Of a stretch of 64,000 nt of DNA, positions 1-64,000 are shown in pieces. This stretch comes from Microcella flavibacter. Its GTDB lineage: Bacteria; Actinomycetota; Actinomycetes; Actinomycetales; Microbacteriaceae. The notes beneath the pieces were generated by a model. It was given only the letters and a program-made list of their open reading frames with translations. It was not told the DNA's origin and ran no database searches. Within the stretch, counting starts at the first letter, position 1. Each line of letters opens with the position of its first letter. The position numbers were made by a program, and so were the translations under genes. The stretch is from the NCBI RefSeq assembly GCF_012530535.1, contig NZ_CP051299.1, positions 2,418,001 through 2,482,000 on the forward strand, given 5' to 3'.

Positions 1-114
1 CGCCGCGTTCTGAACTCCGTCTTCCGAGAACCGCGTTTCGGCAACTCTACGGACGGCAGCGTCACCCTGAAAGCGAAAGTTGTTCGGATCCAGGAGAATT
101 TGAGAGAGCGGTAG
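1..114 (+). CDS. 3' end of an unrecognised gene (left-edge partial)
   Basis: The first reading frame is open from base 1 to a TAG at 112-114 and gives 37 residues ending in KVVRIQENLRER. The basic, mixed composition looks like a genuine protein C-terminus. I do not recognise the family. A recombinase or integrase tail would fit, because a tRNA-like attachment repeat begins only 220 bp downstream, but no catalytic motif is inside the window. Reality of the gene is uncertain. Confidence 0.3.
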   Translation, partial: RRVLNSVFREPRFGNSTDGSVTLKAKVVRIQENLRER

Positions 115-334
115 CGTTTTCGGTTCGTAGGTAGTCATTCGGTCCTCGGCTCAGTCGGCCGTATAAGTGTGTCAGGAACGGCGGGCGCACCGTGTCAACG
201 AAATGCTCCGGGCCGGTCCCGGGCCGGGAACTCGGTTGAAACCATCTACAATCAGCCGCCTCCAACTAGCACGACTTCCGCTGAACCACGCGACGAACGA
301 GCACTCGTGGGCACCCGTAAACCCGCCGCGTACA
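115..334. other. Non-coding stretch left of the attachment repeat
   Basis: No convincing coding frame is present. The short frames here have no ribosome site and no family signature, and base composition is less GC-rich than the backbone. I looked for the 5' half of a tRNA that would complete the repeat at 335-379 (an acceptor strand matching GGAGCC and an anticodon-stem strand CACGA) and found none. Confidence 0.5.
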
Positions 335-379
335 ACTGAAAATCGTGAGGTCACGGGATCGACGCCCGTCGGAGCCACG
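335..379 (+). repeat. tRNA 3'-half-like attachment repeat, left copy
   Basis: This 45-bp segment is repeated perfectly at 4676-4720; the flanking base differs on both sides of both copies. Its parts fit tRNA spacing exactly: loop CTGAAAA (anticodon GAA, Phe), 5-nt stem TCGTG, variable AGGTC, T-arm ACGGG/ATCGACG/CCCGT, acceptor CGGAGCC, discriminator A. The 5' half of a tRNA is missing, so this is not a working tRNA. Integrases of genomic islands commonly use tRNA 3' ends as att sites, so I read it as an att remnant inside a tandem island. T-loop base 54 is A instead of the usual T. Confidence 0.7.
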
Positions 380-395
380 AGTAGTGCCCCATAAG

Positions 396-1778
396 GTGGT
401 GTAGCCCGGTGGCTGGCTCGTCGTCTTGGACGTGGGCGCGGTCACCGTGGTGTTCCTTCGAGGAAATTCTCACATCCCACTCGAAAGGCATCACACACGA
501 TGACCGCTCCACATATTGTCGACCCTGCTGGCGTTCTTGGCGAGGCTCTCGCCGAGGCGTCCCCGGATTCGATGCGCAGCCTGCTGCAGACCATGATCAA
601 CGCACTGCTGTCCGCGGACGCGGACGCCGTCGTCGGCGCCGAATGGGGCAAACCCAGCCCCGATCGGCTCACGCAGCGCAACGGCTATCGGCGCCGCGAG
701 CTGGACACTCGCGTCGGGACGGTCGACGTCGCGATCCCGAAGTTGAGGTCAGGAACCTACTTCCCCGAGTGGCTCATGGAGCGCCGCAAGCGCGCTGAGA
801 CTGCGCTGATCACCGTCGTCGCGGACTGCTACCTCGCCGGGGTCTCCACCCGGCGGATGGACAAGCTGGTGAAGACCCTCGGCATCCACTCGCTGTCCAA
901 GTCGCAGGTCTCGCGCATGGCCGCCGATCTCGACGAGCACGTCGAGCAGTTCCGCCACCGCCCTCTTGGTGATGCCGGACCGTTCACCTTCGTTGCCGCT
1001 GACGCGCTGACCATGAAAGTGCGTGAAGGCGGCAGGGTGATCAACGCCGTGGTGCTGATCGCGACCGGCGTCAACGCCGACGGACGCCGCGAAGTCCTCG
1101 GCCTGCGGGTCGCCACCTCCGAAACAGGGGCGGCCTGGAACTCGTTCTTCGCCGATCTCGTCGCACGCGGCCTGGGCGGGGTTCGTCTGGTCACCTCCGA
1201 CGCCCACCAAGGCCTCGTGGAGGCGATCGCCGCGAACCTGCCCGGCGCGAGCTGGCAACGATGCAGGACGCACTACGCCGCGAACCTGATGTCCGTGTGC
1301 CCGAAGAGCATGTGGCCGGCGGTGAAGGCGATGCTGCACTCCGTCTACGACCAGCCCGACGCAGCCTCCGTCCACGCCCAGTTCGACCGACTCCTGGACT
1401 ACGTCGACGGCAAGCTGCCCGACGCGCACGAGCACCTCGACGCCGCGAGAGCGGACATCCTCGCGTTCACGCAGTTCCCCGAGGGGCTCTGGCAGCAGAT
1501 CTGGTCCAACAACCCCAACGAGCGCCTGAACCGAGAGATCCGCCGCCGCACCGACAGTGTCGGCATCTTCCCCAATCGCGACGCGATCGTCCGCCTCGTC
1601 GGCGCGGTCCTGGCCGAGCAGACCGACGAATGGGCCGAAGGACGCCGCTACCTCGGCCTCGACATCCTCGCCAAGTCCCGTCTGAGCCTCGTGCCCGACA
1701 CCGGAAACGAGGTGAATACCGACACCGTCCTCGAACTCAGCGCTTAACCCATCACTTCGAAGGACCGCGCTACACCAC
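396..1778 (+). mobile_element. IS256-family insertion sequence
   Basis: The element is bounded by imperfect inverted repeats: GTGGTGTAGCCCGGT at 396-410 and its inverse at 1764-1778, with one mismatch over 15 bp. One long transposase gene fills the interior. The size of about 1.4 kb is normal for the family. I could not see the 8-9 bp target duplication this family usually makes, so the outer ends may be a few bases off, or the element may have suffered a flanking rearrangement. It sits just inside the left att-like repeat and truncates the gene whose stump follows at 1779. Confidence 0.8.
500..1747 (+). CDS. IS256-family (mutator-type) transposase
   Basis: A 415-aa protein, the usual length for IS256 transposases, which cut and paste DNA through a copy-out circular intermediate. 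The N-terminal part has the family pattern with LSADADAVVGAEWG and QRNGYRRRELDT. The catalytic triad is visible: Asp in VAADALTMKVREGG (about residue 168), Asp in LVTSDAHQG (about 234) and Glu in NNPNERLNREIRRRTDSVGIF (about 340). The frame is intact from ATG to stop, so the element may still be active. The start at 500 follows an open region with no strong ribosome site. Confidence 0.95.
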   Translation: MTAPHIVDPAGVLGEALAEASPDSMRSLLQTMINALLSADADAVVGAEWGKPSPDRLTQRNGYRRRELDTRVGTVDVAIPKLRSGTYFPEWLMERRKRAETALITVVADCYLAGVSTRRMDKLVKTLGIHSLSKSQVSRMAADLDEHVEQFRHRPLGDAGPFTFVAADALTMKVREGGRVINAVVLIATGVNADGRREVLGLRVATSETGAAWNSFFADLVARGLGGVRLVTSDAHQGLVEAIAANLPGASWQRCRTHYAANLMSVCPKSMWPAVKAMLHSVYDQPDAASVHAQFDRLLDYVDGKLPDAHEHLDAARADILAFTQFPEGLWQQIWSNNPNERLNREIRRRTDSVGIFPNRDAIVRLVGAVLAEQTDEWAEGRRYLGLDILAKSRLSLVPDTGNEVNTDTVLELSA

Positions 1779-2040
1779 TACCTGGGACTTGACCAAACTC
1801 GCCGCCCAATGGCGGGCGCAGGCAGAGTCGGCACGCCACGACCTCGCCACCATAGAGGCCCTGCCCATGACCGGGGCAGCGCAGCTCATCCACAACCGCA
1901 TCGCCCAGGAGCAGGCACGCCGCGAGGCGGCCGAGCGTGCCCTGGCTGAGCGGAAGGCACGCGCCGCGCAGCTCCACGACTTCACCCGGCGCCCACCCGA
2001 CCAGGGGCCGACGCAGCCGAGCCGCGGGCTCGGGCTGTAG
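1779..2040 (+). pseudogene. 3' stump of a gene cut by the IS (relaxase-like tail?)
   Basis: Directly after the right IS repeat an open frame runs to TAG at 2038-2040 and gives about 86 residues with no start of its own. It begins TWDLTKLAAQWRAQAESARHD and continues as a charged, alanine-rich helix with QARREAAERALAERKARAAQ. Such tails occur at the C-terminus of actinobacterial mobilisation relaxases, and that would suit an integrative element, but this is recall of a pattern and not a domain match. The 5' part of the gene is absent from the sequence left of the IS, so more than a simple insertion took place. Confidence 0.5.
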
Positions 2041-2064
2041 CGGCACGGCTGGTAGGAATGAGTC

Positions 2065-2397
2065 ATGGCCTTGCCGGAAGCCGACCTCGACCGCATCCAG
2101 TTGTGGTGCCGCGGGATCTGGCCGGAGCACCTCTGGGATCAGGCGAAGGTCGAGGCGGACGTGTCTGCACGCCACGTCGACATCGTGGAGGTCCGCCCAC
2201 CGTGGAACGGCATCGGCGAGCACACCCGGTTCCCGATCGCTCGGCTGCGGTACACCGCCTCGACCGGACTGTGGTCGATCTATTGGCGGGATCGGAACCT
2301 CAAGTTCCATGAGTACCGACGCAAGCGCCCGACGAAGAACGTGCAGGCGCTCCTCGACCACATCGGCAGCCACGACGACCCAATCTTCTTCGGGTAG
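2065..2397 (+). CDS. DUF3024 domain protein
   Basis: A 110-aa protein covering the whole DUF3024 family: it opens with MALPEADLDRIQLWC, has the central RPPW and RFPIARLRYTASTGLWSIYW block with its run of aromatic residues, and ends in an acidic helix and IFFG. The family is common in actinobacteria and has no known function. The stop codon directly abuts the stop of the convergent ATP-binding gene (tail to tail, no spacer), so the two transcripts must overlap. Confidence 0.9.
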   Translation: MALPEADLDRIQLWCRGIWPEHLWDQAKVEADVSARHVDIVEVRPPWNGIGEHTRFPIARLRYTASTGLWSIYWRDRNLKFHEYRRKRPTKNVQALLDHIGSHDDPIFFG

Positions 2398-3873
2398 TCA
2401 GGACCTCAGCGCCTGCCTGCCTGCCTCGGTGAGGACGTATCGCTGCTTCGGGCTCGTCGGCTTGTTCGGGATCGTCAAGGCGACGAGGCCTGCGTCGATC
2501 AGCGGCTGGATGTGGCGCTGCGCGTTCCGCGTCTCGTTGCCGAGTCCGAGCACCGCGAGCAGCTCCGCCCGAGCGACCCCCTCCGCTGGTGCGCTGGCCA
2601 GCCGATCCAGAATCCCGGAGCTTAGTGACTCGGCTTGGTGACTTAGTGACTCGTCTTGGTGACTTCGTGACTGGCCCCCGCCGCGGACGGTTCCCGGCCG
2701 CGGGTCGATCGACGGCCGGTGCAACGGGATGGGGATCGTCACCAGAAGCCGGCCGGGCAGTTCTTCGATCGTCGGTGCGGGAAGGCCGCGCTCGGCGAGC
2801 GCCTCGATCACTGAGGGGATTCCGGTGCCCCACTGCTCGACCAGGCCCAGCTCGCGGTAGAAGCGGGCGATCGTCGGATTCCGCACGACGGAGACGCCGC
2901 GAAAGATGTCCTCGACGGTGACGCCGGGCAGCAGCGTCCCAGGGCTCTCGACCTCGATGCGGTCGTCGAGGAAGGCGATCTTGAAGTTCACGCCGCTGGT
3001 CTCATAGGAAGCGTGGACGAAGGCGTTGACGACGACTTCGCGGATCGCGTCGAGCGGGATGGAGAGCACGTCATCGCGGCGGGCCTTGCCGGTGAACTCG
3101 GCGGACTTGTAAGCGTGCTTCGACAGGAAGACGAGCACCTCATCGAGCACCTGCGGCAGGTGCCCGTGATACTCGGCCTGGTCGAAGATGTCGATGCGCC
3201 TGTCGCCCCGGAAGCGAGCGACCTGCACCCAGGTGCCGGAGAACAGCCGCTCCCGATTCTTCCCGGCGACGAGCACCCCGCCGTAGGTCGGGACGAGCCG
3301 CCGCTGGTCGGCGACCACCAGGCCGAGCGTCTTCAGCACCGCCTCGTCGACCGGACGACCGAGCATCGACTCCAATGCGGGGAGGTCGAGGTCGTCGACG
3401 GCCTCGCCGATCGCGGGCTGCTCATCAAACTTCTGCCCCTCGGCACCCCGCTGCAGCTCACGCACCAGCGACGGATCGGCCTTCCGGGTGGTGGTGCCGA
3501 GCCGGACGTAGGTGCCGTCATCGACGCCATCCGCGTCAATGTAGTGCGGACGTCGGCCCGAGAGGTCGACGTCCACGACGAGGATCGACTTCTCGCCGAC
3601 CGGGACGATCTCGACCGACGGCACGAGCTTCGGCGCGATCCAGTCGCTGATGAGGCTCGCGACCCGCTCCTCCTCCGCCAGAGGATCGGCCACGCCGACC
3701 ACGGTCCGGTCGTCAGCGATGCCGACGACCAACTGCCCGCCCGCCGAGTTGGCGAAAGCGGCAATGGTCCGCATCGGCCGGCGCGGGGACGAAAGGTCGC
3801 GCTTGTACTCCCGAGTCTTGCCCTCGGGCTCAATCACCAGCCCGGAGGCGTCGAGCGTGATATGTGCTGGCAT
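2398..3873 (-). CDS. AlbA/Schlafen-type ATP-binding transcriptional regulator
   Basis: About 491 aa. The N-terminal AlbA_2 (divergent AAA-4, Schlafen-like) domain spans roughly residues 15-140 and shows EYKRDLSSP, AAFANSAGGQLVVGI and the GRRPHYI strand. A GHKL-type ATPase segment follows (IREVVVNAFVHASYE, then PGTLLPGVTVEDI and LVEQWGTGIPSVIEA). The C-terminus is a winged helix (HIQPLIDAGLVALTIPN). This is the COG2865 arrangement, usually annotated as a putative regulator or nucleic-acid-binding ATPase. I chose the ATG at 3873 because GAGGAGG lies 6 nt upstream; an earlier ATG at 3903 lacks one. Between ATPase and winged helix the gene carries a 7-residue tandem repeat coded by 21-bp repeats. 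Confidence 0.85.
   Translation of the reverse strand: MPAHITLDASGLVIEPEGKTREYKRDLSSPRRPMRTIAAFANSAGGQLVVGIADDRTVVGVADPLAEEERVASLISDWIAPKLVPSVEIVPVGEKSILVVDVDLSGRRPHYIDADGVDDGTYVRLGTTTRKADPSLVRELQRGAEGQKFDEQPAIGEAVDDLDLPALESMLGRPVDEAVLKTLGLVVADQRRLVPTYGGVLVAGKNRERLFSGTWVQVARFRGDRRIDIFDQAEYHGHLPQVLDEVLVFLSKHAYKSAEFTGKARRDDVLSIPLDAIREVVVNAFVHASYETSGVNFKIAFLDDRIEVESPGTLLPGVTVEDIFRGVSVVRNPTIARFYRELGLVEQWGTGIPSVIEALAERGLPAPTIEELPGRLLVTIPIPLHRPSIDPRPGTVRGGGQSRSHQDESLSHQAESLSSGILDRLASAPAEGVARAELLAVLGLGNETRNAQRHIQPLIDAGLVALTIPNKPTSPKQRYVLTEAGRQALRS
2621..2674 (-). repeat. 21-bp tandem repeat inside the AlbA/ATPase gene
   Basis: Two 21-bp units (2621-2641, 2642-2662) differing at one base, plus a partial third unit to 2674, encode SHQAESL/SHQDESL heptads in the linker before the winged helix. 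The unit is a multiple of three, so copy-number change would alter linker length and keep the frame. Confidence 0.85.
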
Positions 3874-4005
3874 CGGCGCCTCCTCTCGTGCTGATCCAAT
3901 CACCCCAGCCTAGTTTCGACGGCTGACGCTCTTCCGATGCGACCGGATGGCGAGGTACGCTTTTCGGCTCCGTTCCAGCATGCATGACCATCGAGGAGGT
4001 GTCCG
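3874..4005. promoter_or_regulatory. Divergent intergenic gap
   Basis: This 132-bp gap separates the leftward ATP-binding regulator from the rightward 168-aa gene and must contain both promoters. I see no clear -35/-10 pair or long palindrome. The right gene has a strong ribosome site (GAGGAGG ending 7 nt before its ATG), and so does the left gene. Confidence 0.4.
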
Positions 4006-4512
4006 ATGACCGAAGCAGTTGCGCCGCACGTTGCGGTTCCTGAATTCTTCGATCGCGTCCCGCAGGTGCGCGACTGGGCGATCTCCGCCGACGAGAGCGA
4101 CGCCGCCAGGATGCTCCTCGCCGAGTTGCTCCGTGGGCTCTTCTCCGACCGGATGAATCTGGAGTGGGAGTCGCACGGATACCCGCAATGGGACATCGAG
4201 GGATGGGAACTCGTCCACGACGACGAGTCGGTCGAGGCGCGACTCTGGAGGCGGTTCCCCCCGACGGGGCCTGAAGCCGATCTTCCCGCGCCGCACGAAC
4301 TCTCCAGGGCGCTCTACGACCTGCTCGATGGCGGGCTCAGGAACGGCCCGTTCGACGAGCTACGTCAAGCCGCGCTGATGGTGGTCGACGATTGTCTCGC
4401 GTACAACGCCGCCTACCTCGCCAAGCACGGCGAGACCGGCCGTCCCGTGACAGGGCAGCAGGTCGCCGCGAACACGGTCTGGTGGCGACTCCACGAGCAG
4501 GGCATCGTCTGA
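4006..4512 (+). CDS. Unknown 168-aa island protein
   Basis: Not a family I recognise. The protein is acidic and looks soluble, with no signal peptide or membrane segment. It is rich in tryptophan in its middle part (EWESHGYPQWDIEGWELVHD, then RLWRRF) and has helical stretches near the end (ALMVVDDCLAYNAAYLAKH). A strong GAGGAGG ribosome site precedes the ATG. It lies between the att-like repeats, divergent from the AlbA/ATPase regulator, and is probably cargo of the element. Its role cannot be inferred from the sequence. Confidence 0.75.
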   Translation: MTEAVAPHVAVPEFFDRVPQVRDWAISADESDAARMLLAELLRGLFSDRMNLEWESHGYPQWDIEGWELVHDDESVEARLWRRFPPTGPEADLPAPHELSRALYDLLDGGLRNGPFDELRQAALMVVDDCLAYNAAYLAKHGETGRPVTGQQVAANTVWWRLHEQGIV

Positions 4513-4675
4513 TTGGCGGTGTCGTGCTCGGCTGCGACGCTCCCGCCGATCCTGGGCCATATCCGGGCCATTTCCGCCTGCTGAACCAACTGCGAGCAAC
4601 TGCGAGCATCCAGGAAAATGCCTGGTCAGAAGTGAGCCGACGCCATAGATACTGTGCGATCTCGCCCCCGAAGTC
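4513..4675. other. Gene-free stretch before the right attachment repeat
   Basis: No gene is supported here. The short frames lack ribosome sites and family signal. Composition is less extreme than the backbone to the right, in keeping with foreign DNA up to the repeat at 4676. Confidence 0.5.
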
Positions 4676-4720
4676 ACTGAAAATCGTGAGGTCACGGGAT
4701 CGACGCCCGTCGGAGCCACG
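4676..4720 (+). repeat. tRNA 3'-half-like attachment repeat, right copy
   Basis: Perfect 45-bp match to 335-379. A hairpin of the kind found after tRNA genes follows 9 bp later (4730-4750), and typical backbone genes start beyond it. I infer that this is the displaced original 3' end of a chromosomal tRNA-Phe gene (attR). The complete tRNA should then lie left of the window, at the far end of the island. Confidence 0.7.
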
Positions 4721-4729
4721 GCACCTCGA

Positions 4730-4750
4730 ACCCCCGCCGCGTGCGGGGGT
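4730..4750 (+). terminator. Terminator hairpin after the tRNA remnant
   Basis: The arms ACCCCCGC and GCGGGGGT form an 8-bp perfect stem around the loop CGCGT. Its position just behind the tRNA-like 3' end suggests the original tRNA terminator. Confidence 0.7.
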
Positions 4751-4970
4751 CTCGCCCGTTCACGGGTGTCACGCGATGCGGAGTGACCCCGGTGCTCGTC
4801 ACCACGCAGGGCGCATCGACCCCGTCGGGCGACGCTCGCCGGTCACATGACGTCGGAATCCTCGGACGGTCGGGGACCGAGCCGCGCCATCGCCCGACTT
4901 TCGCGAGATCGAGGTCGGGGCTCCGTCGATTCCGACGTCCGAGGCCCTTCCGCGGACGCGCGTTCGGCAC

Positions 4971-4976
4971 TAGCGT
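4971..4976 (+). promoter_or_regulatory. -10 box of the DUF1801 gene
   Basis: TAGCGT lies 45 bp upstream of the ATG at 5022 and fits the actinobacterial TANNNT pattern. A GGAG ribosome site lies in between. Confidence 0.45.
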
Positions 4977-5021
4977 GTCGCCGCGGGCGCGCGCCCGCTC
5001 CGGCAGCACCGAGGAGCCCCC

Positions 5022-5483
5022 ATGGCCGAGCAGGACGGCACCGGCACGATGAGCGCCCGCGAGCGCGCCGCCATGAAGGAGCGCGCGGCCGAGCTGCGCG
5101 CCGAGTCGAAGCGCTCGAAGGGCTCGGCGAAGGCCGAGCAGCAGGCGCAGGACGTGCGCGACCGCATCGCCGAGATGCCCGAGCACGACCGGGTGCTCGC
5201 CGAGACGGTGCACGCGCTCGTGGCGGAGGAGGCTCCGCAGCTCGCTCCGAAGACCTGGTACGGGATGCCCGCCTGGGCGCGCGACGGAAAGGTGGTCGTC
5301 TTCTTCCAGGGCGCCGAGAAGTTCGAAGCGCGCTACGCCACCCTCGGCTTCAGCGACCAGGCGGCGCTCGACGAGGGCACCATGTGGGCGAACTCGTACG
5401 CGCTGACCGGCATCGGCGAGGCCGAGGAGCGGGCGATCCGCGCACTGCTGCGCCGAGCATCCACCCCGCCCGCGGCCGACTGA
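5022..5483 (+). CDS. DUF1801-like (YdhG/YjbR) protein
   Basis: A 153-aa protein. The first 55 residues are a charged helix rich in Arg, Glu and Ala. The rest has the DUF1801 fold signature: PKTWYGMPAWARDGKVVVFFQGAEKF followed by RYATLGFSD and ITGIGEAEE-like sequence near the end. The family includes the so-called iron chaperone YdhG/FrataxinL and related small proteins of unclear biochemistry. A GGAG ribosome site lies 8 nt before the ATG. It is the first backbone gene to the right of the island. Confidence 0.8.
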   Translation: MAEQDGTGTMSARERAAMKERAAELRAESKRSKGSAKAEQQAQDVRDRIAEMPEHDRVLAETVHALVAEEAPQLAPKTWYGMPAWARDGKVVVFFQGAEKFEARYATLGFSDQAALDEGTMWANSYALTGIGEAEERAIRALLRRASTPPAAD

Positions 5484-5506
5484 GCGACGAGGACCGCGCC
5501 CCGCTC

Positions 5507-5512
5507 TAGACT
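5507..5512 (+). promoter_or_regulatory. -10 box of the DUF554 gene
   Basis: TAGACT lies 49 bp upstream of the GTG start at 5562. A GGAGGAG ribosome site sits between the two. Confidence 0.45.
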
Positions 5513-5561
5513 CGCCTGCGGCCACCCGCTGGGGGCGGCCGCTGAGAGGCGGAGGAGCCCC

Positions 5562-6374
5562 GTGACCGGACTCGGCACCCTGCTGAACATCGTCGCAATC
5601 CTCGCCGGCGCGGCCATCGGCGTCGCCCTCGGCAACCGTCTGCCGGAGCGCACCACGCGTGTCGTCACCGACGCCCTCGGCCTCGTCGTGCTCGTCATCG
5701 GCGGCCTCAACCTCGCCTCGCTCACCGACGCCGCCTTCGTCGCGGAGGTGAGCGCCGGCGGCACGCTGCTCGTCGTGCTCGGCGCTCTGCTCATCGGCGG
5801 CATCGCGGGCTCGCTGCTGCGCATCGAGCAGCGTCTCGAGGAGTTCGGCGGGTGGCTGCAGCGGCGGTTCTCGCGCGGCAGCGAGACGGCGGAGGGAGCA
5901 TCCCGCCCCCTCGACGACACCACGACCGGCCTCGTCACCATCGCCTCGCTGAGCCCGCGCGAGCGCTTCATCACGGGCTTCGTGGATGCCTCGCTCGTGT
6001 TTGCGATCGGCCCGCTCGCCATCCTCGGCGCCTTCGCCGACGGCACGGGTCAGGGCATCGACCAGCTGGCCCTCAAATCGGTGCTCGACGGGTTCGGATC
6101 GATCGCCTTCGCCGCCTCGCTCGGGTGGGGGGTCGCGGCGGCGGCGCTTCCGGTCGGCATCTGGCAGGGCGGTCTCACCCTGCTGGCCGTGCTGCTCGGC
6201 TCGGTCATGGGCGACGCGGCGATCGCCGCCATCACCGCGACGGGAGGCGTGCTGCTGCTCGGCGTCGGGCTGCGGCTGCTCAACGTGCGCGCGGTCGCCG
6301 TCGGCGACCTGCTGCCCGCGCTCGTCGTGGCGCCGCTGCTCACCGTCGCGATCGGGGCGCTCGGCAACGCCTAG
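5562..6374 (+). CDS. DUF554 family integral membrane protein
   Basis: A 270-aa protein matching DUF554 (YdfK/YqgA type) over its full length. It starts with TLLNIVAILAGAAIGVALGNRLPER, has the conserved FITGFVDASLVFAIGPLAILGAFADG block, and ends with two further hydrophobic helices. About seven membrane segments are visible, with one hydrophilic insert near residues 95-125. Function is unknown; transport has been suggested for the family. The GTG start is supported by GGAGGAG 5-6 nt upstream. Confidence 0.92.
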   Translation: MTGLGTLLNIVAILAGAAIGVALGNRLPERTTRVVTDALGLVVLVIGGLNLASLTDAAFVAEVSAGGTLLVVLGALLIGGIAGSLLRIEQRLEEFGGWLQRRFSRGSETAEGASRPLDDTTTGLVTIASLSPRERFITGFVDASLVFAIGPLAILGAFADGTGQGIDQLALKSVLDGFGSIAFAASLGWGVAAAALPVGIWQGGLTLLAVLLGSVMGDAAIAAITATGGVLLLGVGLRLLNVRAVAVGDLLPALVVAPLLTVAIGALGNA

Positions 6375-6435
6375 GGGACGCACGGCGCTCGCTGCTGCCG
6401 GGAACATTGCGGCGCGCCCGCGCGTTCCCCCTCGT

Positions 6436-6690
6436 ATGACGACCGACACCACGACCCCCACCATCACCATGTACGGCGCCGACTGGTGCCGCGACTGCCG
6501 GCGCACCGAGGCCCTGCTCAACGACCTCGGCGTCGCGTGGACGAAGATCGACGTCGAGGCGAGCGCCGAGGCGGCCGCCGAGGCGCAGTCGATCAGCGGG
6601 CGCATGAACATCCCCGTCGTCGTGTTCCCCGACGGCTCGCATCTCGTCGAGCCGAGCGACGCGGCCGTGCGCGAGAAGCTCTCCCTCTAG
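6436..6690 (+). CDS. Mycoredoxin/glutaredoxin-like protein
   Basis: An 84-aa thioredoxin-fold protein. The active site is ADWCRDCRR (CxxC, about residues 16-19), with the cis-Pro signature MNIPVVVFPDGS. Actinobacterial mycoredoxins reduce protein-mycothiol mixed disulfides, and this length and fold suit that role; the CRDC variant is common among uncharacterised members. I took the internal ATG at 6436 because the longer frame upstream is alanine/arginine-rich shadow sequence. It stands alone between DUF554 and a small basic protein. Confidence 0.85.
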   Translation: MTTDTTTPTITMYGADWCRDCRRTEALLNDLGVAWTKIDVEASAEAAAEAQSISGRMNIPVVVFPDGSHLVEPSDAAVREKLSL

Positions 6691-6761
6691 TCGAGCACCG
6701 CGCGGCCCGGCCGACGGCGAGCGATGCCGCCCCGTCGGCCGCACCGCGACGCCGTGAGGCG

Positions 6762-6767
6762 TACGCT
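6762..6767 (+). promoter_or_regulatory. -10 box of the 49-aa gene
   Basis: TACGCT lies 44 bp upstream of the ATG at 6812 and resembles the -10 boxes of neighbouring genes. Confidence 0.4.
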
Positions 6768-6811
6768 CGGCACCAGGAGGCCGTCGAGCCTCGCATCGGA
6801 GACGAACCACC

Positions 6812-6961
6812 ATGGGCGAGAAGTCCGCACGCAAGAACACGACCAAGACCGTCGCATCGAAGACGCTCAAAGAGAAGCGCGTCGCCAAGGCCGACAAGAA
6901 GGCGGGCACGAACCGCTCGCAGAACTCCGACGCCGTCACGAACGCGACGAGCAAGCACTAG
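6812..6961 (+). CDS. Small lysine-rich protein (49 aa)
   Basis: A short frame starting MGEKSARKNTTKTVASK and ending in NATSKH. It is highly basic in its first 35 residues and has no membrane segment. GGAG lies 11 nt before the ATG, a -10 box lies upstream and a strong terminator hairpin starts 25 bp after the stop, so it looks like a real monocistronic gene. Similar small basic proteins recur in Microbacteriaceae, but I know of no function; nucleic-acid binding is a guess from charge alone. Confidence 0.7.
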   Translation: MGEKSARKNTTKTVASKTLKEKRVAKADKKAGTNRSQNSDAVTNATSKH

Positions 6962-6985
6962 CCCGTACGGGTATCAGCGCGAGCC

Positions 6986-7012
6986 GCGCCGCCGGGCACC
7001 GGCCGGCGGCGC
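6986..7012. terminator. Bidirectional terminator hairpin
   Basis: GCGCCGCCGG (6986-6995) pairs perfectly with CCGGCGGCGC (7003-7012) around a 7-nt loop. It lies exactly between the small rightward gene and the leftward hydrolase, so it can serve both. Confidence 0.75.
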
Positions 7013-7741
7013 TCAGGCGAGCTCGCGCCGGAAGAACCCGTCGATGCGCAGCCAGGCGTCGGCAGTATCCACCGGTCGCGGGCCCATCCCCATCACGGGA
7101 CCCATGACGACGCGCATGAGCCGCGGCCCCGCGGGCATCGCGTTGAGGAACCCGTGCCCGGCCTCCGGGTACTCGACGACGTCGTGCTCGATGCCGCGCG
7201 CCGTGAGCGCCGCGTCGAGCCGCGCGGCGGCTCCCTTCAGTGAGCGGTCGCGCCCGCCGAAACTGCCGACGAGGGGGCAGGCGCCGTCGAGCACATCGTC
7301 GAGGTCGGCGGGGAGCATCCCGTAGTTCACCGACGCCGCGCCGTACCCGCCCTGCCCGGCGAGCAGCAGCGCGAAGCCGCCGCCCATGCAGAAGCCGATG
7401 ACGCCGACCGTGCCGCGCGCGTCGGGCCGGGCGAGGAGGTGGGCGCGCGCCGCCTCGATGTCGTCGAAGGCCGGGCCGTGGCCGGCGCGCAGGGCGCGGA
7501 AGGTCGCGACCAGGCGTCTGCGCGCCCCGCCGCGGCTGAACAGGTCGGGCATGAGCACGAGGTAGCCGAGACCGACGAGCCGCTCGACGTGGTCGCGCAT
7601 CGCGGCGTCGACCCCGAAGGCCTCGTGCACGACGACCACCGCGGGGAACGGCCCCTGCCCCTCGGGCACGCCGAGCACGCCATTCAGGGCGCCGGGTCGG
7701 TCGGGGGCGGACTGCGGGATCACGACTTCGGTGACGGTCAT
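7013..7741 (-). CDS. Dienelactone hydrolase family protein
   Basis: A 242-aa alpha/beta hydrolase. The nucleophile elbow is GFCMGGGFA, with cysteine in place of serine as in true dienelactone hydrolases. The acid is probably in GSFGGRDRS and the histidine in PEAGHGFLN; VVVVHEAFGVD carries the oxyanion-side Glu typical of the family. In carboxymethylenebutenolidase the reaction is lactone ring opening in aromatic breakdown. No other ring-cleavage genes are nearby, so the real substrate is open. It is divergent from a GNAT gene 49 bp away. Confidence 0.9.
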   Translation of the reverse strand: MTVTEVVIPQSAPDRPGALNGVLGVPEGQGPFPAVVVVHEAFGVDAAMRDHVERLVGLGYLVLMPDLFSRGGARRRLVATFRALRAGHGPAFDDIEAARAHLLARPDARGTVGVIGFCMGGGFALLLAGQGGYGAASVNYGMLPADLDDVLDGACPLVGSFGGRDRSLKGAAARLDAALTARGIEHDVVEYPEAGHGFLNAMPAGPRLMRVVMGPVMGMGPRPVDTADAWLRIDGFFRRELA

Positions 7742-7790
7742 GGCCGCACCGTACGCACGGCCGCCGCGAGCGGGCTGGCAGGATGCTCGG

Positions 7791-8306
7791 GTGCTGTCGA
7801 TCCGACCCTACGAGCCGCGCGATGCCGACCCGACGCTCGAGGTGCTGCGGGCGGCCATCGCGGTGACGGCACGCGCCGACTACTCGGAGCAGCAGACGCG
7901 GCTCTGGGCATCCCGCGCCGAGCGCCCCGGCTGGCACGAGCGCCGCGCCGCCGTCGAGACCTGGGTCGCCGAGCTCGACGGCCGGGTCGTCGGCTTCATC
8001 GACCGCGACGAGCACGGGTACATCGACATGCTGTTCGTGCACCCCGAGGCGGGCGGGCGCGGCGTCGCGAGAGCGCTCGTCGAGCGGGTGATCGCCTCGG
8101 CCGAGGCCGCGGGGCTCGAGTGGATGACCGTGCACGCGAGCCTCACCGCGCGGCCCGTGCTGCTGCGCCTCGGCTTCGAGCCCGACCCCGCCGCGCACGA
8201 CGACGCCGCCGATGGCTCCCGGACGGTGCTCATCGACGGCGTCGCGTTCACGAACGTCCGCCTCGCGCGGCGGCTGCGGCCGGGCGCGGGGCGCGAGACC
8301 CTCTAG
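7791..8306 (+). CDS. GNAT family N-acetyltransferase
   Basis: About 171 aa. The acetyl-CoA-binding motif A is VHPEAGGRGVARALVERV, preceded by YIDMLFV, and the C-terminal strand is PVLLRLGFEPD. This is the standard GNAT layout (acetyl transfer to an amine; substrate unknown). I moved the start to GTG at 7791 (LSIRPYEPRDAD), which has AGGA 7 nt upstream; the longer frame begins inside the divergent hydrolase gene. Its stop shares CTAG with the stop of the convergent acyl-CoA oxidase gene. Confidence 0.9.
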   Translation: MLSIRPYEPRDADPTLEVLRAAIAVTARADYSEQQTRLWASRAERPGWHERRAAVETWVAELDGRVVGFIDRDEHGYIDMLFVHPEAGGRGVARALVERVIASAEAAGLEWMTVHASLTARPVLLRLGFEPDPAAHDDAADGSRTVLIDGVAFTNVRLARRLRPGAGRETL

Positions 8307-10435
8307 CGGCGCGCCTTCTTGCCGGCGACGAGGTCCTTCTCGTCGATCGGCGCGAGGCCGCTCGCGGCGAGGCCGGCGTAGTGCGCGCGGGCCTCCTCCT
8401 GGCGCTCGTGCTCGACGCCCGTCGCGATCTCGGCGCGGATGTGCTCGGGCTCGAGCAGGAACGCGTCGGTCAGCGCGACCGCGTGCGGGCGCAGGCGCGG
8501 CAGCAGGCGGCCGTCGATGTAGTCGGTGATGGCCTGCGCGCGATGGGCCGAGAGGCGCCCGTGGATGAGGTACCAGGCCAGGTTCTTCTCGATGAGCGTG
8601 AGCCCGAACAGGTCGCGCAGCCAGGTGAGAACCTGCTTCGTACCGGCGTCCTCGACCTGGTCGAGCGCGTCGGTGAAGGCCTCCCACTGCAGCAGCTCGC
8701 CGTGGGCGCGGGCGGCCTCGATGAGCTCGTTCTGGTGGCGGTTGAAGAGGGCGGCCGCGTCGGGCTTCGACATGCGGGATGCTCCGCGCAGGCGCCCCGC
8801 CAGCTCGGCCACCATCGTCTCGACCCGGTCGGTCAGCAGCTGCCGCTGGGCCGCGGTGCCGCGCACGTACCCGACCGAGCGGGCGGTCGAGCCGAAGTCG
8901 GCGACCGACTGCGCGAGGCGGCGCAGGCCGGAGCGGTGCATCGCGGCATCCCCCACCTGGTCGGCGACGTACGCGGCGAGCGCGCCCGCGTCGGCCTTGG
9001 CGAACTTCTTCGAGTAGTCGGTGAGCAGGCGCTTGGCGACGAGCTGCAGCAGCACCGTGTTGTCGCCCTCGAAGGTGGCGTAGACGTCGAGGTCGGCGCG
9101 CAGCTGCACGAGGCGGTTCTCGGCGAGGAAGCCCTGGCCGCCGCAGGCCTCGCGAGCCTCCTGGATGATGTCGAGCGCGTTCCAGGTGCTGAGCGGCTTG
9201 AGCGCCGCGGCGAGGGTCTCGAGATCCTGTCGCGACTCGTCGGTGTCGTCGGCGCCGGAGAAGACCTGGTCGAACTTGTCGAGGAACACCTCGTGCGCGA
9301 ACGACATGGCGTACGTGGCGGCGAGCTGCGGCAGCAGGCGGCGCTGGTGGCGCTGGTAGTCGAGCAGCACGACCTCGTCGTCGCTCGAGGCGGTGAACTG
9401 GCGGCGCTCGGCGCCGTAGCGGATGCCGATGGTGAGCGCGAGCTTGCTGGCGACGACGCAGGCGCCGTCGAGCGAGACGCGGCCCTGCACGAGCGTGCCG
9501 AGCATCGTGAAGAAGCGGCGGCCGGGGCTGGCGATGGGCGAGGTGTAGACGCCGTGCTCGTCGACGTCGCCGTAGCGGTTGAGCAGGTTGGTGCGGGGCA
9601 CGCGCAGGTTCGTGAAGTGCAGGCGGCCGTTGTCGATGCCGTTGAGGCCGCCCTTGAGGCCGTCGTCCTCGCCGCCGACGCCGGGCAGGAAGGCCCCGCT
9701 CTCATCGCGGATGGGGGCGTAGAAGGCGTGCACGCCGTGGTTGACGCCGCGGGTGATGAGCTGGGCGAAGATGACGGCGGCGCGGCCGTGCTCGGCGGCG
9801 TTGCCGAGGTAGTCCTTCCATGCGGCGCGGAACGGCGTGTGGATGACCCACTCATCGGTGTCGGCGTCGTAGGTGGCGGTGGTGCCGACGGCCGAGACGT
9901 CCGAGCCGTGCCCGGTCTCGGTCATCGCGAAGGCGCCCGGCATCTCCATCGTCATGATGGGCTTCAGCAGCTCGTCGTGGCGCTCGGTGCCGAGGTGCAG
10001 CACGGCCGAGCCGAAGAGGCCCCACTGCACGCCGGCCTTGATCTGCATGCTCGGGTCGCCGAGCAGCAGCTCCTCGAAGCTGGCGATGTTGCTGCCGTTG
10101 TCGTTGTCGCCGCCGAGCCGCTCGGGGAACGCCCGCAGCACCGAGCCGGTGGCGGCGAGCTTCTGCAGCTGCTCGAGAGTGCGCTCGCGGTGCTCGTGCA
10201 TGCCGAGCTCGGGGATGCGGTGGAACGCGGGGTCGGCCATGAGGGCGCGCGACTCGCGGCGGGCCTGCGCCCAGCGGCCGAGCAGCTGCTCGCCGAGCGA
10301 GGCGACGTCGACCGCCACGTCGGCGGTGTCGGGGCCGGTCGCGGAAGCGGGCGATGCGAGGCGCGGCGTGGGGCGCGCGGCCGCGGCGGGGCCGGCGGGG
10401 GTCTCGGTGCGGGCGGTGTCGGCGAGCTGGGTCAT
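8303..10435 (-). CDS. Acyl-CoA oxidase/dehydrogenase family flavoenzyme
   Basis: A 710-aa protein of peroxisomal acyl-CoA oxidase size. The FAD/acyl-CoA region shows FAMTETGHGSDVSAVGTTA, then RVSLDGACVVASKLALTI and RYGAERRQF. Near residue 450 are the EACGGQGF and TFEGDNTVLLQLVAKRLL motifs, which include the family's catalytic Glu. The C-terminal 200 residues form the second helical domain of oxidases. It catalyses the first step of fatty-acyl beta-oxidation. I chose ATG 10435 (MTQLADTA), with GGAG 7 nt upstream; a second ATG four codons earlier lacks a ribosome site. It stands alone, and its 3' end overlaps the GNAT gene by 4 bp. Confidence 0.9.
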   Translation of the reverse strand: MTQLADTARTETPAGPAAAARPTPRLASPASATGPDTADVAVDVASLGEQLLGRWAQARRESRALMADPAFHRIPELGMHEHRERTLEQLQKLAATGSVLRAFPERLGGDNDNGSNIASFEELLLGDPSMQIKAGVQWGLFGSAVLHLGTERHDELLKPIMTMEMPGAFAMTETGHGSDVSAVGTTATYDADTDEWVIHTPFRAAWKDYLGNAAEHGRAAVIFAQLITRGVNHGVHAFYAPIRDESGAFLPGVGGEDDGLKGGLNGIDNGRLHFTNLRVPRTNLLNRYGDVDEHGVYTSPIASPGRRFFTMLGTLVQGRVSLDGACVVASKLALTIGIRYGAERRQFTASSDDEVVLLDYQRHQRRLLPQLAATYAMSFAHEVFLDKFDQVFSGADDTDESRQDLETLAAALKPLSTWNALDIIQEAREACGGQGFLAENRLVQLRADLDVYATFEGDNTVLLQLVAKRLLTDYSKKFAKADAGALAAYVADQVGDAAMHRSGLRRLAQSVADFGSTARSVGYVRGTAAQRQLLTDRVETMVAELAGRLRGASRMSKPDAAALFNRHQNELIEAARAHGELLQWEAFTDALDQVEDAGTKQVLTWLRDLFGLTLIEKNLAWYLIHGRLSAHRAQAITDYIDGRLLPRLRPHAVALTDAFLLEPEHIRAEIATGVEHERQEEARAHYAGLAASGLAPIDEKDLVAGKKARR

Positions 10436-10696
10436 GACGTTCTCCATCGAGGGTGCCGTGCGCGGGGTTCTGGTCTGCTGCGGTGCTGGTCCGCGGGGGT
10501 CGACGGGTGCGGAGCACGCGGTCGTCGACGCATCATCACGGTAGGCGCGGGGCTGCGCGCGGCGCCGTTCGTGGTGCCGCACCCACGAAGCGGTTCGGGA
10601 TGCTCCGGGCCGGGTTTGTCGATGACCGCAGGTTGCTGGGCGCAGCCTTAGTGGAACCCGGCACAGAGCATCCCGTCACCGCACCCTCGGAGCGGC
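10436..10696. other. Intergenic region between the acyl-CoA oxidase and thioredoxin genes
   Basis: This gap of about 260 bp holds the divergent promoters. I see no gene on either strand with family signal. The only clear element is the palindrome at its right end, listed separately. Confidence 0.5.
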
Positions 10697-10712
10697 ATAC
10701 CCCGCGGGGTAT
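10697..10712. promoter_or_regulatory. Perfect 16-bp palindrome before the thioredoxin gene (CsoR-like box)
   Basis: ATACCCCGCGGGGTAT reads the same on both strands and ends 26 bp before the thioredoxin ATG, where an operator would overlap the promoter. CsoR/RicR-family repressors, which sense Cu(I) or persulfide, bind GC-rich palindromes of the form TACCCC-N-GGGGTA, so a member of that family is the best candidate ligand. No such regulator gene lies in the window. Confidence 0.6.
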
Positions 10713-10738
10713 CGACGCCCTGTGCGAGACTGGAGCGC

Positions 10739-11146
10739 ATGGCTACCGTCGACCTGACCACCGCGGACTTCGAGCAGACCGTGACCGCCCCCGGCATCAC
10801 CCTCGTCGACTTCTGGGCGGAGTGGTGCGGCCCCTGCCGCATGTTCGCCCCCGTCTACGAGAAGGCCAGCGAGCAGCACCCCGACGTGACCTTCGGCAAG
10901 CTCGACACCGAGGCCGAGCAGGCGATCGCCGCGGCGGCGAGCATCCGCTCCATCCCGACGCTCATGGCGTTCCGCGACGGCGTGCTCGTCTTCGCGCAGC
11001 CCGGCGCCCTGCCGGCGCCCGCGCTCGAGCAGGTCATCACCGCCGTCAAGGAGCTCGACATGGACGAGGTGCGCGCGAAGATCGCCGCGCAGGAGGCGCA
11101 GGCCGCGCCGCCGCAGGGCGAGCAGCCGAGCGAGCCCTCGGCCTAG
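10739..11146 (+). CDS. trxA: Thioredoxin
   Basis: A 135-aa thioredoxin. The active site is WAEWCGPCRMF (CGPC, about residues 32-35) and the cis-Pro loop is RSIPTLMAFRDG. The last 25 residues are an Ala/Gln/Glu/Pro-rich tail absent from the minimal fold. It reduces protein disulfides with thioredoxin reductase, which is not in this window. The palindrome 26 bp upstream suggests metal- or sulfide-responsive control. The stop codon overlaps that of the convergent acyltransferase by 4 bp. Confidence 0.95.
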   Translation: MATVDLTTADFEQTVTAPGITLVDFWAEWCGPCRMFAPVYEKASEQHPDVTFGKLDTEAEQAIAAAASIRSIPTLMAFRDGVLVFAQPGALPAPALEQVITAVKELDMDEVRAKIAAQEAQAAPPQGEQPSEPSA

Positions 11147-11853
11147 AGCGCCCCGGGCGAGCGGAAGACCCGCTTGACCTTCTCCACGACGCCCTGCGCG
11201 GGCGGCTCGTTGTAGACCCCGGCGAGCGGCTGGCCCGACATGCGCCCGATCTCGGCCATGATCGCGTCGGTCGCCTGGCGGCGCGCGCGGCCCGAGGTGG
11301 CCGGGCCGAAGCCCGAGACGTCCATCGGCTCGCCGAACTCGACCGTGACGCGGGCGAACCGCGGGCGCTTCGCGCCCACGGGCAGCAGCTCGTCGGTGCC
11401 GCGCAGCGCGACCGGCACCACCGGGGCGCCCGCGGTGAGGGCGAGCCAGGCCACGCCCGTGCGGCCGCGGTAGAGGCGGCCGTCGCGCGAGCGCGTGCCC
11501 TCCGGGTAGATCGAGAAGGCGAGGCCGTCGTCGAGCTTCGCGCGCCCCGCGTCGAGGGCGGCCTGCGCCGCCTGGCCCGCGCCGCGCTCCACCGGGATGG
11601 CGCCGACGCCGGTGAAGAAGGCGCGGCTGAGCGCGCCCTTCAGGCCGCGGCCGGTGAAGTAGTCGGCCTTGGCGAGGAAGCTCACCGGCCGGCGGGCGAC
11701 CAGGGTGATGACGACGCTGTCGATGAAGGAGAGGTGGTTGCTCGCCACGACGACGGGCCCGCGGGCGGGCATCCGTCGACGACCGACCACGCGGGGGCGG
11801 AACACGAGTCGCAGCAGCGGCCCGAGGACGGCCCGGGCGAGGAGGGTCAGCAC
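11143..11853 (-). CDS. plsC: 1-acyl-glycerol-3-phosphate acyltransferase (PlsC family)
   Basis: A 236-aa membrane-associated acyltransferase. Motif I is NHLSFIDS (NHxxxxD), motif II GVGAIPVER, motif III YPEGTRSRDG and motif IV VVPVALRGTDELLP, all in order. Such enzymes make phosphatidate from lysophosphatidate on the cytoplasmic membrane face; some actinobacterial paralogs acylate other lipids, so the exact substrate is not certain. It has a GTG start and no operon partner. Confidence 0.92.
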   Translation of the reverse strand: MLTLLARAVLGPLLRLVFRPRVVGRRRMPARGPVVVASNHLSFIDSVVITLVARRPVSFLAKADYFTGRGLKGALSRAFFTGVGAIPVERGAGQAAQAALDAGRAKLDDGLAFSIYPEGTRSRDGRLYRGRTGVAWLALTAGAPVVPVALRGTDELLPVGAKRPRFARVTVEFGEPMDVSGFGPATSGRARRQATDAIMAEIGRMSGQPLAGVYNEPPAQGVVEKVKRVFRSPGAL

Positions 11854-11928
11854 TGCCCCATGGTGCCAGCAGAGCGATGCTCGGGTGGGAATGCACCGCG
11901 CTGCGGGCCCGCGCGGCGCGGATCGACG

Positions 11929-11934
11929 TAGGAT
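11929..11934 (+). promoter_or_regulatory. Possible -10 box of the GH5 gene
   Basis: TAGGAT lies 140 bp before the GTG start of the glycosidase gene and is the best TANNNT match in the gap. No -35 box is convincing. Confidence 0.35.
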
Positions 11935-12074
11935 GAGGCCACCCGACGCTCCACCCGCTGCGCCCCGAGTGCCCGCCTCCGCCGCCGCCCGTGCCGCAGC
12001 AGCACCGCACCGCTCCGACCTCGCGCCGCCGACTGCCGCGACCCCGCCCGCCCGTGTCGAGAGAGACCCGCCTC

Positions 12075-13313
12075 GTGACCACCCGATCCCACCGCACCCG
12101 CACCGCCCGCCGCCGGCGCACCCTCGCGATCACCGCCGGCGCGCTCGTGGCCGTGCTTGTCGCCGGGGTGGCCGCCGCGCTCATCACGGCCGGCCGACCG
12201 GCCCCGTCCCCGACCGCCGCGCCCGTCGAGGAGACCCCCGTGCCCACCCCCGAACCGAGCCCGACGCCCGATACCGACGCCCTCGAGGGCATCGAGCTCG
12301 ACCCACTGCAGCAGCGGCGCATCGACGAGCTGCGCGCCTGGACCGCATGGCTCGCGGCGAACGACGCCGAGGGGTACGTCGGCGAGCTCGGCTGGGCCGC
12401 CACCCCCGAGTGGCAGCAGCTGGCCGACTACTGGTACCGCATCGCCGAGCAGGAGGGCCTGTGGACGAGCCTGTGGGCGGCGGGCAGCCACTGGGGCGAC
12501 TCCTACGCTCTGACCGCCTACGGCGCGAGCCCCGACTCCGACCAGCTGGACATCGCGCTGCCCCAGGCAGAGCTGCTCGAGGCGCAGCAGGGCAGCGAGC
12601 AGCGGCACGGCGTGAACCTCGCGGGGCTCGAGTTCAGCACCGAGGAGGGCTTCTCCTCGGCCGCGCCCGGCGTGCTCGGGCGCGACTTCTTCGACGAGCC
12701 GGAGGCGTCCTTCGCCTACCTGGCCGACCGCGGGATCGACTTCGTGCGCCTGCCGTTCCGGTGGGAGCGCCTCCAACCGCAGCTGGGCGGTGCGCTCGAC
12801 GAGTCCTACGCCGCGACCATCGACGCGATGCTCGACGCGGCCGAGAGGCACGGCGTCGACGTGGTGCTCGATGTGCACAACTTCGGGCGGTACCTCACCT
12901 CGGGGGGAGAGCTGCGGCTCGGTACCCCCGAGCTGCCCGGCTCCGCGCTGTCGGACGTGTGGCTGCGCATCAGCGAGCGGTGGGGCGGGCATCCCGCCGT
13001 CGTCGCGTACGGTCTCATGAACGAGCCGCACTCCCTCGGGGACGATCTCGCCGCCGAGGCGCTGCGCTGGGAGGGCGTCTCGCAGGAGGTGCTGACGGCG
13101 CTGCGCGACGCCGGCGACGGGATGCTCGTGCTCGTGCCCGGATACGACTGGTCGAGCCTGTCCCGGTGGACGCAGACGCACCCCGACGGCTGGATCACGG
13201 ACCCCGCCGACAACTTCCGCTACGAGGCGCACCACTACTGGGATGCCACAGGGGAGGGCGCGTACGCCCTCCCCTATGCCGACGAGCTCGCCGCCGTTCA
13301 GATCAACGGCTGA
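12075..13313 (+). CDS. Secreted/anchored GH5-like glucanase with circularly permuted barrel
   Basis: About 412 aa from the GTG at 12075. Residues 17-40 are a single membrane anchor or signal segment after an Arg-rich start, then a Pro/Thr linker to about 68. Residues 83-160 resemble the C-terminal part of GH5 cellulases: helix TAWLAAND, then GYVGELGW with the nucleophile-position Glu104, then LWAAGSHWGDSYALTAYG. Only afterwards come strands of the N-terminal part: HGVNLAGLEF, DFVRLPFRWERLQP, VVLDVHNFGRY, the acid/base motif GLMNEPH (Glu317), VLVPGYDWSS and YEAHHYW. The protein ends soon after this, where a normal GH5 would still need its nucleophile strand. Both catalytic Glu are present, but in swapped order. 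It is tail to tail with the polysaccharide operon (11-bp overlap). Beta-glucan hydrolysis is inferred. Confidence 0.85.
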   Translation: MTTRSHRTRTARRRRTLAITAGALVAVLVAGVAAALITAGRPAPSPTAAPVEETPVPTPEPSPTPDTDALEGIELDPLQQRRIDELRAWTAWLAANDAEGYVGELGWAATPEWQQLADYWYRIAEQEGLWTSLWAAGSHWGDSYALTAYGASPDSDQLDIALPQAELLEAQQGSEQRHGVNLAGLEFSTEEGFSSAAPGVLGRDFFDEPEASFAYLADRGIDFVRLPFRWERLQPQLGGALDESYAATIDAMLDAAERHGVDVVLDVHNFGRYLTSGGELRLGTPELPGSALSDVWLRISERWGGHPAVVAYGLMNEPHSLGDDLAAEALRWEGVSQEVLTALRDAGDGMLVLVPGYDWSSLSRWTQTHPDGWITDPADNFRYEAHHYWDATGEGAYALPYADELAAVQING

Positions 13314-14700
13314 CGGCCCGCCGGGAGGAGTCCACCCGAAGAGACTCCGCCATGATCGCGGCGACGCGCTGACCGTCGCGTACCGCGTAGTTGGTGCCCC
13401 GGTCCTCCGGGAAGACCTGGGAGAAGTTGGCAAGGTACACGCCCGGCAGCGGCGTCTCCATGGCCGGGATCCGGTCGGCGAAGGTCACATCGACGATGTG
13501 CTGCGCGTTGCGGAACGTGAACACGTGCGACTCCTGCACGAGCTCCGGGCGGAAGGCGGGCAGCAGCGACGCGAGACCCGCGTACCACTTCTCGCGCAGC
13601 TCATCGTCGGGCAGCGTCATCAGCGGATCGTCGTTCTGCACGTAGTCGCCGATGTAGTAGATGTACCGGCCGCCGGTGCGCTCGGTGCCGATGAGCGAAT
13701 CGAGGCTCAGGAACACCAGGAACGGCGCATCCAGGTCGTGGATCTGGTGCCAGTACGTGTTCGTGATGGGCTCGCTGGTCGTGATGACCATGAGCTTCGC
13801 GCCGAGGTAGTCGATGGTCGTCAACTGCTCGGTGTACGCGTCGGTCATGGCGGGATGCTCGGCCGCGAGCCGCGCGAACGGCGTGCTCGGGATCGCCCCG
13901 AGCACCCGGTCGTACTGCTTCGTGACGCCGTTCACCGTCACGGTCGGCCTACCGTCGAGCTCGCCGATCGCCGAGACCTTCGTGCTCGTGCGGAGCACCA
14001 CGCCGCGCTGCTCGAGCTCCTCGACCCAGCGGTCGACCATGATGCGGAAGCCGCCGTCGAAGTAGCCGAGGCGCTCGGTGGCCTCGCCCTTGATCTTCGA
14101 GGTCTGGCGCACATGGATGCGCGTCCAGAGCCACGCCATCGTGACCTTGTCCCAGTAGATGTCGAACTTGCCCTTGAGCAGCGGCTTCCAGACGATGTCG
14201 GCGGCGCGCTTGCCGTTGACGCGGCACAGCCACTCGTAGGCGGTGACCTTCGTCAGCGGCTCCCAGTTTCGCAGGAACTGCAGCCGCAGGCCGGTGAGGC
14301 CGGTGCGGATGCGGTCGACGAAGGAGAGCGGGGTGAAGCGCAGCAGCTCCATCGGCGTGGTGAAGCCGTACTCCGAGCCCTGGTGGAAGGCGCGGATGGA
14401 GCTCGGGTGGAAGTCGAGCTTGTCGCGGATGCCGAGCTCCTCGGCCATCCCGATCATCCACTCGTCGGTGGTGTAGAGGAAGTGGTACGCCTGCTCGAGC
14501 GGGAAGCCGTCGTCGAGCGTGAAGCCCGCGACGAGGCCGCCGAGCTGCGGTGCGGCCTCGAAGACCTCGACCTGATGGCCGAGCTTGGAGAGCTCGTAGG
14601 CCGCGGTCAGGCCGCTGAAGCCGCCGCCGATGACGGCGATGCGGGCGGGGGCGTCGGATGCTGCATGGTCAACCGGACCCGGGGAGAGCGTGTCGGTCAT
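13303..14700 (-). CDS. FAD-dependent oxidoreductase of the polysaccharide operon
   Basis: A 465-aa protein. The N-terminal Rossmann motif is IAVIGGGFSGLTAAYELSKLG (residues about 21-41) and the acidic strand end is VEVFEA. The C-terminal FAD contact is GVYLANFSQVFPEDRGTNYA. Overall it resembles the UDP-galactopyranose mutase/protoporphyrinogen oxidase/amine oxidase superfamily (NAD(P)-binding, COG1232). Members recur beside GtrA and GT39 genes in actinobacteria, where they may modify a lipid-linked or nucleotide sugar; the reaction is unknown. Its ATG overlaps the GtrA stop (ATGA), so the two are translationally coupled. It is last in the operon. Confidence 0.85.
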   Translation of the reverse strand: MTDTLSPGPVDHAASDAPARIAVIGGGFSGLTAAYELSKLGHQVEVFEAAPQLGGLVAGFTLDDGFPLEQAYHFLYTTDEWMIGMAEELGIRDKLDFHPSSIRAFHQGSEYGFTTPMELLRFTPLSFVDRIRTGLTGLRLQFLRNWEPLTKVTAYEWLCRVNGKRAADIVWKPLLKGKFDIYWDKVTMAWLWTRIHVRQTSKIKGEATERLGYFDGGFRIMVDRWVEELEQRGVVLRTSTKVSAIGELDGRPTVTVNGVTKQYDRVLGAIPSTPFARLAAEHPAMTDAYTEQLTTIDYLGAKLMVITTSEPITNTYWHQIHDLDAPFLVFLSLDSLIGTERTGGRYIYYIGDYVQNDDPLMTLPDDELREKWYAGLASLLPAFRPELVQESHVFTFRNAQHIVDVTFADRIPAMETPLPGVYLANFSQVFPEDRGTNYAVRDGQRVAAIMAESLRVDSSRRAVSR

Positions 14701-15179
14701 GAGGAGTTCCTTCCCGTGGAGGGGGCGAAGGTGATCTTCTTGTTGAGGGAGTACTGCAGCGCCACGACGGGCAGCAGCGTGAGGATCTTGGCGACGACGG
14801 GGTCGAGACCCGCGACGTCCACGGCGATCCAGATGATCGCCGTGCTGAGGAGCCATCCCGCGCCCGTGACGGCGGCGAAGGAGAGGAAGCGCAGCCACAG
14901 CCGGTCGGTGACGCGGAAGTTACCGAACGAGTTCGCGAGGAAGCTCGCGACCATGGCGACACCGGTGGAGAAGGTGTTGCTGAGGAGGGGGTGCCAGCCG
15001 AAGACCCGGTCGGCGAGCAGGAACAGGCCGACGTCGAGCACGACGGCCCCGCCGCCGATCACGAGGTAGCGCACGAGGGTCGCGCGGCGGGCGATCATGC
15101 CGACGAGGCCGCTGCGCTCGGCCGCGGGCCGGAGTGCGGGGGCCCCGACGGGCGCGGTGCGGGGTTCGGTGGTGGTCAT
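14697..15179 (-). CDS. GtrA family membrane protein
   Basis: A 160-aa protein with four membrane segments. Signs of the family are RYLVIGGGAVVLDVGLFLLADRVFG at the start, FLANSFGNFRVTDR (the FxxxRxxTF-like motif after helix 2), and KKITF near the end. GtrA proteins are thought to help flip polyprenyl-phosphate sugars across the membrane. I preferred ATG 15179, which has GGAG 5 nt upstream, over GTG 15185. It sits between the GT39-GH8 gene and the FAD oxidoreductase with coupled starts. Confidence 0.88.
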   Translation of the reverse strand: MTTTEPRTAPVGAPALRPAAERSGLVGMIARRATLVRYLVIGGGAVVLDVGLFLLADRVFGWHPLLSNTFSTGVAMVASFLANSFGNFRVTDRLWLRFLSFAAVTGAGWLLSTAIIWIAVDVAGLDPVVAKILTLLPVVALQYSLNKKITFAPSTGRNSS

Positions 15180-15181
15180 GA

Positions 15182-17821
15182 TCACTCCAGTTCGAGAGCG
15201 GCGGATGCCGGGATGAGGGTCTGGAAGCGGTGCCAGTTCCAGCCGGTGACGTGGTCGGTCAGTGACGTCGGGGCGCGCCAGGAGCCGTCGTCGGCGTCGT
15301 ACCGCGCGAAGACCCTCGCCTCGTAGAGCGCCTGCGGGTCGGCGTCGATGACCCCGAGCTGCGCGAGCATCGCGACCGTCGAGCCCGATGCGAAGCTGCC
15401 CGCCTGCTCGTCGTACGCCACGATCTGCGGAGCGACCGCCTGCAGCAGGGCGGTCGCGGAGGCGTCGCCCGCCTCCGCATCGAGCAGGAGCGAGGGCACC
15501 ATGCGCAGCGTGTCCGAGCCGAGCGCGTCGGCGCCGTCACCGATGAGCGGCTCCGCCGTCTCGAGCTCGCCGTCGGCGGTGAGCACCACCCAGTCGGGGA
15601 TGGTGCCGCGCTCCTCGACCAGCCGGTCGAGGAAGACGTAGCCGTCGTCGATGAGCCGCTGCCAGTCGTACTGCGGCATGGAAACCGCGAGCTCGCGGTA
15701 CAGCACCGGATCGAAGTACGAGGGGTTGAGCAGGTTGTCGTCGATCGAGCCGTCGGCGGACGAATCGACGAGCGCGAGGCCGTCCTGCTCGACGACGCAG
15801 CGCTCCCAGAAGTCGGCGGCCATGCCCCGGGCCTCGAGGACGAGGTCGCCCGCCGCGGGCCAGGTGTCGCCCGCCCTCGCGAGCGAGGCGATCATCCGCT
15901 GATCCGCTCCGCAGACCGTGTCGCTCTCGAGCAGCCGTCCCTCGCCGTCCGCGCCGGTCTGCCACCTCCAGGAGATGAGACCGTCGGTGGACCGGTACCG
16001 CAGGTGGTCGTTCGTCCACTGCCACAGGCCGCGGAACCACTGCTCGTCGTCCTGCTCGAGCGCGGCATCCATCGCGAGGGCCTGATCCATGGACGTCGTG
16101 ATGCCGTCGCCGTCCGTGACGCGTCCGTAGTCGCGGACGAATCCGTCGAGGAACGACGCCCACGAGTCCTGCAGCACGACGTCGTTGCGGTCCTTGACCT
16201 CGTAGACCTGCGCCCAGTCGCCGTTCGTCGAGATGAGGGCGTCGAGGTCGTTGAAGCTCGTCGTGCCCTCGGTGAAGCTCGCCACCGGCACCGAATGCTC
16301 GAACGCCTCGCGCAGGACGGGGATCGTGCCCTGGAACATCTGGCGGATGAGCTCGTGCGTGACCACGAGGTAGTCGATGTTCCGCCAATCATCGGCGTAG
16401 ACCTCGCGCAGCTCCGGGTCGTACTCGGAGGTGAAGAAGTACTGCGCGTTCTCGAAGCCGCGCTCCTGCGCGAGCGCGGGGTACGCGAAGTTGTCGACCA
16501 CGACGATCGCGCTCGGGTCGACGTTCTCGGCCACCCAGTCGACCGCGAGCAGCTGATTGCTCGTCTCGTCGGCGATCGCCGCCTTCGGCGGCACCGCGAG
16601 GGAGAACCCGACGATGAGCGCCGTCGAGAGCAGGACGCCCAGCGACGCGCGCACCATGCGCCACGGCACCACCGTGAGCATCCATCCGACGGCAACGCCC
16701 ACGGCGATCGCGAAGAAGGGCACGAGGGGGGCGACGTACAGGTCGAGCACGATCTTGCCGCGCGTGAGGAAACCGACGTAGCCGACCATCATCAGGAGCA
16801 TCGCGAGCGGGTAGAGCGAGCGCCGGCGCAGCACGACCGCGAGCGCGAGCAGTGCGACGGCGCCGGCGGCGCCGAGGATCGGCGTGACCGGATCCTTGAT
16901 GAGCCAGGCCTGCAGGGCCTGGAAGAAGCTGCTGTCCTGCTGCCACGGCAGTCCGAAGTCTCCGCGACCCGCCTGGACGAGCATGGTGTCGATCAGACTG
17001 ACCCGCAGCGGCTCGCCGTCGGCACCGAGCGGAGCCGGGAGGAGCTCTTCGTTCAGCAACGCGTAGACGACGAACATGAGCACGACGCCGCCGGCGAAGG
17101 CGAGCCACATGGCGAGGGCGTGCTTGCGCTGATGGGGCGCGGCGCGCGCCCAGAGCAGCACGAGGAAGCCGATGCCGAAGAACGCGGCGTTGAGCTTCGT
17201 CAGCACCGCGATGCCGAAGAACAGCCCGCTCGTGATCACGGCCGTGAGGGTGAGCTGCCGCCGAAGCAGCAGCGCGATCGCGACGAGCAGCCACAGCGCC
17301 ATGAGGTTGTCGAGCAGCACGCGGCGCTGGAAGTACAACCCCAGGGGGGACGCCGCGAAGATCACCACGGCGATGATGCCGGCGGCAACGCTGCCGTTGC
17401 CCATGCGCTTGGCGACGTAGTACACGAGCGCAGTCGCGATGACGTGCACGACGAGCATGAGCACCCGGCCGGACTGCAGGAGCGAGCCGAAGATCGCATC
17501 GCCGCCGGTGAGGCCCAGCCAGGCGCCGATCGTCATCCATCCGACCGGTGCGTGGTCGTAGCGGTAGGTGTACACGTCGAGCTGGCCGCTCGTGATGAAC
17601 GCCCAGCCACGGGAGAGGTAGGTGCCCTCATCGTTCTCGTAGTACGGGTAGCCGAACATGTTGGTCGCGTGCAGCGAGGCGCTGAAGGCGATGAGCCCGA
17701 GCACGAGCAGGATCTCGAGCCCGCGCCGGTCGAGGACGCGTCGGCGGCGGGGCGATGGCGCGGGGAGCGGTGCGGGTGACGCGGCGTGCCGGGCTGCGGG
17801 CCGGTCCAGGGTCGCCGTCAT
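15182..17821 (-). CDS. GT39-like membrane glycosyltransferase fused to a GH8-like domain
   Basis: An 879-aa protein. Residues 33 to about 430 form roughly 11-12 membrane helices of the GT39/ArnT (GT-C) type, with the acidic loop motif ENDEGTYLSRG (residues 62-72) and FQRRVLLDNLMALWL. Such enzymes use polyprenyl-phosphate sugars outside the membrane. From about residue 545 to the end a soluble domain resembles GH8 (alpha6/alpha6 barrel): WFRGLWQWTNDHLR, DGLISWRW, NPSYFDPVLYREL (Asn699), WQRLIDDGYVFLDRL, GTIPDWV and TLRMVPSLLLD. At the SEGxxYGM site, where GH8 keeps its general-acid Glu, the sequence is SMDQALAM (Met578), so activity may be lost. I know of no standard family with this fusion. 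Its start overlaps the GT2 stop (TGATG). Confidence 0.8.
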   Translation of the reverse strand: MTATLDRPAARHAASPAPLPAPSPRRRRVLDRRGLEILLVLGLIAFSASLHATNMFGYPYYENDEGTYLSRGWAFITSGQLDVYTYRYDHAPVGWMTIGAWLGLTGGDAIFGSLLQSGRVLMLVVHVIATALVYYVAKRMGNGSVAAGIIAVVIFAASPLGLYFQRRVLLDNLMALWLLVAIALLLRRQLTLTAVITSGLFFGIAVLTKLNAAFFGIGFLVLLWARAAPHQRKHALAMWLAFAGGVVLMFVVYALLNEELLPAPLGADGEPLRVSLIDTMLVQAGRGDFGLPWQQDSSFFQALQAWLIKDPVTPILGAAGAVALLALAVVLRRRSLYPLAMLLMMVGYVGFLTRGKIVLDLYVAPLVPFFAIAVGVAVGWMLTVVPWRMVRASLGVLLSTALIVGFSLAVPPKAAIADETSNQLLAVDWVAENVDPSAIVVVDNFAYPALAQERGFENAQYFFTSEYDPELREVYADDWRNIDYLVVTHELIRQMFQGTIPVLREAFEHSVPVASFTEGTTSFNDLDALISTNGDWAQVYEVKDRNDVVLQDSWASFLDGFVRDYGRVTDGDGITTSMDQALAMDAALEQDDEQWFRGLWQWTNDHLRYRSTDGLISWRWQTGADGEGRLLESDTVCGADQRMIASLARAGDTWPAAGDLVLEARGMAADFWERCVVEQDGLALVDSSADGSIDDNLLNPSYFDPVLYRELAVSMPQYDWQRLIDDGYVFLDRLVEERGTIPDWVVLTADGELETAEPLIGDGADALGSDTLRMVPSLLLDAEAGDASATALLQAVAPQIVAYDEQAGSFASGSTVAMLAQLGVIDADPQALYEARVFARYDADDGSWRAPTSLTDHVTGWNWHRFQTLIPASAALELE

Positions 17822-19134
17822 CAGGCGGCCTGGGGGATGGGATCGAGCGGGGATGCCGACACCGGCTGGGCGTCCTGGGTGCCCAGCCGGTGCCGTCCGG
17901 CGTGCGCGGTCTTCTCCCATCCGCGGCTCCCCCGGATCTCCCGGAGCAGCGCGCGAACCGCGCTCACCATCAAGAGGCCCTGGTAGGGCAGGAACGTGAT
18001 CACCAGGGCCAGGTAGTGGTACCACTTCACGGGCACGCGCTGATCGCGGCCGAACTCGTAGAGCCCGACCAGACTGATCAGCAGCATGACGACCGCGAGC
18101 AGTAGAGGGATGAACGACAGCATGCTCACCACGACGGGGAGTTTGGTCGTCGCGCCGATGAGGATCATGATCGGCGCGGAGGCGATGACGATCGCCATGT
18201 AGGACGGGGCAGTGAGCACGTAACCGATCAGGACGCGGTGCAGGAGCGTGGGCAGCTGCAGCCACTCCTTCTTGCGGAGGATCTGGAGGAATCCCTGGTT
18301 CCAGCGAGTGCGCTGCTTGATGAACGCCTTCGTGTCGTGGGGAACCTCCTCGCGCGTGACGTGCTCGGCGTCGTACATCACGTCGAAGGTCTTGCCGGCG
18401 ATGCTGAGTCGGATCCCGAGGTCGGCGTCCTCCGTGAGACCCTCCTCGTCCCAGCCGCCGACCGCGGCCAGGTCGGCTGCCTTGAAGAACACGGTGTTGC
18501 CGCCGAGGGGCACGGCCCCGGCCTTCGCGAAGTAGTGCATGCGCGACTTGAACCAGAAGAAGTACTCGAGCACGTTGTGCGCGGCGAACCAGTGGCTGCC
18601 GAAGTCCATGAGCTGCACGCCGCACTGCAGCACGTCGACGTCGCGACGCAGGTAGATGGTGTTGACGATGGAGAAGATGTCGCGGCTGACGTCGTCCTCC
18701 GAGTCGAAGATCGTGATGAGCTCGTGCTTCGCCGCCGCGAGCCCGAGGTTCATGGCCCGCGACTTGCCCGGAGGGTTCTCGAACACCAGGATCGTCGCGT
18801 TGTCGATGCCGTGCTCGCGCTTGGCGCGCTCCGCCGCTTCGATGGTCTCGACGTCGTCGGAGGTGCAGATGACCATGAGCTCGACGAGCTCGCTCGGGTA
18901 GTCCGCCTCGCCGAGGCGGCGCAGGGTCTCGCCGATGACCTCGTGCTCGTGGCGCGCCGGCAGCAGCACGGTGAAGCCGTGGAAGGGCGGCTCGAAGGTC
19001 TCCGGCCGCCCGCCCCGGCGGAGCCGGTCGGGGTGCTCCCAGATGTAGAGCGTCTGGCGGATGCTGACGATGCTCTGCGCGAGCAGGATGAGGGCGCTGA
19101 CCGTGACCAGCACCGCGAGGATGCTAGGCAGCAC
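17821..19134 (-). CDS. Processive GT2 glycosyltransferase (cellulose-synthase-like)
   Basis: A 437-aa inner-membrane synthase. One N-terminal membrane helix is followed by a cytosolic GT2 domain with FTVLLPARHEHEVIGETLRRL, the metal-binding IFDSEDD, the acceptor motif TEDADLGIR and the processivity motif QRTRWNQG. Four to five membrane helices follow from about residue 300. The D, DxD, TED and QxxRW set is that of cellulose and related beta-glycan synthases (COG1215). There is no PilZ domain, so direct c-di-GMP control as in BcsA is not expected. It overlaps the upstream gene by 11 bp and the downstream gene by 1 bp. Confidence 0.88.
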   Translation of the reverse strand: MLPSILAVLVTVSALILLAQSIVSIRQTLYIWEHPDRLRRGGRPETFEPPFHGFTVLLPARHEHEVIGETLRRLGEADYPSELVELMVICTSDDVETIEAAERAKREHGIDNATILVFENPPGKSRAMNLGLAAAKHELITIFDSEDDVSRDIFSIVNTIYLRRDVDVLQCGVQLMDFGSHWFAAHNVLEYFFWFKSRMHYFAKAGAVPLGGNTVFFKAADLAAVGGWDEEGLTEDADLGIRLSIAGKTFDVMYDAEHVTREEVPHDTKAFIKQRTRWNQGFLQILRKKEWLQLPTLLHRVLIGYVLTAPSYMAIVIASAPIMILIGATTKLPVVVSMLSFIPLLLAVVMLLISLVGLYEFGRDQRVPVKWYHYLALVITFLPYQGLLMVSAVRALLREIRGSRGWEKTAHAGRHRLGTQDAQPVSASPLDPIPQAA

Positions 19135-20350
19135 GAGCGGCTCTCCGCACCCAGATGTACGTGCTCGAGACGTAGTAGTTCACGACGAACGCGGCACCGA
19201 TGCCGAGCAGCTGGGCGAGGAGGTAGAACACTCCGAGGTTCGACAGCACGACGAAGCAGGTGAAGATCACGGTCTGGGTGAGCGCGGTCGTGAGCTCGTA
19301 TTGGCCGAAGGCCTTCAGCAGGGAGCGCACGGGGATGCGCCGCCCGTGCGAGCGGCGGAACTTCTTGAAGGTGAAGCGCGTGTGGAAGGTGAAGTTCCAC
19401 ACGATGCTCGCCTGGATGGCGATCGCCGAGAGGAGCACGACGACGCTGTCATCGGGGAAGAAGCGACGCAGGAACCAGAGCATGCCGAGGTTCACCACGG
19501 TGCCCAGCAGGCCCACTGTGATGAACCGAGCGAGCTGCTTGAACGGCGAGTCGTCGTTGAGCCGGTACGCGATGCGGAAGAACTCGACGATGTCGCTGAG
19601 GCTCGCCTTCGAGTCGCCCGAGGCGCGGGTGTGGAAGCTGATGGGCACCTCGGTGACCTTCCACGACCCGGTCACGAAGGCGTTGGCGAGGAAGATCATG
19701 AAGCCGTAGCCCTTGGCCTGCACGCCTTCGTAGGGGATCCTCTCGAGCACCTCACGGCGAACCGCGCGGAAGTTGGTGGTGAGCTCCTTGAGGGCCGGGT
19801 CGACCCCGCCGAGCATCCGGGCGACGGCCCCGGCGACCCGCGTGCGGATGATGTACCCGAGAGGCCAGTTGCCGGGGATGAGCCCGCCGTCGACGTACCG
19901 CGAGCCGATGGCGATGTCGGCGCCGTCGTTGATCGCCTGCAGCAGCTTCGGCACGTCGGCCGGCGCGTGCGAGAAGTCGGCGTCCATCGTCATGATGACG
20001 TCGTAGCCGCGCTCGACGGCCTCGTCGAAGGCGCGCTTCATCGCGTTGCCGAGCCCGGACTTCTGCCCGTGGGAGACGATGACGCGGCCGGCGAAACGAC
20101 CGGCGGCGAGGCGCTCGGCGAGCTCGCCGGTGCCGTCGGGGGAGGAGTCGTCGCGCACGAGCACGTCGAACTGCCAGCCGGTGCCGGCCTGGATGGGGAG
20201 CGAGAACAGCGCCTCGAGCAGCGGCTCCAGGTTGTCGATCTCGTTGTACGTGGGGACGATCATCACCGCGCGGCCGCGCGGGGCCGGAGCGGCGGACGGG
20301 TGCTCGGGACGGGTTCCGGGCGCTGCGGGCGAAGAGAGGGAGAGGGTCAT
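19124..20350 (-). CDS. Polyprenyl-phosphate sugar synthase (GT2, DPM1-like) fused to GtrA
   Basis: About 408 aa. The N-terminal half is a dolichol-phosphate-mannose-synthase-type GT2: VMIVPTYNEIDNLEPLLEAL, VLVRDDSSPDGTGELA, MTMDADFSHAPADVP and IGSRYVDGG. From about residue 255 a four-helix GtrA domain follows (RFITVGLLGTVVNLGMLWFL, WNFTFHTRFTFKKF). It should make a polyprenyl-phosphate sugar in the cytosol and help move it outward, feeding the GT39-like enzyme two genes downstream. The start is uncertain: I chose ATG 20350 (MTLSLSSP), about 40 codons before the first motif; no strong ribosome site is visible and the frame stays open to 20515. Confidence 0.85.
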   Translation of the reverse strand: MTLSLSSPAAPGTRPEHPSAAPAPRGRAVMIVPTYNEIDNLEPLLEALFSLPIQAGTGWQFDVLVRDDSSPDGTGELAERLAAGRFAGRVIVSHGQKSGLGNAMKRAFDEAVERGYDVIMTMDADFSHAPADVPKLLQAINDGADIAIGSRYVDGGLIPGNWPLGYIIRTRVAGAVARMLGGVDPALKELTTNFRAVRREVLERIPYEGVQAKGYGFMIFLANAFVTGSWKVTEVPISFHTRASGDSKASLSDIVEFFRIAYRLNDDSPFKQLARFITVGLLGTVVNLGMLWFLRRFFPDDSVVVLLSAIAIQASIVWNFTFHTRFTFKKFRRSHGRRIPVRSLLKAFGQYELTTALTQTVIFTCFVVLSNLGVFYLLAQLLGIGAAFVVNYYVSSTYIWVRRAARAA

Positions 20351-20521
20351 GAGGGGTGCTGTCAATCGGGTCAGCGACCACGACGTCGGGCAGATCGACG
20401 CTGCGACCACCAGCGAGGGTGCGCGGATGGCCGCTCCTCTGCCGCGCGGGGGCGAGGAGAACGATCTGCCCGGCGTCGTCAACGGGTCAGGTGCGTGGGG
20501 GGGCGTGCGGAGCACGAAGGG

Positions 20522-20553
20522 GGAGACCGTCCTCCCAGGCAGGGGAGGTCTCC
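20522..20553 (-). promoter_or_regulatory. Leader hairpin
   Basis: Inner arms CCTCCC (20531-20536) and GGGAGG (20543-20548) are extended by outer arms GGAGAC (20522-20527) and GTCTCC (20548-20553), with a 3-nt bulge. It lies in the transcribed leader and could attenuate or protect the mRNA. No U-tract follows on the minus strand. Confidence 0.5.
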
Positions 20554-20612
20554 TTCGCGAGAGCCGGCGCCGGGGGTGGGAGAAGGGCGACGGTGCTCGC
20601 AGAATCGCGAGT

Positions 20613-20646
20613 CGGGTGAGGCTGTTCGGGTGAGGCTGTTCGGGTG
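20613..20646. repeat. 14-bp tandem repeat in the operon leader
   Basis: CGGGTGAGGCTGTT occurs twice head to tail (20613-20626, 20627-20640) with a partial third copy. It is followed by degenerate GTG-rich repeats to about 20765. Confidence 0.8.
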
Positions 20647-20879
20647 GGGTGGAGCGTCGGGTGGGTGGAGCGCGTCGGCGCCGGGGTGGTGGCGCTCGGT
20701 GCGGTGATGCGGTGGTGCGGTGATGCTTCAGTGCGATGGTGATTCGGTGCGGTGATGCGATGCAACGGGGTGGTCGCGGGGCCGTGCATTCCGGTCAGGT
20801 GCCGGGCGGGCATCCGTTCAGGGGGTCGGACACCCGGTGCGGGAAATTGAGAGTCGCACTCAGATCACCCGCATGCAGG

Positions 20880-20909
20880 ACTATAGGGGCGGGGTGGAGC
20901 GGCCGTCAA
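20880..20909 (-). promoter_or_regulatory. Near-consensus promoter of the polysaccharide operon
   Basis: On the minus strand TTGACG (20909-20904) and TATAGT (20885-20880) are separated by 18 bp. This is close to the housekeeping sigma consensus and unusually strong for this GC-rich genome. Just upstream of the -35 box an inverted repeat CGTGC-N7-GCACG (about 20914-20930) could bind an activator or repressor. Confidence 0.7.
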
Positions 20910-21061
20910 CCGGTCGTGCATTACGAGCACGTTAACCCTCGCCGCACTGGATGACGGAAGCCGCAGGAGGGCCGGGAATCCGGGCGGGAGGCCGGCCGCG
21001 CGCGACGCCGGTGGATTCACAGGGAGGCCTGCGCGGTGCGCTCGAGCTCGCGCGGGAGGGG

Positions 21062-22660
21062 TCACACCAGCGCCGCGGCGCCGTCGTCGAGCGGCTCGAG
21101 CGTGAGGTCGGGGTCGGTGCGGGCGATCATCTTGGCGCGCCACGGGGTGCTGAGCAGGGCGAGCAGCACGCCGTCGGCGCGGCGCACGACCTCGCACTCG
21201 CGCTGGCGGTCGAGGGCCTCGGCCGAGGCCTCGTCGGTGCGCATCACGGCCTCGTAGGGCAGCGGCTCGAACCGCACCGGCGCGTTGAAGTCGTGCTGCA
21301 TGCGGTCGGCGAAGACCTCGAACTGCAGCGGGCCGACCGCGCCGAGCACGGGGCTCTGGTCGCCGCGGCGGGTCGAGCGCAGCACCTGCACCACGCCCTC
21401 CTGGTCGAGCGACTCGAGGCCGGAGCGGAACTGCTTGTGCTTCGAGACGTCGACCGCGCGCACGAGCCGGAAGTGCTCGGGCGTGAAGACCGGCAGGGCG
21501 GGGAACTGCACGCCGGGCCCGGAGTGCAGCGTGTCGCCGGGGCGCAGCATCGTGGCGTTGACGAGGCCGACGATGTCGCCCGGGAACGCCTCGTCGACGA
21601 CCTCGCGGTCCTGGCCGAAGAGCTGGTGCGCGTACTTCGTGGCGAAGGGGCGGCCGGTGCGCGCGTGCGTCACCGTCATGCCCCGCTCGAAGCGGCCCGA
21701 GCAGACGCGGATGAAGGCGATGCGGTCGCGGTGCGCGGTGTCGAGCCCCGACTGCACCTTGAAGACGTAGGCCGAGAACTCGGCGTCGACCGGGCGGGCC
21801 TCGCCGTCGACGTCGACGCGCGGCATCGCCGCGGGCGCCTCGTCGGCGAGGATCTCGAGCAGCGAGTGCACGCCGATGTTGTGCACAGCGGCGCCGAAGA
21901 TCACCGGGGTCGTGATGCCGAGCTGGAAGGTCTCGGGGTCGTGGCGGTAGCCGTCGAGGCCGAGCAGCTCGGCCTCATCCCGCGCACTGACCCAGGCGGC
22001 GCCGCTCGAGGCCTCCGCCTCCGCCGGCTCGAGCGTCTGCCACTCGGCCACGCGGGCGCCGCCGTCCGAGCGGGTGAAGCGCAGCATCCTGCCGCTCGGA
22101 ACGTCGAGCAGGCCCTCGAAGTGCCCCGGGTCGCCCACCGGCCACGTCAGCGGCGTCGGCAGCATGCCCGTGCGGTCCCGGATCTCGTCCATGAGGTCGA
22201 GGGCGGCGCGGCCGGGGCGATCCCACTTGTTGATCATCGTGATGATCGGGATGCCCCGCCGACGGCAGACCTCGAACAGCTTCATCGTCTGCGTCTCGAG
22301 ACCCTTGGCGGCGTCGACGAGCATGATGGCGGCATCCACCGCGGAGAGCACGCGGTAGGTGTCCTCCGAGAAGTCGGAGTGACCGGGGGTGTCGACGAGG
22401 TTGATGATCGTGTCGCCGTAGGCGAACTGGATGGCGGCGCTGCTGATCGAGATGCCGCGCTCCTTCTCCATCGACATCCAGTCGGACACGGTGCCCTGGC
22501 GGCCGCGCTTGCCGTGCACGGCCCCGGCCTCGGTGATCGCCCGGGCGTGCAGCAGCAGCGCCTCGGTGAGGGTCGACTTGCCCGCGTCGGGGTGCGAGAT
22601 GACGGCGACGGTGCGGCGGCGGGCGGCGTGCTCGGCGACGGTGCTGGTCATCGCGCTCAT
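21062..22660 (-). CDS. prfC: Peptide chain release factor 3
   Basis: A 532-aa translational GTPase. G1 is SHPDAGKST, switch I has RGISISSAA, G3 is DTPGHSDFSE and G4 is NKWD. The later domains carry HRDRIAFIRVCSGRFERGM and the C-terminal GPLQFEVFADRM, as in RF3. RF3 releases RF1/RF2 from the ribosome after peptide release. Full length and monocistronic. The ATG at 22660 has GGGGAT about 8 nt upstream; a second ATG three codons later is possible. Confidence 0.97.
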   Translation of the reverse strand: MSAMTSTVAEHAARRRTVAVISHPDAGKSTLTEALLLHARAITEAGAVHGKRGRQGTVSDWMSMEKERGISISSAAIQFAYGDTIINLVDTPGHSDFSEDTYRVLSAVDAAIMLVDAAKGLETQTMKLFEVCRRRGIPIITMINKWDRPGRAALDLMDEIRDRTGMLPTPLTWPVGDPGHFEGLLDVPSGRMLRFTRSDGGARVAEWQTLEPAEAEASSGAAWVSARDEAELLGLDGYRHDPETFQLGITTPVIFGAAVHNIGVHSLLEILADEAPAAMPRVDVDGEARPVDAEFSAYVFKVQSGLDTAHRDRIAFIRVCSGRFERGMTVTHARTGRPFATKYAHQLFGQDREVVDEAFPGDIVGLVNATMLRPGDTLHSGPGVQFPALPVFTPEHFRLVRAVDVSKHKQFRSGLESLDQEGVVQVLRSTRRGDQSPVLGAVGPLQFEVFADRMQHDFNAPVRFEPLPYEAVMRTDEASAEALDRQRECEVVRRADGVLLALLSTPWRAKMIARTDPDLTLEPLDDGAAALV

Positions 22661-22748
22661 GCCGCTGATCCCCGTCTCGGTCCATGCGCGCCGGTTCGCG
22701 CGCAGTGGGCCAGTTTACCGCCGGCGCGCCCTGGCCCCGACCCGCAGC

Positions 22749-24833
<2,085 letters not shown>

Positions 24834-24906
24834 GGTTCCAGGCTAGCCGCGACGGCCGACCGCGCCCGACCCGGGGACCCCGTCGGGGGAGGGCGGCGCG
24901 GCTGCG

Positions 24907-25470
24907 TCAGATGTGGATGGCGGGGTCGATCCAGAACCCGTCGGCCCCGGGTGCCGCCTCGGGGCGCAACGGGCGGTTGACGGCGGGGATGCCCGTCGCG
25001 ACGGAGTCGGCGGGCACATCCCGCACCACCAGGGCGAGGGCGCCGATCTGCGAGCGCGCTCCGATCGTGATGGGGCCGAGCACCGTCGCCCCGGCGCCGA
25101 TCAGCACGCCGTCCTCGACGGTCGGGTGCCGCTTGCCCTTCTCGAGCGAGCGGCCGCCGAGCGTCACGCCGTGGTACAGCATGACGTCGTCGCCGATCTC
25201 GGCCGTCTCGCCGATGACGACGCCGGTGCCGTGGTCGATGAAGAAGCGCTTGCCGATCGTCGCCCCGGGGTGGATCTCGATGCCGGTGAGGAACTTCGAC
25301 CACTGCGAGATCAGGCGCGCGAGCAGCTTCGCGCCGGCGTTCCACAGCCGGTGCGCGATGCGGTGCCACCAGATCGCGTGCAGCCCCGACGAGGTGAGGA
25401 AGACCTCGAGCCCCGACCGGGCGGCCGGGTCGCGCAGGCGCGCCGTGCGGATGTCGTCGCGGACGGACAC
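24907..25470 (-). CDS. cysE: Serine O-acetyltransferase
   Basis: A 187-aa protein of the short CysE type. It has left-handed beta-helix hexapeptides: [42 protein letters not shown] with the catalytic His of IDHGTG, then [25 protein letters not shown]. It acetylates L-serine with acetyl-CoA, giving the substrate for CysK. GTG start directly behind the cysK stop (no spacer), so the two form a coupled cysK-cysE operon. The C-terminal tail, needed for binding to CysK, ends in a hydrophobic DPAIHI; Ile at the very end is the hallmark of the cysteine-synthase complex. Confidence 0.97.
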
Positions 25471-26406
25471 CTACGAGCGCAGGTCTTCGTACAGCACGCT
25501 CGAGAGGTAGCGCTCGCCGTAGCTGGCCACGATCACGACGATCGTCTTGCCGGCCATCTCGGGGCGCTTCGCGAGCTCGACGGCGGCGTGCACGGTCGCG
25601 CCGGACGAGATGCCGGCGAGGATGCCCTCCTCTGCGGCCATGCGGCGCGCCATCGCGACCGACTGGCCGATGTTGACGTCGATGATCTCGTCGTAGATCT
25701 CGCGGTCGAGCACGCCGGGGACGAAGTTGGCGCCGATGCCGGCGATCTTGTGCGGGCCGGGGGCGCCGCCGTTGAGGATGGGGCTCTCCTCCGGCTCGAC
25801 GCCGACGACGATCACGCCGGGCTTCCGCTGCTTGAGGTACTGGCCGGTGCCGGTGAGGGTGCCGCCCGTGCCGATGCCCGAGACGAAGACGTCGACGGCG
25901 CCGTCGGTGTCGTTCCAGACCTCGGGGCCGGTGGTGCGGCGGTGGATCTCGGCGTTCGCCTCGTTCTCGAACTGCTTGGCGAGCACGGCGCCCGGGGTCT
26001 CGGCGACGATCTGCTCGGCCTTGCCGACGGCGCCCTTCATGCCCTCGCCGCCCGGCGTGAGCACGAGCGTCGCGCCGTACGCCTTGAGCAGCATCTTGCG
26101 CTCCTCGCTCATGGTCTCGGGCATCGTCAGCACGACGTTGAAGCCGCGCGCCGCGCCGATCATGGCGAGTGCGATGCCCGTGTTGCCGCTCGTGCCCTCG
26201 ACGATCGTGCCGCCGGGCTTCAGCGCCCCGCTGGCGACGGCGGCGTCGATGATGGCGACGCCGAGGCGGTCCTTGACGCTGGCCGAGGGGTTGTAGAACT
26301 CGAGCTTCGCGAGCACCGTGGCGCCGGCGCCGTCGGTGACCTTGTTGAGGCGCACGAGGGGCGTGTTGCCGAACACCTCGGTGATGTCGGAGTGGATGCG
26401 GGCCAT
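25471..26406 (-). CDS. cysK: Cysteine synthase (O-acetylserine sulfhydrylase)
   Basis: A 311-aa PLP enzyme. The PLP lysine lies in PSASVKDRLGVAII (Lys about 44), the substrate loop is EGTSGNTGIALA, and the phosphate-binding loop is GIGTGGTLTGTG. It makes cysteine from O-acetylserine and sulfide. ATG 26406 has GAGGAG 6 nt upstream; the longer frame to 26583 is rejected. It lies upstream of and adjacent to cysE. Confidence 0.97.
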   Translation of the reverse strand: MARIHSDITEVFGNTPLVRLNKVTDGAGATVLAKLEFYNPSASVKDRLGVAIIDAAVASGALKPGGTIVEGTSGNTGIALAMIGAARGFNVVLTMPETMSEERKMLLKAYGATLVLTPGGEGMKGAVGKAEQIVAETPGAVLAKQFENEANAEIHRRTTGPEVWNDTDGAVDVFVSGIGTGGTLTGTGQYLKQRKPGVIVVGVEPEESPILNGGAPGPHKIAGIGANFVPGVLDREIYDEIIDVNIGQSVAMARRMAAEEGILAGISSGATVHAAVELAKRPEMAGKTIVVIVASYGERYLSSVLYEDLRS

Positions 26407-26584
26407 GTCGGTCTCCTCGAGGGGATCGTGGGGCGGGGTCGTGCCGGAGGGGAGTCGGGGTGCGGGGGCTGCCGCGGGCGGCCGCTCCCAGCGTACGGGG
26501 GGAGGCGCGATGACGGGCATCGTTCCGAGCGACCGCGCGCGGGCATCCATCGAGAACGGGATGCCCCGCTCGACTATTCCCAAC

Positions 26585-27466
26585 TCAGACGGTCTCGGCG
26601 GCGAACGTGTCGCACGCCGTCACGCCGCCCTCGAAGCCCGCGCGGAACCACGCCTGCCGCTGCTCGCTGGAGCCGTGGGTCCAGCTCTCGGGGCTCACCT
26701 GCCCGCTCGTCTGCTCCTGGATGCGGTCGTCGCCGATGGAGGCGGCGGCGTCGAGCGCCTGCGCGACCTGCTCGTCGGTGATCAGCTCGAGCAGCGGCTG
26801 CCCCTCGGAGTCGTCCGTGGAGGAGGCCGCGGCCGCCCATGCCCCGCCCCAGCAGTCGGCCTGCAGCTCGACGCGCACGGCGTCGGACTGCGGGCCCGAC
26901 TCCCCGCGCTCGGCCGAGGCGAGCACGCCCGTCAGCTGCTGCATGTGGTGGCCCCACTCGTGCGCCACGACGTACATCTCGGCGAGCGGGCCGCCCTCGG
27001 CGCCGAACCGCGTGCGCAGGTCGTCGTAGAAGCCGGTGTCGAGGTAGACGCCCTCGTCCGCGGGGCAGTAGAAGGGGCCGACGGCGCTCGTCGCGTCGCC
27101 GCAGCCGGTGCTGACGGCGCCCTCGAAGAGGTAGGCCTCGGGCGCGCGGTACTCGACGCCGATGGCGCCGGCGGATTCGGCCCAGAAGTCGTCGAGCGAG
27201 ACGACGGCGCCCGCGATGCGGCAGTCGACGCTCGCGTTCGCGTCGACGCCCGTGGCGCACTCCTCGAGCGAGGTGCCCTCGTCCTGCGGACCGGGGGCCG
27301 CGCCGCCGCCGAGGAGGCCGCTGACGTCGACGCCCGTGAACTGCGCGATGAGGAACACCGCGATGAGGCCGACGATGCCGCCGCCGCCCGCGATCGCGGT
27401 GGTGCGGCCGCGGCCGCGGCGGCGCAGCCGGCTGGAGGAGATATCGGCGTCGTCGCGGAAGGTCAT
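26585..27466 (-). CDS. Neutral zinc metallopeptidase (YpfJ family), membrane-anchored
   Basis: A 293-aa protein. One membrane helix (about residues 24-45) follows a short Arg-rich N-terminus. The extracytoplasmic domain has the zinc site VVAHEWGHHMQQLTG (HExxH), RVELQADCWGGAWA with a further ligand, paired cysteines (CATG..DCRI, STGCGD..FYCPAD) and EQRQAWFRAGFEGG. This is the zinc_peptidase family, often annotated as KPN_02809/YpfJ; substrates are unknown. It stands alone between cysK and the nuclease gene. Confidence 0.92.
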   Translation of the reverse strand: MTFRDDADISSSRLRRRGRGRTTAIAGGGGIVGLIAVFLIAQFTGVDVSGLLGGGAAPGPQDEGTSLEECATGVDANASVDCRIAGAVVSLDDFWAESAGAIGVEYRAPEAYLFEGAVSTGCGDATSAVGPFYCPADEGVYLDTGFYDDLRTRFGAEGGPLAEMYVVAHEWGHHMQQLTGVLASAERGESGPQSDAVRVELQADCWGGAWAAAASSTDDSEGQPLLELITDEQVAQALDAAASIGDDRIQEQTSGQVSPESWTHGSSEQRQAWFRAGFEGGVTACDTFAAETV

Positions 27467-27526
27467 GGCTGGACAGTACTGCTCGGCGGGCCGCTGCGGG
27501 GCTCCGGATGCCCGGCGAAAGCCCAG

Positions 27527-27554
27527 CGGGGCGGAGGGTCTCCCCTCCGCCCCG
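27527..27554 (-). terminator. Terminator hairpin downstream of the secreted nuclease gene
   Basis: CGGGGCGGAGGG (27527-27538) pairs perfectly with CCCTCCGCCCCG (27543-27554) around a 4-nt loop. The 12-bp GC stem sits 52 bp past the nuclease stop. Confidence 0.75.
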
Positions 27555-27605
27555 CCGGTCGGTCTGCGCGGGCGCGCGCTCAGCGGCGCGCGACCCGTGC
27601 CGCGA

Positions 27606-30600
27606 TTACGGCTTGCCCGGCTTGCCCGGCTTGCCCTTGCTCTTGCCGGGGCCGCCCTTGACGTCGCGCTCCGCGCTCTCCGTCGTGACGGACTCGTAGC
27701 CCTCGGCGCTCGCGGTGACCTGCACCGAGATCGCGGATCCGGCGTCGGCCGCCGTCACCCGGTAGCTCGAGGCGGTGGCGCCGTCGATCGGCTCGCCGTC
27801 GCGCAGCCACTGGTAGGCGAGCTCGGCGTCGACCGAGTATCTCCCGCCGTCCGTGCGCAGCGTCTGGCCGACCACGGGGCCGCCCTGGATCTTCGGCTGC
27901 TTGACGACCTCGATCTGCTCGAGCTCGACGACCTCGTCGCCGAGCGTGATGCTCTGCACCGCCTCCGTGCCGTTGTCGGGCACGGTGACGACGAGTTCCT
28001 GAGCGCCGAAGAGGCCCTCGGGAACCGTGAACACGACCGTCGCGCGGCCCTGCTCGTCGGTGCCGTTCACGATCGTCGGGTCGATGACGGCCCGGCCGAC
28101 CTCGACGCCGCCGAGGCTCACGACCACCTCGGCATCGCGGTCGCCCGCGTTGCTGAAGAGCAGCGAGCTGAGAGTCGCGGTGACCGTGTCACCGGCGCTG
28201 TAGCCGTCGGCGTCGGGAGCCGTGAGGCTGACGCCGACCGACCGCTGCGCCGGGTCGAGCTCGACCGGCGAGTTCGCCGCGATGTAGTCGACGAACGCCT
28301 GCAGATCGATGCGACCCGAGTCGGCGCGGCTGGCCCCCTGCGCGAGAGTGGAGAAGTTGTCTCCACCCGCAGCGAGGAACGAATTCGTGACGACGCGGAC
28401 GATCTGGTCGTCCGTCACCGATGCGCCATCGAGCGTCATCGAGACGACTCGAGCACCGACGGGTGCCGCCGGGTCGTAGACGTAGTCGAACCCTGTCGAC
28501 AGACCGAGTTTGAGGAACGGCCGCGACGAACCCGCCGGCTGCCACTGCTGCTCGAGCGTCTGCCGCAGCTGCGCGCCGGTGAGCTCGAGCGTGACGAGCG
28601 TGTTCGCGAAGGGCTGCACGTTGGCCGCCTCGCGGAAGGTGACGTTGCCGTCAGGGTCCTCCGCCCGCGAGCTCGCGAAGAGCAGGTCGGCGCGCATCCC
28701 ACCCGGGTTCATGATCGCCAGATCGGTCTCGAGGTCGGTCGTGGCCGCGAGCTGGGCGTCAGCCACGAGGTTGCCGAGCGCCGACTCACCTCCACGATTC
28801 TCCGCACCCGTCGTGGTGACGGCGCGTCGGATGTCCGCCTCGATCGAGCCGAGGCTCTCGTTCCCCGCCACGTCGGCGAAGGCCACCGCGTCGGCGACGA
28901 TCTGGGCCACCGCGGGATCGGGCTGCGCCGAACCGACGAGCGGGGCGACCGCCGAGGTGATCTCGAGCAGCTCGCCCGTCGCCGGGTCCACGGTCAGATC
29001 GAACTTGCCGTAGGCCTCTCCGTACTGGCCCGCCTGCAGCACCGGCATGAATCGGTCGGTGCCGGGGATCGGAACAGGGTGGTTGTACTGGATCTGGGTG
29101 TGCGCCGAGGCGACCGCGTCGACCGTGCCGATAACGCCGTTCACGATGTCGCCGAAGATCGTGTCGCTCGTGGTCGCGCTGATCTGCGAGCTCTCCGCGC
29201 CCTCGTGCACGAGGAGGACCAGCACGTCGGCCTCGCCGTTGCTGACGTCGCCGTCCTTCAGCTGAGCCGCAACGCGCTGGGTCGCCTCGGTGACGTCACC
29301 GAACTCGAGCGATGCCACCCCCGCAGGGTTGACCAGGCTCGGCGTGCTCTCGGTGACGGCACCGATGAACCCGACAGAGACGCCATCGAGCTCCGCGATC
29401 CAGTACTCGTCGTACGCGGGCTCGCCCGTGGCGCGCTCGTAGACGTTCGCACCGAGGTACGGGAAGTCGGCGGTCGGCAGGATGCGATCGTCCACATCGG
29501 AACGCCCGCGGTCGAACTCGTGGTTGCCGAACGAGCTCGCGTCGAGACCGATCTCGTTGAGCGCCTCAAGCGTCGGGGTGTCGTCCTGGATGAACGACGT
29601 GAACGTCGATGCGCCGATGCTGTCGCCGCCCGAGACGAAGACCGTGTTCGGGTTCTCGGCTCGAACCTGGTCGACGAGACCGCCCAGGACCGCCGCGCCG
29701 GCGGACGGCCCGGATGCCTCGAGCCGGCCGTGGAAGTCGTTGATCGTCACGATGTCGATCTCCACGGGCTCAGGCGTGGTCGCGAGGCCGACGACCACGG
29801 GGTCGTGGTCGCTCGAGCGGAAGACGGTGCCCGCCTCGGTCGCGCCGAAGGCGTACTGGCGGTCGCTCCACTCGGGCGAGTTGATCGTCCACACACCGAC
29901 ACCGGTCACGAATTCGTCGATGCCGGGGCTCGCGAGGGCGTGGTCCAGCGAGCCCAGCTCGCCGTCGAAGGTGTAGGTGTACTCGCCGTCGGTGCGGTCG
30001 GCGACGAGGTCGCTCCACGACGCGGCGGTGAAGACCTGGATCGGGTCCTCCTCGCTGTAGGCGTTGAAGTCGCCCATCAGCAGCACGTTCTCACCGGCCT
30101 CGCCCGGGATCTCCTCGACGAAGCGCTTCAGCGCATCGGCCTGCTCCACGCGGTCGGCGTTGGATGCGCCCTGACCGTCGCCGGCGTCGACGCCGCTGCC
30201 CTTCGACTTGAAGTGGTTGGCGACGACGGTGAACTCCAGACCGTCGGCCTCGAAGGTCTGGGCGATCGGCTCGCGCGCGTTGCCCCAGACCGTCTCGTCG
30301 ATCTGCGTGAAGCTCTCGCCGACCGTGTCGACCGACGCGGGCTTGAAGATGATCGCGTTCGAGATGAAGTCGACGATCGCAGCATCGACGAGCGGCGCCG
30401 GGGTGCGGACGTAGTCCCACGTGCCCGGGCCCGCGTCGGCGTTGAGCGCCGCCACGAGGCTCTGGAGGGCCTCATCGGTGGGCTCGCCGAGCTTGACCGA
30501 GTTCTCGATCTCCTGAAGGGCGACCACATCGGCATCAAGGGCGTTGATCGCCTCGACGATCTTCGACTCCTGGATGGCCAGCTGCTCGGCCGTCGCGGCG

Positions 30601-31598
30601 CCGCGGGCCTGGCTGTTCTGGCTCGTGAGGGTGGTGAAGTAGTTGAGCACGTTGTACGCGGCGACCCGAATGTCACCGCCCACGTCAGGAACGGCCGTCG
30701 GGCGCGGGTTGCGCGTCTCGAAGGTGACCCCCGTGGAGTTCTGCGTGCTCGACGTGGGCAGCTGCGGCTGCAGGCGCCAGTCGTTGAAGCCCCAGCCGAG
30801 CACCATGCCCTGCTCGGGGAAGCCGACGGCGTCGCCGTTGCGTACGACGTTCTCGGTGGTGAAGTACGGCTGATCGCCCGGGTACGAGGTGTTGTCGGCG
30901 CGGATGTTGAAGCCGTCATCGAGCAGCAGGCGCTCCGCGCGGTTCTGCGCGGTGATCGCGGCGTTCTGCGGATCGGCCGCGTCGACGAGCTCGGTGCTCT
31001 TGACGTCGAGCTCGCCCGGGTTCAGCCAGAGGGTGCCGAAGCTGAAGAGCTGGTGGCTCGAGGCGACGAGCCAATCGCCCTGCGGGGCGACGAGCATGCT
31101 CTCGTGCGCCTCGCGCACCGAGGCGTCGGCGGGCAGCGCGGCCGGCGCGGGAAGGGCGACGCCCGACTCGAGCACGGTGACGACGGCGGCCGCCGCGCTC
31201 GCGCTGATCTGCGTGAGCCCGTTGAACTCGCCCGCGACGCCGGTGACCTGGATGCGGTCGCCGACGGTGACGGAGGTCGAGGCCGCGCGCGAGCCGAGGA
31301 AGACGAACAGCGCCTCGGAGGTCGCGGCGTCGGCGTCGGGGGTGAGCGACTGGATGTACACGCCGCTGTAGCCGCCGGTGCGGTGGTCAGCGGTGACCAC
31401 GCCCTCGACGGTGACGGTCTGGCCGGTCAGCGGCGTTGCGGCGCCGGTGCCCTGCACGGCCGAGATCGGCGTCGGATCGGCCGCGAAGGCCGGAGCGGCG
31501 GTGAGCGTCGTGAGGCCGAGGCCCACGCAGACGGCGGTGCCGAAGGCCGCCGCGCGCGCCGGAGCGCTGCGGCGCCCGGCGAAGGTGGTTGGTGTCAT
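27606..31598 (-). CDS. Secreted ExeM/NucH-type nuclease fused to a 5'-nucleotidase
   Basis: A 1330-aa multi-domain exoprotein. It has a signal peptide (cleavage near APAFA-AD, about residue 39), then an N-terminal OB-like region (TVEGVVTADHRTGGYSGVYIQ). The endonuclease/exonuclease/phosphatase domain shows RVAAYNVLNYF, VVALQEIEN, VVANHFKSKGS, MGDFNAYSEED and SSDHDPVVVG. Next comes a metallophosphatase (IVTINDFHGRLEA, SGGDSIGAS, FGNHEFDRG, LLVHEGAESS, ASAHTQ) with a 5'-nucleotidase C-terminal domain (GNLVADAQL, NPGGMRADL, AAGGDNFST). Two Ig-like repeats and a Gly/Pro/Lys tail finish it; there is no LPXTG. Together it could degrade external DNA to nucleosides plus phosphate, which suggests phosphate or DNA scavenging. 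An 18-bp palindrome lies in the 5' region. Confidence 0.93.
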   Translation of the reverse strand: MTPTTFAGRRSAPARAAAFGTAVCVGLGLTTLTAAPAFAADPTPISAVQGTGAATPLTGQTVTVEGVVTADHRTGGYSGVYIQSLTPDADAATSEALFVFLGSRAASTSVTVGDRIQVTGVAGEFNGLTQISASAAAAVVTVLESGVALPAPAALPADASVREAHESMLVAPQGDWLVASSHQLFSFGTLWLNPGELDVKSTELVDAADPQNAAITAQNRAERLLLDDGFNIRADNTSYPGDQPYFTTENVVRNGDAVGFPEQGMVLGWGFNDWRLQPQLPTSSTQNSTGVTFETRNPRPTAVPDVGGDIRVAAYNVLNYFTTLTSQNSQARGAATAEQLAIQESKIVEAINALDADVVALQEIENSVKLGEPTDEALQSLVAALNADAGPGTWDYVRTPAPLVDAAIVDFISNAIIFKPASVDTVGESFTQIDETVWGNAREPIAQTFEADGLEFTVVANHFKSKGSGVDAGDGQGASNADRVEQADALKRFVEEIPGEAGENVLLMGDFNAYSEEDPIQVFTAASWSDLVADRTDGEYTYTFDGELGSLDHALASPGIDEFVTGVGVWTINSPEWSDRQYAFGATEAGTVFRSSDHDPVVVGLATTPEPVEIDIVTINDFHGRLEASGPSAGAAVLGGLVDQVRAENPNTVFVSGGDSIGASTFTSFIQDDTPTLEALNEIGLDASSFGNHEFDRGRSDVDDRILPTADFPYLGANVYERATGEPAYDEYWIAELDGVSVGFIGAVTESTPSLVNPAGVASLEFGDVTEATQRVAAQLKDGDVSNGEADVLVLLVHEGAESSQISATTSDTIFGDIVNGVIGTVDAVASAHTQIQYNHPVPIPGTDRFMPVLQAGQYGEAYGKFDLTVDPATGELLEITSAVAPLVGSAQPDPAVAQIVADAVAFADVAGNESLGSIEADIRRAVTTTGAENRGGESALGNLVADAQLAATTDLETDLAIMNPGGMRADLLFASSRAEDPDGNVTFREAANVQPFANTLVTLELTGAQLRQTLEQQWQPAGSSRPFLKLGLSTGFDYVYDPAAPVGARVVSMTLDGASVTDDQIVRVVTNSFLAAGGDNFSTLAQGASRADSGRIDLQAFVDYIAANSPVELDPAQRSVGVSLTAPDADGYSAGDTVTATLSSLLFSNAGDRDAEVVVSLGGVEVGRAVIDPTIVNGTDEQGRATVVFTVPEGLFGAQELVVTVPDNGTEAVQSITLGDEVVELEQIEVVKQPKIQGGPVVGQTLRTDGGRYSVDAELAYQWLRDGEPIDGATASSYRVTAADAGSAISVQVTASAEGYESVTTESAERDVKGGPGKSKGKPGKPGKP

Positions 31599-31890
31599 GA
31601 GGTCGCAGTTCTCCTAGGAATGAGGAGCGGACAGGGAGGCGTCCCCCGATCGGGGGACACTGCCGACCCTAAGACAGAACCGTGGATGCACCTAGTGCGC
31701 AGATGAGTGGTAACGCGTTGTTCACACGCTCACTCGCGCAGGGCATCCCGAACCGGCGCGCACGCCGACGCACCGCCTGCTCGCCGGCGGTCGGCCGGTG
31801 CGGTGGCGGGAGATGACTCGATCGTCACACGGGCGGGTGAACGACGGGGGTGCTCACTCGCGCACCCGGGTGAACGGTGCGAGGACGACG
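31599..31890. other. Gene-free stretch upstream of the nuclease gene
   Basis: About 290 bp with no gene. It contains the 18-bp palindrome at 31641-31658 and a leftward TAGGGT (about 31667-31672), which may be the -10 box of the nuclease gene. Confidence 0.45.
31641..31658. promoter_or_regulatory. Perfect 18-bp palindrome upstream of the nuclease gene
   Basis: GTCCCCCGATCGGGGGAC is fully self-complementary and lies 43-60 bp before the nuclease start, just downstream of the presumed -10 box. This is a repressor-operator position. It could also form a short hairpin in the 5' UTR. The ligand is unknown. Confidence 0.6.
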
Positions 31891-31925
31891 ACGGCCCGGC
31901 ACCTCCGTGAGGAGGCCCGGGCCGT
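31891..31925 (-). terminator. Terminator hairpin of the DEAD-box helicase gene
   Basis: Outer arms ACGGCCCGG (31891-31899) and CCGGGCCGT (31917-31925) enclose inner arms CTCC/GGAG around the loop GTGA. It lies 16 bp past the helicase stop on the minus strand. Confidence 0.75.
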
Positions 31926-31940
31926 CGGGAGTGCTCGGTG

Positions 31941-33995
31941 CTAGAGCGCCGCGAGCTCGTCGAGCAGCGCGTCGCCGACGCGCACCTCGTCGGTCTGCGC
32001 GGTGATCTCGGCGCGCGCCAGCAGCTCCTCGAAGCGGCGGCGGCGCGGCTTGGTGATCAGGGTGACCACCGTGCCGACCTTGCCGGCGCGGCCAGTGCGG
32101 CCCGAGCGGTGCAGGTACGTCTTGTACTCGTCGGGCGCGTCGGCCTGCACGACGAGCGAGATGTCGTCGACGTGGATGCCCCGCGCGGCCACGTCGGTGG
32201 CGACGAGCACGCTCGCCCGACCGCTCGTGAGCTTGTCGAGGTTGCGCTGGCGGTTGCGCTGGTTGAGGTCGCCGTGCAGGCTCGTCGCCGCGATGCCGGC
32301 GTCGTCGAGCTGCTCCGCGAGCTCCTCGGCGAAGGCGCGGGTGCGGGCGAAGACGAGGGTCTTGCCGGCGCCGCCCGCGAGCTGCTCGATGATGGCGCGC
32401 TTGTCGCGCTGCTCGACGAGCAGGATGCGGTGGTCGATCGTCGAGGACTCCTGATCCTCGCCGGCGACCTCGTAGACGGCCGGGTCGCGCAGGAACTCGG
32501 TGACGAGGTTCGCGACGCCCGAGTCGAGGGTCGCCGAGAACAGCAGGCGCTGCCCGCCGCGGCGGGTCTCGCGGATGATGCGCTGCACCGGCTCGAGGAA
32601 CCCGAGCTCGCACATGTGGTCGGCCTCGTCGAGCACGACGATCTCGATCGCGCTGAGGTCGAGGCGACCCTGCTCGATGAGGTCCTCGATGCGGCCGGGG
32701 GTGCCGATGATGATGTCGACGCCGCGCTGCAGCGCGCCCACCTGGCGGCCCTGGGGCACGCCGCCGTAGATCTGCGTCGTGAAGAGGCCGACGCTGCGGG
32801 CGATCGGCTGGATGGTGCCGTCGATCTGCAGGGCGAGCTCGCGGGTCGGGGCGAGGATGAGCGCGCGGGGCTTGCGGCCCATCTCGCGCTTCTTGCCGCC
32901 GCCGTTCTCCATGAGCCGCTCGACGAGCGGGGCGCCGAAGGCGATCGTCTTGCCGGAGCCGGTGCGGCCTCGGCCGAGGACGTCCTTGCCGGCGAGCACG
33001 TCGGGGATCGTCGCCGCCTGGATCGGGAACGGCGAGCTCGCGCCGAGCTCAGCGAGGGTGCGCACGATGTTGCCGCCGAGGCCGAGGTCGCCGAAGCTCA
33101 CGCCCTCGACGTCGGTCGCCTGCACGGCGTCGGCCTCGAGGCGCTCGAGCACGACGTCGTCCTGCGGCGAGGAGGCCGCGGCGCGCGTCGGGTAGAAGTC
33201 GGAGTCGCGACGCGGCGCGCGGTCCTCGCGGTCGAAGGACCGGGCGGGGCGCTCGGCGCGGTCGAACGAGCGCGGGGCACGGTCATCGCGATCGAACGAC
33301 CGGGCGGGGCGCTCGTTGCGGTCGTCACGACGGGGAGCGCGGTCGGTGCGGTCGAAGGACCGGGGCGCGCGCTCATCGCGGTCGAACGACCGGGCGGGAC
33401 GCTCGCTGCGGTCGTCACGACGGGGAGCGCGGTCGTTGCGATCGAACGACCGAGGAGCGCGGTCGGTGCGATCGAACGCACGAGGAGCCCGATCGTCGCG
33501 GTCGAAGGAGCGCGGCGCGCGCTCGGCGGCGCGGTCGTAGCCGCGGGCCGGGCGGTCGTCGGTGCGCGGGCGCCACTCGGGGCGGTGGGCGGTGCGGCCG
33601 GTGCCGGTGCGCTCCACGCTCACGTCGCGGGGCGGGCGGCCCGAGCGGGCGCCGGCACCGCGGCCGGCGGCGCCGGATCGGGCGGCGTAGGGGCGGGCGT
33701 CGCCGCGGGCGGGACGGGCATCCCGATCGGCGGAGCGCTGCGGGCGCTCGTCGCGACCGCCGCGACGGTCATCGCGCTCGTCGCGATCGAAGCGGGCGGG
33801 CGCCTCGCCGCGGCCGCGGTCGGCGGCGTGGCCGCGCTCGACGCGCTCGTCGCGCGACCAGCGGGCCTTCTTCTCGGGGGCGCCGGCCTCCTCGGGGCGG
33901 TGCCCGCGGTGCTTGGGGCTGCGCGAGCCGGTGGGCGCGGCGGAGCGGGCGGGGGTGCGGCCGCGCACGGGGCGGCCCTTGTCGTTATGGGGCAT
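31941..33995 (-). CDS. DEAD-box RNA helicase with long Arg-rich repeat region
   Basis: A 684-aa protein. Residues 1 to about 270 are disordered, first Arg/Ala/Gly-rich, then a run of decapeptide-like units of the form APRSFDRDDR (about residues 150-260). The helicase core follows: Q-motif region FPIQAATIPDVLAGKDVLG, motif I GRTGSGKT, Ia APTRELALQ, GTPGR, II DEADHMCELGF, III FSATL, V ATDVAARGIH and VI HRSGRTGRAGK. RNA helicases of this kind act in ribosome assembly and cold adaptation; the charged N-terminus probably binds RNA and may drive condensation. The C-terminus is short. Monocistronic, with a terminator 16 bp beyond the stop. Confidence 0.93.
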   Translation of the reverse strand: MPHNDKGRPVRGRTPARSAAPTGSRSPKHRGHRPEEAGAPEKKARWSRDERVERGHAADRGRGEAPARFDRDERDDRRGGRDERPQRSADRDARPARGDARPYAARSGAAGRGAGARSGRPPRDVSVERTGTGRTAHRPEWRPRTDDRPARGYDRAAERAPRSFDRDDRAPRAFDRTDRAPRSFDRNDRAPRRDDRSERPARSFDRDERAPRSFDRTDRAPRRDDRNERPARSFDRDDRAPRSFDRAERPARSFDREDRAPRRDSDFYPTRAAASSPQDDVVLERLEADAVQATDVEGVSFGDLGLGGNIVRTLAELGASSPFPIQAATIPDVLAGKDVLGRGRTGSGKTIAFGAPLVERLMENGGGKKREMGRKPRALILAPTRELALQIDGTIQPIARSVGLFTTQIYGGVPQGRQVGALQRGVDIIIGTPGRIEDLIEQGRLDLSAIEIVVLDEADHMCELGFLEPVQRIIRETRRGGQRLLFSATLDSGVANLVTEFLRDPAVYEVAGEDQESSTIDHRILLVEQRDKRAIIEQLAGGAGKTLVFARTRAFAEELAEQLDDAGIAATSLHGDLNQRNRQRNLDKLTSGRASVLVATDVAARGIHVDDISLVVQADAPDEYKTYLHRSGRTGRAGKVGTVVTLITKPRRRRFEELLARAEITAQTDEVRVGDALLDELAAL
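33220..33540. repeat. Degenerate tandem repeats coding for RSFDR units
   Basis: About ten units of roughly 27-33 bp recur on the minus strand, each coding for RSFDRxxRAPR-like peptides. The DNA units are close to identical at several positions, which suggests expansion by recombination or slippage. All are in frame. Confidence 0.8.
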
Positions 33996-34225
33996 GGTGA
34001 AGCCTTTACGGGTGGTGCAAGAAGTACCGTCGACGCGCAGAGCGTCGCTATCCCGGGCAGTCGTCGACCGGGGCCGTCACATCCTGATGATGGATTCTCG
34101 CCGCCAGACGGCGGGGAATTCGGCCCTCGAGACGCACACAATGAAGCGCGGATCCCTCCGCAGTCGTCTCTAGCCGACTCTCCAGGGTACCCGACGGGCC
34201 CCGGAAGCGACAGCCCGACCGCGCC

Positions 34226-34252
34226 GACCCCCGCTCGGGGTGGTCGGCGGCC
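34226..34252. terminator. Imperfect hairpin between the helicase and esterase genes
   Basis: GCCGACC and GGTCGGC pair around an inner CCCG/CGGG stem with a small bulge. It sits in the divergent gap of 287 bp, which otherwise holds no gene. Its role as a terminator or 5' structure is unclear. Confidence 0.35.
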
Positions 34253-34282
34253 CGCTCGTCTCCGCCTACGCTTATCGGCACC

Positions 34283-35326
34283 GTGCCCCGTTCCACCCCT
34301 GCCCGCCGCTCCGTCGCCCGCGCCGCCCTCGCCGCGACGGCCGTCGTCGTGCTGAGCGGCGGGATGCTCGCCGCCTGCTCCCCCTCGGCCGAGGATCGAC
34401 GCGACCAGACCATCGCCGCGGCCTCCTCCGAGAGCGCCACCTTCACCCTCTCGGCTCCTGCCGACGTGCTCGTGTCGGAGGACGTGCCCACCGCGATGGT
34501 GCCCGGCGCCGGCATGCCCGTCGACGTCTGCCGCGCGGAGGGCGCCACCGAGCCGCGCCCCGCCGTGCTGGCGGTGCACGGCGGCAGCTGGGCGCGCGGC
34601 GACAAGGCGCACCCGCACTGGCGCACGATCTGCTCGTGGCTCGCCGGCGAGGGCTTCGTGGGGGTCTCGGTCAACTACCGGCTCGCGCCCGAGCACCCCT
34701 TCCCCGCCGGGGCCGACGACGTCGCCGCCGCCGTGGCCTGGGCGCAGAGCGACGCCGCCGAGGCCTACGGCATCGACCCCGAGCGCACCGCGCTGCTCGG
34801 CGGCAGCGCCGGCGGCAACCTCTCGGCGCTCGTCGCCCTCGAGGCCGCGGCGGGCGAGGGGCGCGCCGGCGCGGACCCGCTCGACGCCGTGATCACGCTG
34901 TCCTCCCCGTTCGACCTCACGGTGGGCTCGGCCACCAGCCCGACCTTCGAGCAGTCGATGCTCGACTACCTCGACTGCGCCGCGCGCGACTGCGAGCGGG
35001 CCGCCGCCGCCTCGCCGCAGATGCTCGTGGGCGAGGACGCCCCGCCGTTCCTCGTGGTGCACGGCATGCGCGAGCAGCTCATCCCCGTGCAGCAGGCGAC
35101 GGCGTTCATCGGCGCCCTCGCCGCGGCCGGAACCCCCGCGACCCGCGAGCTCATCGACTCGGAGGCGCACTCCATCGGCCTGCTCGACGACGCCCTCGCC
35201 GGTCGCCTCTCCGACTGGCTGCGCGGGATGCTCGTGCCGGCCCCCGCGGTGGAGGCGCTCGACGACTCCCCGCTCGCGGCGCCGCTGCCGGCCGGCGCCG
35301 GTTCCGCCGCCGGCGCCCTCGACTGA
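34283..35326 (+). CDS. Lipoprotein alpha/beta hydrolase (esterase)
   Basis: A 347-aa protein. The N-terminal signal ends in a lipobox LAAC with Cys32, so it should be anchored to the outer face of the membrane. The hydrolase part resembles the BD-FAE/hormone-sensitive-lipase group: VLAVHGGSWARGD (oxyanion HGG), VSVNYRLAPEHPFPAGADDV, nucleophile LLGGSAGGNLSAL, VVHGMREQLIP and DSEAHSIG for Asp and His. Likely an esterase of unknown substrate. A TACGCT box lies 10 bp before the GTG start, suggesting a very short or absent leader. It has no operon partner. Confidence 0.88.
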   Translation: MPRSTPARRSVARAALAATAVVVLSGGMLAACSPSAEDRRDQTIAAASSESATFTLSAPADVLVSEDVPTAMVPGAGMPVDVCRAEGATEPRPAVLAVHGGSWARGDKAHPHWRTICSWLAGEGFVGVSVNYRLAPEHPFPAGADDVAAAVAWAQSDAAEAYGIDPERTALLGGSAGGNLSALVALEAAAGEGRAGADPLDAVITLSSPFDLTVGSATSPTFEQSMLDYLDCAARDCERAAAASPQMLVGEDAPPFLVVHGMREQLIPVQQATAFIGALAAAGTPATRELIDSEAHSIGLLDDALAGRLSDWLRGMLVPAPAVEALDDSPLAAPLPAGAGSAAGALD

Positions 35327-35409
35327 CGCCGCCGCTCCTCCCCCGCGCCGGGCGCGAGAGCGGCATCCCGATGAGCGCGTCGGTCAGCCCTTCCTTATGT
35401 GAGCCTTGC

Positions 35410-35415
35410 TACGGT
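35410..35415 (+). promoter_or_regulatory. -10 box, leaderless start
   Basis: TACGGT is followed by exactly 6 nt and then the ATG at 35422. Transcription would begin at or next to the start codon, so the mRNA is probably leaderless; no ribosome site is present. Confidence 0.6.
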
Positions 35416-35421
35416 TCGGCC

Positions 35422-35892
35422 ATGACAGACCGCGTCGGCCCGCTCGAGCTCGCCCCCGACCACGGGCTCGCGGTCGGCGACCCGAACGGCATGCACATCC
35501 TGCTCACGCGGGAGGAGCTGCTGTGGCGCGAGCCCGGTCAGGAGCACGACGCGCTCGACTGGGACGAGCTGACGACGATCGAGTGGGTGGTGCCCTCGCG
35601 CCGCGTCGGCCTCATCCGCCTGGCGGACGCCGTGGTGGCGGTCGCCTCATCCGCGCTCGACGCGGTCGGCGTCGGGCCCCGCGACCCCGCGCTGCTGCGC
35701 CTGCGCGCGACGACGCTCACGGGCGATGAGGCGGAGTGGACGGCGACGCCGCACCACGCGATCGGCTACCCGGCCGCCGACGTCGACGTCGTCCTCCCGT
35801 TCCTCGACCGCCTGCACCACGACACCGCGCTGCGCGCCCGGCTCGCGATCGACCCGCGCGCGACGCTCGACGAGCTCGGGCGCCGGCGCTAA
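35422..35892 (+). CDS. Hypothetical 156-aa protein
   Basis: Not recognised. It is a soluble acidic protein with no membrane segment. Alternating hydrophobic strands (GMHILLTREELLWREPG, LTTIEWVVPSRRVGLIRL) suggest a beta-rich, PH-like fold; this is only an impression. The start is set by the leaderless promoter directly before the ATG. The stop overlaps that of the convergent RND transporter gene by 4 bp. Confidence 0.75.
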   Translation: MTDRVGPLELAPDHGLAVGDPNGMHILLTREELLWREPGQEHDALDWDELTTIEWVVPSRRVGLIRLADAVVAVASSALDAVGVGPRDPALLRLRATTLTGDEAEWTATPHHAIGYPAADVDVVLPFLDRLHHDTALRARLAIDPRATLDELGRRR

Positions 35893-38800
35893 GCCGTCGT
35901 CGTGGCGGGGGTCGGCTCGGCGTCCGCCTCGGCGGCCCGGCGGTCCTGACGGCGCTCCTTCGCGCCCTCGACGAGGTAGTACAGCGCCGGCAGCACGACG
36001 AGCGTCAGCAGGGTGGAGGAGATGAGCCCGCCGATGACGACGATCGCGAGCGGCTGCGAGATGAACCCGCCGCTGCCGGTGATGCCGAGGCCCAGCGGGG
36101 TGAGCGCGAAGATCGTCGCCGCCGCCGTCATGAGGATGGGGCGCAGGCGTCGCGACGAGCCCTCGAGCAGCGCGGGGCCGACCTTGAGCCCCTTCTCGCG
36201 GAACTGGTTCACCAGGTCGATGAGCACGATCGCGTTCGTCACGACGATGCCGATGAGCATGAGCACGCCGATGAGCGAGGGCACGCCGAGCGGGATGCCC
36301 GCGATGAGCTGCAGCGCGATGGCGCCCGTCGCAGCGAAGGGGATGGAGACGAGCAGCAGCAGCGGCTGGCGCAGGCTCTTGAACGTCGCCACCATGACGA
36401 CGTAGACGATGAGGATCGCCGCGAGCAGCGCGAGACCGAGCTGGCTGAAGGCGTCGCCCTGCTGCGCGGTCACGCCGCCGAGGGTCGCGGTCGCGCTGTC
36501 GGGCAGCTCGACCTCGTCGACCGCGGCCTGCACGGCCGTGGAGGCGGTTCCGACGTCGGCCGTCGAGGGCGTGACGGAGACGGTCGCGCTGCGCACGCCG
36601 CGGATGGTGGTGATGTTCGCGGGGCCGTCGACCTCCTCGACGGTCGCGAGGTCGCTGAGCGGCAGCGGCCCCTGCGCGGTGGGGATGCTGAACGCGCGCA
36701 GCTCGTCGACCGTGGTGGGGGCATCCGTGTTCGGCAGGTAGATCGCGAGGGTGCGCTCGTCGATGACGACCTCGCCCACGCTCGCCGGGAACATGGCCTC
36801 GGAGACGATGCCGCCGACGGCGATCTCGCTGAGGCCGAGCTCGGCGGCCCGGTCGCGGTCGACCTGCACGGCCAGGTAGGGCTGCGTGTCGCTGAGGTTG
36901 CTCGTCGCCTCGGCGGTGATGTCGAGCGCGCGCACGGCCTCGAGCACGCGGTCGCTCGCCTCGTTCAGATCGGCCTGGCTCGCCGCGGTGATGTCGACGT
37001 CGATCGAGGAGGAGGCGAAGCCGGAGTCGGCGCTCGCCACCGAGATCTCGCCGACGCCCTCGAGGGGCTCGACGGCGTCGCGCACGTCGGCCTGGATCTG
37101 CTCCTGATCGGCATCCTCGTCGGTCGTGATCGAGAAGGTCACGTCGCCGCCGCCGCCGAAGAGCGACAGCAGCGAGCCGCCGCCCGAGCCGATCGAGACC
37201 TGCACGGTCTCGAGGCCGTCGACCTGGTCGAGGGCCTCCTCCACCTGCGTCGCCGCCTCGTCGAGCGCGTCGAGGCTCGCGCCGTTGTCGAGCGACTGGG
37301 TGACGGTGAGGGTGTTCTGGCCGGAGTTGCCGATGAAGTTGGTCTGCAGGCCGGTGGCGAGCGCGCCGGTGCCGCCGAGCACGAGCAGGGCGAGCAGCAG
37401 GGTCGCGACGGGCTTGCGCAGCGTCCAGCGGATGACGGGCAGGTAGGCGCGCTGCAGGCGGCCCGGGTTCGCCGACTCCTCCTCGAACGTCATCGCCGAG
37501 TGGCTGCCGGCCTTCGGCGGGCGCAGGAACCAGTACGAGAGCACCGGCACGATCGTGAGCGAGACGAAGAGCGAGGCGCCGAGCGCGATCGCCGTCGTCA
37601 GGGCGAAGGGCCGGAACAGCTCGCCCGTGATGTCGCCGACGAGCGCGAGCGGCAGGAACACCGCGATGGTCGTGACGGTCGAGGCGGTGATCGCCGAGGC
37701 GACCTCCTTCACGCCGACCGTGATGGCCTGCAGCTTCTCCTCGCCGAGGGCGAGGTGCCGCTTGATGTTCTCCACGACGACGATCGAGTCGTCGACGACG
37801 CGGCCGATCGCGATCGTGATGGCGCCGAGGGTGAGGATGTTGAGCGTGTAGCCCGAGACCTGCATGCCGATGAAGGTCAGCAGCACCGAAGTGGGGATCG
37901 AGATGGCGGTGACGATCGTCGAGCGCACCGACAGCAGGAACACGAGGATGACGATGACGGCGAAGACGAGGCCGAGCGTGCCCTCGGTGGCGAGCGCCTC
38001 GATCGAGCTCTCGATGAACGGCGCCTGATCGAAGACGATGTCGAAGGTCGTGTTCGAGCCGATCGCGTCGGCGAGCTGCGGCAGGGCCTCCTGGACGAGG
38101 CGCGAGACCTCGACGGTGTTGCCGTCCGGGGTCTTCGTCACGGCGAGGGTCAGCGCGGGCTCGCCGTTGACGCGGGAGAGGCTGTCGACGGGGTCGCTCA
38201 CGATCGCCACCTCGGCGAGATCGCCGATGGTCGTGAGCGGGTCGCCGCCCTCGGCGCCGACGATCGGCAGGGCCGCGAGCTCCTCCGGCGTCGTGATCTG
38301 CACGCCCGTGAGCACGGCGAGCGACTGCTCGCCCTCGGTGATCGTGCCGGCGGGCAGCAGCACCCCGTTCGCGTCGAGGGTGTCGGTGAGGTCGGCCGTG
38401 GTGAGCCCGCGCTCGGCGAGCAGCGCCCGGTCGGCCGTGATCGTCACGCGGTCGCCGACGGCGCCGGAGACGCTGGCCTCGCGCACGCCGTCGAGCTCGG
38501 TGAGCTCGGGCACGGCCTGGTTCTCGAGGGCGTCGGCGAGCGCGCCCTGGTCGAGGTCGCTCGTGACGCCGATCTGGATGACGGGCAGGTCGTCGATCGA
38601 GCCGGTGAGCACCTGCACGTCGGCCGCCTCGGGCAGGTCGAGCCGGTTGACGGCGAGCTGCACGCGCTGCTCGGCCCGGGCGATGTCGGTGCCGAACTCG
38701 AAGCTCGCCGAGACGACCGAGAAGCCCGTGCTCGAGGTCGCGCTCGAGGAGTCGAGATCGGGCACGGCCTGCAGCGCCGTCTCGATGGGGGTCGAGACGT

Positions 38801-38987
38801 CGCCCTCGACGACCTCGGGGGCCGCGCCGCCGTACTGCGTCAGCACGATGACCTGCGGGAAGCTCACCGAGGGGATGAGCTCCTGCTTGAGGCTCGTCAG
38901 GGCGAGACCGCCGAAGATGCCGACCACGATCGTGACGAGCGCGATGAGCGCCCGGTTGCGGAGGCTGAAGACGGAGAGCAGATGCAC
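35889..38987 (-). CDS. RND-family efflux transporter (SwrC/AcrB type)
   Basis: A 1032-aa protein with the full duplicated RND layout: helix 1 at residues 12-30, a large extracytoplasmic loop, helices 2-6 (including GRVVDDSIVVVENIKRHLALGE in helix 4, with the proton-relay Asp pair), a second large loop from about 540 to 830, then helices 8-12 (LLVSIPFAATGAIALQLIAGIPLGV, LIGIVVTNAIVLIDLVNQFRE). It is closer to the Gram-positive SwrC/YerP group than to MMPL proteins. No adaptor or outer-membrane partner is adjacent, as expected in a monoderm. Likely substrates are lipophilic compounds or lipopeptides. Confidence 0.93.
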   Translation of the reverse strand: MHLLSVFSLRNRALIALVTIVVGIFGGLALTSLKQELIPSVSFPQVIVLTQYGGAAPEVVEGDVSTPIETALQAVPDLDSSSATSSTGFSVVSASFEFGTDIARAEQRVQLAVNRLDLPEAADVQVLTGSIDDLPVIQIGVTSDLDQGALADALENQAVPELTELDGVREASVSGAVGDRVTITADRALLAERGLTTADLTDTLDANGVLLPAGTITEGEQSLAVLTGVQITTPEELAALPIVGAEGGDPLTTIGDLAEVAIVSDPVDSLSRVNGEPALTLAVTKTPDGNTVEVSRLVQEALPQLADAIGSNTTFDIVFDQAPFIESSIEALATEGTLGLVFAVIVILVFLLSVRSTIVTAISIPTSVLLTFIGMQVSGYTLNILTLGAITIAIGRVVDDSIVVVENIKRHLALGEEKLQAITVGVKEVASAITASTVTTIAVFLPLALVGDITGELFRPFALTTAIALGASLFVSLTIVPVLSYWFLRPPKAGSHSAMTFEEESANPGRLQRAYLPVIRWTLRKPVATLLLALLVLGGTGALATGLQTNFIGNSGQNTLTVTQSLDNGASLDALDEAATQVEEALDQVDGLETVQVSIGSGGGSLLSLFGGGGDVTFSITTDEDADQEQIQADVRDAVEPLEGVGEISVASADSGFASSSIDVDITAASQADLNEASDRVLEAVRALDITAEATSNLSDTQPYLAVQVDRDRAAELGLSEIAVGGIVSEAMFPASVGEVVIDERTLAIYLPNTDAPTTVDELRAFSIPTAQGPLPLSDLATVEEVDGPANITTIRGVRSATVSVTPSTADVGTASTAVQAAVDEVELPDSATATLGGVTAQQGDAFSQLGLALLAAILIVYVVMVATFKSLRQPLLLLVSIPFAATGAIALQLIAGIPLGVPSLIGVLMLIGIVVTNAIVLIDLVNQFREKGLKVGPALLEGSSRRLRPILMTAAATIFALTPLGLGITGSGGFISQPLAIVVIGGLISSTLLTLVVLPALYYLVEGAKERRQDRRAAEADAEPTPATTTA

Positions 38988-39117
38988 GGGAGGGACTCCG
39001 GACGAGAGGCGTGACGACGGTGGGAGCCCGTGGTGCGGGCGGGGGGAGCGCGCTGGTCAGCATCCCAGCGGAGGCTGGACGTTGCCAAAGGAGGCACCGG
39101 GTGCCGACCTCGAACTT

Positions 39118-39127
39118 ACCGATCGGT
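39118..39127. promoter_or_regulatory. Short palindrome upstream of the RND gene
   Basis: ACCGATCGGT is a perfect 10-bp palindrome in the 159-bp gap before the transporter. TetR-type regulators of such pumps often bind sites of this kind, but no TetR gene is adjacent. Weak evidence on its own. Confidence 0.35.
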
Positions 39128-39146
39128 CAGGGTGCCCGCGACCGCC

Positions 39147-40589
39147 TCAGACCACCGTCTCGAGCAGCTCCCCCGCCGAGGCCGCCGGCGCGGGCTGCTC
39201 GCCGAGCCCCGCCCACGCCCGCTGCAGCGCATCGAGCGCCCGCAGCGACTCCTCCTCCGGCCGGCAGAACGGGATGCGCACGAACCGCTCGAAGGCGCCG
39301 TCGATGCCGAAGCGCGGCCCGGCCCCGATGAGCACGCCCTCGGCGCGGGCGGCGAGCGCGAGGCGGCTCGCGACGGGCGCGCCGATGCCCACCCAGAAGG
39401 TGAGGCCCCCGCCGACCTCGGGCACGCTCCAGCTCGGGAAGCGGCGGGCGAGCTCGCGGGCCATGAGGGCGTGGCCGGCGACGAGCTGCGCACGCCGGGC
39501 ATCCAGCACCCGGTCGTATCGGTCGAGCAGGCGCAGCAGGACGAGCTGCTCGAGCGTCGGGGAGCCCAGGTCGCCCGCGGAGCGCGCGACGGCGAGGCGG
39601 GTGATGAGGGCGCGGTCGGCGCGGATCCAGCCGAGGCGGATGCCGCCCCAGATGCTCTTGCCGACCGAGCCGAGGGTGACGATGCCGGGCCCGAACGCCG
39701 CCATGGGCGTCGCGGTCGGACCCTCGAAGCCGAGGTCGGCCATGGTCTCGTCGACGACGAGCACGGTGCCGTGCGCCTCGGCGAGCGCCGCGACCCGGGC
39801 GCGCTGGGCGTCGGGCATGACGCGGGTCGTCGGGTTGTGGAAGTCGGGCATGAGGTAGGCGAGGGCGGGCGAGCTGCGGGCGAAGACGCGGGCGAGTGCC
39901 TCGTCGTCCCAGCCCTCGCCGGTCGTGACGGGTACCGTGACGAGGCGGCCGCCCGCCCCGCGCAGCGCCTCGATGGCGTGCGGGTAGGTAGGCGATTCGA
40001 CGAGCACGCGGTCGCCGCGGGCGAGCAGGGTGCGCGCGACGAGGGCGAGGGCGTGCTGGGCGCCGAGGGTGACCATGATCTCGTCGGGCTCGGTCGGCAC
40101 CCCCGCGCGCGTGCAGCGCTCGGCGATCGCGGCGCGCAGCTCGGGCAGGCCGAGCAGGTCGAAGCCGGGGGCCTCGAGGTGGCGCGGCAGCAACTCGGCG
40201 GCCTCGCGCGCGGCCTCGGTGATGAGCGGCACGGCGGGCAGGCTGGCGGAGGAGAAGTCGAGCAGGCCCGTTCCGGGGGCGCCGATCATGGGCGGCGCAT
40301 CGCCGGGCGGCAGCTGCACGACCGAGCCCGAGCCGCGCACGCTGCGCAGGTAGCCGAGATCGCGCAGCCGGGCGTAGGCGCCCGCGACGGTCGTGCGGCT
40401 GAGCCCCTCGTGCGCGGCGAGCGCGCGCTCGGCCGGCAGGCGGATGCCGAGCGCGACGCGGCCATCGAGCACGAGCAGGCGGATGCGATCGGCGAGCACC
40501 TCGTACAGCGGGCGCGGCACGGGCGCAGTCGCGTCGGCGCGCCAGTCGCCGAGCAGGATGGCCAATCCGCGGGAGGTGAGGGCGCTCAT
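39147..40589 (-). CDS. MocR/GntR-type PLP-dependent regulator (YczR-like)
   Basis: A 480-aa protein. The N-terminal GntR winged helix (about residues 25-95) has RIRLLVLDGRVALGIRLPAERALA and GLSRTTVAGAYARLRDLGYL. The rest is a class-I aminotransferase-fold domain with VTLGAQHALALVARTLL, ESPTYPHAIEALR, PDFHNPTTRVMP, VVDETMADLGF and the PLP lysine in LGSVGKSIWGG. It faces a YczE-type membrane gene 61 bp away. In actinobacteria such MocR proteins (YczR) control yczE through sites in the shared gap, and a matching operator is visible here. Confidence 0.92.
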   Translation of the reverse strand: MSALTSRGLAILLGDWRADATAPVPRPLYEVLADRIRLLVLDGRVALGIRLPAERALAAHEGLSRTTVAGAYARLRDLGYLRSVRGSGSVVQLPPGDAPPMIGAPGTGLLDFSSASLPAVPLITEAAREAAELLPRHLEAPGFDLLGLPELRAAIAERCTRAGVPTEPDEIMVTLGAQHALALVARTLLARGDRVLVESPTYPHAIEALRGAGGRLVTVPVTTGEGWDDEALARVFARSSPALAYLMPDFHNPTTRVMPDAQRARVAALAEAHGTVLVVDETMADLGFEGPTATPMAAFGPGIVTLGSVGKSIWGGIRLGWIRADRALITRLAVARSAGDLGSPTLEQLVLLRLLDRYDRVLDARRAQLVAGHALMARELARRFPSWSVPEVGGGLTFWVGIGAPVASRLALAARAEGVLIGAGPRFGIDGAFERFVRIPFCRPEEESLRALDALQRAWAGLGEQPAPAASAGELLETVV

Positions 40590-40601
40590 GCGGCCACAGT
40601 A

Positions 40602-40640
40602 CGCCGATTGGCCTCTTGATCACAGGCCAATTCGCCGATT
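40602..40640. promoter_or_regulatory. MocR-type operator in the divergent gap
   Basis: A perfect inverted repeat ATTGGCCT (40607-40614) / AGGCCAAT (40624-40631) with a 9-bp spacer is overlapped by direct repeats CGCCGATT at 40602-40609 and 40633-40640. Combined direct and inverted copies are typical of MocR operators. It fills most of the 61-bp gap between the regulator and yczE-like genes. Confidence 0.75.
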
Positions 40641-40650
40641 CACTGGGGTC

Positions 40651-41319
40651 ATGTCCTCCCCCGAGCCCCGCGCCCCGCGCGTCCTCGTGCGCCGCTGGGG
40701 CCAGCTCATGCTCGGCCTGCTGCTCTACGGCATCGCGATCTCGCTCATGATCCGCGCCGACATCGGCCTCGACCCGTGGACGGTCTTCGCCCAGGGCATC
40801 GCCCGGCAGTCCGGCTGGAGCATCGGCCTCGTGACGATCGTCGTCGGCGCCATCGTGCTGCTGCTGTGGATCCCGCTGAAGCAGCGGCCGGGCATCGGCA
40901 CCGTGCTCAACGTGCTGCTCGTCGGCCTCGCCCTCGACCTCGGCCTGGCTCTCGTGCGCACGCCCGAGGAGCTGTGGGCGCGCATCCTGCTGTTCGCCGG
41001 CGGCCTCGCCCTGCTCGCCCTCGCGACCGGCCTCTACCTCGGCGCGCGCTTCGGCCCCGGCCCCCGCGACGGCCTCATGACCGGCGCGAACGCCCGCTTC
41101 GGCTGGGCCATCTGGAAGGTGCGCACGGGCGTCGAGCTGACGGTGCTGGCCATCGGGTGGATGCTCGGCGGCACGGTCGGCGTCGGCACCGTGGCCTTCG
41201 CGCTGCTCATCGGGCCGATGGTGCACTGGACGCTGCCCCGCCTGCGGGTGCCGCTCGCCGGAGATCCGCCGCGCCCGGCGCGACGCCGCCCCTCGACCGA
41301 CCCCTTGCGCGCAGCCTGA
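40651..41319 (+). CDS. YczE/YyaS/YitT-family membrane protein
   Basis: A 222-aa protein with five to six membrane helices. It has QLMLGLLLYGIAISLMIRADIGLDPWTVFAQGIA near the start, the family's defining region, then GARFGPGPRDGLMTG and VRTGVELTVLAIGWMLGG. YczE proteins are of unknown function; in Bacillus one is needed for surfactin/bacillaene-type synthase activity. It is divergently paired with the MocR regulator, which probably controls it. The C-terminal 20 residues are Arg/Pro-rich. Confidence 0.9.
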   Translation: MSSPEPRAPRVLVRRWGQLMLGLLLYGIAISLMIRADIGLDPWTVFAQGIARQSGWSIGLVTIVVGAIVLLLWIPLKQRPGIGTVLNVLLVGLALDLGLALVRTPEELWARILLFAGGLALLALATGLYLGARFGPGPRDGLMTGANARFGWAIWKVRTGVELTVLAIGWMLGGTVGVGTVAFALLIGPMVHWTLPRLRVPLAGDPPRPARRRPSTDPLRAA

Positions 41320-41320
41320 C

Positions 41321-41363
41321 TCGCGATATATCGTGATGCTCGCCACTCGCGATATATCGCGAG
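41321..41363. promoter_or_regulatory. Two PadR-type operator boxes
   Basis: CTCGCGATATATCGCGAG (41346-41363) is a perfect 18-bp palindrome. TCGCGATATATCGTGA (41321-41336) is a near copy 26 bp to the left. They end 31 bp before the DUF4097 start and probably overlap its promoter. The downstream PadR gene is the likely ligand, giving autoregulation. Confidence 0.8.
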
Positions 41364-41394
41364 CCGGGCATCCACCATCGAAGGGAACGGCAGC

Positions 41395-42246
41395 ATGGCG
41401 CAGGAGACCTGGATCGTCGCGGAGCCGACGGTCATCGAGCTCGAGCGGATCGCCTCGCTCAAGGTCAGCCTCATCGCGGGGCAGATCGACATCGTCGCCC
41501 ACGACGAGCCCGGCGCGCGCGTGGAGGTGCACTCCGTCAGCGGCCGCGACCTCAAGATCGCCGTCGAGGGCGACCGGCTCGTCATCGACCACCCGCAGAT
41601 GCGGTGGGAGAACTTCATCGAGACGTTCCGGCTGTTCCGCGGCAAGGCGCGGGCCGAGGTCAGCGTGCTCGTGCCGCGCTCGGTCGCCCTCAGCTTCGGC
41701 GTCGTCAGCGCGAGCGCCCTCATCAGCGGGCTGCACGCCGACGCGACCGTCAGCACGGTCAGCGGCGACGTCGTCATCGACGGCATGGTGGGCGCGCTGC
41801 AGCTCAACACCGTCAGCGGCGAGATGGACGTGCGCGGCCACCGCGGCGAGGTGCGCGCCCACACCGTGAGCGGCGACATCACGGTCAGCGGCGACGTGGC
41901 GCGCTTCGACGGCGACGGCGTCTCGGGCGACGTGTTCCTCGACCTCGTCGGCGCCCCCGACCGCATCGAGACGAAGACCGTCAGCGGCGACGTCACCGTG
42001 CGGCTCGACGCCGGCGTGCCCGCGCAGTACCTCATCTCGACGCTCACCGGCCGCCTGCAGCTCGACGACGCCCGCATCACGGGCGTGCGCGGCTCGTACA
42101 ACGGCCGCTACGGCGCGCTCGCGGGCAGCTTCACCGAGGTGCGCTCGAGCAGCGTCTCGGGCGACGTCTCGGTCGTGCACGCCGAGCGCGGTGCCGGAGC
42201 CGATGCGGGCGGCGCGGCCCCGGCCGGATCCGAGGCCTCGGCATGA
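41395..42246 (+). CDS. DUF4097 beta-strand repeat protein
   Basis: A 283-aa protein with DUF4097 signatures. The second half is a right-handed beta-helix-like series built on TVSGD: VSTVSGDVVIDG, LNTVSGEMDVRG, HTVSGDITVSG, DGVSGDVFLDL, ETKTVSGDVTVRL and SSVSGDVSVV. There is no signal peptide, so it is probably cytosolic or membrane-peripheral. Function is unknown; family members often pair with PadR or anti-sigma-like genes in envelope-stress settings. It is co-transcribed and coupled (ATGA) with the PadR gene. Confidence 0.9.
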   Translation: MAQETWIVAEPTVIELERIASLKVSLIAGQIDIVAHDEPGARVEVHSVSGRDLKIAVEGDRLVIDHPQMRWENFIETFRLFRGKARAEVSVLVPRSVALSFGVVSASALISGLHADATVSTVSGDVVIDGMVGALQLNTVSGEMDVRGHRGEVRAHTVSGDITVSGDVARFDGDGVSGDVFLDLVGAPDRIETKTVSGDVTVRLDAGVPAQYLISTLTGRLQLDDARITGVRGSYNGRYGALAGSFTEVRSSSVSGDVSVVHAERGAGADAGGAAPAGSEASA

Positions 42247-42812
42247 GCCCGGCGGTCTTCGGGCACGGGCACCTGCGGCTCTACCTGCTGCACGTGCTGG
42301 CCGAGCGATCGATGCACGGCTACGAGATCATCCAGGCGCTCAGCGACCGCTTCGGCGGCACCTACACGCCCTCGGCGGGCACCATCTACCCGCGCCTCGC
42401 GAAGCTCGAGGAGGAGGGGCTCGTCACGAAGCAGAGCGACGGGCGCAAGACCGTCTACTCGATCACCGACGCCGGCCGGCAGGAGCTCGCCGACCGGCAG
42501 GACGAGCTCGAGGGCATCGAGGACGGCATCGGCGACTCGGTGCGCCGGCTCGCCGACGAGGTGCGCAGCTCGGTCGGCGCCGCCATGAAGGAGCTGCGGG
42601 CCGAGCTCGCCGCCGCCGCGCGCGAGGCGCGCGACGAGGCGCGGGCGAGCGGGCGGGATGCGCGGGACTCCGCGCGGTCGGCCGCCGACGCGGCGCGCGA
42701 TGCGGCGCGGGATGCCCGGGACGCGGCGCGAGCAGCGCATCCGCCCCCCGTCAGCCGCGCGTCGAGCGCGACCTCGCCCGCGAGCGCGCCCAGCGGGCCG
42801 ACGCGGCGCTGA
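42243..42812 (+). CDS. PadR-family transcriptional regulator, possibly frameshifted near its end
   Basis: 189 aa as read. The PadR winged helix (residues about 8-90) has LRLYLLHVLAERSMHGYEIIQAL, TPSAGTIYPRLAKLEEEGLVT and GRKTVYSITDAGRQELA. A long Ala/Arg helix follows. After a run of six C (about 42749-42754) the current frame turns into Ser/Pro-rich sequence and stops. Another frame continues to 42946 with a more natural coiled-coil (VERDLARERAQRADAALTRF, then AAEHLEQGLDRLRAEVRGLLG). A one-base difference in the C-run would join them into about 235 aa. It probably represses this operon through the boxes at 41321-41363. Confidence 0.85.
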   Translation: MSPAVFGHGHLRLYLLHVLAERSMHGYEIIQALSDRFGGTYTPSAGTIYPRLAKLEEEGLVTKQSDGRKTVYSITDAGRQELADRQDELEGIEDGIGDSVRRLADEVRSSVGAAMKELRAELAAAAREARDEARASGRDARDSARSAADAARDAARDARDAARAAHPPPVSRASSATSPASAPSGPTRR

Positions 42813-42961
42813 CCCGGTTCCGGCACGAGCTGCGGGCGGAGCTGCGCACGGCGGCCTCGCGCGGCACCGTGCCCGAGGCGGCCGCCGAGCACCTCGAGCA
42901 GGGCCTCGACCGGCTGCGCGCCGAGGTGCGCGGGCTGCTCGGGTGAGTCGCACCGCCTCGC

Positions 42962-42967
42962 TAGGGT
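42962..42967 (+). promoter_or_regulatory. -10 box, leaderless start of crcB
   Basis: TAGGGT, then 6 nt, then GTG at 42974. No ribosome site is present, so a leaderless mRNA is likely. I looked for a fluoride riboswitch before the gene and there is no room for one in a leaderless transcript. Confidence 0.6.
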
Positions 42968-42973
42968 GAGGCC

Positions 42974-43471
42974 GTGACCGCCGCCCGAACCCCCGCTCGC
43001 GCGGGGGCGGGCGGCGCATCCGCGTTCGGGCCGGTCGTGCTGCTGGCCGTCATCGCGGGCGGGATGCTCGGCTCGACCCTGCGCCTCGCCCTCGACACCG
43101 CCCTGCCGAACATGCCCACGGGCCTCGCGGCGAGCACCCTGCTGGTGAACGTCGTCGGCAGCCTCGCGCTCGGAGTCGTCGCGGGCGCGCTGCCCGTGCG
43201 GGCCCCCCGCTGGCTGCGCGCCGGCCTGACGGCCGGACTGCTCGGCTCGTTCACGACCTTCTCGGCGCTCGCCGTCTCGGTGGTCGTGCTCGCCGACGCG
43301 GGCCTGGCGCTCGCGGCGGCCGCCAGTCTCGCGCTCAACCTCGTGCTCGGGATCGGAGCGGCCGCGGGCGGCATCGTGCTGGGGCGGGTCTTCACCGCTC
43401 CCCGGCCGGACCCCGCCGACCCGGGTTCGATCGACCCCGCGTCGACCGACCCCCCGGAGGCCGAGTCGTGA
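42974..43471 (+). CDS. crcB: Fluoride channel subunit CrcB/Fluc (first of pair)
   Basis: A 165-aa protein with four membrane helices. Fluc motifs are GGMLGSTLRLALD, LLVNVVGSLALGVVAG (pore Asn) and LTAGLLGSFTTFSALAV (the TFS Phe-box region). Fluc channels export fluoride as dual-topology dimers; two tandem genes, as here, encode oppositely oriented subunits of a heterodimer. A Pro/Asp-rich tail of about 25 residues is extra. The second subunit starts inside its stop codon (GTGA overlap). Confidence 0.93.
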   Translation: MTAARTPARAGAGGASAFGPVVLLAVIAGGMLGSTLRLALDTALPNMPTGLAASTLLVNVVGSLALGVVAGALPVRAPRWLRAGLTAGLLGSFTTFSALAVSVVVLADAGLALAAAASLALNLVLGIGAAAGGIVLGRVFTAPRPDPADPGSIDPASTDPPEAES

Positions 43472-43842
43472 CCCCGCTGCTCGTGCTCGCCGTCGCCCTC
43501 GCCGGCGGCCTCGCCGCGCTCGTCCGCTACGCCGTCAACCACCTCGCCGGCGAGCGCGGCGGCCTGCCCTGGGGCATCGTCGCGGTCAACGTCGCCGGGT
43601 CGTTCATCGCCGGGCTGGCCGTGGCGGTCGTCGCCGACGCCGAGCTGCGGGTGATCCTGCTCGCCGGCCTCTGCGGCGGGCTCACGACCTTCTCGACCCT
43701 CGCCGTCGACTCGGCCTCGCTCGCCTCGGCGCCGCGCGGGCGACGCGCGCGGGGCATCCTGCGCGCGATCGCCAACGTGGCCGTGACCGTCGTACTCGGC
43801 GTGGGGGCCGCCGCCGCGGGGTTCGTGCTCGGCGGCGGTTGA
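43468..43842 (+). CDS. crcB: Fluoride channel subunit CrcB/Fluc (second of pair)
   Basis: A 124-aa Fluc subunit of standard length. Motifs are LAGGLAALVRYAVNHL (GGxxGxxxRY-like), GIVAVNVAGSFIAGLAVAV and LLAGLCGGLTTFSTLAVDS. It has four membrane helices. Translationally coupled to the first subunit by a 4-bp GTGA overlap, which fits 1:1 production of a heterodimer with inverted subunits. Confidence 0.93.
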   Translation: MTPLLVLAVALAGGLAALVRYAVNHLAGERGGLPWGIVAVNVAGSFIAGLAVAVVADAELRVILLAGLCGGLTTFSTLAVDSASLASAPRGRRARGILRAIANVAVTVVLGVGAAAAGFVLGGG

Positions 43843-43908
43843 CCCGCGCGGTTCCGGCGCGGTGAGCGCGCGCGGCCTGCGCCTCGGCGAGGGCCCGGTG
43901 CTCATCGG

Positions 43909-44998
43909 TGCGGGCTCCAGTACTACACCGACTCGACCGACAACGCGGCGCTCGACGGCGAGGGCAACCTGCGCATCACGGCCCGCGAGATCGAGCCCTC
44001 GGTCGACGGCCCGCAGTGCTGGTACGGCCCCTGCACCCACACCTCGGCGCGCCTCATCACCGAGGGCAAGCAGGAGTTCCAGTACGGGCGCATCGAGACC
44101 CGCGTCTTCGTGCCCGAGGGCAGCGGCATCTGGCCCGCGGTGTGGACGCTCGGCAACGACTTCCGCGCCGTCGGCTGGCCGCAGACCGGCGAGATCGACG
44201 TCATGGAGTTCGTCGGGCGCCTGCCGAACGAGATCTTCGGCACCATCCACGGGCCCGGCTACTCGGGCGGCCAGTCGTTCGGCGGCATCTACGACTTCGG
44301 CACGCCGGTGCCGGCCGACTGGCACACCTTCGAGACGGTCTGGACCCCGGAGAGCATCGACTGGTACGTCGACGGCATCCAGTACCACTCTGCCAGCCCC
44401 GAGGACGTCGCCCCGAACGAGTGGGTCTACGACCACCCGTTCACCCTGCTGACGAACGTCGCCATCGGCGGCAACTTCGGCGGCGCGATCGGCGACGACC
44501 TCGTGTTCCCGCAGTCGCTGCTCGTCGACTACATCCGCGTGTACCAGGCGCCCGACACGGCCGAGCAGTGGACCGCGACGGTGCCGGTCACGGGAACCGG
44601 GTGGCAGCAGGTGACGGTGCCGTTCAGCGCGTTCGCGCCGGTGGGGGATGCCGCTCTCGAGCCCCTCGCCGCGGGCGGGCTGGTGCCCGCCGACGTGCGC
44701 GGCTGGAGCCTGACGCTCGACGGCGCCGGCACCACGAGCGTCGACCGGGTGGCCCTCGAGGCCGAGATCGCCGCGGTGCCGGGCGACGGCGGGCCGGGAG
44801 CGGGGCCGGGCACGCCCGGCGGCGGCTCGGACGGCGTCGGGTCGGGCGGCTCGGGCGCGGCTCCGGCTCGGGCGCGCTCGCCGCGACGGGCGCCGCCGAC
44901 GCCCGCGGCGCGCTGCTGCTCGGCTCACGCTGCTGCTCGGCGGCGGGCTCGCGGCGGTCGGCGCGCGCCGCGGCCGCCTGCGCGGGCTGCGCGGCTGA
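43909..44998 (+). pseudogene. Decayed GH16 beta-glucanase
   Basis: Sequence from about 43915 on reads as a GH16 enzyme in one frame: LQYYTDSTDNAALDGEGNLR, GIWPAVWTLGNDF, the catalytic EIDVMEFVG (ExDxxE) and WHTFETVWTPESIDWYVDG, then a small beta-sandwich region (WQQVTVPFSAF, GWSLTLDG). The expected signal peptide and first 30 or so residues of the fold are missing: upstream codons are not GH16-like and contain no start. Near the end the sorting-like motif LAATG and the hydrophobic tail LLLGGGLAAVGARRGR lie in two other frames, implying two indels at about 44855 and 44930. Active enzymes of this type cut beta-1,3(-1,4)-glucans. Confidence 0.75.
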
Positions 44999-45262
44999 CG
45001 GTGCAACGCCGCGCGGGTCGCGGCTGAGGAATGAGGCGGGGCGGGCATCCGGTGGATGCTCGCCCCGTCGTCGTGCGCAGGGCACGGTGCCGGGGTGCCT
45101 AAGCCGCGCGTTGCGCGTCGCGCACTGCGCGCAGTGGCAGCTGCGGACCGCGGGTGTCGCGCCTGCGCGGAGAATCCCGCGAAACGCCGCCGCCAACCGG
45201 CGGCTCGCCAGGGTCCTCGTCCTCGACCGCGCAGCATGGACAGGTCGATCGGCGGGACGGGG
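44999..45262. other. Gene-free stretch after the GH16 remnant
   Basis: About 260 bp with several small GC-rich inverted repeats (for example GCCGCC/GGCGGC near 45187-45206) and no supported gene. Confidence 0.4.
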
Positions 45263-45580
45263 TCAGTCCCCACCTCCGCCTCCGCCGCCGTCGCTGCCTC
45301 CGCCGTCGGTGCCGGGCCCATCATGATCGGTCATCCCATCGCGACCGCGCGGGCCGGTGCCGCTCGTCGGCCCACCCCCGTCGTCGTCGCCGTCGCGCCA
45401 GGAATCGTGGCCGCCCGCGTGCCCGCCGGCCTCCTGCTGCTCGCGGCGCTTGCGCTCCTCCAGCGCGCGCCGCGTGGGCCGCATGACGACCGTGACGAAG
45501 ATGACGCCCATCACGACGAGCAGCACGAGGAAGACGATCACCGTGATGGAGACGGCGACGGTGAACGGTTCGGCGGTCAT
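45263..45580 (-). CDS. Small single-helix membrane protein with Gly/Asp-rich tail
   Basis: A 105-aa protein. One strong membrane helix (VAVSITVIVFLVLLVVMGVIF, about residues 7-30) is followed by a basic stretch RPTRRALEERKRREQQ and a 50-residue low-complexity tail of Gly and Asp with a few Ser/Thr/His. No family recognised. The basic part after the helix predicts the tail to be cytosolic. Confidence 0.6.
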   Translation of the reverse strand: MTAEPFTVAVSITVIVFLVLLVVMGVIFVTVVMRPTRRALEERKRREQQEAGGHAGGHDSWRDGDDDGGGPTSGTGPRGRDGMTDHDGPGTDGGGSDGGGGGGGD

Positions 45581-45610
45581 GCCCGCCAGCCTGCCACGAA
45601 CGCCGCGCGC

Positions 45611-45925
45611 TCAGAGGGCGAGGGCGAGCAGGAAGGCCCCGTACGCGGCGAGCGCCGCCCACAGCGCCGCGTCGCGCAGGCGATCGGGCGCGCGGCTCGC
45701 GTGCAGCACCCCGGCGACGGCGAGCAGCAGCCAGCACAGCGGGTGGGCCCACCGCAGCGCGAAGTACTGGACGCCCTGCGCCTCGGCCGCCTCGCCGGGC
45801 ACCACCACGACCCAGAGCGCCGCGAGCGCGAGGGCGAGGGCGGCGCCGGTGATCCCGACGGCCCGGCGATGGCGCGCGAGGGCCCGCCGGATGCGGGATG
45901 CCCGGGGCGTCGACTCGGTGCTCAT
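45611..45925 (-). CDS. Small three-helix membrane protein
   Basis: A 104-aa protein with a basic N-terminus (RASRIRRALARHRRAVG) and three hydrophobic segments (ITGAALALALAALWVVVV, WAHPLCWLLLAVAGVL, AALWAALAAYGAFLLALAL). No family recognised. It lies between another small membrane gene and the monooxygenase on the same strand, but no coupling is visible. The start at ATG 45925 was chosen from the hydrophobicity pattern; the longer frame upstream is a shadow of the monooxygenase. Confidence 0.65.
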   Translation of the reverse strand: MSTESTPRASRIRRALARHRRAVGITGAALALALAALWVVVVPGEAAEAQGVQYFALRWAHPLCWLLLAVAGVLHASRAPDRLRDAALWAALAAYGAFLLALAL

Positions 45926-45993
45926 GCGGCCAGTCAACACCGCGGGGCGTGCGCGGGGCATCCCCCCGATCGATCGCCTGGGCGGTCGGGCCC

Positions 45994-47094
45994 TCAGCGG
46001 CCGAGGCGGCTCAGCGTCGCGATGACCTGCCGGGCGATGTTGCGGCCCGCGCGGTTGGCGCCGATGGTGGAGGCGCTGGGGCCGTAGCCGGCGAAGAAGA
46101 TGCGGCCGTCGCGCTCGCTGTGGTGGCTCGAGACGACCACGCCGCCCTCGGGCTCGCGCAGGCGCAGCGGCGCGAGGTGCCGCAGCTCGGGGCGGAACCC
46201 GGTGGCCCAGATGATGGCCTGCGCGGGCAGGAACTCGCCGCCCTCGACGCGCACGCCGTCGGGCTCGATGCGCTCGATGACGCCGCGGGAGACGAGCACG
46301 CCGCGCTCGAGCCCGGCCTGGATGCGGCGCGTGCGGGGCACGCCCGTGCCGCTGACGATGCTCGGCAGCGCACGGCCGGCGCGCGCCGCGTCGTCCTGCA
46401 TGCCGACGGCCTTGACGGCGTCCTCGAGGTTGAGGCTCGGGCCGTCGATGAACTCCGGCTCCCGCCGGGTCGACCACGTGACCGAGCGGGCCACCCCGTC
46501 GAGCTCGAGCAGGAACCCGATGGCGCTCGTGCCGCCGCCGACGACGACGACGTCGAGGCCGGCGAAGTCGGCGGCCCGCTCGTACTGCGCGGTGTGCAGG
46601 TGCCGGCCGGCGAAGTCGCGCAGCCCCGGGTACCAGGGCACGAAGGGGCTGCCCCAGGTGCCGGTGGCGTTGACGATCGTCGTGCCGAGCAGGTCGATGA
46701 TGCCGGCCTCGGTGCTGATGTCGAGCAGCAGCGGCCCGCCGACGTCGGTGACCTTGGTGACGGTGGCGGGGCGCACGACCTGCAGGTTGTAGTGCTCCTC
46801 GTACTGCCGGTAGTAGTCGGCGACGACCTGCTTCGCGGGCACGTCGCGGTCGGCGGTGCCGAAGCTGAGGCCGAGCTCGTCCATGCCGGGCAGGTCGTTG
46901 ACGCGGTGGGCCGAGCCGAGGCGCATCGAATCCCACCGGTGCTGCCAGGCGCCGCCGGTGCCGGGCCCCCGGTCGATGAGCACGAACTCCTCGCCGGCGT
47001 CGAGCCCGAGCTTCTGCAGGTAGTAGGCCACCGAGAGGCCCGCCTGACCGGCGCCGATGACCACGCATTTCGTGGCGAGCGGGGATTCGGTCAC
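45994..47094 (-). CDS. Flavin-containing monooxygenase-like NAD(P)/FAD enzyme
   Basis: A 366-aa protein. The FAD site is CVVIGAGQAGLSVAYYLQKLG near the N-terminus, followed by GGAWQHRWDSMRL. The NADP site is VVVVGGGTSAIGFLLEL and the linker motif is IIWATGFRPELRHL. This is the class B flavoprotein monooxygenase/CzcO-like group; substrate unknown. I placed the start at GTG 47094 because TACCCT lies 7 nt upstream (leaderless-type promoter); the longer frame to 47187 reads through the presumed promoter. Confidence 0.85.
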   Translation of the reverse strand: MTESPLATKCVVIGAGQAGLSVAYYLQKLGLDAGEEFVLIDRGPGTGGAWQHRWDSMRLGSAHRVNDLPGMDELGLSFGTADRDVPAKQVVADYYRQYEEHYNLQVVRPATVTKVTDVGGPLLLDISTEAGIIDLLGTTIVNATGTWGSPFVPWYPGLRDFAGRHLHTAQYERAADFAGLDVVVVGGGTSAIGFLLELDGVARSVTWSTRREPEFIDGPSLNLEDAVKAVGMQDDAARAGRALPSIVSGTGVPRTRRIQAGLERGVLVSRGVIERIEPDGVRVEGGEFLPAQAIIWATGFRPELRHLAPLRLREPEGGVVVSSHHSERDGRIFFAGYGPSASTIGANRAGRNIARQVIATLSRLGR

Positions 47095-47101
47095 CCGCCC
47101 G

Positions 47102-47107
47102 AGGGTA
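47102..47107 (-). promoter_or_regulatory. -10 box, leaderless-type start of the monooxygenase
   Basis: On the minus strand TACCCT is followed by 7 nt and the GTG at 47094-47092. Confidence 0.5.
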
Positions 47108-47164
47108 GTCGCTCCACCCGGCCGCGAGGCGGGTCTGAGGGAGTCTCCGATAGGGCCCTGCGTG

Positions 47165-47170
47165 CTAGAC
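47165..47170 (+). promoter_or_regulatory. -10 box of the DUF3073 gene
   Basis: TAGACT lies about 147 nt before the ATG at 47317. The long leader between them is less GC-rich and has a CTCCG/CGGAG inverted repeat, but no recognisable riboswitch. Confidence 0.45.
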
Positions 47171-47316
47171 TGCCCCGCAGTTTTCATACCGCTCCGGTCG
47201 GGTTCTCCCCCGGGGCGGAGGCACTCGATTCGACGGTCCTGATGGGCATCGGTTGTGATCCTTCAGCCCTTGCCGTCAGAGCAGTCCAGGGTCGACACAT
47301 TCCCGAGGGGGTCGCT

Positions 47317-47523
47317 ATGGGCCGCGGTCGTCAGAAGGCGAAGCACACCAAGGTGGCACGCGAGCTGAAGTACTTCACTCCCGACACCAATCTCACCGCG
47401 CTCGAGCGAGAGCTCGCGGCCAAGGCCGCGGCGGAGGAGAACTACGTCGACAAGTGGGCCGACGACGAGGATGACGACGACGAGGAGTACGACTACTCCG
47501 CCGGCACGCCGAAGACCGCCTAG
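47317..47523 (+). CDS. DUF3073 protein
   Basis: A 68-aa protein identical in plan to actinobacterial DUF3073: it begins MGRGRQKAKHTKVARELKYF, then TNLTALERELA, and ends in an acidic stretch WADDEDDDDEEYDY. Function is unknown. Strong conservation next to purine genes across actinobacteria is established. A GAGGGGG ribosome site lies about 6 nt upstream and a terminator hairpin starts 18 bp after the stop. Confidence 0.95.
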   Translation: MGRGRQKAKHTKVARELKYFTPDTNLTALERELAAKAAAEENYVDKWADDEDDDDEEYDYSAGTPKTA

Positions 47524-47540
47524 CGCGGCACGAACGCTCC

Positions 47541-47578
47541 CGACGAGCCCGCTCCCCGCTGGGGTTGCGGGCTCGTCG
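47541..47578 (+). terminator. Terminator hairpin of the DUF3073 gene
   Basis: CGACGAGCCCGC (47541-47552) pairs perfectly with GCGGGCTCGTCG (47567-47578), with an inner CCC/GGG pair in the loop. A 12-bp stem directly behind the gene. Confidence 0.8.
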
Positions 47579-47646
47579 CCGTTCACGGCCGCCCCGCACT
47601 GCTCGCGGCCGCCGCGCGACGGAGCCCGCACGCGGGTGGCGGCCGG

Positions 47647-47652
47647 TAGCGT
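47647..47652 (+). promoter_or_regulatory. -10 box, leaderless start of the amidohydrolase
   Basis: TAGCGT, then 6 nt, then ATG at 47659. No ribosome site is present. Confidence 0.6.
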
Positions 47653-47658
47653 CGCAGC

Positions 47659-48885
47659 ATGACGATCTCGCTGGATGCCCTCTACCGCGACCTGCACGAG
47701 AACCCCGAGCTCTCCTTCGCCGAGACGCGCACGGCCGGCATCGTGGCCGCCCACCTGCACGATCTCGGCCTCGAGGTCACGGAGGGCGTGGGCCGCACGG
47801 GCGTCGTCGGCGTCCTCCGCAACGGCGACGGCCCGGTCATCGCGCTGCGCGCCGACATGGATGCTCTGCCGGTGACCGAGCTGACGGGACTGCCCTACGC
47901 GAGCACGGTGCGGGCGATCGGCGCCGACGGCGCCGAGACCGGCGTCATGCACGCGTGCGGCCACGACATGCATGTGACGTGGCTGCTGGGGGCGCTCGAG
48001 CGCCTCGTCGCCGAGCGCGCGAGCTGGTCGGGCACCGTGGTCGCCCTGTTCCAGCCGGCTGAGGAGACGATCGGCGGCGCGAAGGCGATGATCGACGACG
48101 GCCTGCTCGACCGGTTCCCGCGGCCGCAGATCGTGCTCGGCCAGCACCTCACGCACATCCCGGCCGGCGTCGTCAGCCTCACGGCCGGGCCCGCGATGGC
48201 GGGCGCCGACAGCATCACGGTGCGCATCCACGGTCGCGGTGGCCACGGCTCGCGCCCGCAGTCGACGATCGATCCCGTGGTGACGGCCTCGGCGATCGTC
48301 ATGCGCCTGCAGACGCTCGTCTCGCGGGAGGTGCAGCCGCGCGACCTCGCCGTCGTGACGGTCGGGTTCCTGCACGCGGGCACGAAGAGCAACATCATCC
48401 CGGCGGAGGCGACGCTAGGCCTCAGCGTGCGGTCGCTCGACGCGGGCGTGCGCGCGCGGCTGCTGGAGGGCATCCGCCGCATCGTCGAGGCCGAGTGCCA
48501 GGCCTCGGGGATGACGACGCCGCCGGAGATCACGGTCGACGACACGGCGGCCGCGACGATCAACGACGTCGCGGCGACGGAGCGGCTGCGGGCGCGGTTC
48601 GCGGAGCGCTTCGGCGCGGACGACGTCATCGACTTCGGCACGCGCACCGGCAGCGAGGACGTCAACGAGTTCAGCACCGCGGCCGGGGTGCCGCTCGTGT
48701 ACTGGTTCGTCGGAGGGCTCGACCCCGTCGCCTGGCGCACCGCCGAAGCGGCGGGGCGCCTCGAGGAGGACGTGCCGACGAACCACTCCCCCTACTTCGC
48801 GCCGGTGCTGCACCCCACGATCGAGCGCGGGGTCGAGACGCTGGTCGAGGCGGCGCTCGAGAACCTCGGCCCCGCCGCGCACTAG
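47659..48885 (+). CDS. M20-family amidohydrolase
   Basis: A 408-aa metal-dependent hydrolase. Metal ligands are seen in RADMDALPV, MHACGHDMHVTWLLGA and FQPAEETIGGAKAMIDDG, and the C-terminal His in PTNHSPYF. The dimerisation domain has TVRIHGRGGHGSRPQSTIDPV. This layout fits the M20D aminoacylase/hippurate hydrolase/IAA-amino-acid hydrolase group, which cleaves N-acyl amino acids or related amides. It is monocistronic with a leaderless promoter and convergent to purM. Confidence 0.93.
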   Translation: MTISLDALYRDLHENPELSFAETRTAGIVAAHLHDLGLEVTEGVGRTGVVGVLRNGDGPVIALRADMDALPVTELTGLPYASTVRAIGADGAETGVMHACGHDMHVTWLLGALERLVAERASWSGTVVALFQPAEETIGGAKAMIDDGLLDRFPRPQIVLGQHLTHIPAGVVSLTAGPAMAGADSITVRIHGRGGHGSRPQSTIDPVVTASAIVMRLQTLVSREVQPRDLAVVTVGFLHAGTKSNIIPAEATLGLSVRSLDAGVRARLLEGIRRIVEAECQASGMTTPPEITVDDTAAATINDVAATERLRARFAERFGADDVIDFGTRTGSEDVNEFSTAAGVPLVYWFVGGLDPVAWRTAEAAGRLEEDVPTNHSPYFAPVLHPTIERGVETLVEAALENLGPAAH

Positions 48886-48952
48886 GCCCGCGCCGCGCGT
48901 GCGCGGCGCTCTCGCGCCCGTGCTTCTCCGGCGTCGGTTCCTCCCCTCCGCT

Positions 48953-49011
48953 CCTTCCACTCTGCAGGACTTTCACGAGAATTCATCATGGAGTTCCTGC
49001 ACAGTGGAAGG
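48953..49011. repeat. Long inverted repeat (17-bp arms) between convergent genes
   Basis: CCTTCCACTCTGCAGGA (48953-48969) and TCCTGCACAGTGGAAGG (48995-49011) are inverse copies with a single mismatch, around a 25-nt AT-richer centre containing GAATTC. Composition differs from the surroundings. It may be a bidirectional terminator or one copy of a dispersed palindromic repeat. Confidence 0.75.
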
Positions 49012-49025
49012 GCCGCGAAGGGGAA

Positions 49026-49052
49026 AGCCGCTCCCGCTCGCGCGGAGCGGCT
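49026..49052 (-). terminator. Terminator hairpin of purM
   Basis: AGCCGCTCC (49026-49034) pairs with GGAGCGGCT (49044-49052), followed on the minus strand by TTTCCCC. It lies 75 bp past the purM stop. Confidence 0.7.
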
Positions 49053-49126
49053 CCCGTCATCCGCGGGCGCCGATCAAGTGCATGGCAGGCGCGCGCACGC
49101 GGTCGCGCGCCGGGCGGCCCGCCGGC

Positions 49127-50233
49127 TCAGCCCGCGTAGGCCCCGACGAGGCGGACGGCTCCGCCGTCGACGCCCTTGGCGCCCTGCTCGAAGCCCGCGA
49201 GCTCCCGGCGCGAGGTCGAGACCGTGCCCGCCTGCCAGGAGCGCACGCCCCGGGCATCCAGCGCCGCGATGACGGCGGAGGCCTGCGCGGCGTCGACGAC
49301 CGCGAGCATGCCGATGCCGAGGTTCCAGGTGCCCTCGGCGCTCTCGAGCGGGTCGCCCGCCATGTCGCTCAGCACGCGGAACACCGCGGGCGGGCTCCAC
49401 GTGCCGCGGTCGAGCTCGACCCACGAGCCGACGGGCAGCACGCGGGCCAGGTTCGCGGCGATGCCGCCGCCGGTCACGTGCGAGAGGGCGTGCACCGCTC
49501 CGGGATGCGCGGCGAGCAGCTCGAGCAGGGGCGCCGTGTAGAGCGCCGTCGGCTCGAGCAGCACCTCGCCGACGACGCCGCCGAGCGCGTCGCTCGTGTC
49601 GTGGTACCCGACGCCGTTCCTCGCGAGGATGTGCCGCACGAGCGAGAAGCCGTTCGAGTGCAGGCCCGAGGAGGCCATGGCGATGACGACGTCGCCGTCG
49701 GTCACGCGCTCCGGCCCGAGCACGGCATCCGCCTCGACGACGCCGACGGCGGCGCCCGCCACGTCGTAGTCGTCCGCGCCCAGCAGGCCCGGGTGCTCGG
49801 CCGTCTCGCCGCCGACGAGCGCGGTGCCCGTCGCGCTGCACGCCTCGGCGATGCCGCGCACGATCGCCGCGATGCGCTCGGGGTGCACCGTGCCGCAGGC
49901 GATGTAGTCGGTCATGAACAGCGGCGTCGCGCCGACCACGACGATGTCGTCGACGACCATCGCCACGAGGTCCTGCCCGATGGTGTGGTGGATGTCGAGG
50001 GCCTGCGCGATCGCGACCTTCGTGCCGACGCCGTCGGTCGAGGTGGCGAGCAGCGGGCGGCGGTAGCCGAGCAGCGCGCTCGCGTCGAAGAGGCCGGCGA
50101 AGCCGCCGACGCCGCCGAGCACCTGGGGGCCGTGCGTGGCGCCCACCGCCGACTTCATCAGCTCGACGGCGAGATCGCCCGCCGCGGTGTCGACGCCGGC
50201 TTCGGCATAGCTGCGGGATGCGCTCGAGGTCAC
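49127..50233 (-). CDS. purM: Phosphoribosylformylglycinamidine cyclo-ligase (AIR synthase)
   Basis: A 368-aa enzyme making aminoimidazole ribotide from FGAM with ATP. Family motifs: SYAEAGVDTAAGDLAVELMK, LATSTDGVGTKVAIAQAL, GQDLVAMVVDDIVVVGATPLFMTDYIA, GGETAEHPG, SSGLHSNGFSLVR and HVTGGGIAANLARVLP. GTG start at 50233 with the -10 box TACGCT exactly 6 nt upstream, so probably leaderless. Divergent from purF, as often in actinobacteria. Confidence 0.97.
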   Translation of the reverse strand: MTSSASRSYAEAGVDTAAGDLAVELMKSAVGATHGPQVLGGVGGFAGLFDASALLGYRRPLLATSTDGVGTKVAIAQALDIHHTIGQDLVAMVVDDIVVVGATPLFMTDYIACGTVHPERIAAIVRGIAEACSATGTALVGGETAEHPGLLGADDYDVAGAAVGVVEADAVLGPERVTDGDVVIAMASSGLHSNGFSLVRHILARNGVGYHDTSDALGGVVGEVLLEPTALYTAPLLELLAAHPGAVHALSHVTGGGIAANLARVLPVGSWVELDRGTWSPPAVFRVLSDMAGDPLESAEGTWNLGIGMLAVVDAAQASAVIAALDARGVRSWQAGTVSTSRRELAGFEQGAKGVDGGAVRLVGAYAG

Positions 50234-50239
50234 CCGGCA

Positions 50240-50245
50240 AGCGTA
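50240..50245 (-). promoter_or_regulatory. -10 box, leaderless start of purM
   Basis: Minus-strand TACGCT, 6 nt, then the GTG of purM at 50233-50231. Confidence 0.6.
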
Positions 50246-50344
50246 CCGGGGCCGCACCCGGCGGCCTGCGCGGATGAGCGGATGTGCGAGACTGGGGGCC
50301 GCCCGATCGGGCTCACCCTCCCTCTTCTTGGAGCGCATTCACGC

Positions 50345-51802
50345 ATGTGCGGCATCGTCGGGATCGTCTCGTCCAGCCCCGTCAACCAGCAGGTGTACGA
50401 CGCCCTGTCCCTCCTGCAGCACCGCGGGCAGGACAGCACCGGCATCGCCACCGTCGAAGGCCGCGTGCTGCACATGTTCAAGGCCAAGGGGCAGGTGCGC
50501 GAGGCGTACCGCACCCGCGACATGCGCTCGCTGCTCGGCACCACCGGCCTCGGCCACGTGCGCTACGCCACCCGCGGCACCGCCTCGAGCGAGGAGGAGG
50601 CGCAGCCGTTCTACGTCAACGCGCCCTACGGCATCATCCTCGTGCACAACGGCAACCTCACCAACACCCGCGAGCTGTCGCGCGAGCTCAACGAGGTCGA
50701 CCGCCGCCACCTCAACACCAACTCCGACACCGAGCTGCTCGTCAACGTGCTCGCCCACGAGCTGCAGCAGCGGGTCACGAGCGACGACCTCGACCCCGAC
50801 CAGGTCTTCGCCGCCATCAGCCGCCTGCACGAGCGCGTCGAGGGCTCGTACGCCGCCATCGCCCTCATCGCCGGGCACGGCCTGCTCGCCTTCCGCGACC
50901 CGTTCGGCATCCGCCCGCTCGTGCTCGGCCGCCGCTCGACCGGCCTCATCGGCGACGAGTGGGTCGTCGCGAGCGAATCGCTCGTGCTCGAGCACGGCGG
51001 CTACGAGATCGTGCGCGACCTCGCGCCCGGCGAGGCGGTGTTCATCTCCCTCAGCGGCGAGATGATCTCGCAGCAGTGCGCCGCCGATCCGCGCCTCATC
51101 CCCTGCTCGTTCGAGTACGTCTACCTCGCCCGGCCCGACTCGATCATGAACGGCATCTCGGTCTACGAGGCCCGCCTGCGCCTCGGCGACCGCCTCGCCG
51201 ACACCATCGAGCGGCACATGCCCGCCGGCGACGTCGACGTCGTGATGCCCATCCCCGACTCCTCCCGCCCGGCCGCGATGCAGGTCGCGCAGAAGCTCGG
51301 CATCGAGTACCGCGAAGGCTTCTACAAGAACCGCTACGTCGGCCGCACGTTCATCATGCCCGGGCAGGCGGAGCGCAAGAAGAGCGTCAAGCAGAAGCTC
51401 AACGCCATGTCGAGCGAGTTCGCCGGCAAGAGCATCCTCATCGTCGACGACTCGATCGTGCGCGGCACCACCTCGAAGGAGATCGTCGAGATGGCCCGGG
51501 CCGCCGGCGCGCGCAAGGTCACCTTCACCTCCGCCGCTCCGCCGGTGCGGTACCCGCACGTCTACGGCATCAACATGCCCACCTCGCGCGAGCTCGTGGC
51601 GCACGGCCGCAAGATCCCCGAGATCGGCATGGAGCTCGGCGCCGATCAGCTCATCTACCAGGAGGTCGCCGACATGCAGGCGGCCATCACCGAGGGCACG
51701 AGCATCCAGGATCTCGAGATGAGCTGCTTCACGGGCGACTACGTCACGGGCACGGTCAGCCCCGAGTACCTCGCCTGGGTCGAGCAGAACCAGAACAGCT
51801 GA
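50345..51802 (+). CDS. purF: Amidophosphoribosyltransferase
   Basis: A 485-aa enzyme of the first committed purine step (PRPP + Gln to phosphoribosylamine). The nucleophile is Cys2 in MCGIVGIV, so no long propeptide is present. The glutaminase domain has LLQHRGQDSTGIAT, GHVRYATRGT and HNGNLTNTREL. The phosphoribosyltransferase domain has PIPDSSRPAAMQVAQ, the PRPP loop ILIVDDSIVRGTTSKEIVEMAR and the PurF loop KKSVKQKLNAM. GGAG lies 12 nt upstream. Divergent from purM across about 110 bp. Confidence 0.98.
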   Translation: MCGIVGIVSSSPVNQQVYDALSLLQHRGQDSTGIATVEGRVLHMFKAKGQVREAYRTRDMRSLLGTTGLGHVRYATRGTASSEEEAQPFYVNAPYGIILVHNGNLTNTRELSRELNEVDRRHLNTNSDTELLVNVLAHELQQRVTSDDLDPDQVFAAISRLHERVEGSYAAIALIAGHGLLAFRDPFGIRPLVLGRRSTGLIGDEWVVASESLVLEHGGYEIVRDLAPGEAVFISLSGEMISQQCAADPRLIPCSFEYVYLARPDSIMNGISVYEARLRLGDRLADTIERHMPAGDVDVVMPIPDSSRPAAMQVAQKLGIEYREGFYKNRYVGRTFIMPGQAERKKSVKQKLNAMSSEFAGKSILIVDDSIVRGTTSKEIVEMARAAGARKVTFTSAAPPVRYPHVYGINMPTSRELVAHGRKIPEIGMELGADQLIYQEVADMQAAITEGTSIQDLEMSCFTGDYVTGTVSPEYLAWVEQNQNS

Positions 51803-51842
51803 CGACCGCGTCGGGATGCCCGGCGCGCGTCATCCGCAGGCC

Positions 51843-52187
51843 TCAGTCCTCGACCTCGCCCTCCAGCGGGGCCGGGTCGACCTGCTCGCGGGCGGCGTCG
51901 ACCGTGCGGGCGCGACGGCGGGAGCGGCGGTCGACGATGATCGCCAGAATGGCGCCGAGCAGCACGCCGAGCGAGATGCCGTACAGCGAGAAGTAGGCGA
52001 GCAGGGTCGTGAAACCGAGGCTCGGATCGGCCGGGTACAGGCTCGTGGCGATGAGCGTGCCGAGGAACCCGAGGAAGCCGCCGACGATGAGGAACGCCGA
52101 GATCTTCGGGGCCCGGCGCACCGAGACCTGCTCGCGAGGGGCCGCGGCGGGCGTGGGGGTGCGCGGGGCGTCGAGCGGATCGTTCAC
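51843..52187 (-). CDS. Hypothetical two-helix membrane protein
   Basis: About 114 aa from GTG 52187. Two membrane helices (KISAFLIVGGFLGFLGTLIATSLY and YGISLGVLLGAILAIIVDRRSRRRA) join a Pro/Ala-rich N-terminus and an acidic C-terminus (PAPLEGEVED). No function known; such a gene often lies near purF/purD in actinobacteria. I preferred the GTG because a -10-like GACAAT lies exactly 6 nt upstream; an in-frame ATG at 52205 is the alternative. The GGGTGC repeat array lies just upstream of the gene. Confidence 0.7.
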   Translation of the reverse strand: MNDPLDAPRTPTPAAAPREQVSVRRAPKISAFLIVGGFLGFLGTLIATSLYPADPSLGFTTLLAYFSLYGISLGVLLGAILAIIVDRRSRRRARTVDAAREQVDPAPLEGEVED

Positions 52188-52244
52188 GCCGCCATTGTCG
52201 CGCATGCGGACTGCGAAGCGGCTCAGTGCCGCGTCGGGTGCGGC

Positions 52245-52280
52245 GGGTGCGGGTGCGGGTGCGGGTGCGGGTGCGGGTGC
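52245..52280. repeat. Hexanucleotide tandem array (GGGTGC x6)
   Basis: Six exact head-to-tail copies of GGGTGC, flanked by degenerate copies. It lies between the stop of the sterol-carrier gene and the start of the two-helix membrane gene, upstream of the latter's promoter region. Confidence 0.9.
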
Positions 52281-52305
52281 GGGGGCCGGTGCGGCAGCGC
52301 GGGGC

Positions 52306-52686
52306 TCAGTACGCGAGCGGCAGCAGCGCGCTGAGGTCGGCGCGCGTGCCCGAGGCGTGGATGCGCCCGGCCGCGAGGCGCTCGGCCCACTCGGCGGCGC
52401 CCGTCGCGAGCGCGAGGAAGGTGTCGGCGTCGACCTCGACGACGTTCGGCGGGGTGCCGCGGGTGTGGCGCGGGCCCTCGACGGCCTGCACGGCACCGAA
52501 CGGCGGTACCCGCACCTCGACGCTGTTGCCGGGGGCGGCGTCGGCGAGGCACTGCAGCAGGTAGCGCACGGCCGTCGCGCGGGCGGTGCGCTCGGCGGGG
52601 TCGCCCGGGTCGCTGCCGCGGCGCGCCTCCAGCACGGCGGCCACGGCGGCGCGGCCCAGGGTCTCGTCGATGCGTGCGCGGGCCAT
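52306..52686 (-). CDS. Sterol-carrier-like (SCP_3) protein
   Basis: A 126-aa protein matching the bacterial SCP ortholog family found beside purD in actinobacteria: [55 protein letters not shown] and the ending [20 protein letters not shown]. The SCP2-like fold suggests binding of a lipid or other hydrophobic ligand, but the role is unknown. TACCCT lies 8 nt before the ATG. Divergent from purD with 69 bp between them. Confidence 0.88.
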
Positions 52687-52743
52687 GAGCGTCGAGGGTA
52701 GCGGGGCCGCGTGCACGGGGGCCGAGCATCCGCGCCCGCTGGG

Positions 52744-52749
52744 TAGGCT
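52744..52749 (+). promoter_or_regulatory. -10 box, leaderless start of purD
   Basis: TAGGCT, 6 nt, then GTG at 52756; no ribosome site. Confidence 0.6.
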
Positions 52750-52755
52750 GACCGC

Positions 52756-54006
52756 GTGAGAATCCTCGTCCTCGGCTCGGGCGCGCGCGAGCACGCCATC
52801 ATCACCGCCCTGCTCGCGGAGGGCGCCGATCACGTGATCACCGCCGCCCCCGGCAACGCCGGCATCGCCCAGCAGGTCGAGGTCGTCGCGCTCGACCCGA
52901 CGAAGGGCGAGGTCGTCGCCGCCTACGCGGTCGACAACGACATCGAGCTCGTCGTCATCGGCCCCGAGGCGCCCCTCGTCGCCGGCGTCGCCGACGCGCT
53001 GCGCCGCCGCGGCATCGCCGCCTTCGGCCCCGGCGCCGCCGCCGCCCAGCTCGAGGGCTCGAAGACCTTCGCCAAGCGCATCATGGAGGCCGCGGGCGTG
53101 CCGACCGGCCGCGCCCAGCGCGCCGGCACCCTCGCCGAGGCCGAGGCCGCGCTCGACGCCATGGGCTCGCCCTACGTCGTCAAGGCCGACGGGCTCGCCG
53201 CGGGCAAGGGCGTCATCGTCACCGACGACCGCGACGCCGCGCTCGCCCACGCCGAGCACTACCTGCAGCAGGGCGGCGTGCTCGTCGAGGAGTTCCTCGA
53301 GGGCCAGGAGGTCAGCCTCTTCCTGCTGAGCGACGGCCACACCGTGCTGCCGCTGAGCCCCGCGCAGGACTACAAGCGCATCGGCGACGGCGACACCGGC
53401 CCCAACACGGGCGGCATGGGCGCCTACTCGCCGCTGCCGTGGGCTCCCGAGGGCTTCGTCGACGAGATCATCGCGACCGTCGCCGAGCCGACCGTGCGCG
53501 CGCTCGCCGCCGAGGGCACCCCCTTCATCGGTCTGCTCTACTGCGGCCTCATCGTCACGCCCGCCGGCACGCGCGTCATCGAGTTCAACGCCCGCTTCGG
53601 CGACCCCGAGACGCAGGTCGTGCTGCCGCGCCTCGTCACCCCGCTGAGCGGCCTGCTCTTCGCCGCCGCCACCGGCCAGCTGGGCGGGATGCCCCGGCCG
53701 CAGTTCAGCGACGACGTCGCCGTCACCGTGGTGCTCGCGAGCGAGGGCTACCCCGACGCGCCGCACACGGGGCGCGCGCTGTTCGGGCTCGACGAGGCCG
53801 AGCAGGTCGAGGGCGTGCACCTCGCCCACGCCGCGACGGCCCGCACCGACGAGGGCTTCGTCGCCACCGGCGGCCGAGTACTGAGCGTCGTCGCTCGCGG
53901 CGCCGACTTCGCCGAGGCCCGCGCCCGCGCCTACGAGGCGATCGGCCGCATCGGGCTCGAGGGCGGCCAGTACCGCACCGACATCGCGGCCCGCGTCATC
54001 TCGTGA
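52756..54006 (+). CDS. purD: Phosphoribosylamine-glycine ligase (GARS)
   Basis: A 416-aa ATP-grasp enzyme joining glycine to phosphoribosylamine. It starts [15 protein letters not shown], has [32 protein letters not shown], the ATP-grasp [28 protein letters not shown] and the metal site [15 protein letters not shown]. Translationally coupled to purC by a 4-bp GTGA overlap. Confidence 0.98.
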
Positions 54007-54890
54007 GCGGCGCTCTCGACCCGGCGGCGCTCGACGGCTGGCAGCACGTCTACTCGGGCAAGGTGCGCGATCTCTACGAGCACCCCGAGCATCCGGCGCT
54101 CATGCTCGTCGTCGCGAGCGACCGGGTGAGCGCCTTCGACCACGTGCTCGAGCCGGGCATCCCGGGCAAGGGCGCGCTGCTGACGCTGCTCAGCGACTGG
54201 TGGTTCGACCGGCTCGCCGAGGGCTCCGGCGTGGGCGCGGGCGACCACCGCGCGGTCGATGGGCCTGAGGTTCCGGCGGTCGTCGCGGGGCGCGGCATGA
54301 TCGTGCGCCGGCTCGACATGCACCCCGTCGAGTGCGTCGTGCGCGGGTACCTCTCGGGCTCCGGCTGGGTCGAGTACCGGGCATCGGGCACCGTGTGCGG
54401 CATCCCGCTGCCCTCGGGGCTCCAGGACGGCGATCGCCTGCCCGAGCCCATCTACACGCCCGCGTGGAAGGCCCCGATGGGCGAGCACGACGAGAACATC
54501 AGCTACGAGCGCACCGTCGAGCTGGTCGGCGCCGAGACGGCCGCGGCGCTGCGGGATGCGAGCCTCGCCATCTTCGCCCGCGCGAGCGCGATCGCCGCCG
54601 ACCGCGGGCTGATCCTCGCCGACACGAAGTTCGAGTTCGGCAGCGACCCGGCCACGGGCGCGCTGACCCTCGCCGACGAGGTGCTCACGAGCGACAGCTC
54701 GCGCTACTGGGGCGCGGAGGCCTACGACGCGGGCGGCCCCGGGCGCCTCGCCAGCTTCGACAAGCAGATCGTGCGCGACTGGCTCGCCGCGCACTGGGAT
54801 CGCACGGGCGAACCCCCCGCGCTGCCCGACGAGATCGTCGCGCGCACCGCCGACCGCTACCGCGAGCTGATCGACCGCCTGACGGCCTGA
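54003..54890 (+). CDS. purC: Phosphoribosylaminoimidazole-succinocarboxamide synthase
   Basis: A 295-aa SAICAR synthase, adding aspartate to CAIR. Family features: [60 protein letters not shown]-like [27 protein letters not shown] and [15 protein letters not shown] start inside the purD stop. It ends the purD-purC unit; the next gene follows after 79 bp. Confidence 0.98.
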
Positions 54891-54969
54891 GCCGCGGGCT
54901 CACGCCGTTCGAGCCGGCCGCCGACCGGGCGCGCGGAATGGCACGGGGTCGAACGGGGTTGCACCGGCC

Positions 54970-55854
54970 ATGACCGACTCCTCCCGCCTCGCCGCCGACA
55001 CCACCATGGGCGCGGTCACCCTCGACGTCGCCGACCTCGACGCCATGACGGCGTACTACCGCGACGGTGTCGGGCTCACGGTGCTGAGCGCCGAACCGGC
55101 GCGCGACGGCGCGCCCGCGACGACGAGCCTCGGCCGGGGCATCCAGCCGCTCGTCGTGCTGCGGCACGCGCCGAGCCTGCGCCATGCCGGGCCGCGGGAG
55201 GCCGGGCTGTTCCACACGGCGATACTGTTCGAGACGGCCGGGGCCCTCGCGGCCGCCGTCGCCGCGGTGGCCCAGCGCTACCCCGGCACGTTCACGGGCT
55301 CGAGCGACCACCTCGTGAGCGAGGCCTTCTACTTCGACGACCCGGAGGGCAACGGCGTCGAGCTGTACCTCGACCGCGCGCGCACCGCCTGGAGCTGGAC
55401 GCACGGGCAGGTCGAGATGTCGACGCTCTTCCTCGATCCCAACGCGTTCCTGCAGCAGCACCTCGACGAGCAGGCGCTCGCCGCGCACGGCAGCGCGCCC
55501 GCGACCGTCGGGCACGTGCACCTCTCGGTGGGCGACGTCGACACCGCTCGGCGGTTCTACGTCGACGAGCTCGGCTTCGACCAGACCACGAGCCTCGGCG
55601 GGCAAGCCCTCTTCGTCAGCGCCGGCGGCTACCACCACCACATGGCGATGAACGTGTGGCGCAGCCGCGGCGCCGGGCGGCGGCAGGCCGCGCTCGGGCT
55701 CGGCCGCGTCGACATCGTGCTGCCCGACGCCGACGCGCTCGGCGCCGTCGGCGAGCGCCTCGGCCACTACGGGCACGCGGTGCGCGACGACGGCGCCGGC
55801 CTCGGGGTCGACGACCCCTGGGGCAACGCGCTGCGGCTCAGCGCGGCCGGCTGA
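54970..55854 (+). CDS. VOC-family (glyoxalase/dioxygenase-like) protein
   Basis: A 294-aa protein with two vicinal-oxygen-chelate modules. Module 1 is about residues 12-140 (VTLDVADLDAMTAYYRDGVGL, LFHTAILFE, FYFDDPEGNGVELYLDR). Module 2 follows from about 175 (VGHVHLSVGDVDTARRFYVDELGF, SAGGYHHHMAMNVW, DDPWGNALRL). It resembles CatE-type ring-cleavage dioxygenases by layout, and candidate metal ligands His and Glu are present. Substrate unknown. Free-standing. Confidence 0.88.
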   Translation: MTDSSRLAADTTMGAVTLDVADLDAMTAYYRDGVGLTVLSAEPARDGAPATTSLGRGIQPLVVLRHAPSLRHAGPREAGLFHTAILFETAGALAAAVAAVAQRYPGTFTGSSDHLVSEAFYFDDPEGNGVELYLDRARTAWSWTHGQVEMSTLFLDPNAFLQQHLDEQALAAHGSAPATVGHVHLSVGDVDTARRFYVDELGFDQTTSLGGQALFVSAGGYHHHMAMNVWRSRGAGRRQAALGLGRVDIVLPDADALGAVGERLGHYGHAVRDDGAGLGVDDPWGNALRLSAAG

Positions 55855-55889
55855 GCCCGGCCGCCGCGCGAATGAACACCCCTGCCGCC

Positions 55890-55895
55890 TAGACT
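55890..55895 (+). promoter_or_regulatory. -10 box of the SGNH-hydrolase operon
   Basis: TAGACT, then 8 nt and the GTG at 55904. The 5' leader is very short or absent. Confidence 0.5.
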
Positions 55896-55903
55896 CGCGC
55901 CTC

Positions 55904-56686
55904 GTGAACGATGCGCGCCATGCCCCGCACATCCCCGCGATCGCGCTGCGCCTGAGCCGTGCCGCCGCGGTGCTGCGCGGCGCCGTGATCCTGCCGCAGG
56001 GGCGACGGCTGCGCCGCGAGACCCCCCGGCTGCCGGACGCCCCTGGCCCGTGGCTCGGAGCCGTCGAGGGCGACGGCGAGCCCCTGCACCTGCTCGTGCT
56101 CGGCGACTCGACGGCGGCCGGCGTCGGTGTCGAGCACGCCGACCTCGGGCTCGGCGGTCGCCTCGCCGAGGCGCTCGCGGCGCGCACCGGTCGCGCCGTC
56201 TCGTGGCGGGCGCACGGCCGCAACGGCGCGACCGCGGCCGACCTCGTGCGCGGGCACCTCGCGGCCGCGCTCGACGGCCCCGTCGACGTCCTGTTCCTCA
56301 CCGTCGGGGCGAACGACGCCCTCGCCCTGCGCAGCGCGAGGGCGTTCCGGCGGGATGTGCGGCGCATCGTGAGCGCGACGCGAGCGCAGCATCCCGGATC
56401 GGTCGTGCTCATGTCGTCGCTGCCGGCGTTCTTCCGATTCCGCCTGCTGCCCGAGCCGCTGCGCGGCACGCTCTACCGGCATTCCCGCGCGCTCGAGGCC
56501 GCGGCGCGCTCGATCGTCGACGCCGAGCCGGAGGCCCGCATGTCGCCGCCCCCGCCGCCCTACACCGAGGGCTTCTTCGCGAGCGACGAGTTCCACCCGA
56601 GCGCGCTCGGCTACCGCGACTGGGCCGAGTTCGCCGTCGACGACGCCGCCGAGGCCGGGCTGCTCGCGCGCTGGAGCCGGGCGTGA
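55904..56686 (+). CDS. SGNH/GDSL-family hydrolase
   Basis: A 260-aa protein. Block I is LLVLGDSTAAGVGVEHADLGLG (Ser of GDS), block II has the RNGATAADLV Gly/Asn region, block III is LTVGANDALAL (GxND) and block V is SDEFHPSALGY (DxxH). No signal peptide is obvious, so the esterase is probably cytosolic or peripheral. Substrate unknown. It is first of three genes with overlapping stop/start codons (hydrolase, alpha/beta hydrolase, kinase). Confidence 0.9.
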   Translation: MNDARHAPHIPAIALRLSRAAAVLRGAVILPQGRRLRRETPRLPDAPGPWLGAVEGDGEPLHLLVLGDSTAAGVGVEHADLGLGGRLAEALAARTGRAVSWRAHGRNGATAADLVRGHLAAALDGPVDVLFLTVGANDALALRSARAFRRDVRRIVSATRAQHPGSVVLMSSLPAFFRFRLLPEPLRGTLYRHSRALEAAARSIVDAEPEARMSPPPPPYTEGFFASDEFHPSALGYRDWAEFAVDDAAEAGLLARWSRA

Positions 56687-57528
56687 GCGACGGCGCCCCG
56701 AGACCGGGCGGGCTGCACCACGAGCAGGACGGCGCGACCGCGGGCGCCGAGACGGTCGTGCTGCTGCACGGCGGCAACCTCTCGGGCTGGATGTGGGCGC
56801 CGCAGCGCGAGGCGCTCGCCGACCGGCACCTGCTCGTGCCCGACCTGCCCGGCTACGGCGGCAGCCGCGACCTGGGCTGGGTGTCGACGACCGACGCCGC
56901 CGACCGGGTGGCCGAGCTCATCCGCGCTCATGCCGGCGTCGACGAGCAGGGGCGCCCGCGCGCGCACGTCGTCGGCTACTCGCTGGGGGCCTCAGTCGCC
57001 GCCGTGCTCGTCGCACGGCATCCCGAGGTCCTCCGCTCGGCGGTGATCGCGAGCGCGCCGCTCGACGGCATGGGGCCGCTCATGACGGCGGTGGCGCGCA
57101 CGCAGGTGAAGCTGCTGCGCGTCGCGGCCTTCCAGCGCATGCTCGGGCCCCGCCGCGGCCTGCCGCGCGAGGCGGTCGAGCAGCTCGTCGCCGCGGGCGT
57201 CGGGCTCGACCCGGCGAGCTCGCGCCGCATGATGGCGGAGACCGCGCGCGGCGTCGCCGATCAGCTCGAGGGGCTCGACGAACCGGCGTCGCAGGCCGTG
57301 CCGGTGCTCGGCGTCGCGGGTGCGGGCGAGGCGCGCCGGGTGGTCACCGCGCTGCAGCGGTTGCAGCGCACGCCGCAGGACGCGGTGCGGCTCGCCCCGA
57401 GCATGCACCACCTCTGGACGGTGCAGCACCCCGACGTGTTCACGGCCGTGGTGCGGCACTGGGTCGAGCACGGTGCCGCGCATCCCGACCTCGAGGCGGT
57501 CCCATCGAGCCGCGGCCGCGCCTCATGA
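56683..57528 (+). CDS. Alpha/beta-fold hydrolase
   Basis: A 281-aa protein. ETVVLLHGGNLSGWMWAPQ carries the oxyanion HGG, then LLVPDLPGYGGSRD, the nucleophile elbow HVVGYSLGASVAAVLVARHP, and near the end APSMHHLWTVQHPDVF with a candidate catalytic His. The acid lies probably in VPVLGVAGAGEAR, where the usual Asp is not obvious. GTG start overlapping the upstream stop (GTGA), so it is coupled to the SGNH hydrolase. Substrate unknown. Confidence 0.88.
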   Translation: MSDGAPRPGGLHHEQDGATAGAETVVLLHGGNLSGWMWAPQREALADRHLLVPDLPGYGGSRDLGWVSTTDAADRVAELIRAHAGVDEQGRPRAHVVGYSLGASVAAVLVARHPEVLRSAVIASAPLDGMGPLMTAVARTQVKLLRVAAFQRMLGPRRGLPREAVEQLVAAGVGLDPASSRRMMAETARGVADQLEGLDEPASQAVPVLGVAGAGEARRVVTALQRLQRTPQDAVRLAPSMHHLWTVQHPDVFTAVVRHWVEHGAAHPDLEAVPSSRGRAS

Positions 57529-58169
57529 CCGCACCGGGCCCCGCGGCGCTGCCCGGCCTCGACGCCCTCGCGACCGTCATCGAGGGGATGCGCGCCCGCG
57601 CCCCGCACGCCGGCCGCCGCCTGCTCGTCGGCATCGCCGGAGCCCCCGGCGCCGGCAAGTCGACCGCCGCCGCCGCGCTCGCCGCCGCCCTGCCGGGCGC
57701 GGTCGTGCTGCCGATGGACGGGTTCCACCTGCCGCAGGCCCGCCTCGTCGCGCTCGGCCGCCGCGACCGCATGGGCGCCCCCGACACCTTCGACGTCGCG
57801 GGCTTCCTCGGGGTGCTGCGCGCGCTGCGCGACGACGACGCCGCCGTGCGCGCGCCCGACTTCGATCGCACGATCGAGGAGCCCGTGCCCGAGGCGATCG
57901 CGATCGGGCCGGATGCTCGCACCGTGATCGTCGAGGGCAACTACCTGCTGCACGCCGACGACGGCTGGCACCCCGTCGCGGGCCTGCTCGACGCGACGGT
58001 CGCGCTGCGTCTCGCCGACGAGACCCGCCGCGAGCGCCTCATCGCCCGCCACGTGGCGCACGGCAAGACCTCCGCCGAGGCCGAGGCGTGGGCGCTGGGC
58101 CCCGACGAGGCCAACGCCCGGCTCATCGCACCCGGGTTGGAGCGCGCCGACTACTCGCTCTCGGGCTGA
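57525..58169 (+). CDS. Nucleoside/nucleotide kinase family P-loop protein
   Basis: A 214-aa kinase. Walker A is LVGIAGAPGAGKSTAAAALA, the substrate loop VLPMDGFHLPQARL, then FDRTIEEPVPEAIAI and VIVEGNYLLHADDGW, and the lid RLADETRRERLIARHVAHGKT. This is the panthothenate-kinase/uridine-kinase-like group (COG1072), often annotated as putative fructose or nucleoside kinase; the substrate is not certain. ATGA overlap with the upstream hydrolase. The 3' end overlaps the convergent MscS gene by 19 bp. Confidence 0.88.
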   Translation: MTAPGPAALPGLDALATVIEGMRARAPHAGRRLLVGIAGAPGAGKSTAAAALAAALPGAVVLPMDGFHLPQARLVALGRRDRMGAPDTFDVAGFLGVLRALRDDDAAVRAPDFDRTIEEPVPEAIAIGPDARTVIVEGNYLLHADDGWHPVAGLLDATVALRLADETRRERLIARHVAHGKTSAEAEAWALGPDEANARLIAPGLERADYSLSG

Positions 58170-59266
58170 GCCTCGCCGCTCGGCACGGGCTCCGACGGCG
58201 GCAGCGGGCGGGTCTCGACGGGCGCGGCCTGCTCGAACCGCTGCACGGGCAGGGCCTCGGGCCCGTGGTCGCGCACCCAGGCGACGAGCTTCTCGCGCAC
58301 GAGCACCTGCAGATCCCACAGCGTGCCCGAGTCGGCGGCCGAGACGAGCACGCGGGCGCGCACCATGCCGCCGGTCGCGTCGACGATCTGCACGTTCTTC
58401 ACGGCGCCGTTCCAGAGGTCGGTCTCGTCGAGCACGCGGTCGAGCTCGGTGCGCAGGCCGTCGACGTCGACGCGCCAGTCGAGGTCGAGCACGACGGGGC
58501 CCATGAGATCGGCGGTCGTGCGCGTCCAGTTCTGGAAGGGCGTCGTCGTGAAGTAGGTGCTCGGCAGCACCATGCGGCGCTGGTCCCAGATGCGCACGAC
58601 CACGTACGTCAGCGTGATCTCCTCGATGCGCCCGTACTCGCCCTCGACGACGACGACGTCGTCGACGCGGATGGCGTCGGAGAAGGCCAGCTGCATGCCC
58701 GCGAAGAGGTTCGCGAGGGTCGACTGCGCGGCGAGGCCGGCGACGACGGAGGCGAGACCGGCCGAGGCCAGCAGGCTCGCGCCGACGGCCTCGGCGCCGT
58801 CGAAGGTCAGCAGGATCGAGCCGATCGCCACGATGCCGATGACGACGAGGGCGAGGCGCTTGAGGATGAGCAGCTGCGTGCGCATGCGCCGGGCGACGCG
58901 GTTGTCGGAGGCCGTGACGTCGTAGCGGCCCGCGGTGCGCTCGAACAGCAGGGTCACGCCGGCGGCGACGACCCACGCGCCCGCGGCGATGACGAGGATG
59001 AGGAAGAGCTGGTCGAGCACGGGCATCCAGTCGCGCTCGGGCAGGGTCAGCGCCACCGCGGCCCACAGGGTGATGAGGGCGAGCAGGATGCGCAGCCGGC
59101 GCCGCAGCGGACCGAGCGTCGCGTAGACGCCCGGCCGGCGGCGCGCGACGAGGCGGGCCGCGAGCGCGACGGCGGCGATGATGAGCACGACGACGGCGAG
59201 CGCGATGAGCACGGCGAGGCCGAAGCCCGTCCAGCTGCGCCAGACGAAGGAGTCGATGAGGAGCAT
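58151..59266 (-). CDS. MscS-family mechanosensitive ion channel
   Basis: A 371-aa protein. Four membrane helices are seen (about residues 15-40, 60-77, 85-107 and the pore helix). The MscS core has GASLLASAGLASVVAGLAAQSTLANLFAGMQLAFSDAIRVDDVV, then the beta domain VEGEYGRIEEITLTYVVVRIWDQRRMVLPSTYF, and a C-terminal alpha/beta domain. The tail is Pro/Glu-rich. It should release small solutes on osmotic downshift. Monocistronic; divergent from the purS operon. Confidence 0.93.
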   Translation of the reverse strand: MLLIDSFVWRSWTGFGLAVLIALAVVVLIIAAVALAARLVARRRPGVYATLGPLRRRLRILLALITLWAAVALTLPERDWMPVLDQLFLILVIAAGAWVVAAGVTLLFERTAGRYDVTASDNRVARRMRTQLLILKRLALVVIGIVAIGSILLTFDGAEAVGASLLASAGLASVVAGLAAQSTLANLFAGMQLAFSDAIRVDDVVVVEGEYGRIEEITLTYVVVRIWDQRRMVLPSTYFTTTPFQNWTRTTADLMGPVVLDLDWRVDVDGLRTELDRVLDETDLWNGAVKNVQIVDATGGMVRARVLVSAADSGTLWDLQVLVREKLVAWVRDHGPEALPVQRFEQAAPVETRPLPPSEPVPSGEAQPESE

Positions 59267-59366
59267 GGTGCCTTCCGGTCGGGGGCGGGGCAGCGCCCGA
59301 GGCTACCGCCCGCCGCCGGCGCCCGCGACCCCGGTCGTGCGCGGATGAGCGGCGATGGCGCGCGGC

Positions 59367-59372
59367 TAGACT
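59367..59372 (+). promoter_or_regulatory. -10 box of the purS-purQ operon
   Basis: TAGACT lies 39 bp before the GTG of purS at 59412; a GGGGAG ribosome site lies between them, so this promoter gives a normal short leader, unlike purD and purM. Confidence 0.5.
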
Positions 59373-59411
59373 GAGGGCATCCACTTTTCTGACGCACCCG
59401 GGGAGTCATCC

Positions 59412-59683
59412 GTGCCCACCATCGTCGTCGAGGTCATGCCGAAGGCCGAGCTGCTCGACCCGGCCGGCAAGGCCGTCACCGGAGCCCTGCACCGTCTGGG
59501 CCACGAGAGCATCGCCGAGGTGCGCATCGGCAAGCGCTTCGAGCTGCGCGTCGACGGCGAGGTCGACGCCGACCTGCTCAAGCAGGTCGAGGAGGTCGCC
59601 GCTGACATGCTCGCCAACGGCGTCATCGAGGACGTCATCGACGTGCGCGTCGAGGACGCGGGCGCGGCGGGCGAGACCCGCTG

Positions 59684-59684
<1 letters not shown>
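59412..59684 (+). CDS. purS: FGAM synthase subunit PurS
   Basis: A 90-aa PurS, the small subunit that couples PurQ glutaminase to PurL in the FGAM synthase complex. It shows PTIVVEVMPKAELLDPAGKAV, GHESIAEVRIGKRFEL and CAEMLANPVIEDY-like DMLANGVIEDVIDV. GTG start with GGGGAG upstream. The stop overlaps the purQ ATG by one base (TGATG). Confidence 0.96.
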
Positions 59685-60375
<691 letters not shown>

Positions 60376-60379
<4 letters not shown>

Positions 60380-60909
60380 CGGCGGCGGCCCCGGCCACTG
60401 ACGGCCGCAGCACCGGCGCGCCCAGCACCGCCCCGCGCGGCCTCACCCCGAAGCGGCTCTACCGCGTCGTCGCGATCGCCGAGGCGATCACCTGGACGGC
60501 GCTCATCTCGGGCCTCGTCATCCGCGCCGTCGTCGGCGGCGACACCGGCGACCTCGCCGTGCGCATCGGCGGCAGCGTGCACGGCTTCGTCTTCCTCGCC
60601 TACGGCGCGACGGCCGTGCTCACCGCCATCAATCAGCGCTGGAGCGTCGGCCTCGGCATGCTCGCCGTCGTCACCGCCGTCGTGCCCTACGCGACCATCC
60701 CCTTCGACATGTGGGCGCACCGCACGGGCCGGCTCGAGGGGGGCTGGCGGCGGGAGGCGACGGACGATCCGCGCGACGCCGTCTGGTTCGATCGCCTGGT
60801 GCGATGGATGCTGCGCCACCCGATCCTCTTGGCCGCAGCCCTGCTGCTCGCCGTCGTCGCGCTGTTCACCGTGCTGCTGATCGTCGGCCCGCCCGTGCCG
60901 AAGGCTTAG
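60376..60909 (+). CDS. DUF3817 membrane protein
   Basis: A 177-aa protein with four membrane helices. The DUF3817 region is KRLYRVVAIAEAITWTALISGLVIRAV, GGSVHGFVFLAYGATAVLTAI and the helix around VVPYATIPFDMWA; a last helix lies at the C-terminus. Function is unknown. ATGA overlap with purQ, so it is the third gene of the purS-purQ operon, a conserved actinobacterial arrangement. Confidence 0.93.
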
Positions 60910-60920
60910 GGGCTCGGAGC

Positions 60921-61016
60921 TCAGACGCCGCCGTTGACGGCGAAGCCGAGCAGCGCCGCCCCTGCGAACACCAGCAGGGCGAAGCCGAGGAACATGAAGA
61001 GCTGGCGCTTGGTCAT
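60921..61016 (-). CDS. 31-aa single-helix membrane microprotein
   Basis: A short leftward frame giving MTKRQLFMFLGFALLVFAGA... and ending in VNGGV: a basic start and one hydrophobic helix of about 22 residues. The minus-strand -10 box TAGGCT lies exactly 6 nt before its ATG, the same leaderless geometry seen at other genes here, which supports translation. No homolog comes to mind. Confidence 0.6.
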   Translation of the reverse strand: MTKRQLFMFLGFALLVFAGAALLGFAVNGGV

Positions 61017-61022
61017 GCCGCG

Positions 61023-61028
61023 AGCCTA
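61023..61028 (-). promoter_or_regulatory. -10 box, leaderless start of the 31-aa gene
   Basis: Minus-strand TAGGCT, 6 nt, then ATG at 61016-61014. Confidence 0.55.
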
Positions 61029-61220
61029 GGCGAACGGCGTTTCGGTGCGGTTTCGGGCGGCGGGCGGGCCTGCTGCTGATGAAGCCTCGGTGGCGTTGTG
61101 CCCGAAAGCCGACCCTCACCGGGACACCCCGGGGCGGTCGGGGCGCGCATCGAGATCGCGCTGGATGCTTGTGACTTCGTCTGCTGAATGGCGGGGTTCT
61201 TCGGTCGCTTCGTGGCGGGG
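61029..61220. other. Junction region between backbone and transposon
   Basis: The left end of the right-hand transposon should lie here, between the microprotein promoter and the TniB-like stop. TTTCGGGC (61051-61058) and GCCCGAAA (61100-61107) form a spaced inverted repeat, but I cannot fix the transposon end without the other terminus, which is outside the window. Confidence 0.4.
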
Positions 61221-62038
61221 TCAGGTGACACCGATGACCAGGGTGCTCTGTGCGGCTTCGATGACGTCGTTGGTGATGGTGTCGAGTTCGTTGATCTTCA
61301 GGACCCGCTGGATCTGGGGGAAGAGGCGTTCGAGGAGCCGGAAGTCGCCGCGGGTGATCCGTGCGATGGCTGCGATGGCTTGGGCGTCGGTGAAGTCGTC
61401 GGGGTCGAGGGTCTTGCCGAGGGATCGCCAGTGTCGCTCGAGGACGAACAGCAGTTCGTCTTGTCCCAGGGGCCGGTACTGGTGGGCGAAGCCGACTCGG
61501 CTGTAGAACTGGGGGTAGTGGCTGAACTGCTTCTCCAGGCCGGGCATGCCGATCAGGATCAGGGCGATGTCGTCGCGGTCGTAGCGATCGCGCAGCAGTT
61601 CCAGCGCGGCGGGACGCAGTCGTTCGGCCTCGTCGACGATGATCAGCTCCACGTAGTTCCTGCCGTGTCGCCATCCCCAGGCCTCGGGAGTGGCCGTGCC
61701 GGGAGGTACGAGGTGCTGCTCGATGCACATGTTGGTGCGGGTGATGGCTTGGGTCAGCTCGTCCTTCAGGTCCGCGGGGTGGTCAGCACGCTGGGGGTGT
61801 AGAGCACGGTGCGGCTCCGGTTCAAGGCGGCGTAGATCTTGGCGTCGTTGTCGGAGCGCGGCCCCCAGTAGGTCAGCAGGTCATGAGCCTTCTCGTAGTG
61901 TGCGTAGCGGCGCGCGGAGAGTGTCTTTCCTACGCCGGCTGATCCGAAGCACAAACCGATGGTGTGCCCGCGGCGCACGGCGTCGGCGAACTCGGTGAAG
62001 CGGCGGTGCTCCTTGGTGACGATGAAGCGCTGGCTCAC
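61221..62038 (-). pseudogene. TniB-like AAA ATPase, frameshifted
   Basis: The N-terminal part (from GTG 62038) reads QRFIVTKEHRRFTEFADAV with Walker A CFGSAGVGKTLSARR and runs into a TGA at 61766-61768. In the next frame the protein continues as DLKDELTQAITRTNMCIEQ, then Walker B VELIIVDEAERLRPAALELL, GMPGLEKQFSHYPQFYSRVG and ITRGDFRLLERLFPQI to 61221. One base gained near 61770-61800 would restore it. TniB/IstB-like ATPases help the transposase choose targets. The start overlaps the tniA stop (GTGA). Programmed frameshifting cannot be excluded, though no classical slippery site is evident. Confidence 0.8.
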
Positions 62039-63432
62039 CTGAGGTCCTCCTTGTAGATCTTCAACGCCGACCTCGGCGCCGGAGCCGGTGCTTCGGTGAT
62101 CCGTGGCGTCTCGGTAGGTGCGGCCACGAGGGCGATGCGTTCGTTGATGCCGGCTCGCAGCGCCCGGCGGCGGGCGTTGCGCGCGGCCTGGATCTCCTTG
62201 AGGCTGACCTTCTGGTCGTGGTGCTCTTGGTTGACGGCCTTGCAGACGAATTCGTCGTGATCGAAGACGCGGATCTCGGTGATGTCGCGGGGGTCGTAGC
62301 GGATCACGACCGAGCGTCCGACGTAGCCGGCCAGAGTTGGCGAGACGTAGCGCAGGCCCTGGAAGCGGATGCCATCGCGGCGCACGACGCGGGTCTTGGC
62401 GACGGTCAACAGCAGTCCGTCGAGGTCTTCCAGGCTCTCGGGCATTCGGGGCAGCCAGCCATCGGCGATCCACGCGCTGCGCGGGGAGGTTCCGAGCTCG
62501 CTGTGCGTGCGGTCGTTGTAGGTGGCCACGAACGCCTCCAGGGCGCTATCGAGTTCGGCCAGGGACAGTTTCGGTGTCGGCCAGGGGTGCCCTTCGGTGA
62601 TGTGTCCGGGCAGGGTGGCGAGTAGCTCGGTGTTGATGGTGCCGAAGAACCGCTCGATCTTGCCGCGGCCCTGGGGTCGGGCGACGGTGGAGTGGATCAG
62701 TCGGATGTGGAGGTCGACGGCGGTGTGGGCGAGCTGGTCACTGGTGAAGTCGCTGCCGTGGTCGACGTAGAGCACGTCGGGCAGGCCGCACATCGGCCAG
62801 GCCGGGTCGGTCTTGTGCCAGATCGCTTGGCGCAGCGCCAGGGCGGTGTTCATCGCCGACGGTGCGCCCAGGAAGGCTGTGTAGCCGCAGACCGCCCGGG
62901 AGCAGTCGTCGAGGATCGTTGTCAGCCATGGCCGTGCGGGCTTGCCGTCGGTGCCCACCACCAGGATGTCGAGCATGGTGTGATCGGATTGCCACATCGC
63001 GTTGGGCAGCTCTGCTTGCCGGCGGAGCACCAGCTCGTGCTTGTCGCGGTAGGACGCTGCGCCCTCCAGGGCGAGGGTGACCATGCCGGGATCCAGGGTC
63101 CGCACGATGTCCCACACCACCGAGTAGGAGGGGACCGGCCACTTCCGGGCGGCGCAGATGCCGGTGACTTTGCGGTGGATGGTGGCGATGGCCGGCCGCG
63201 GCTTGCTCAGCGCCAGGCCCTCGATCAGGTGGACGAGGTCGGGCGGAAGGCGGCGGGAGCCGGTGTCCGCTCGCGAGGCTGTCTCCAGTCCGGCGTAGCC
63301 GTCGGCGCGGTAGCGGGCGTGCCAGCGCTCCAGGGTCCGCAGCCCTACATCGGTCTCGCGAGCTAAGCGCGCGAGGGGCACCTGGTCCTCGACGTGGAGC
63401 CTGAGGATTCGCCACCGCGCTCGAGCGTCCAC
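62035..63432 (-). CDS. TniA/Mu-type DDE transposase
   Basis: A 465-aa integrase-fold transposase from GTG 63432. The N-terminal helix-turn-helix region is VPLARLARETDVGLRTLERWHARYRADGYAGLE. The rve core shows the first Asp in MWQSDHTMLDI, the second in VLYVDHGSDFTS and the Glu in QGRGKIERFFGTINTE. A Mu-type C-terminal beta-barrel follows (RFQGLRYVSPTLAGYVGRSVVIRYDPRDI). All three catalytic residues are intact. The frame upstream to 63555 is shadow from the resolvase gene. Confidence 0.9.
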   Translation of the reverse strand: MDARARWRILRLHVEDQVPLARLARETDVGLRTLERWHARYRADGYAGLETASRADTGSRRLPPDLVHLIEGLALSKPRPAIATIHRKVTGICAARKWPVPSYSVVWDIVRTLDPGMVTLALEGAASYRDKHELVLRRQAELPNAMWQSDHTMLDILVVGTDGKPARPWLTTILDDCSRAVCGYTAFLGAPSAMNTALALRQAIWHKTDPAWPMCGLPDVLYVDHGSDFTSDQLAHTAVDLHIRLIHSTVARPQGRGKIERFFGTINTELLATLPGHITEGHPWPTPKLSLAELDSALEAFVATYNDRTHSELGTSPRSAWIADGWLPRMPESLEDLDGLLLTVAKTRVVRRDGIRFQGLRYVSPTLAGYVGRSVVIRYDPRDITEIRVFDHDEFVCKAVNQEHHDQKVSLKEIQAARNARRRALRAGINERIALVAAPTETPRITEAPAPAPRSALKIYKEDLR

Positions 63433-63439
63433 GACGCAC

Positions 63440-64000
63440 CTACTGCAAGGCGTTCTCGCGCCCGCGCTCGGCGCGCTGAAGGGCGCGGTAGACCGTGGAG
63501 CGGCCCACGCTGAACAGCTCGGCCAGCTCGCCCACGGTGTGCTCGTCGGCGGCATGTAGCTGGACGAGGTGAGCTTCTTGCCGGGGGGTGAGTTTCGGTG
63601 ACTTCCCGCGCAGCCGGCCCTTGGCCTTGGCGACCTTCATCCCCTCGCGGGTGCGGGCACGGATGAGGTCGGCTTCGAATTCGGCGACCATCGCCAGCAC
63701 GTTGAACAACAGTTTCCCCATCGGGTCGGTCGGGTCGTACACCGATCCGGCGATGCTCAGCTTCACTTCCCGCGCCGCGAGGTCGTCGGCGATCTGGTGG
63801 GCATCACGGACTGAACGCGCCAGCCGATCGAGCTTGGTGACCACGAATGTATCGCCGTCCCGACAGGCAGCCAGCGCCTGCCGCAGGCCCTCACGGTCGG
63901 CGTTGCGGCCCGTGAGCCCGTGATCGACGTAGATGCGCTTGGGATCGACGCCGAACGCCGCGAGTCCGTCACGCTGCGCGGTCAGGTCCTGCTCGTCGGT
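63440..64000 (-). CDS. Serine resolvase/invertase (right-edge partial)
   Basis: The last 186 residues are visible; the N-terminus with the catalytic serine is beyond the window. Typical parts are YVDHGLTGRNADREGLRQAL, VVTKLDRLARSVRDAH, the GKLLFNVLAMVAEFEADLIRART E-helix and a C-terminal helix-turn-helix (LTPRQEAHLVQLH, TVGELAELFSVGRSTVYRAL). Probably resolves cointegrates of the transposon, like TniR. The stop is 7 bp before the tniA start. Confidence 0.92.
   Translation of the reverse strand, partial: TDEQDLTAQRDGLAAFGVDPKRIYVDHGLTGRNADREGLRQALAACRDGDTFVVTKLDRLARSVRDAHQIADDLAAREVKLSIAGSVYDPTDPMGKLLFNVLAMVAEFEADLIRARTREGMKVAKAKGRLRGKSPKLTPRQEAHLVQLHAADEHTVGELAELFSVGRSTVYRALQRAERGRENALQ

What the first reader, a model, noticed from the sequence alone, without database searches (positions are those of the whole stretch)
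12075..13313. A GH5 glycosidase with apparently circularly permuted barrel
The protein contains all GH5 landmark strands, but in the order beta7-beta8-beta1 to beta6. GELGW (nucleophile Glu104) and LWAAGSHWGD come first; HGVNLAG, RLPFRW, DVHNFG, LMNEPH (acid/base Glu317), PGYDW and EAHHYW follow, and the protein stops where the nucleophile strand would be expected. The helix TAWLAAND, which normally precedes that strand, also sits at the N-terminus, so the cut falls cleanly between helix elements. The order is read directly; identity of the strands rests on recall of GH5 cellulases such as Trichoderma Cel5A. I do not recall a described natural permutation of this family.
Basis: partly seen in the sequence, partly recalled or inferred. 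Interest (0 to 1): 0.88.

Follow-up and report, generated by a model that had tools for sequence, protein, structure and literature searches.

The report
Naturally circularly permuted GH5 endoglucanase
This bacterial sugar-cutting enzyme carries all the parts of a well-known cellulase barrel but with the chain cut and rejoined at a different place, and relatives in other actinobacteria share the same rearrangement, apparently from one ancient event.

Summary
A profile of 70 ordinary homologues hits the native protein in two inverted pieces (residues 170-407 to profile 6-244; 78-148 to 248-318). Rotating the sequence gives one hit, 292 instead of 243 bits; 20 shuffled controls gain at most 6 bits. 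E104, E317 and Y388 align with RBcel1 nucleophile E245, acid/base E135 and Y201. An AlphaFold model from 24 permuted sequences is confident (pLDDT 95.3, pTM 0.93), eight strands in permuted order. The 24 sequences (Actinomycetota, one Saccharimonadota MAG) share one cut site. In a tree without one long-branch row, the other 23 form a single clade (99/92); dN/dS is 0.21 against the same-genus orthologue. Nine searches of an open paper library listed no permuted GH5. A glycan-assembly locus (GT2 synthase-like, PMT, usually GH8) lies beside 11 of the 24 genes. Best reading: a surface-tethered GH5_5-like retaining endo-beta-glucanase that trims or remodels that locus's glycan. Permutation is strongly supported; activity, substrate and role are inferred.

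The parts
   Evidence: Pfam Cellulase 2.6e-31, profile 16-202 of 272 only
12129..12185 (+). N-terminal hydrophobic segment (residues 19-37) after an Arg-rich stretch: probable signal anchor or signal peptide
   Evidence: mean Kyte-Doolittle 2.54 over 19 residues; in the 21 of 24 relatives and self examined the best value ranged from 0.85 (L123) to 3.48
12195..12299 (+). Pro/Thr-rich linker (residues 41-75)
   Evidence: read from the translation
12306..12518 (+). alpha6-beta7-alpha7-beta8 segment (residues 78-148), C-terminal in ordinary GH5
   Evidence: profile positions 248-318, 34.3 bits; strands at residues 100-106 and 130-136 in the model
12384..12386 (+). Glu104, catalytic nucleophile, in strand beta7
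   Evidence: aligns with RBcel1 Glu245; invariant in 24 of 24 permuted sequences
12519..12605 (+). junction of the old C- and N-termini: alpha8 (residues 163-170) and short linker to beta1 (178)
   Evidence: secondary structure of the model; length varies between relatives
12582..13295 (+). beta1-beta6 segment (residues 170-407), N-terminal in ordinary GH5
   Evidence: profile positions 6-244, 242.9 bits; structural match of this part to bacterial GH5 endoglucanases
13023..13025 (+). Glu317, acid/base, just after strand beta4
   Evidence: aligns with RBcel1 Glu135; invariant in 24 of 24
13303..14898 (-). neighbour: FAD-dependent amine-oxidase-like protein, convergent with the GH5 gene
   Evidence: Pfam Amino_oxidase 9.2e-28; NCBIfam PRK07233 1e-120, above cut-off
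14697..15185 (-). neighbour: GtrA-type membrane protein
   Evidence: Pfam GtrA 1.1e-20
15182..18625 (-). neighbour: PMT-type membrane glycosyltransferase fused to a GH8 (BcsZ-like) domain; true start probably near 17.8 kb
   Evidence: Pfam PMT_2 1.3e-7 and Glyco_hydro_8 1.6e-22; BcsZ profile 78 bits, under its cut-off of 299
17821..19134 (-). neighbour: GT2 synthase-like glycosyltransferase
   Evidence: phmmer with the L040 and L062 homologues 4e-141 and 2e-100; NCBIfam XrtP-associated GT 88 bits, PgaC_IcaA 72, CelA 34, all under cut-off
19124..20515 (-). neighbour: GT2-GtrA (polyprenyl-phosphate-sugar-synthase-like)
   Evidence: Pfam Glycos_transf_2 8.4e-25 and GtrA 1.5e-14

Best explanation
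The gene encodes an exported, surface-tethered, catalytically intact GH5 (GH5_5-like) retaining endo-beta-1,4-glucanase whose (beta/alpha)8 barrel is a natural circular permutant. The ancestral N- and C-termini are joined by a short linker between alpha8 and beta1, and new termini were opened in the beta6-alpha6 connection. Nucleophile E104 (beta7) and acid/base E317 (beta4) come together in the closed barrel as in ordinary GH5. The permutation probably arose once in an actinobacterial lineage, most likely by tandem duplication, fusion and trimming (inferred). In this genome and its closest kin it probably trims or remodels a beta-glucan-like surface polysaccharide made by the neighbouring GT2 / PMT-GH8 locus. 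Shown: sequence permutation, conservation, single clade without L126, selection, gene neighbourhood. Predicted: fold. Inferred: activity, tethering, substrate, role.
For: Two inverted profile hits, one hit after rotation, shuffled controls flat. The best single-hit score rises on rotation in 24 of 24 permuted proteins, and all 24 share the cut (first piece starts at profile 240-249, second ends at 238-245). Both catalytic Glu invariant in 24 of 24, matched to RBcel1 E245 and E135. AF2 model pLDDT 95.3, pTM 0.93 with strand order beta7, beta8, beta1-beta6. Structure alignments pair model 104-343 with residues 1-228 of RBcel1 and Ps_Cel5A and leave the model's first ~100 residues and the targets' last ~95-100 unpaired. 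One clade: 23 rows, 99/92, 100% of 200 bootstrap trees (98/95 and 97%). dN/dS 0.21 against the same-genus orthologue; 0.215 and 0.176 for the two pieces. GT2-synthase plus PMT beside 11 of 24 permuted genes, and beside ordinary GH5 genes in L148 and L149.
Against: No activity data and no solved structure. Barrel closure is inferred from homology and model confidence; I had no coordinates to measure. The glycan locus was not found at 12 of 24 permuted genes (several on contigs of 5-14 kb, but four with about 20 kb in view), and a thirteenth (L038) shows only the amine oxidase at a contig end, so one common role is not shown. The neighbouring GT2 falls far under the cellulose-synthase cut-off, so the polymer is unknown. 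With the long-branch row L126 included, one clade has support of only 15. In XacCel5A rows the structural match ends at 261-267, with rmsd 3.4-4.0, because the C-terminal helix is paired further along.
Confidence: 0.87

Rival explanations
1. Two separate domains: a GH5 lacking beta7/beta8 preceded by an unrelated N-terminal domain that merely resembles them, so no closed barrel and no activity.
For: In the single-sequence phmmer the N-terminal piece scores only 11.4 bits; Pfam covers only profile 16-202 of 272.
Against: The piece scores 34.3 bits with the ordinary-GH5 profile, taking up where the other stops, and 26.3 bits against 4lx4 from the permuted profile. Nucleophile invariant in 24 of 24; confident model with pTM 0.93; purifying selection on that piece, omega 0.215.
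Confidence: 0.03
2. Assembly or annotation artefact, or a scrambled pseudogene.
For: None found.
Against: Uninterrupted frame; same order in 24 sequences from many assemblies, including the single-contig genomes G000 and G018; dN/dS about 0.2.
Confidence: 0.01
3. A real permutant that has left plain endoglucanase chemistry: it acts mainly as a transglycosylase, or on a different beta-linked polymer (mixed-linkage, beta-1,3 or amino-sugar glycan) made by the neighbouring locus.
For: Nearest solved relatives RBcel1 and Ps_Cel5A are transglycosylating GH5_5 enzymes (passages of PMC8900817). The neighbouring GT2 scores higher with PgaC_IcaA (72 bits) than with CelA (34), both under cut-off.
Against: The retained catalytic residues fit hydrolysis equally; [quoted passage not shown] a second glucanase-family domain (GH8) lies in the locus.
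Confidence: 0.25
4. Several independent permutations at the same loop rather than one.
For: Long-branch L126 is loosely placed (support 15 for one clade with it).
Against: The same cut in 24 of 24, and one clade at 99/92 without L126.
Confidence: 0.07

Closest known systems
RBcel1 / Ps_Cel5A / XacCel5A (bacterial endo-1,4-beta-glucanases; PDB 4ee9, 4lx4, 4w7u; the first two called GH5_5 in PMC8900817)
   Different: ordinary order beta1-beta8; here alpha6-beta8 precede beta1
GH70 glucansucrases versus GH13
   Same: a natural circular permutation of a glycosidase-type (beta/alpha)8 barrel (passages of PMC4919382)
   Different: other family and chemistry, chain starts at alpha3, barrel in two segments with domain C inserted; here it starts at alpha6 and is one uninterrupted segment
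MalS, GH13_19 alpha-amylase
   Same: described as having circularly permutated domains (abstract start in listing; paper not opened)
   Different: GH13, and a permutation at the level of domains by that wording
Transaldolase versus class I aldolase
   Same: natural circularly permuted TIM barrel, shifted by two units (passages of PMC2213659)
   Different: not glycosidases
BcsZ (GH8) of cellulose synthase operons
   Same: works like it, if the neighbourhood reading holds: a glucanase encoded with glycan-polymerising GT2 proteins; a BcsZ-like GH8 domain is itself in the locus
   Different: different family and fold; the GT2 of the locus is far under the cellulose-synthase cut-off
Ordinary GH5 beside the GT2-PMT-GT2 module in L148 and L149
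   Same: same family and same kind of locus
   Different: ordinary strand order, and far from the permuted clade by path length

Membership tests
Glycoside hydrolase family 5 (PF00150, clan GH-A) | profile match above the curated cut-off | tested here: met
   109.5 bits against 23.5; 24 of 24 members of A2, the window included, match PF00150
Glycoside hydrolase family 5 (PF00150, clan GH-A) | acid/base Glu at beta4 and nucleophile Glu at beta7 (placement recalled) | tested here: met
   E317 and E104 align with RBcel1 E135 and E245; E104 lies in modelled strand 100-106, E317 four residues after strand 309-313
Glycoside hydrolase family 5 (PF00150, clan GH-A) | (beta/alpha)8 barrel fold | tested here: met
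   by prediction: eight main strands alternating with helices, pLDDT 95.3, pTM 0.93; beta1-beta6 part superposes on GH5 structures; closure not measured
GH5 with ordinary chain order (not part of the sequence-based family definition) | beta1 to beta8 in N-to-C order | tested here: not met
   order is beta7, beta8, beta1-beta6
GH5 subfamily 5 (GH5_5) | falls among GH5_5 sequences | tested here: inconclusive
   best PDB matches RBcel1 and Ps_Cel5A are called GH5_5 in PMC8900817; no CAZy subfamily models on hand
[quoted passage not shown]
   needs an assay
Glucanase of a cellulose synthase (bcs) operon | a cellulose synthase above the curated cut-off beside it | tested here: not met
   neighbouring GT2 scores 33.7 bits against the CelA cut-off of 699; the second GT2 has no CelA hit; not every neighbour was scanned
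GH70-type permuted barrel | GH13/GH70 homology, chain starting at alpha3 | tested here: not met
   the one family above its Pfam cut-off is GH5; chain starts at alpha6

The most novel reading that the evidence does not exclude
The permutation is functional re-plumbing. Moving the termini into the beta6-alpha6 loop puts the membrane tether on the catalytic face of the barrel, so the active-site cleft faces the membrane and the nascent glycan emerging from the GT2/PMT machinery, whereas an ordinary N-terminally tethered GH5 would face away. A membrane-facing GH5 together with the GH8 domain of the PMT fusion would then edit the polymer as it leaves the cell: an undescribed actinobacterial glycan-assembly system.
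Probability: 0.3. Interest if true: 0.8.

Novelty: new variant of a known kind. Interest (0 to 1): 0.66.

Why it matters
GH5 is a large, much studied cellulase family, and among the passages and listings I saw, natural permutation of a glycosidase-type barrel is described for GH70, with permutated domains in MalS (GH13_19) and, named in passing, beta-glucanases and beta-glucosidases, not for GH5. This clade gives a naturally evolved GH5 permutant, with ordinary GH5 at comparable loci in other genomes, so the effect of chain order on folding, stability, export and activity can be tested on natural proteins. It also shows a practical blind spot: Pfam reports this protein as a partial GH5 (16-202 of 272) without the stretch that holds the nucleophile, so such proteins could be mis-annotated as truncated or inactive.

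Tried and rejected

Papers: nine accepted searches of the open PMC library; bear on permutation, 33 and 66 on RBcel1 and on the locus. Several lists were capped (25 of 51, 15 of 22, 15 of 123, 12 of 14, 10 of 13). No listed title or abstract start describes a permuted GH5; most subscription papers and bioRxiv are outside that library. Seen as passages: PMC3526467, PMC11046441, PMC8900817, PMC6719137, PMC4725902, PMC2213659, PMC2395249, PMC4919382, PMC8250049. All others seen as search listings only. I found nothing on the locus.

Rows dropped: ordinary GH5 rows reduced from 70 to 43 by identity before the trees; L126 dropped, L003 (zero distance from L118, same genome). In some searches only the best five candidate places per genome were scored.

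Full report
Observation. window:12075-13313:+ is one open frame of 412 aa. Pfam gives Cellulase (GH5) at 2.6e-31 but only profile 16-202 of 272. phmmer against the PDB finds bacterial endoglucanases first; on RBcel1 (4ee9) residues 179-398 fall on 6-211 and residues 85-146 on 226-287. Residue by residue this puts E104 on E245, E317 on E135 and Y388 on Y201. Passages of PMC8900817 name E245 the nucleophile, residue 135 the acid/base and Y201 a residue of the -1 subsite.

Rotation test. A profile was built from 70 ordinary-order homologues. The native protein gives two inverted hits: residues 170-407 to positions 6-244 (242.9 bits) and 78-148 to 248-318 (34.3 bits). Only profile positions 245-247 lie between the two, and nothing is duplicated. 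Of 34 rotation points in steps of ten residues, four (145-175) give a single hit of 288.6-292.0 bits; at 165 it covers 6-317. With the N-terminal piece shuffled, 20 controls placed behind the second piece score 243.0-248.9, against 244.2 for the second piece alone. The gain comes from the piece itself in the rotated place.

A family, not an oddity. In genome contigs the best 80 loci of 197 relatives were kept: 11 permuted, 64 with an ordinary-order frame, 5 in which the first piece was not detected. In 60 genomes (own and relatives) only G018, same genus, has a close orthologue (86%); that is 2 of 26 same-genus genomes counting the window's own, some of them incomplete, so the gene looks patchy. 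In 396 genomes of the order, 9 match at 1e-20: 6 permuted (own plus 5 of one genus, which by frame length are largely the Demequina genes) and 3 ordinary. In 396 of the phylum, 12 match: 10 permuted by a full-length span, 2 fragments left undecided. 24 permuted proteins were aligned. All 24 have the same cut (first piece starting at profile 240-249, second ending at 238-245), and all 24 gain in best single-hit score when rotated. Both catalytic Glu are invariant.

Phylogeny and selection. On rotated sequences the permuted proteins are one side of a branch. With the long-branch row L126 that branch has support of only 15. Without it the 23 others have 99/92 and 100% of 200 bootstrap trees, and 98/95 and 97% in a second set rooted on two distant GH5 rows. 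dN/dS is 0.21 between window and G018, 0.215 and 0.176 for the two pieces, and 0.22 and 0.39 for two Demequina pairs. The likeliest history is one ancient event. Duplication, fusion and truncation is the model proposed for GH70 (passage of PMC4919382); I saw no intermediate here.

Neighbourhood. The gene faces, tail to tail, a run on the other strand: FAD amine-oxidase-like (13303-14898), GtrA (14697-15185), a PMT glycosyltransferase fused to a BcsZ-like GH8 domain (15182-18625), a GT2 synthase-like protein (17821-19134) and GT2-GtrA (19124-20515). The GT2-synthase plus PMT pair was found at 11 of 24 permuted genes: window, L002 (as L134), L031-L037, L040 and L062, with GH8 fused in all but L062. 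L038 shows only the amine oxidase at its contig end. The pair was not found at the other 12: some lie on short contigs, but L138, L140, L145 and L146 show about 20 kb without it, so part of the family works elsewhere. L062 has the order GT2syn-PMT-GT2-GH5. L148 and L149 have the same order with an ordinary GH5. Of 13 further PMT loci in the phylum sample, 4 carry GH8 fused or adjacent, one a weak GH5-like frame, and none a clear GH5. The glycanases therefore look like exchangeable parts of a glycan-assembly module (inference), and the permuted GH5 is one of them.

Mechanism. Shown: permutation, conservation, catalytic residues, N-terminal hydrophobic segment. Inferred: double-displacement retaining endo-beta-glucanase, exported, tethered in this lineage, trimming or remodelling the locus's polymer. 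Some members elsewhere show twin-arginine-like N-termini (motif recalled; sequences), so they may be secreted free. Established TIM-barrel topology (recalled) puts beta-alpha loops on the catalytic face, so a tether entering at the beta6-alpha6 loop would sit near the active-site rim; this is the basis of the novel case and was not measured.

Known or not. Natural permuted TIM barrels are known (GH70; transaldolase); PMC2395249 also names bacterial beta-glucanases, glucosyltransferases and beta-glucosidases among natural permutants (passage). I found none described for GH5 in the searches named under Tried and rejected; the GH5 subfamily paper PMC3526467 has no occurrence of 'permut' in its main text. 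This is a new variant of a known kind: a GH5 by the tested sequence criteria, with a new chain order.

Noticed in passing
window 15182-18625 (-): One frame fuses a PMT-type membrane glycosyltransferase to a GH8 (BcsZ-like) domain; the fusion recurs beside permuted GH5 in Demequina and other relatives.
   Followed up: partly
L040 (Candidatus Saccharimonadia MAG), 4623-10990: Permuted GH5 with GT2 and PMT-GH8 genes on a stretch of 50.7% GC (eight actinobacterial loci measured 67-74%). Saccharibacteria live on actinobacteria (recalled), so this may be a host-to-symbiont transfer; misbinning was not excluded.
   Followed up: partly
L165-L177: A GT2-synthase plus PMT pair, in 7 of these 13 loci with a further GT2, occurs in 14 of 396 sampled Actinomycetota genomes (own included), also in five genomes of a large-genome family (f21), there without a GH5 or GH8 hit in the stretch fetched.
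   Followed up: partly
L042, L043, L044: Loci with two adjacent GH5 frames a few bases apart (in L043 the second shows only one piece), the kind of tandem from which a permutant could arise.
   Followed up: no
L124, L125, L128, L129, L132, L133: A divergent permuted subgroup, all six from family code f34, with larger loops and twin-arginine-like N-termini in some; G673 carries two of them, G632 one plus a permuted gene of another subgroup.
   Followed up: no
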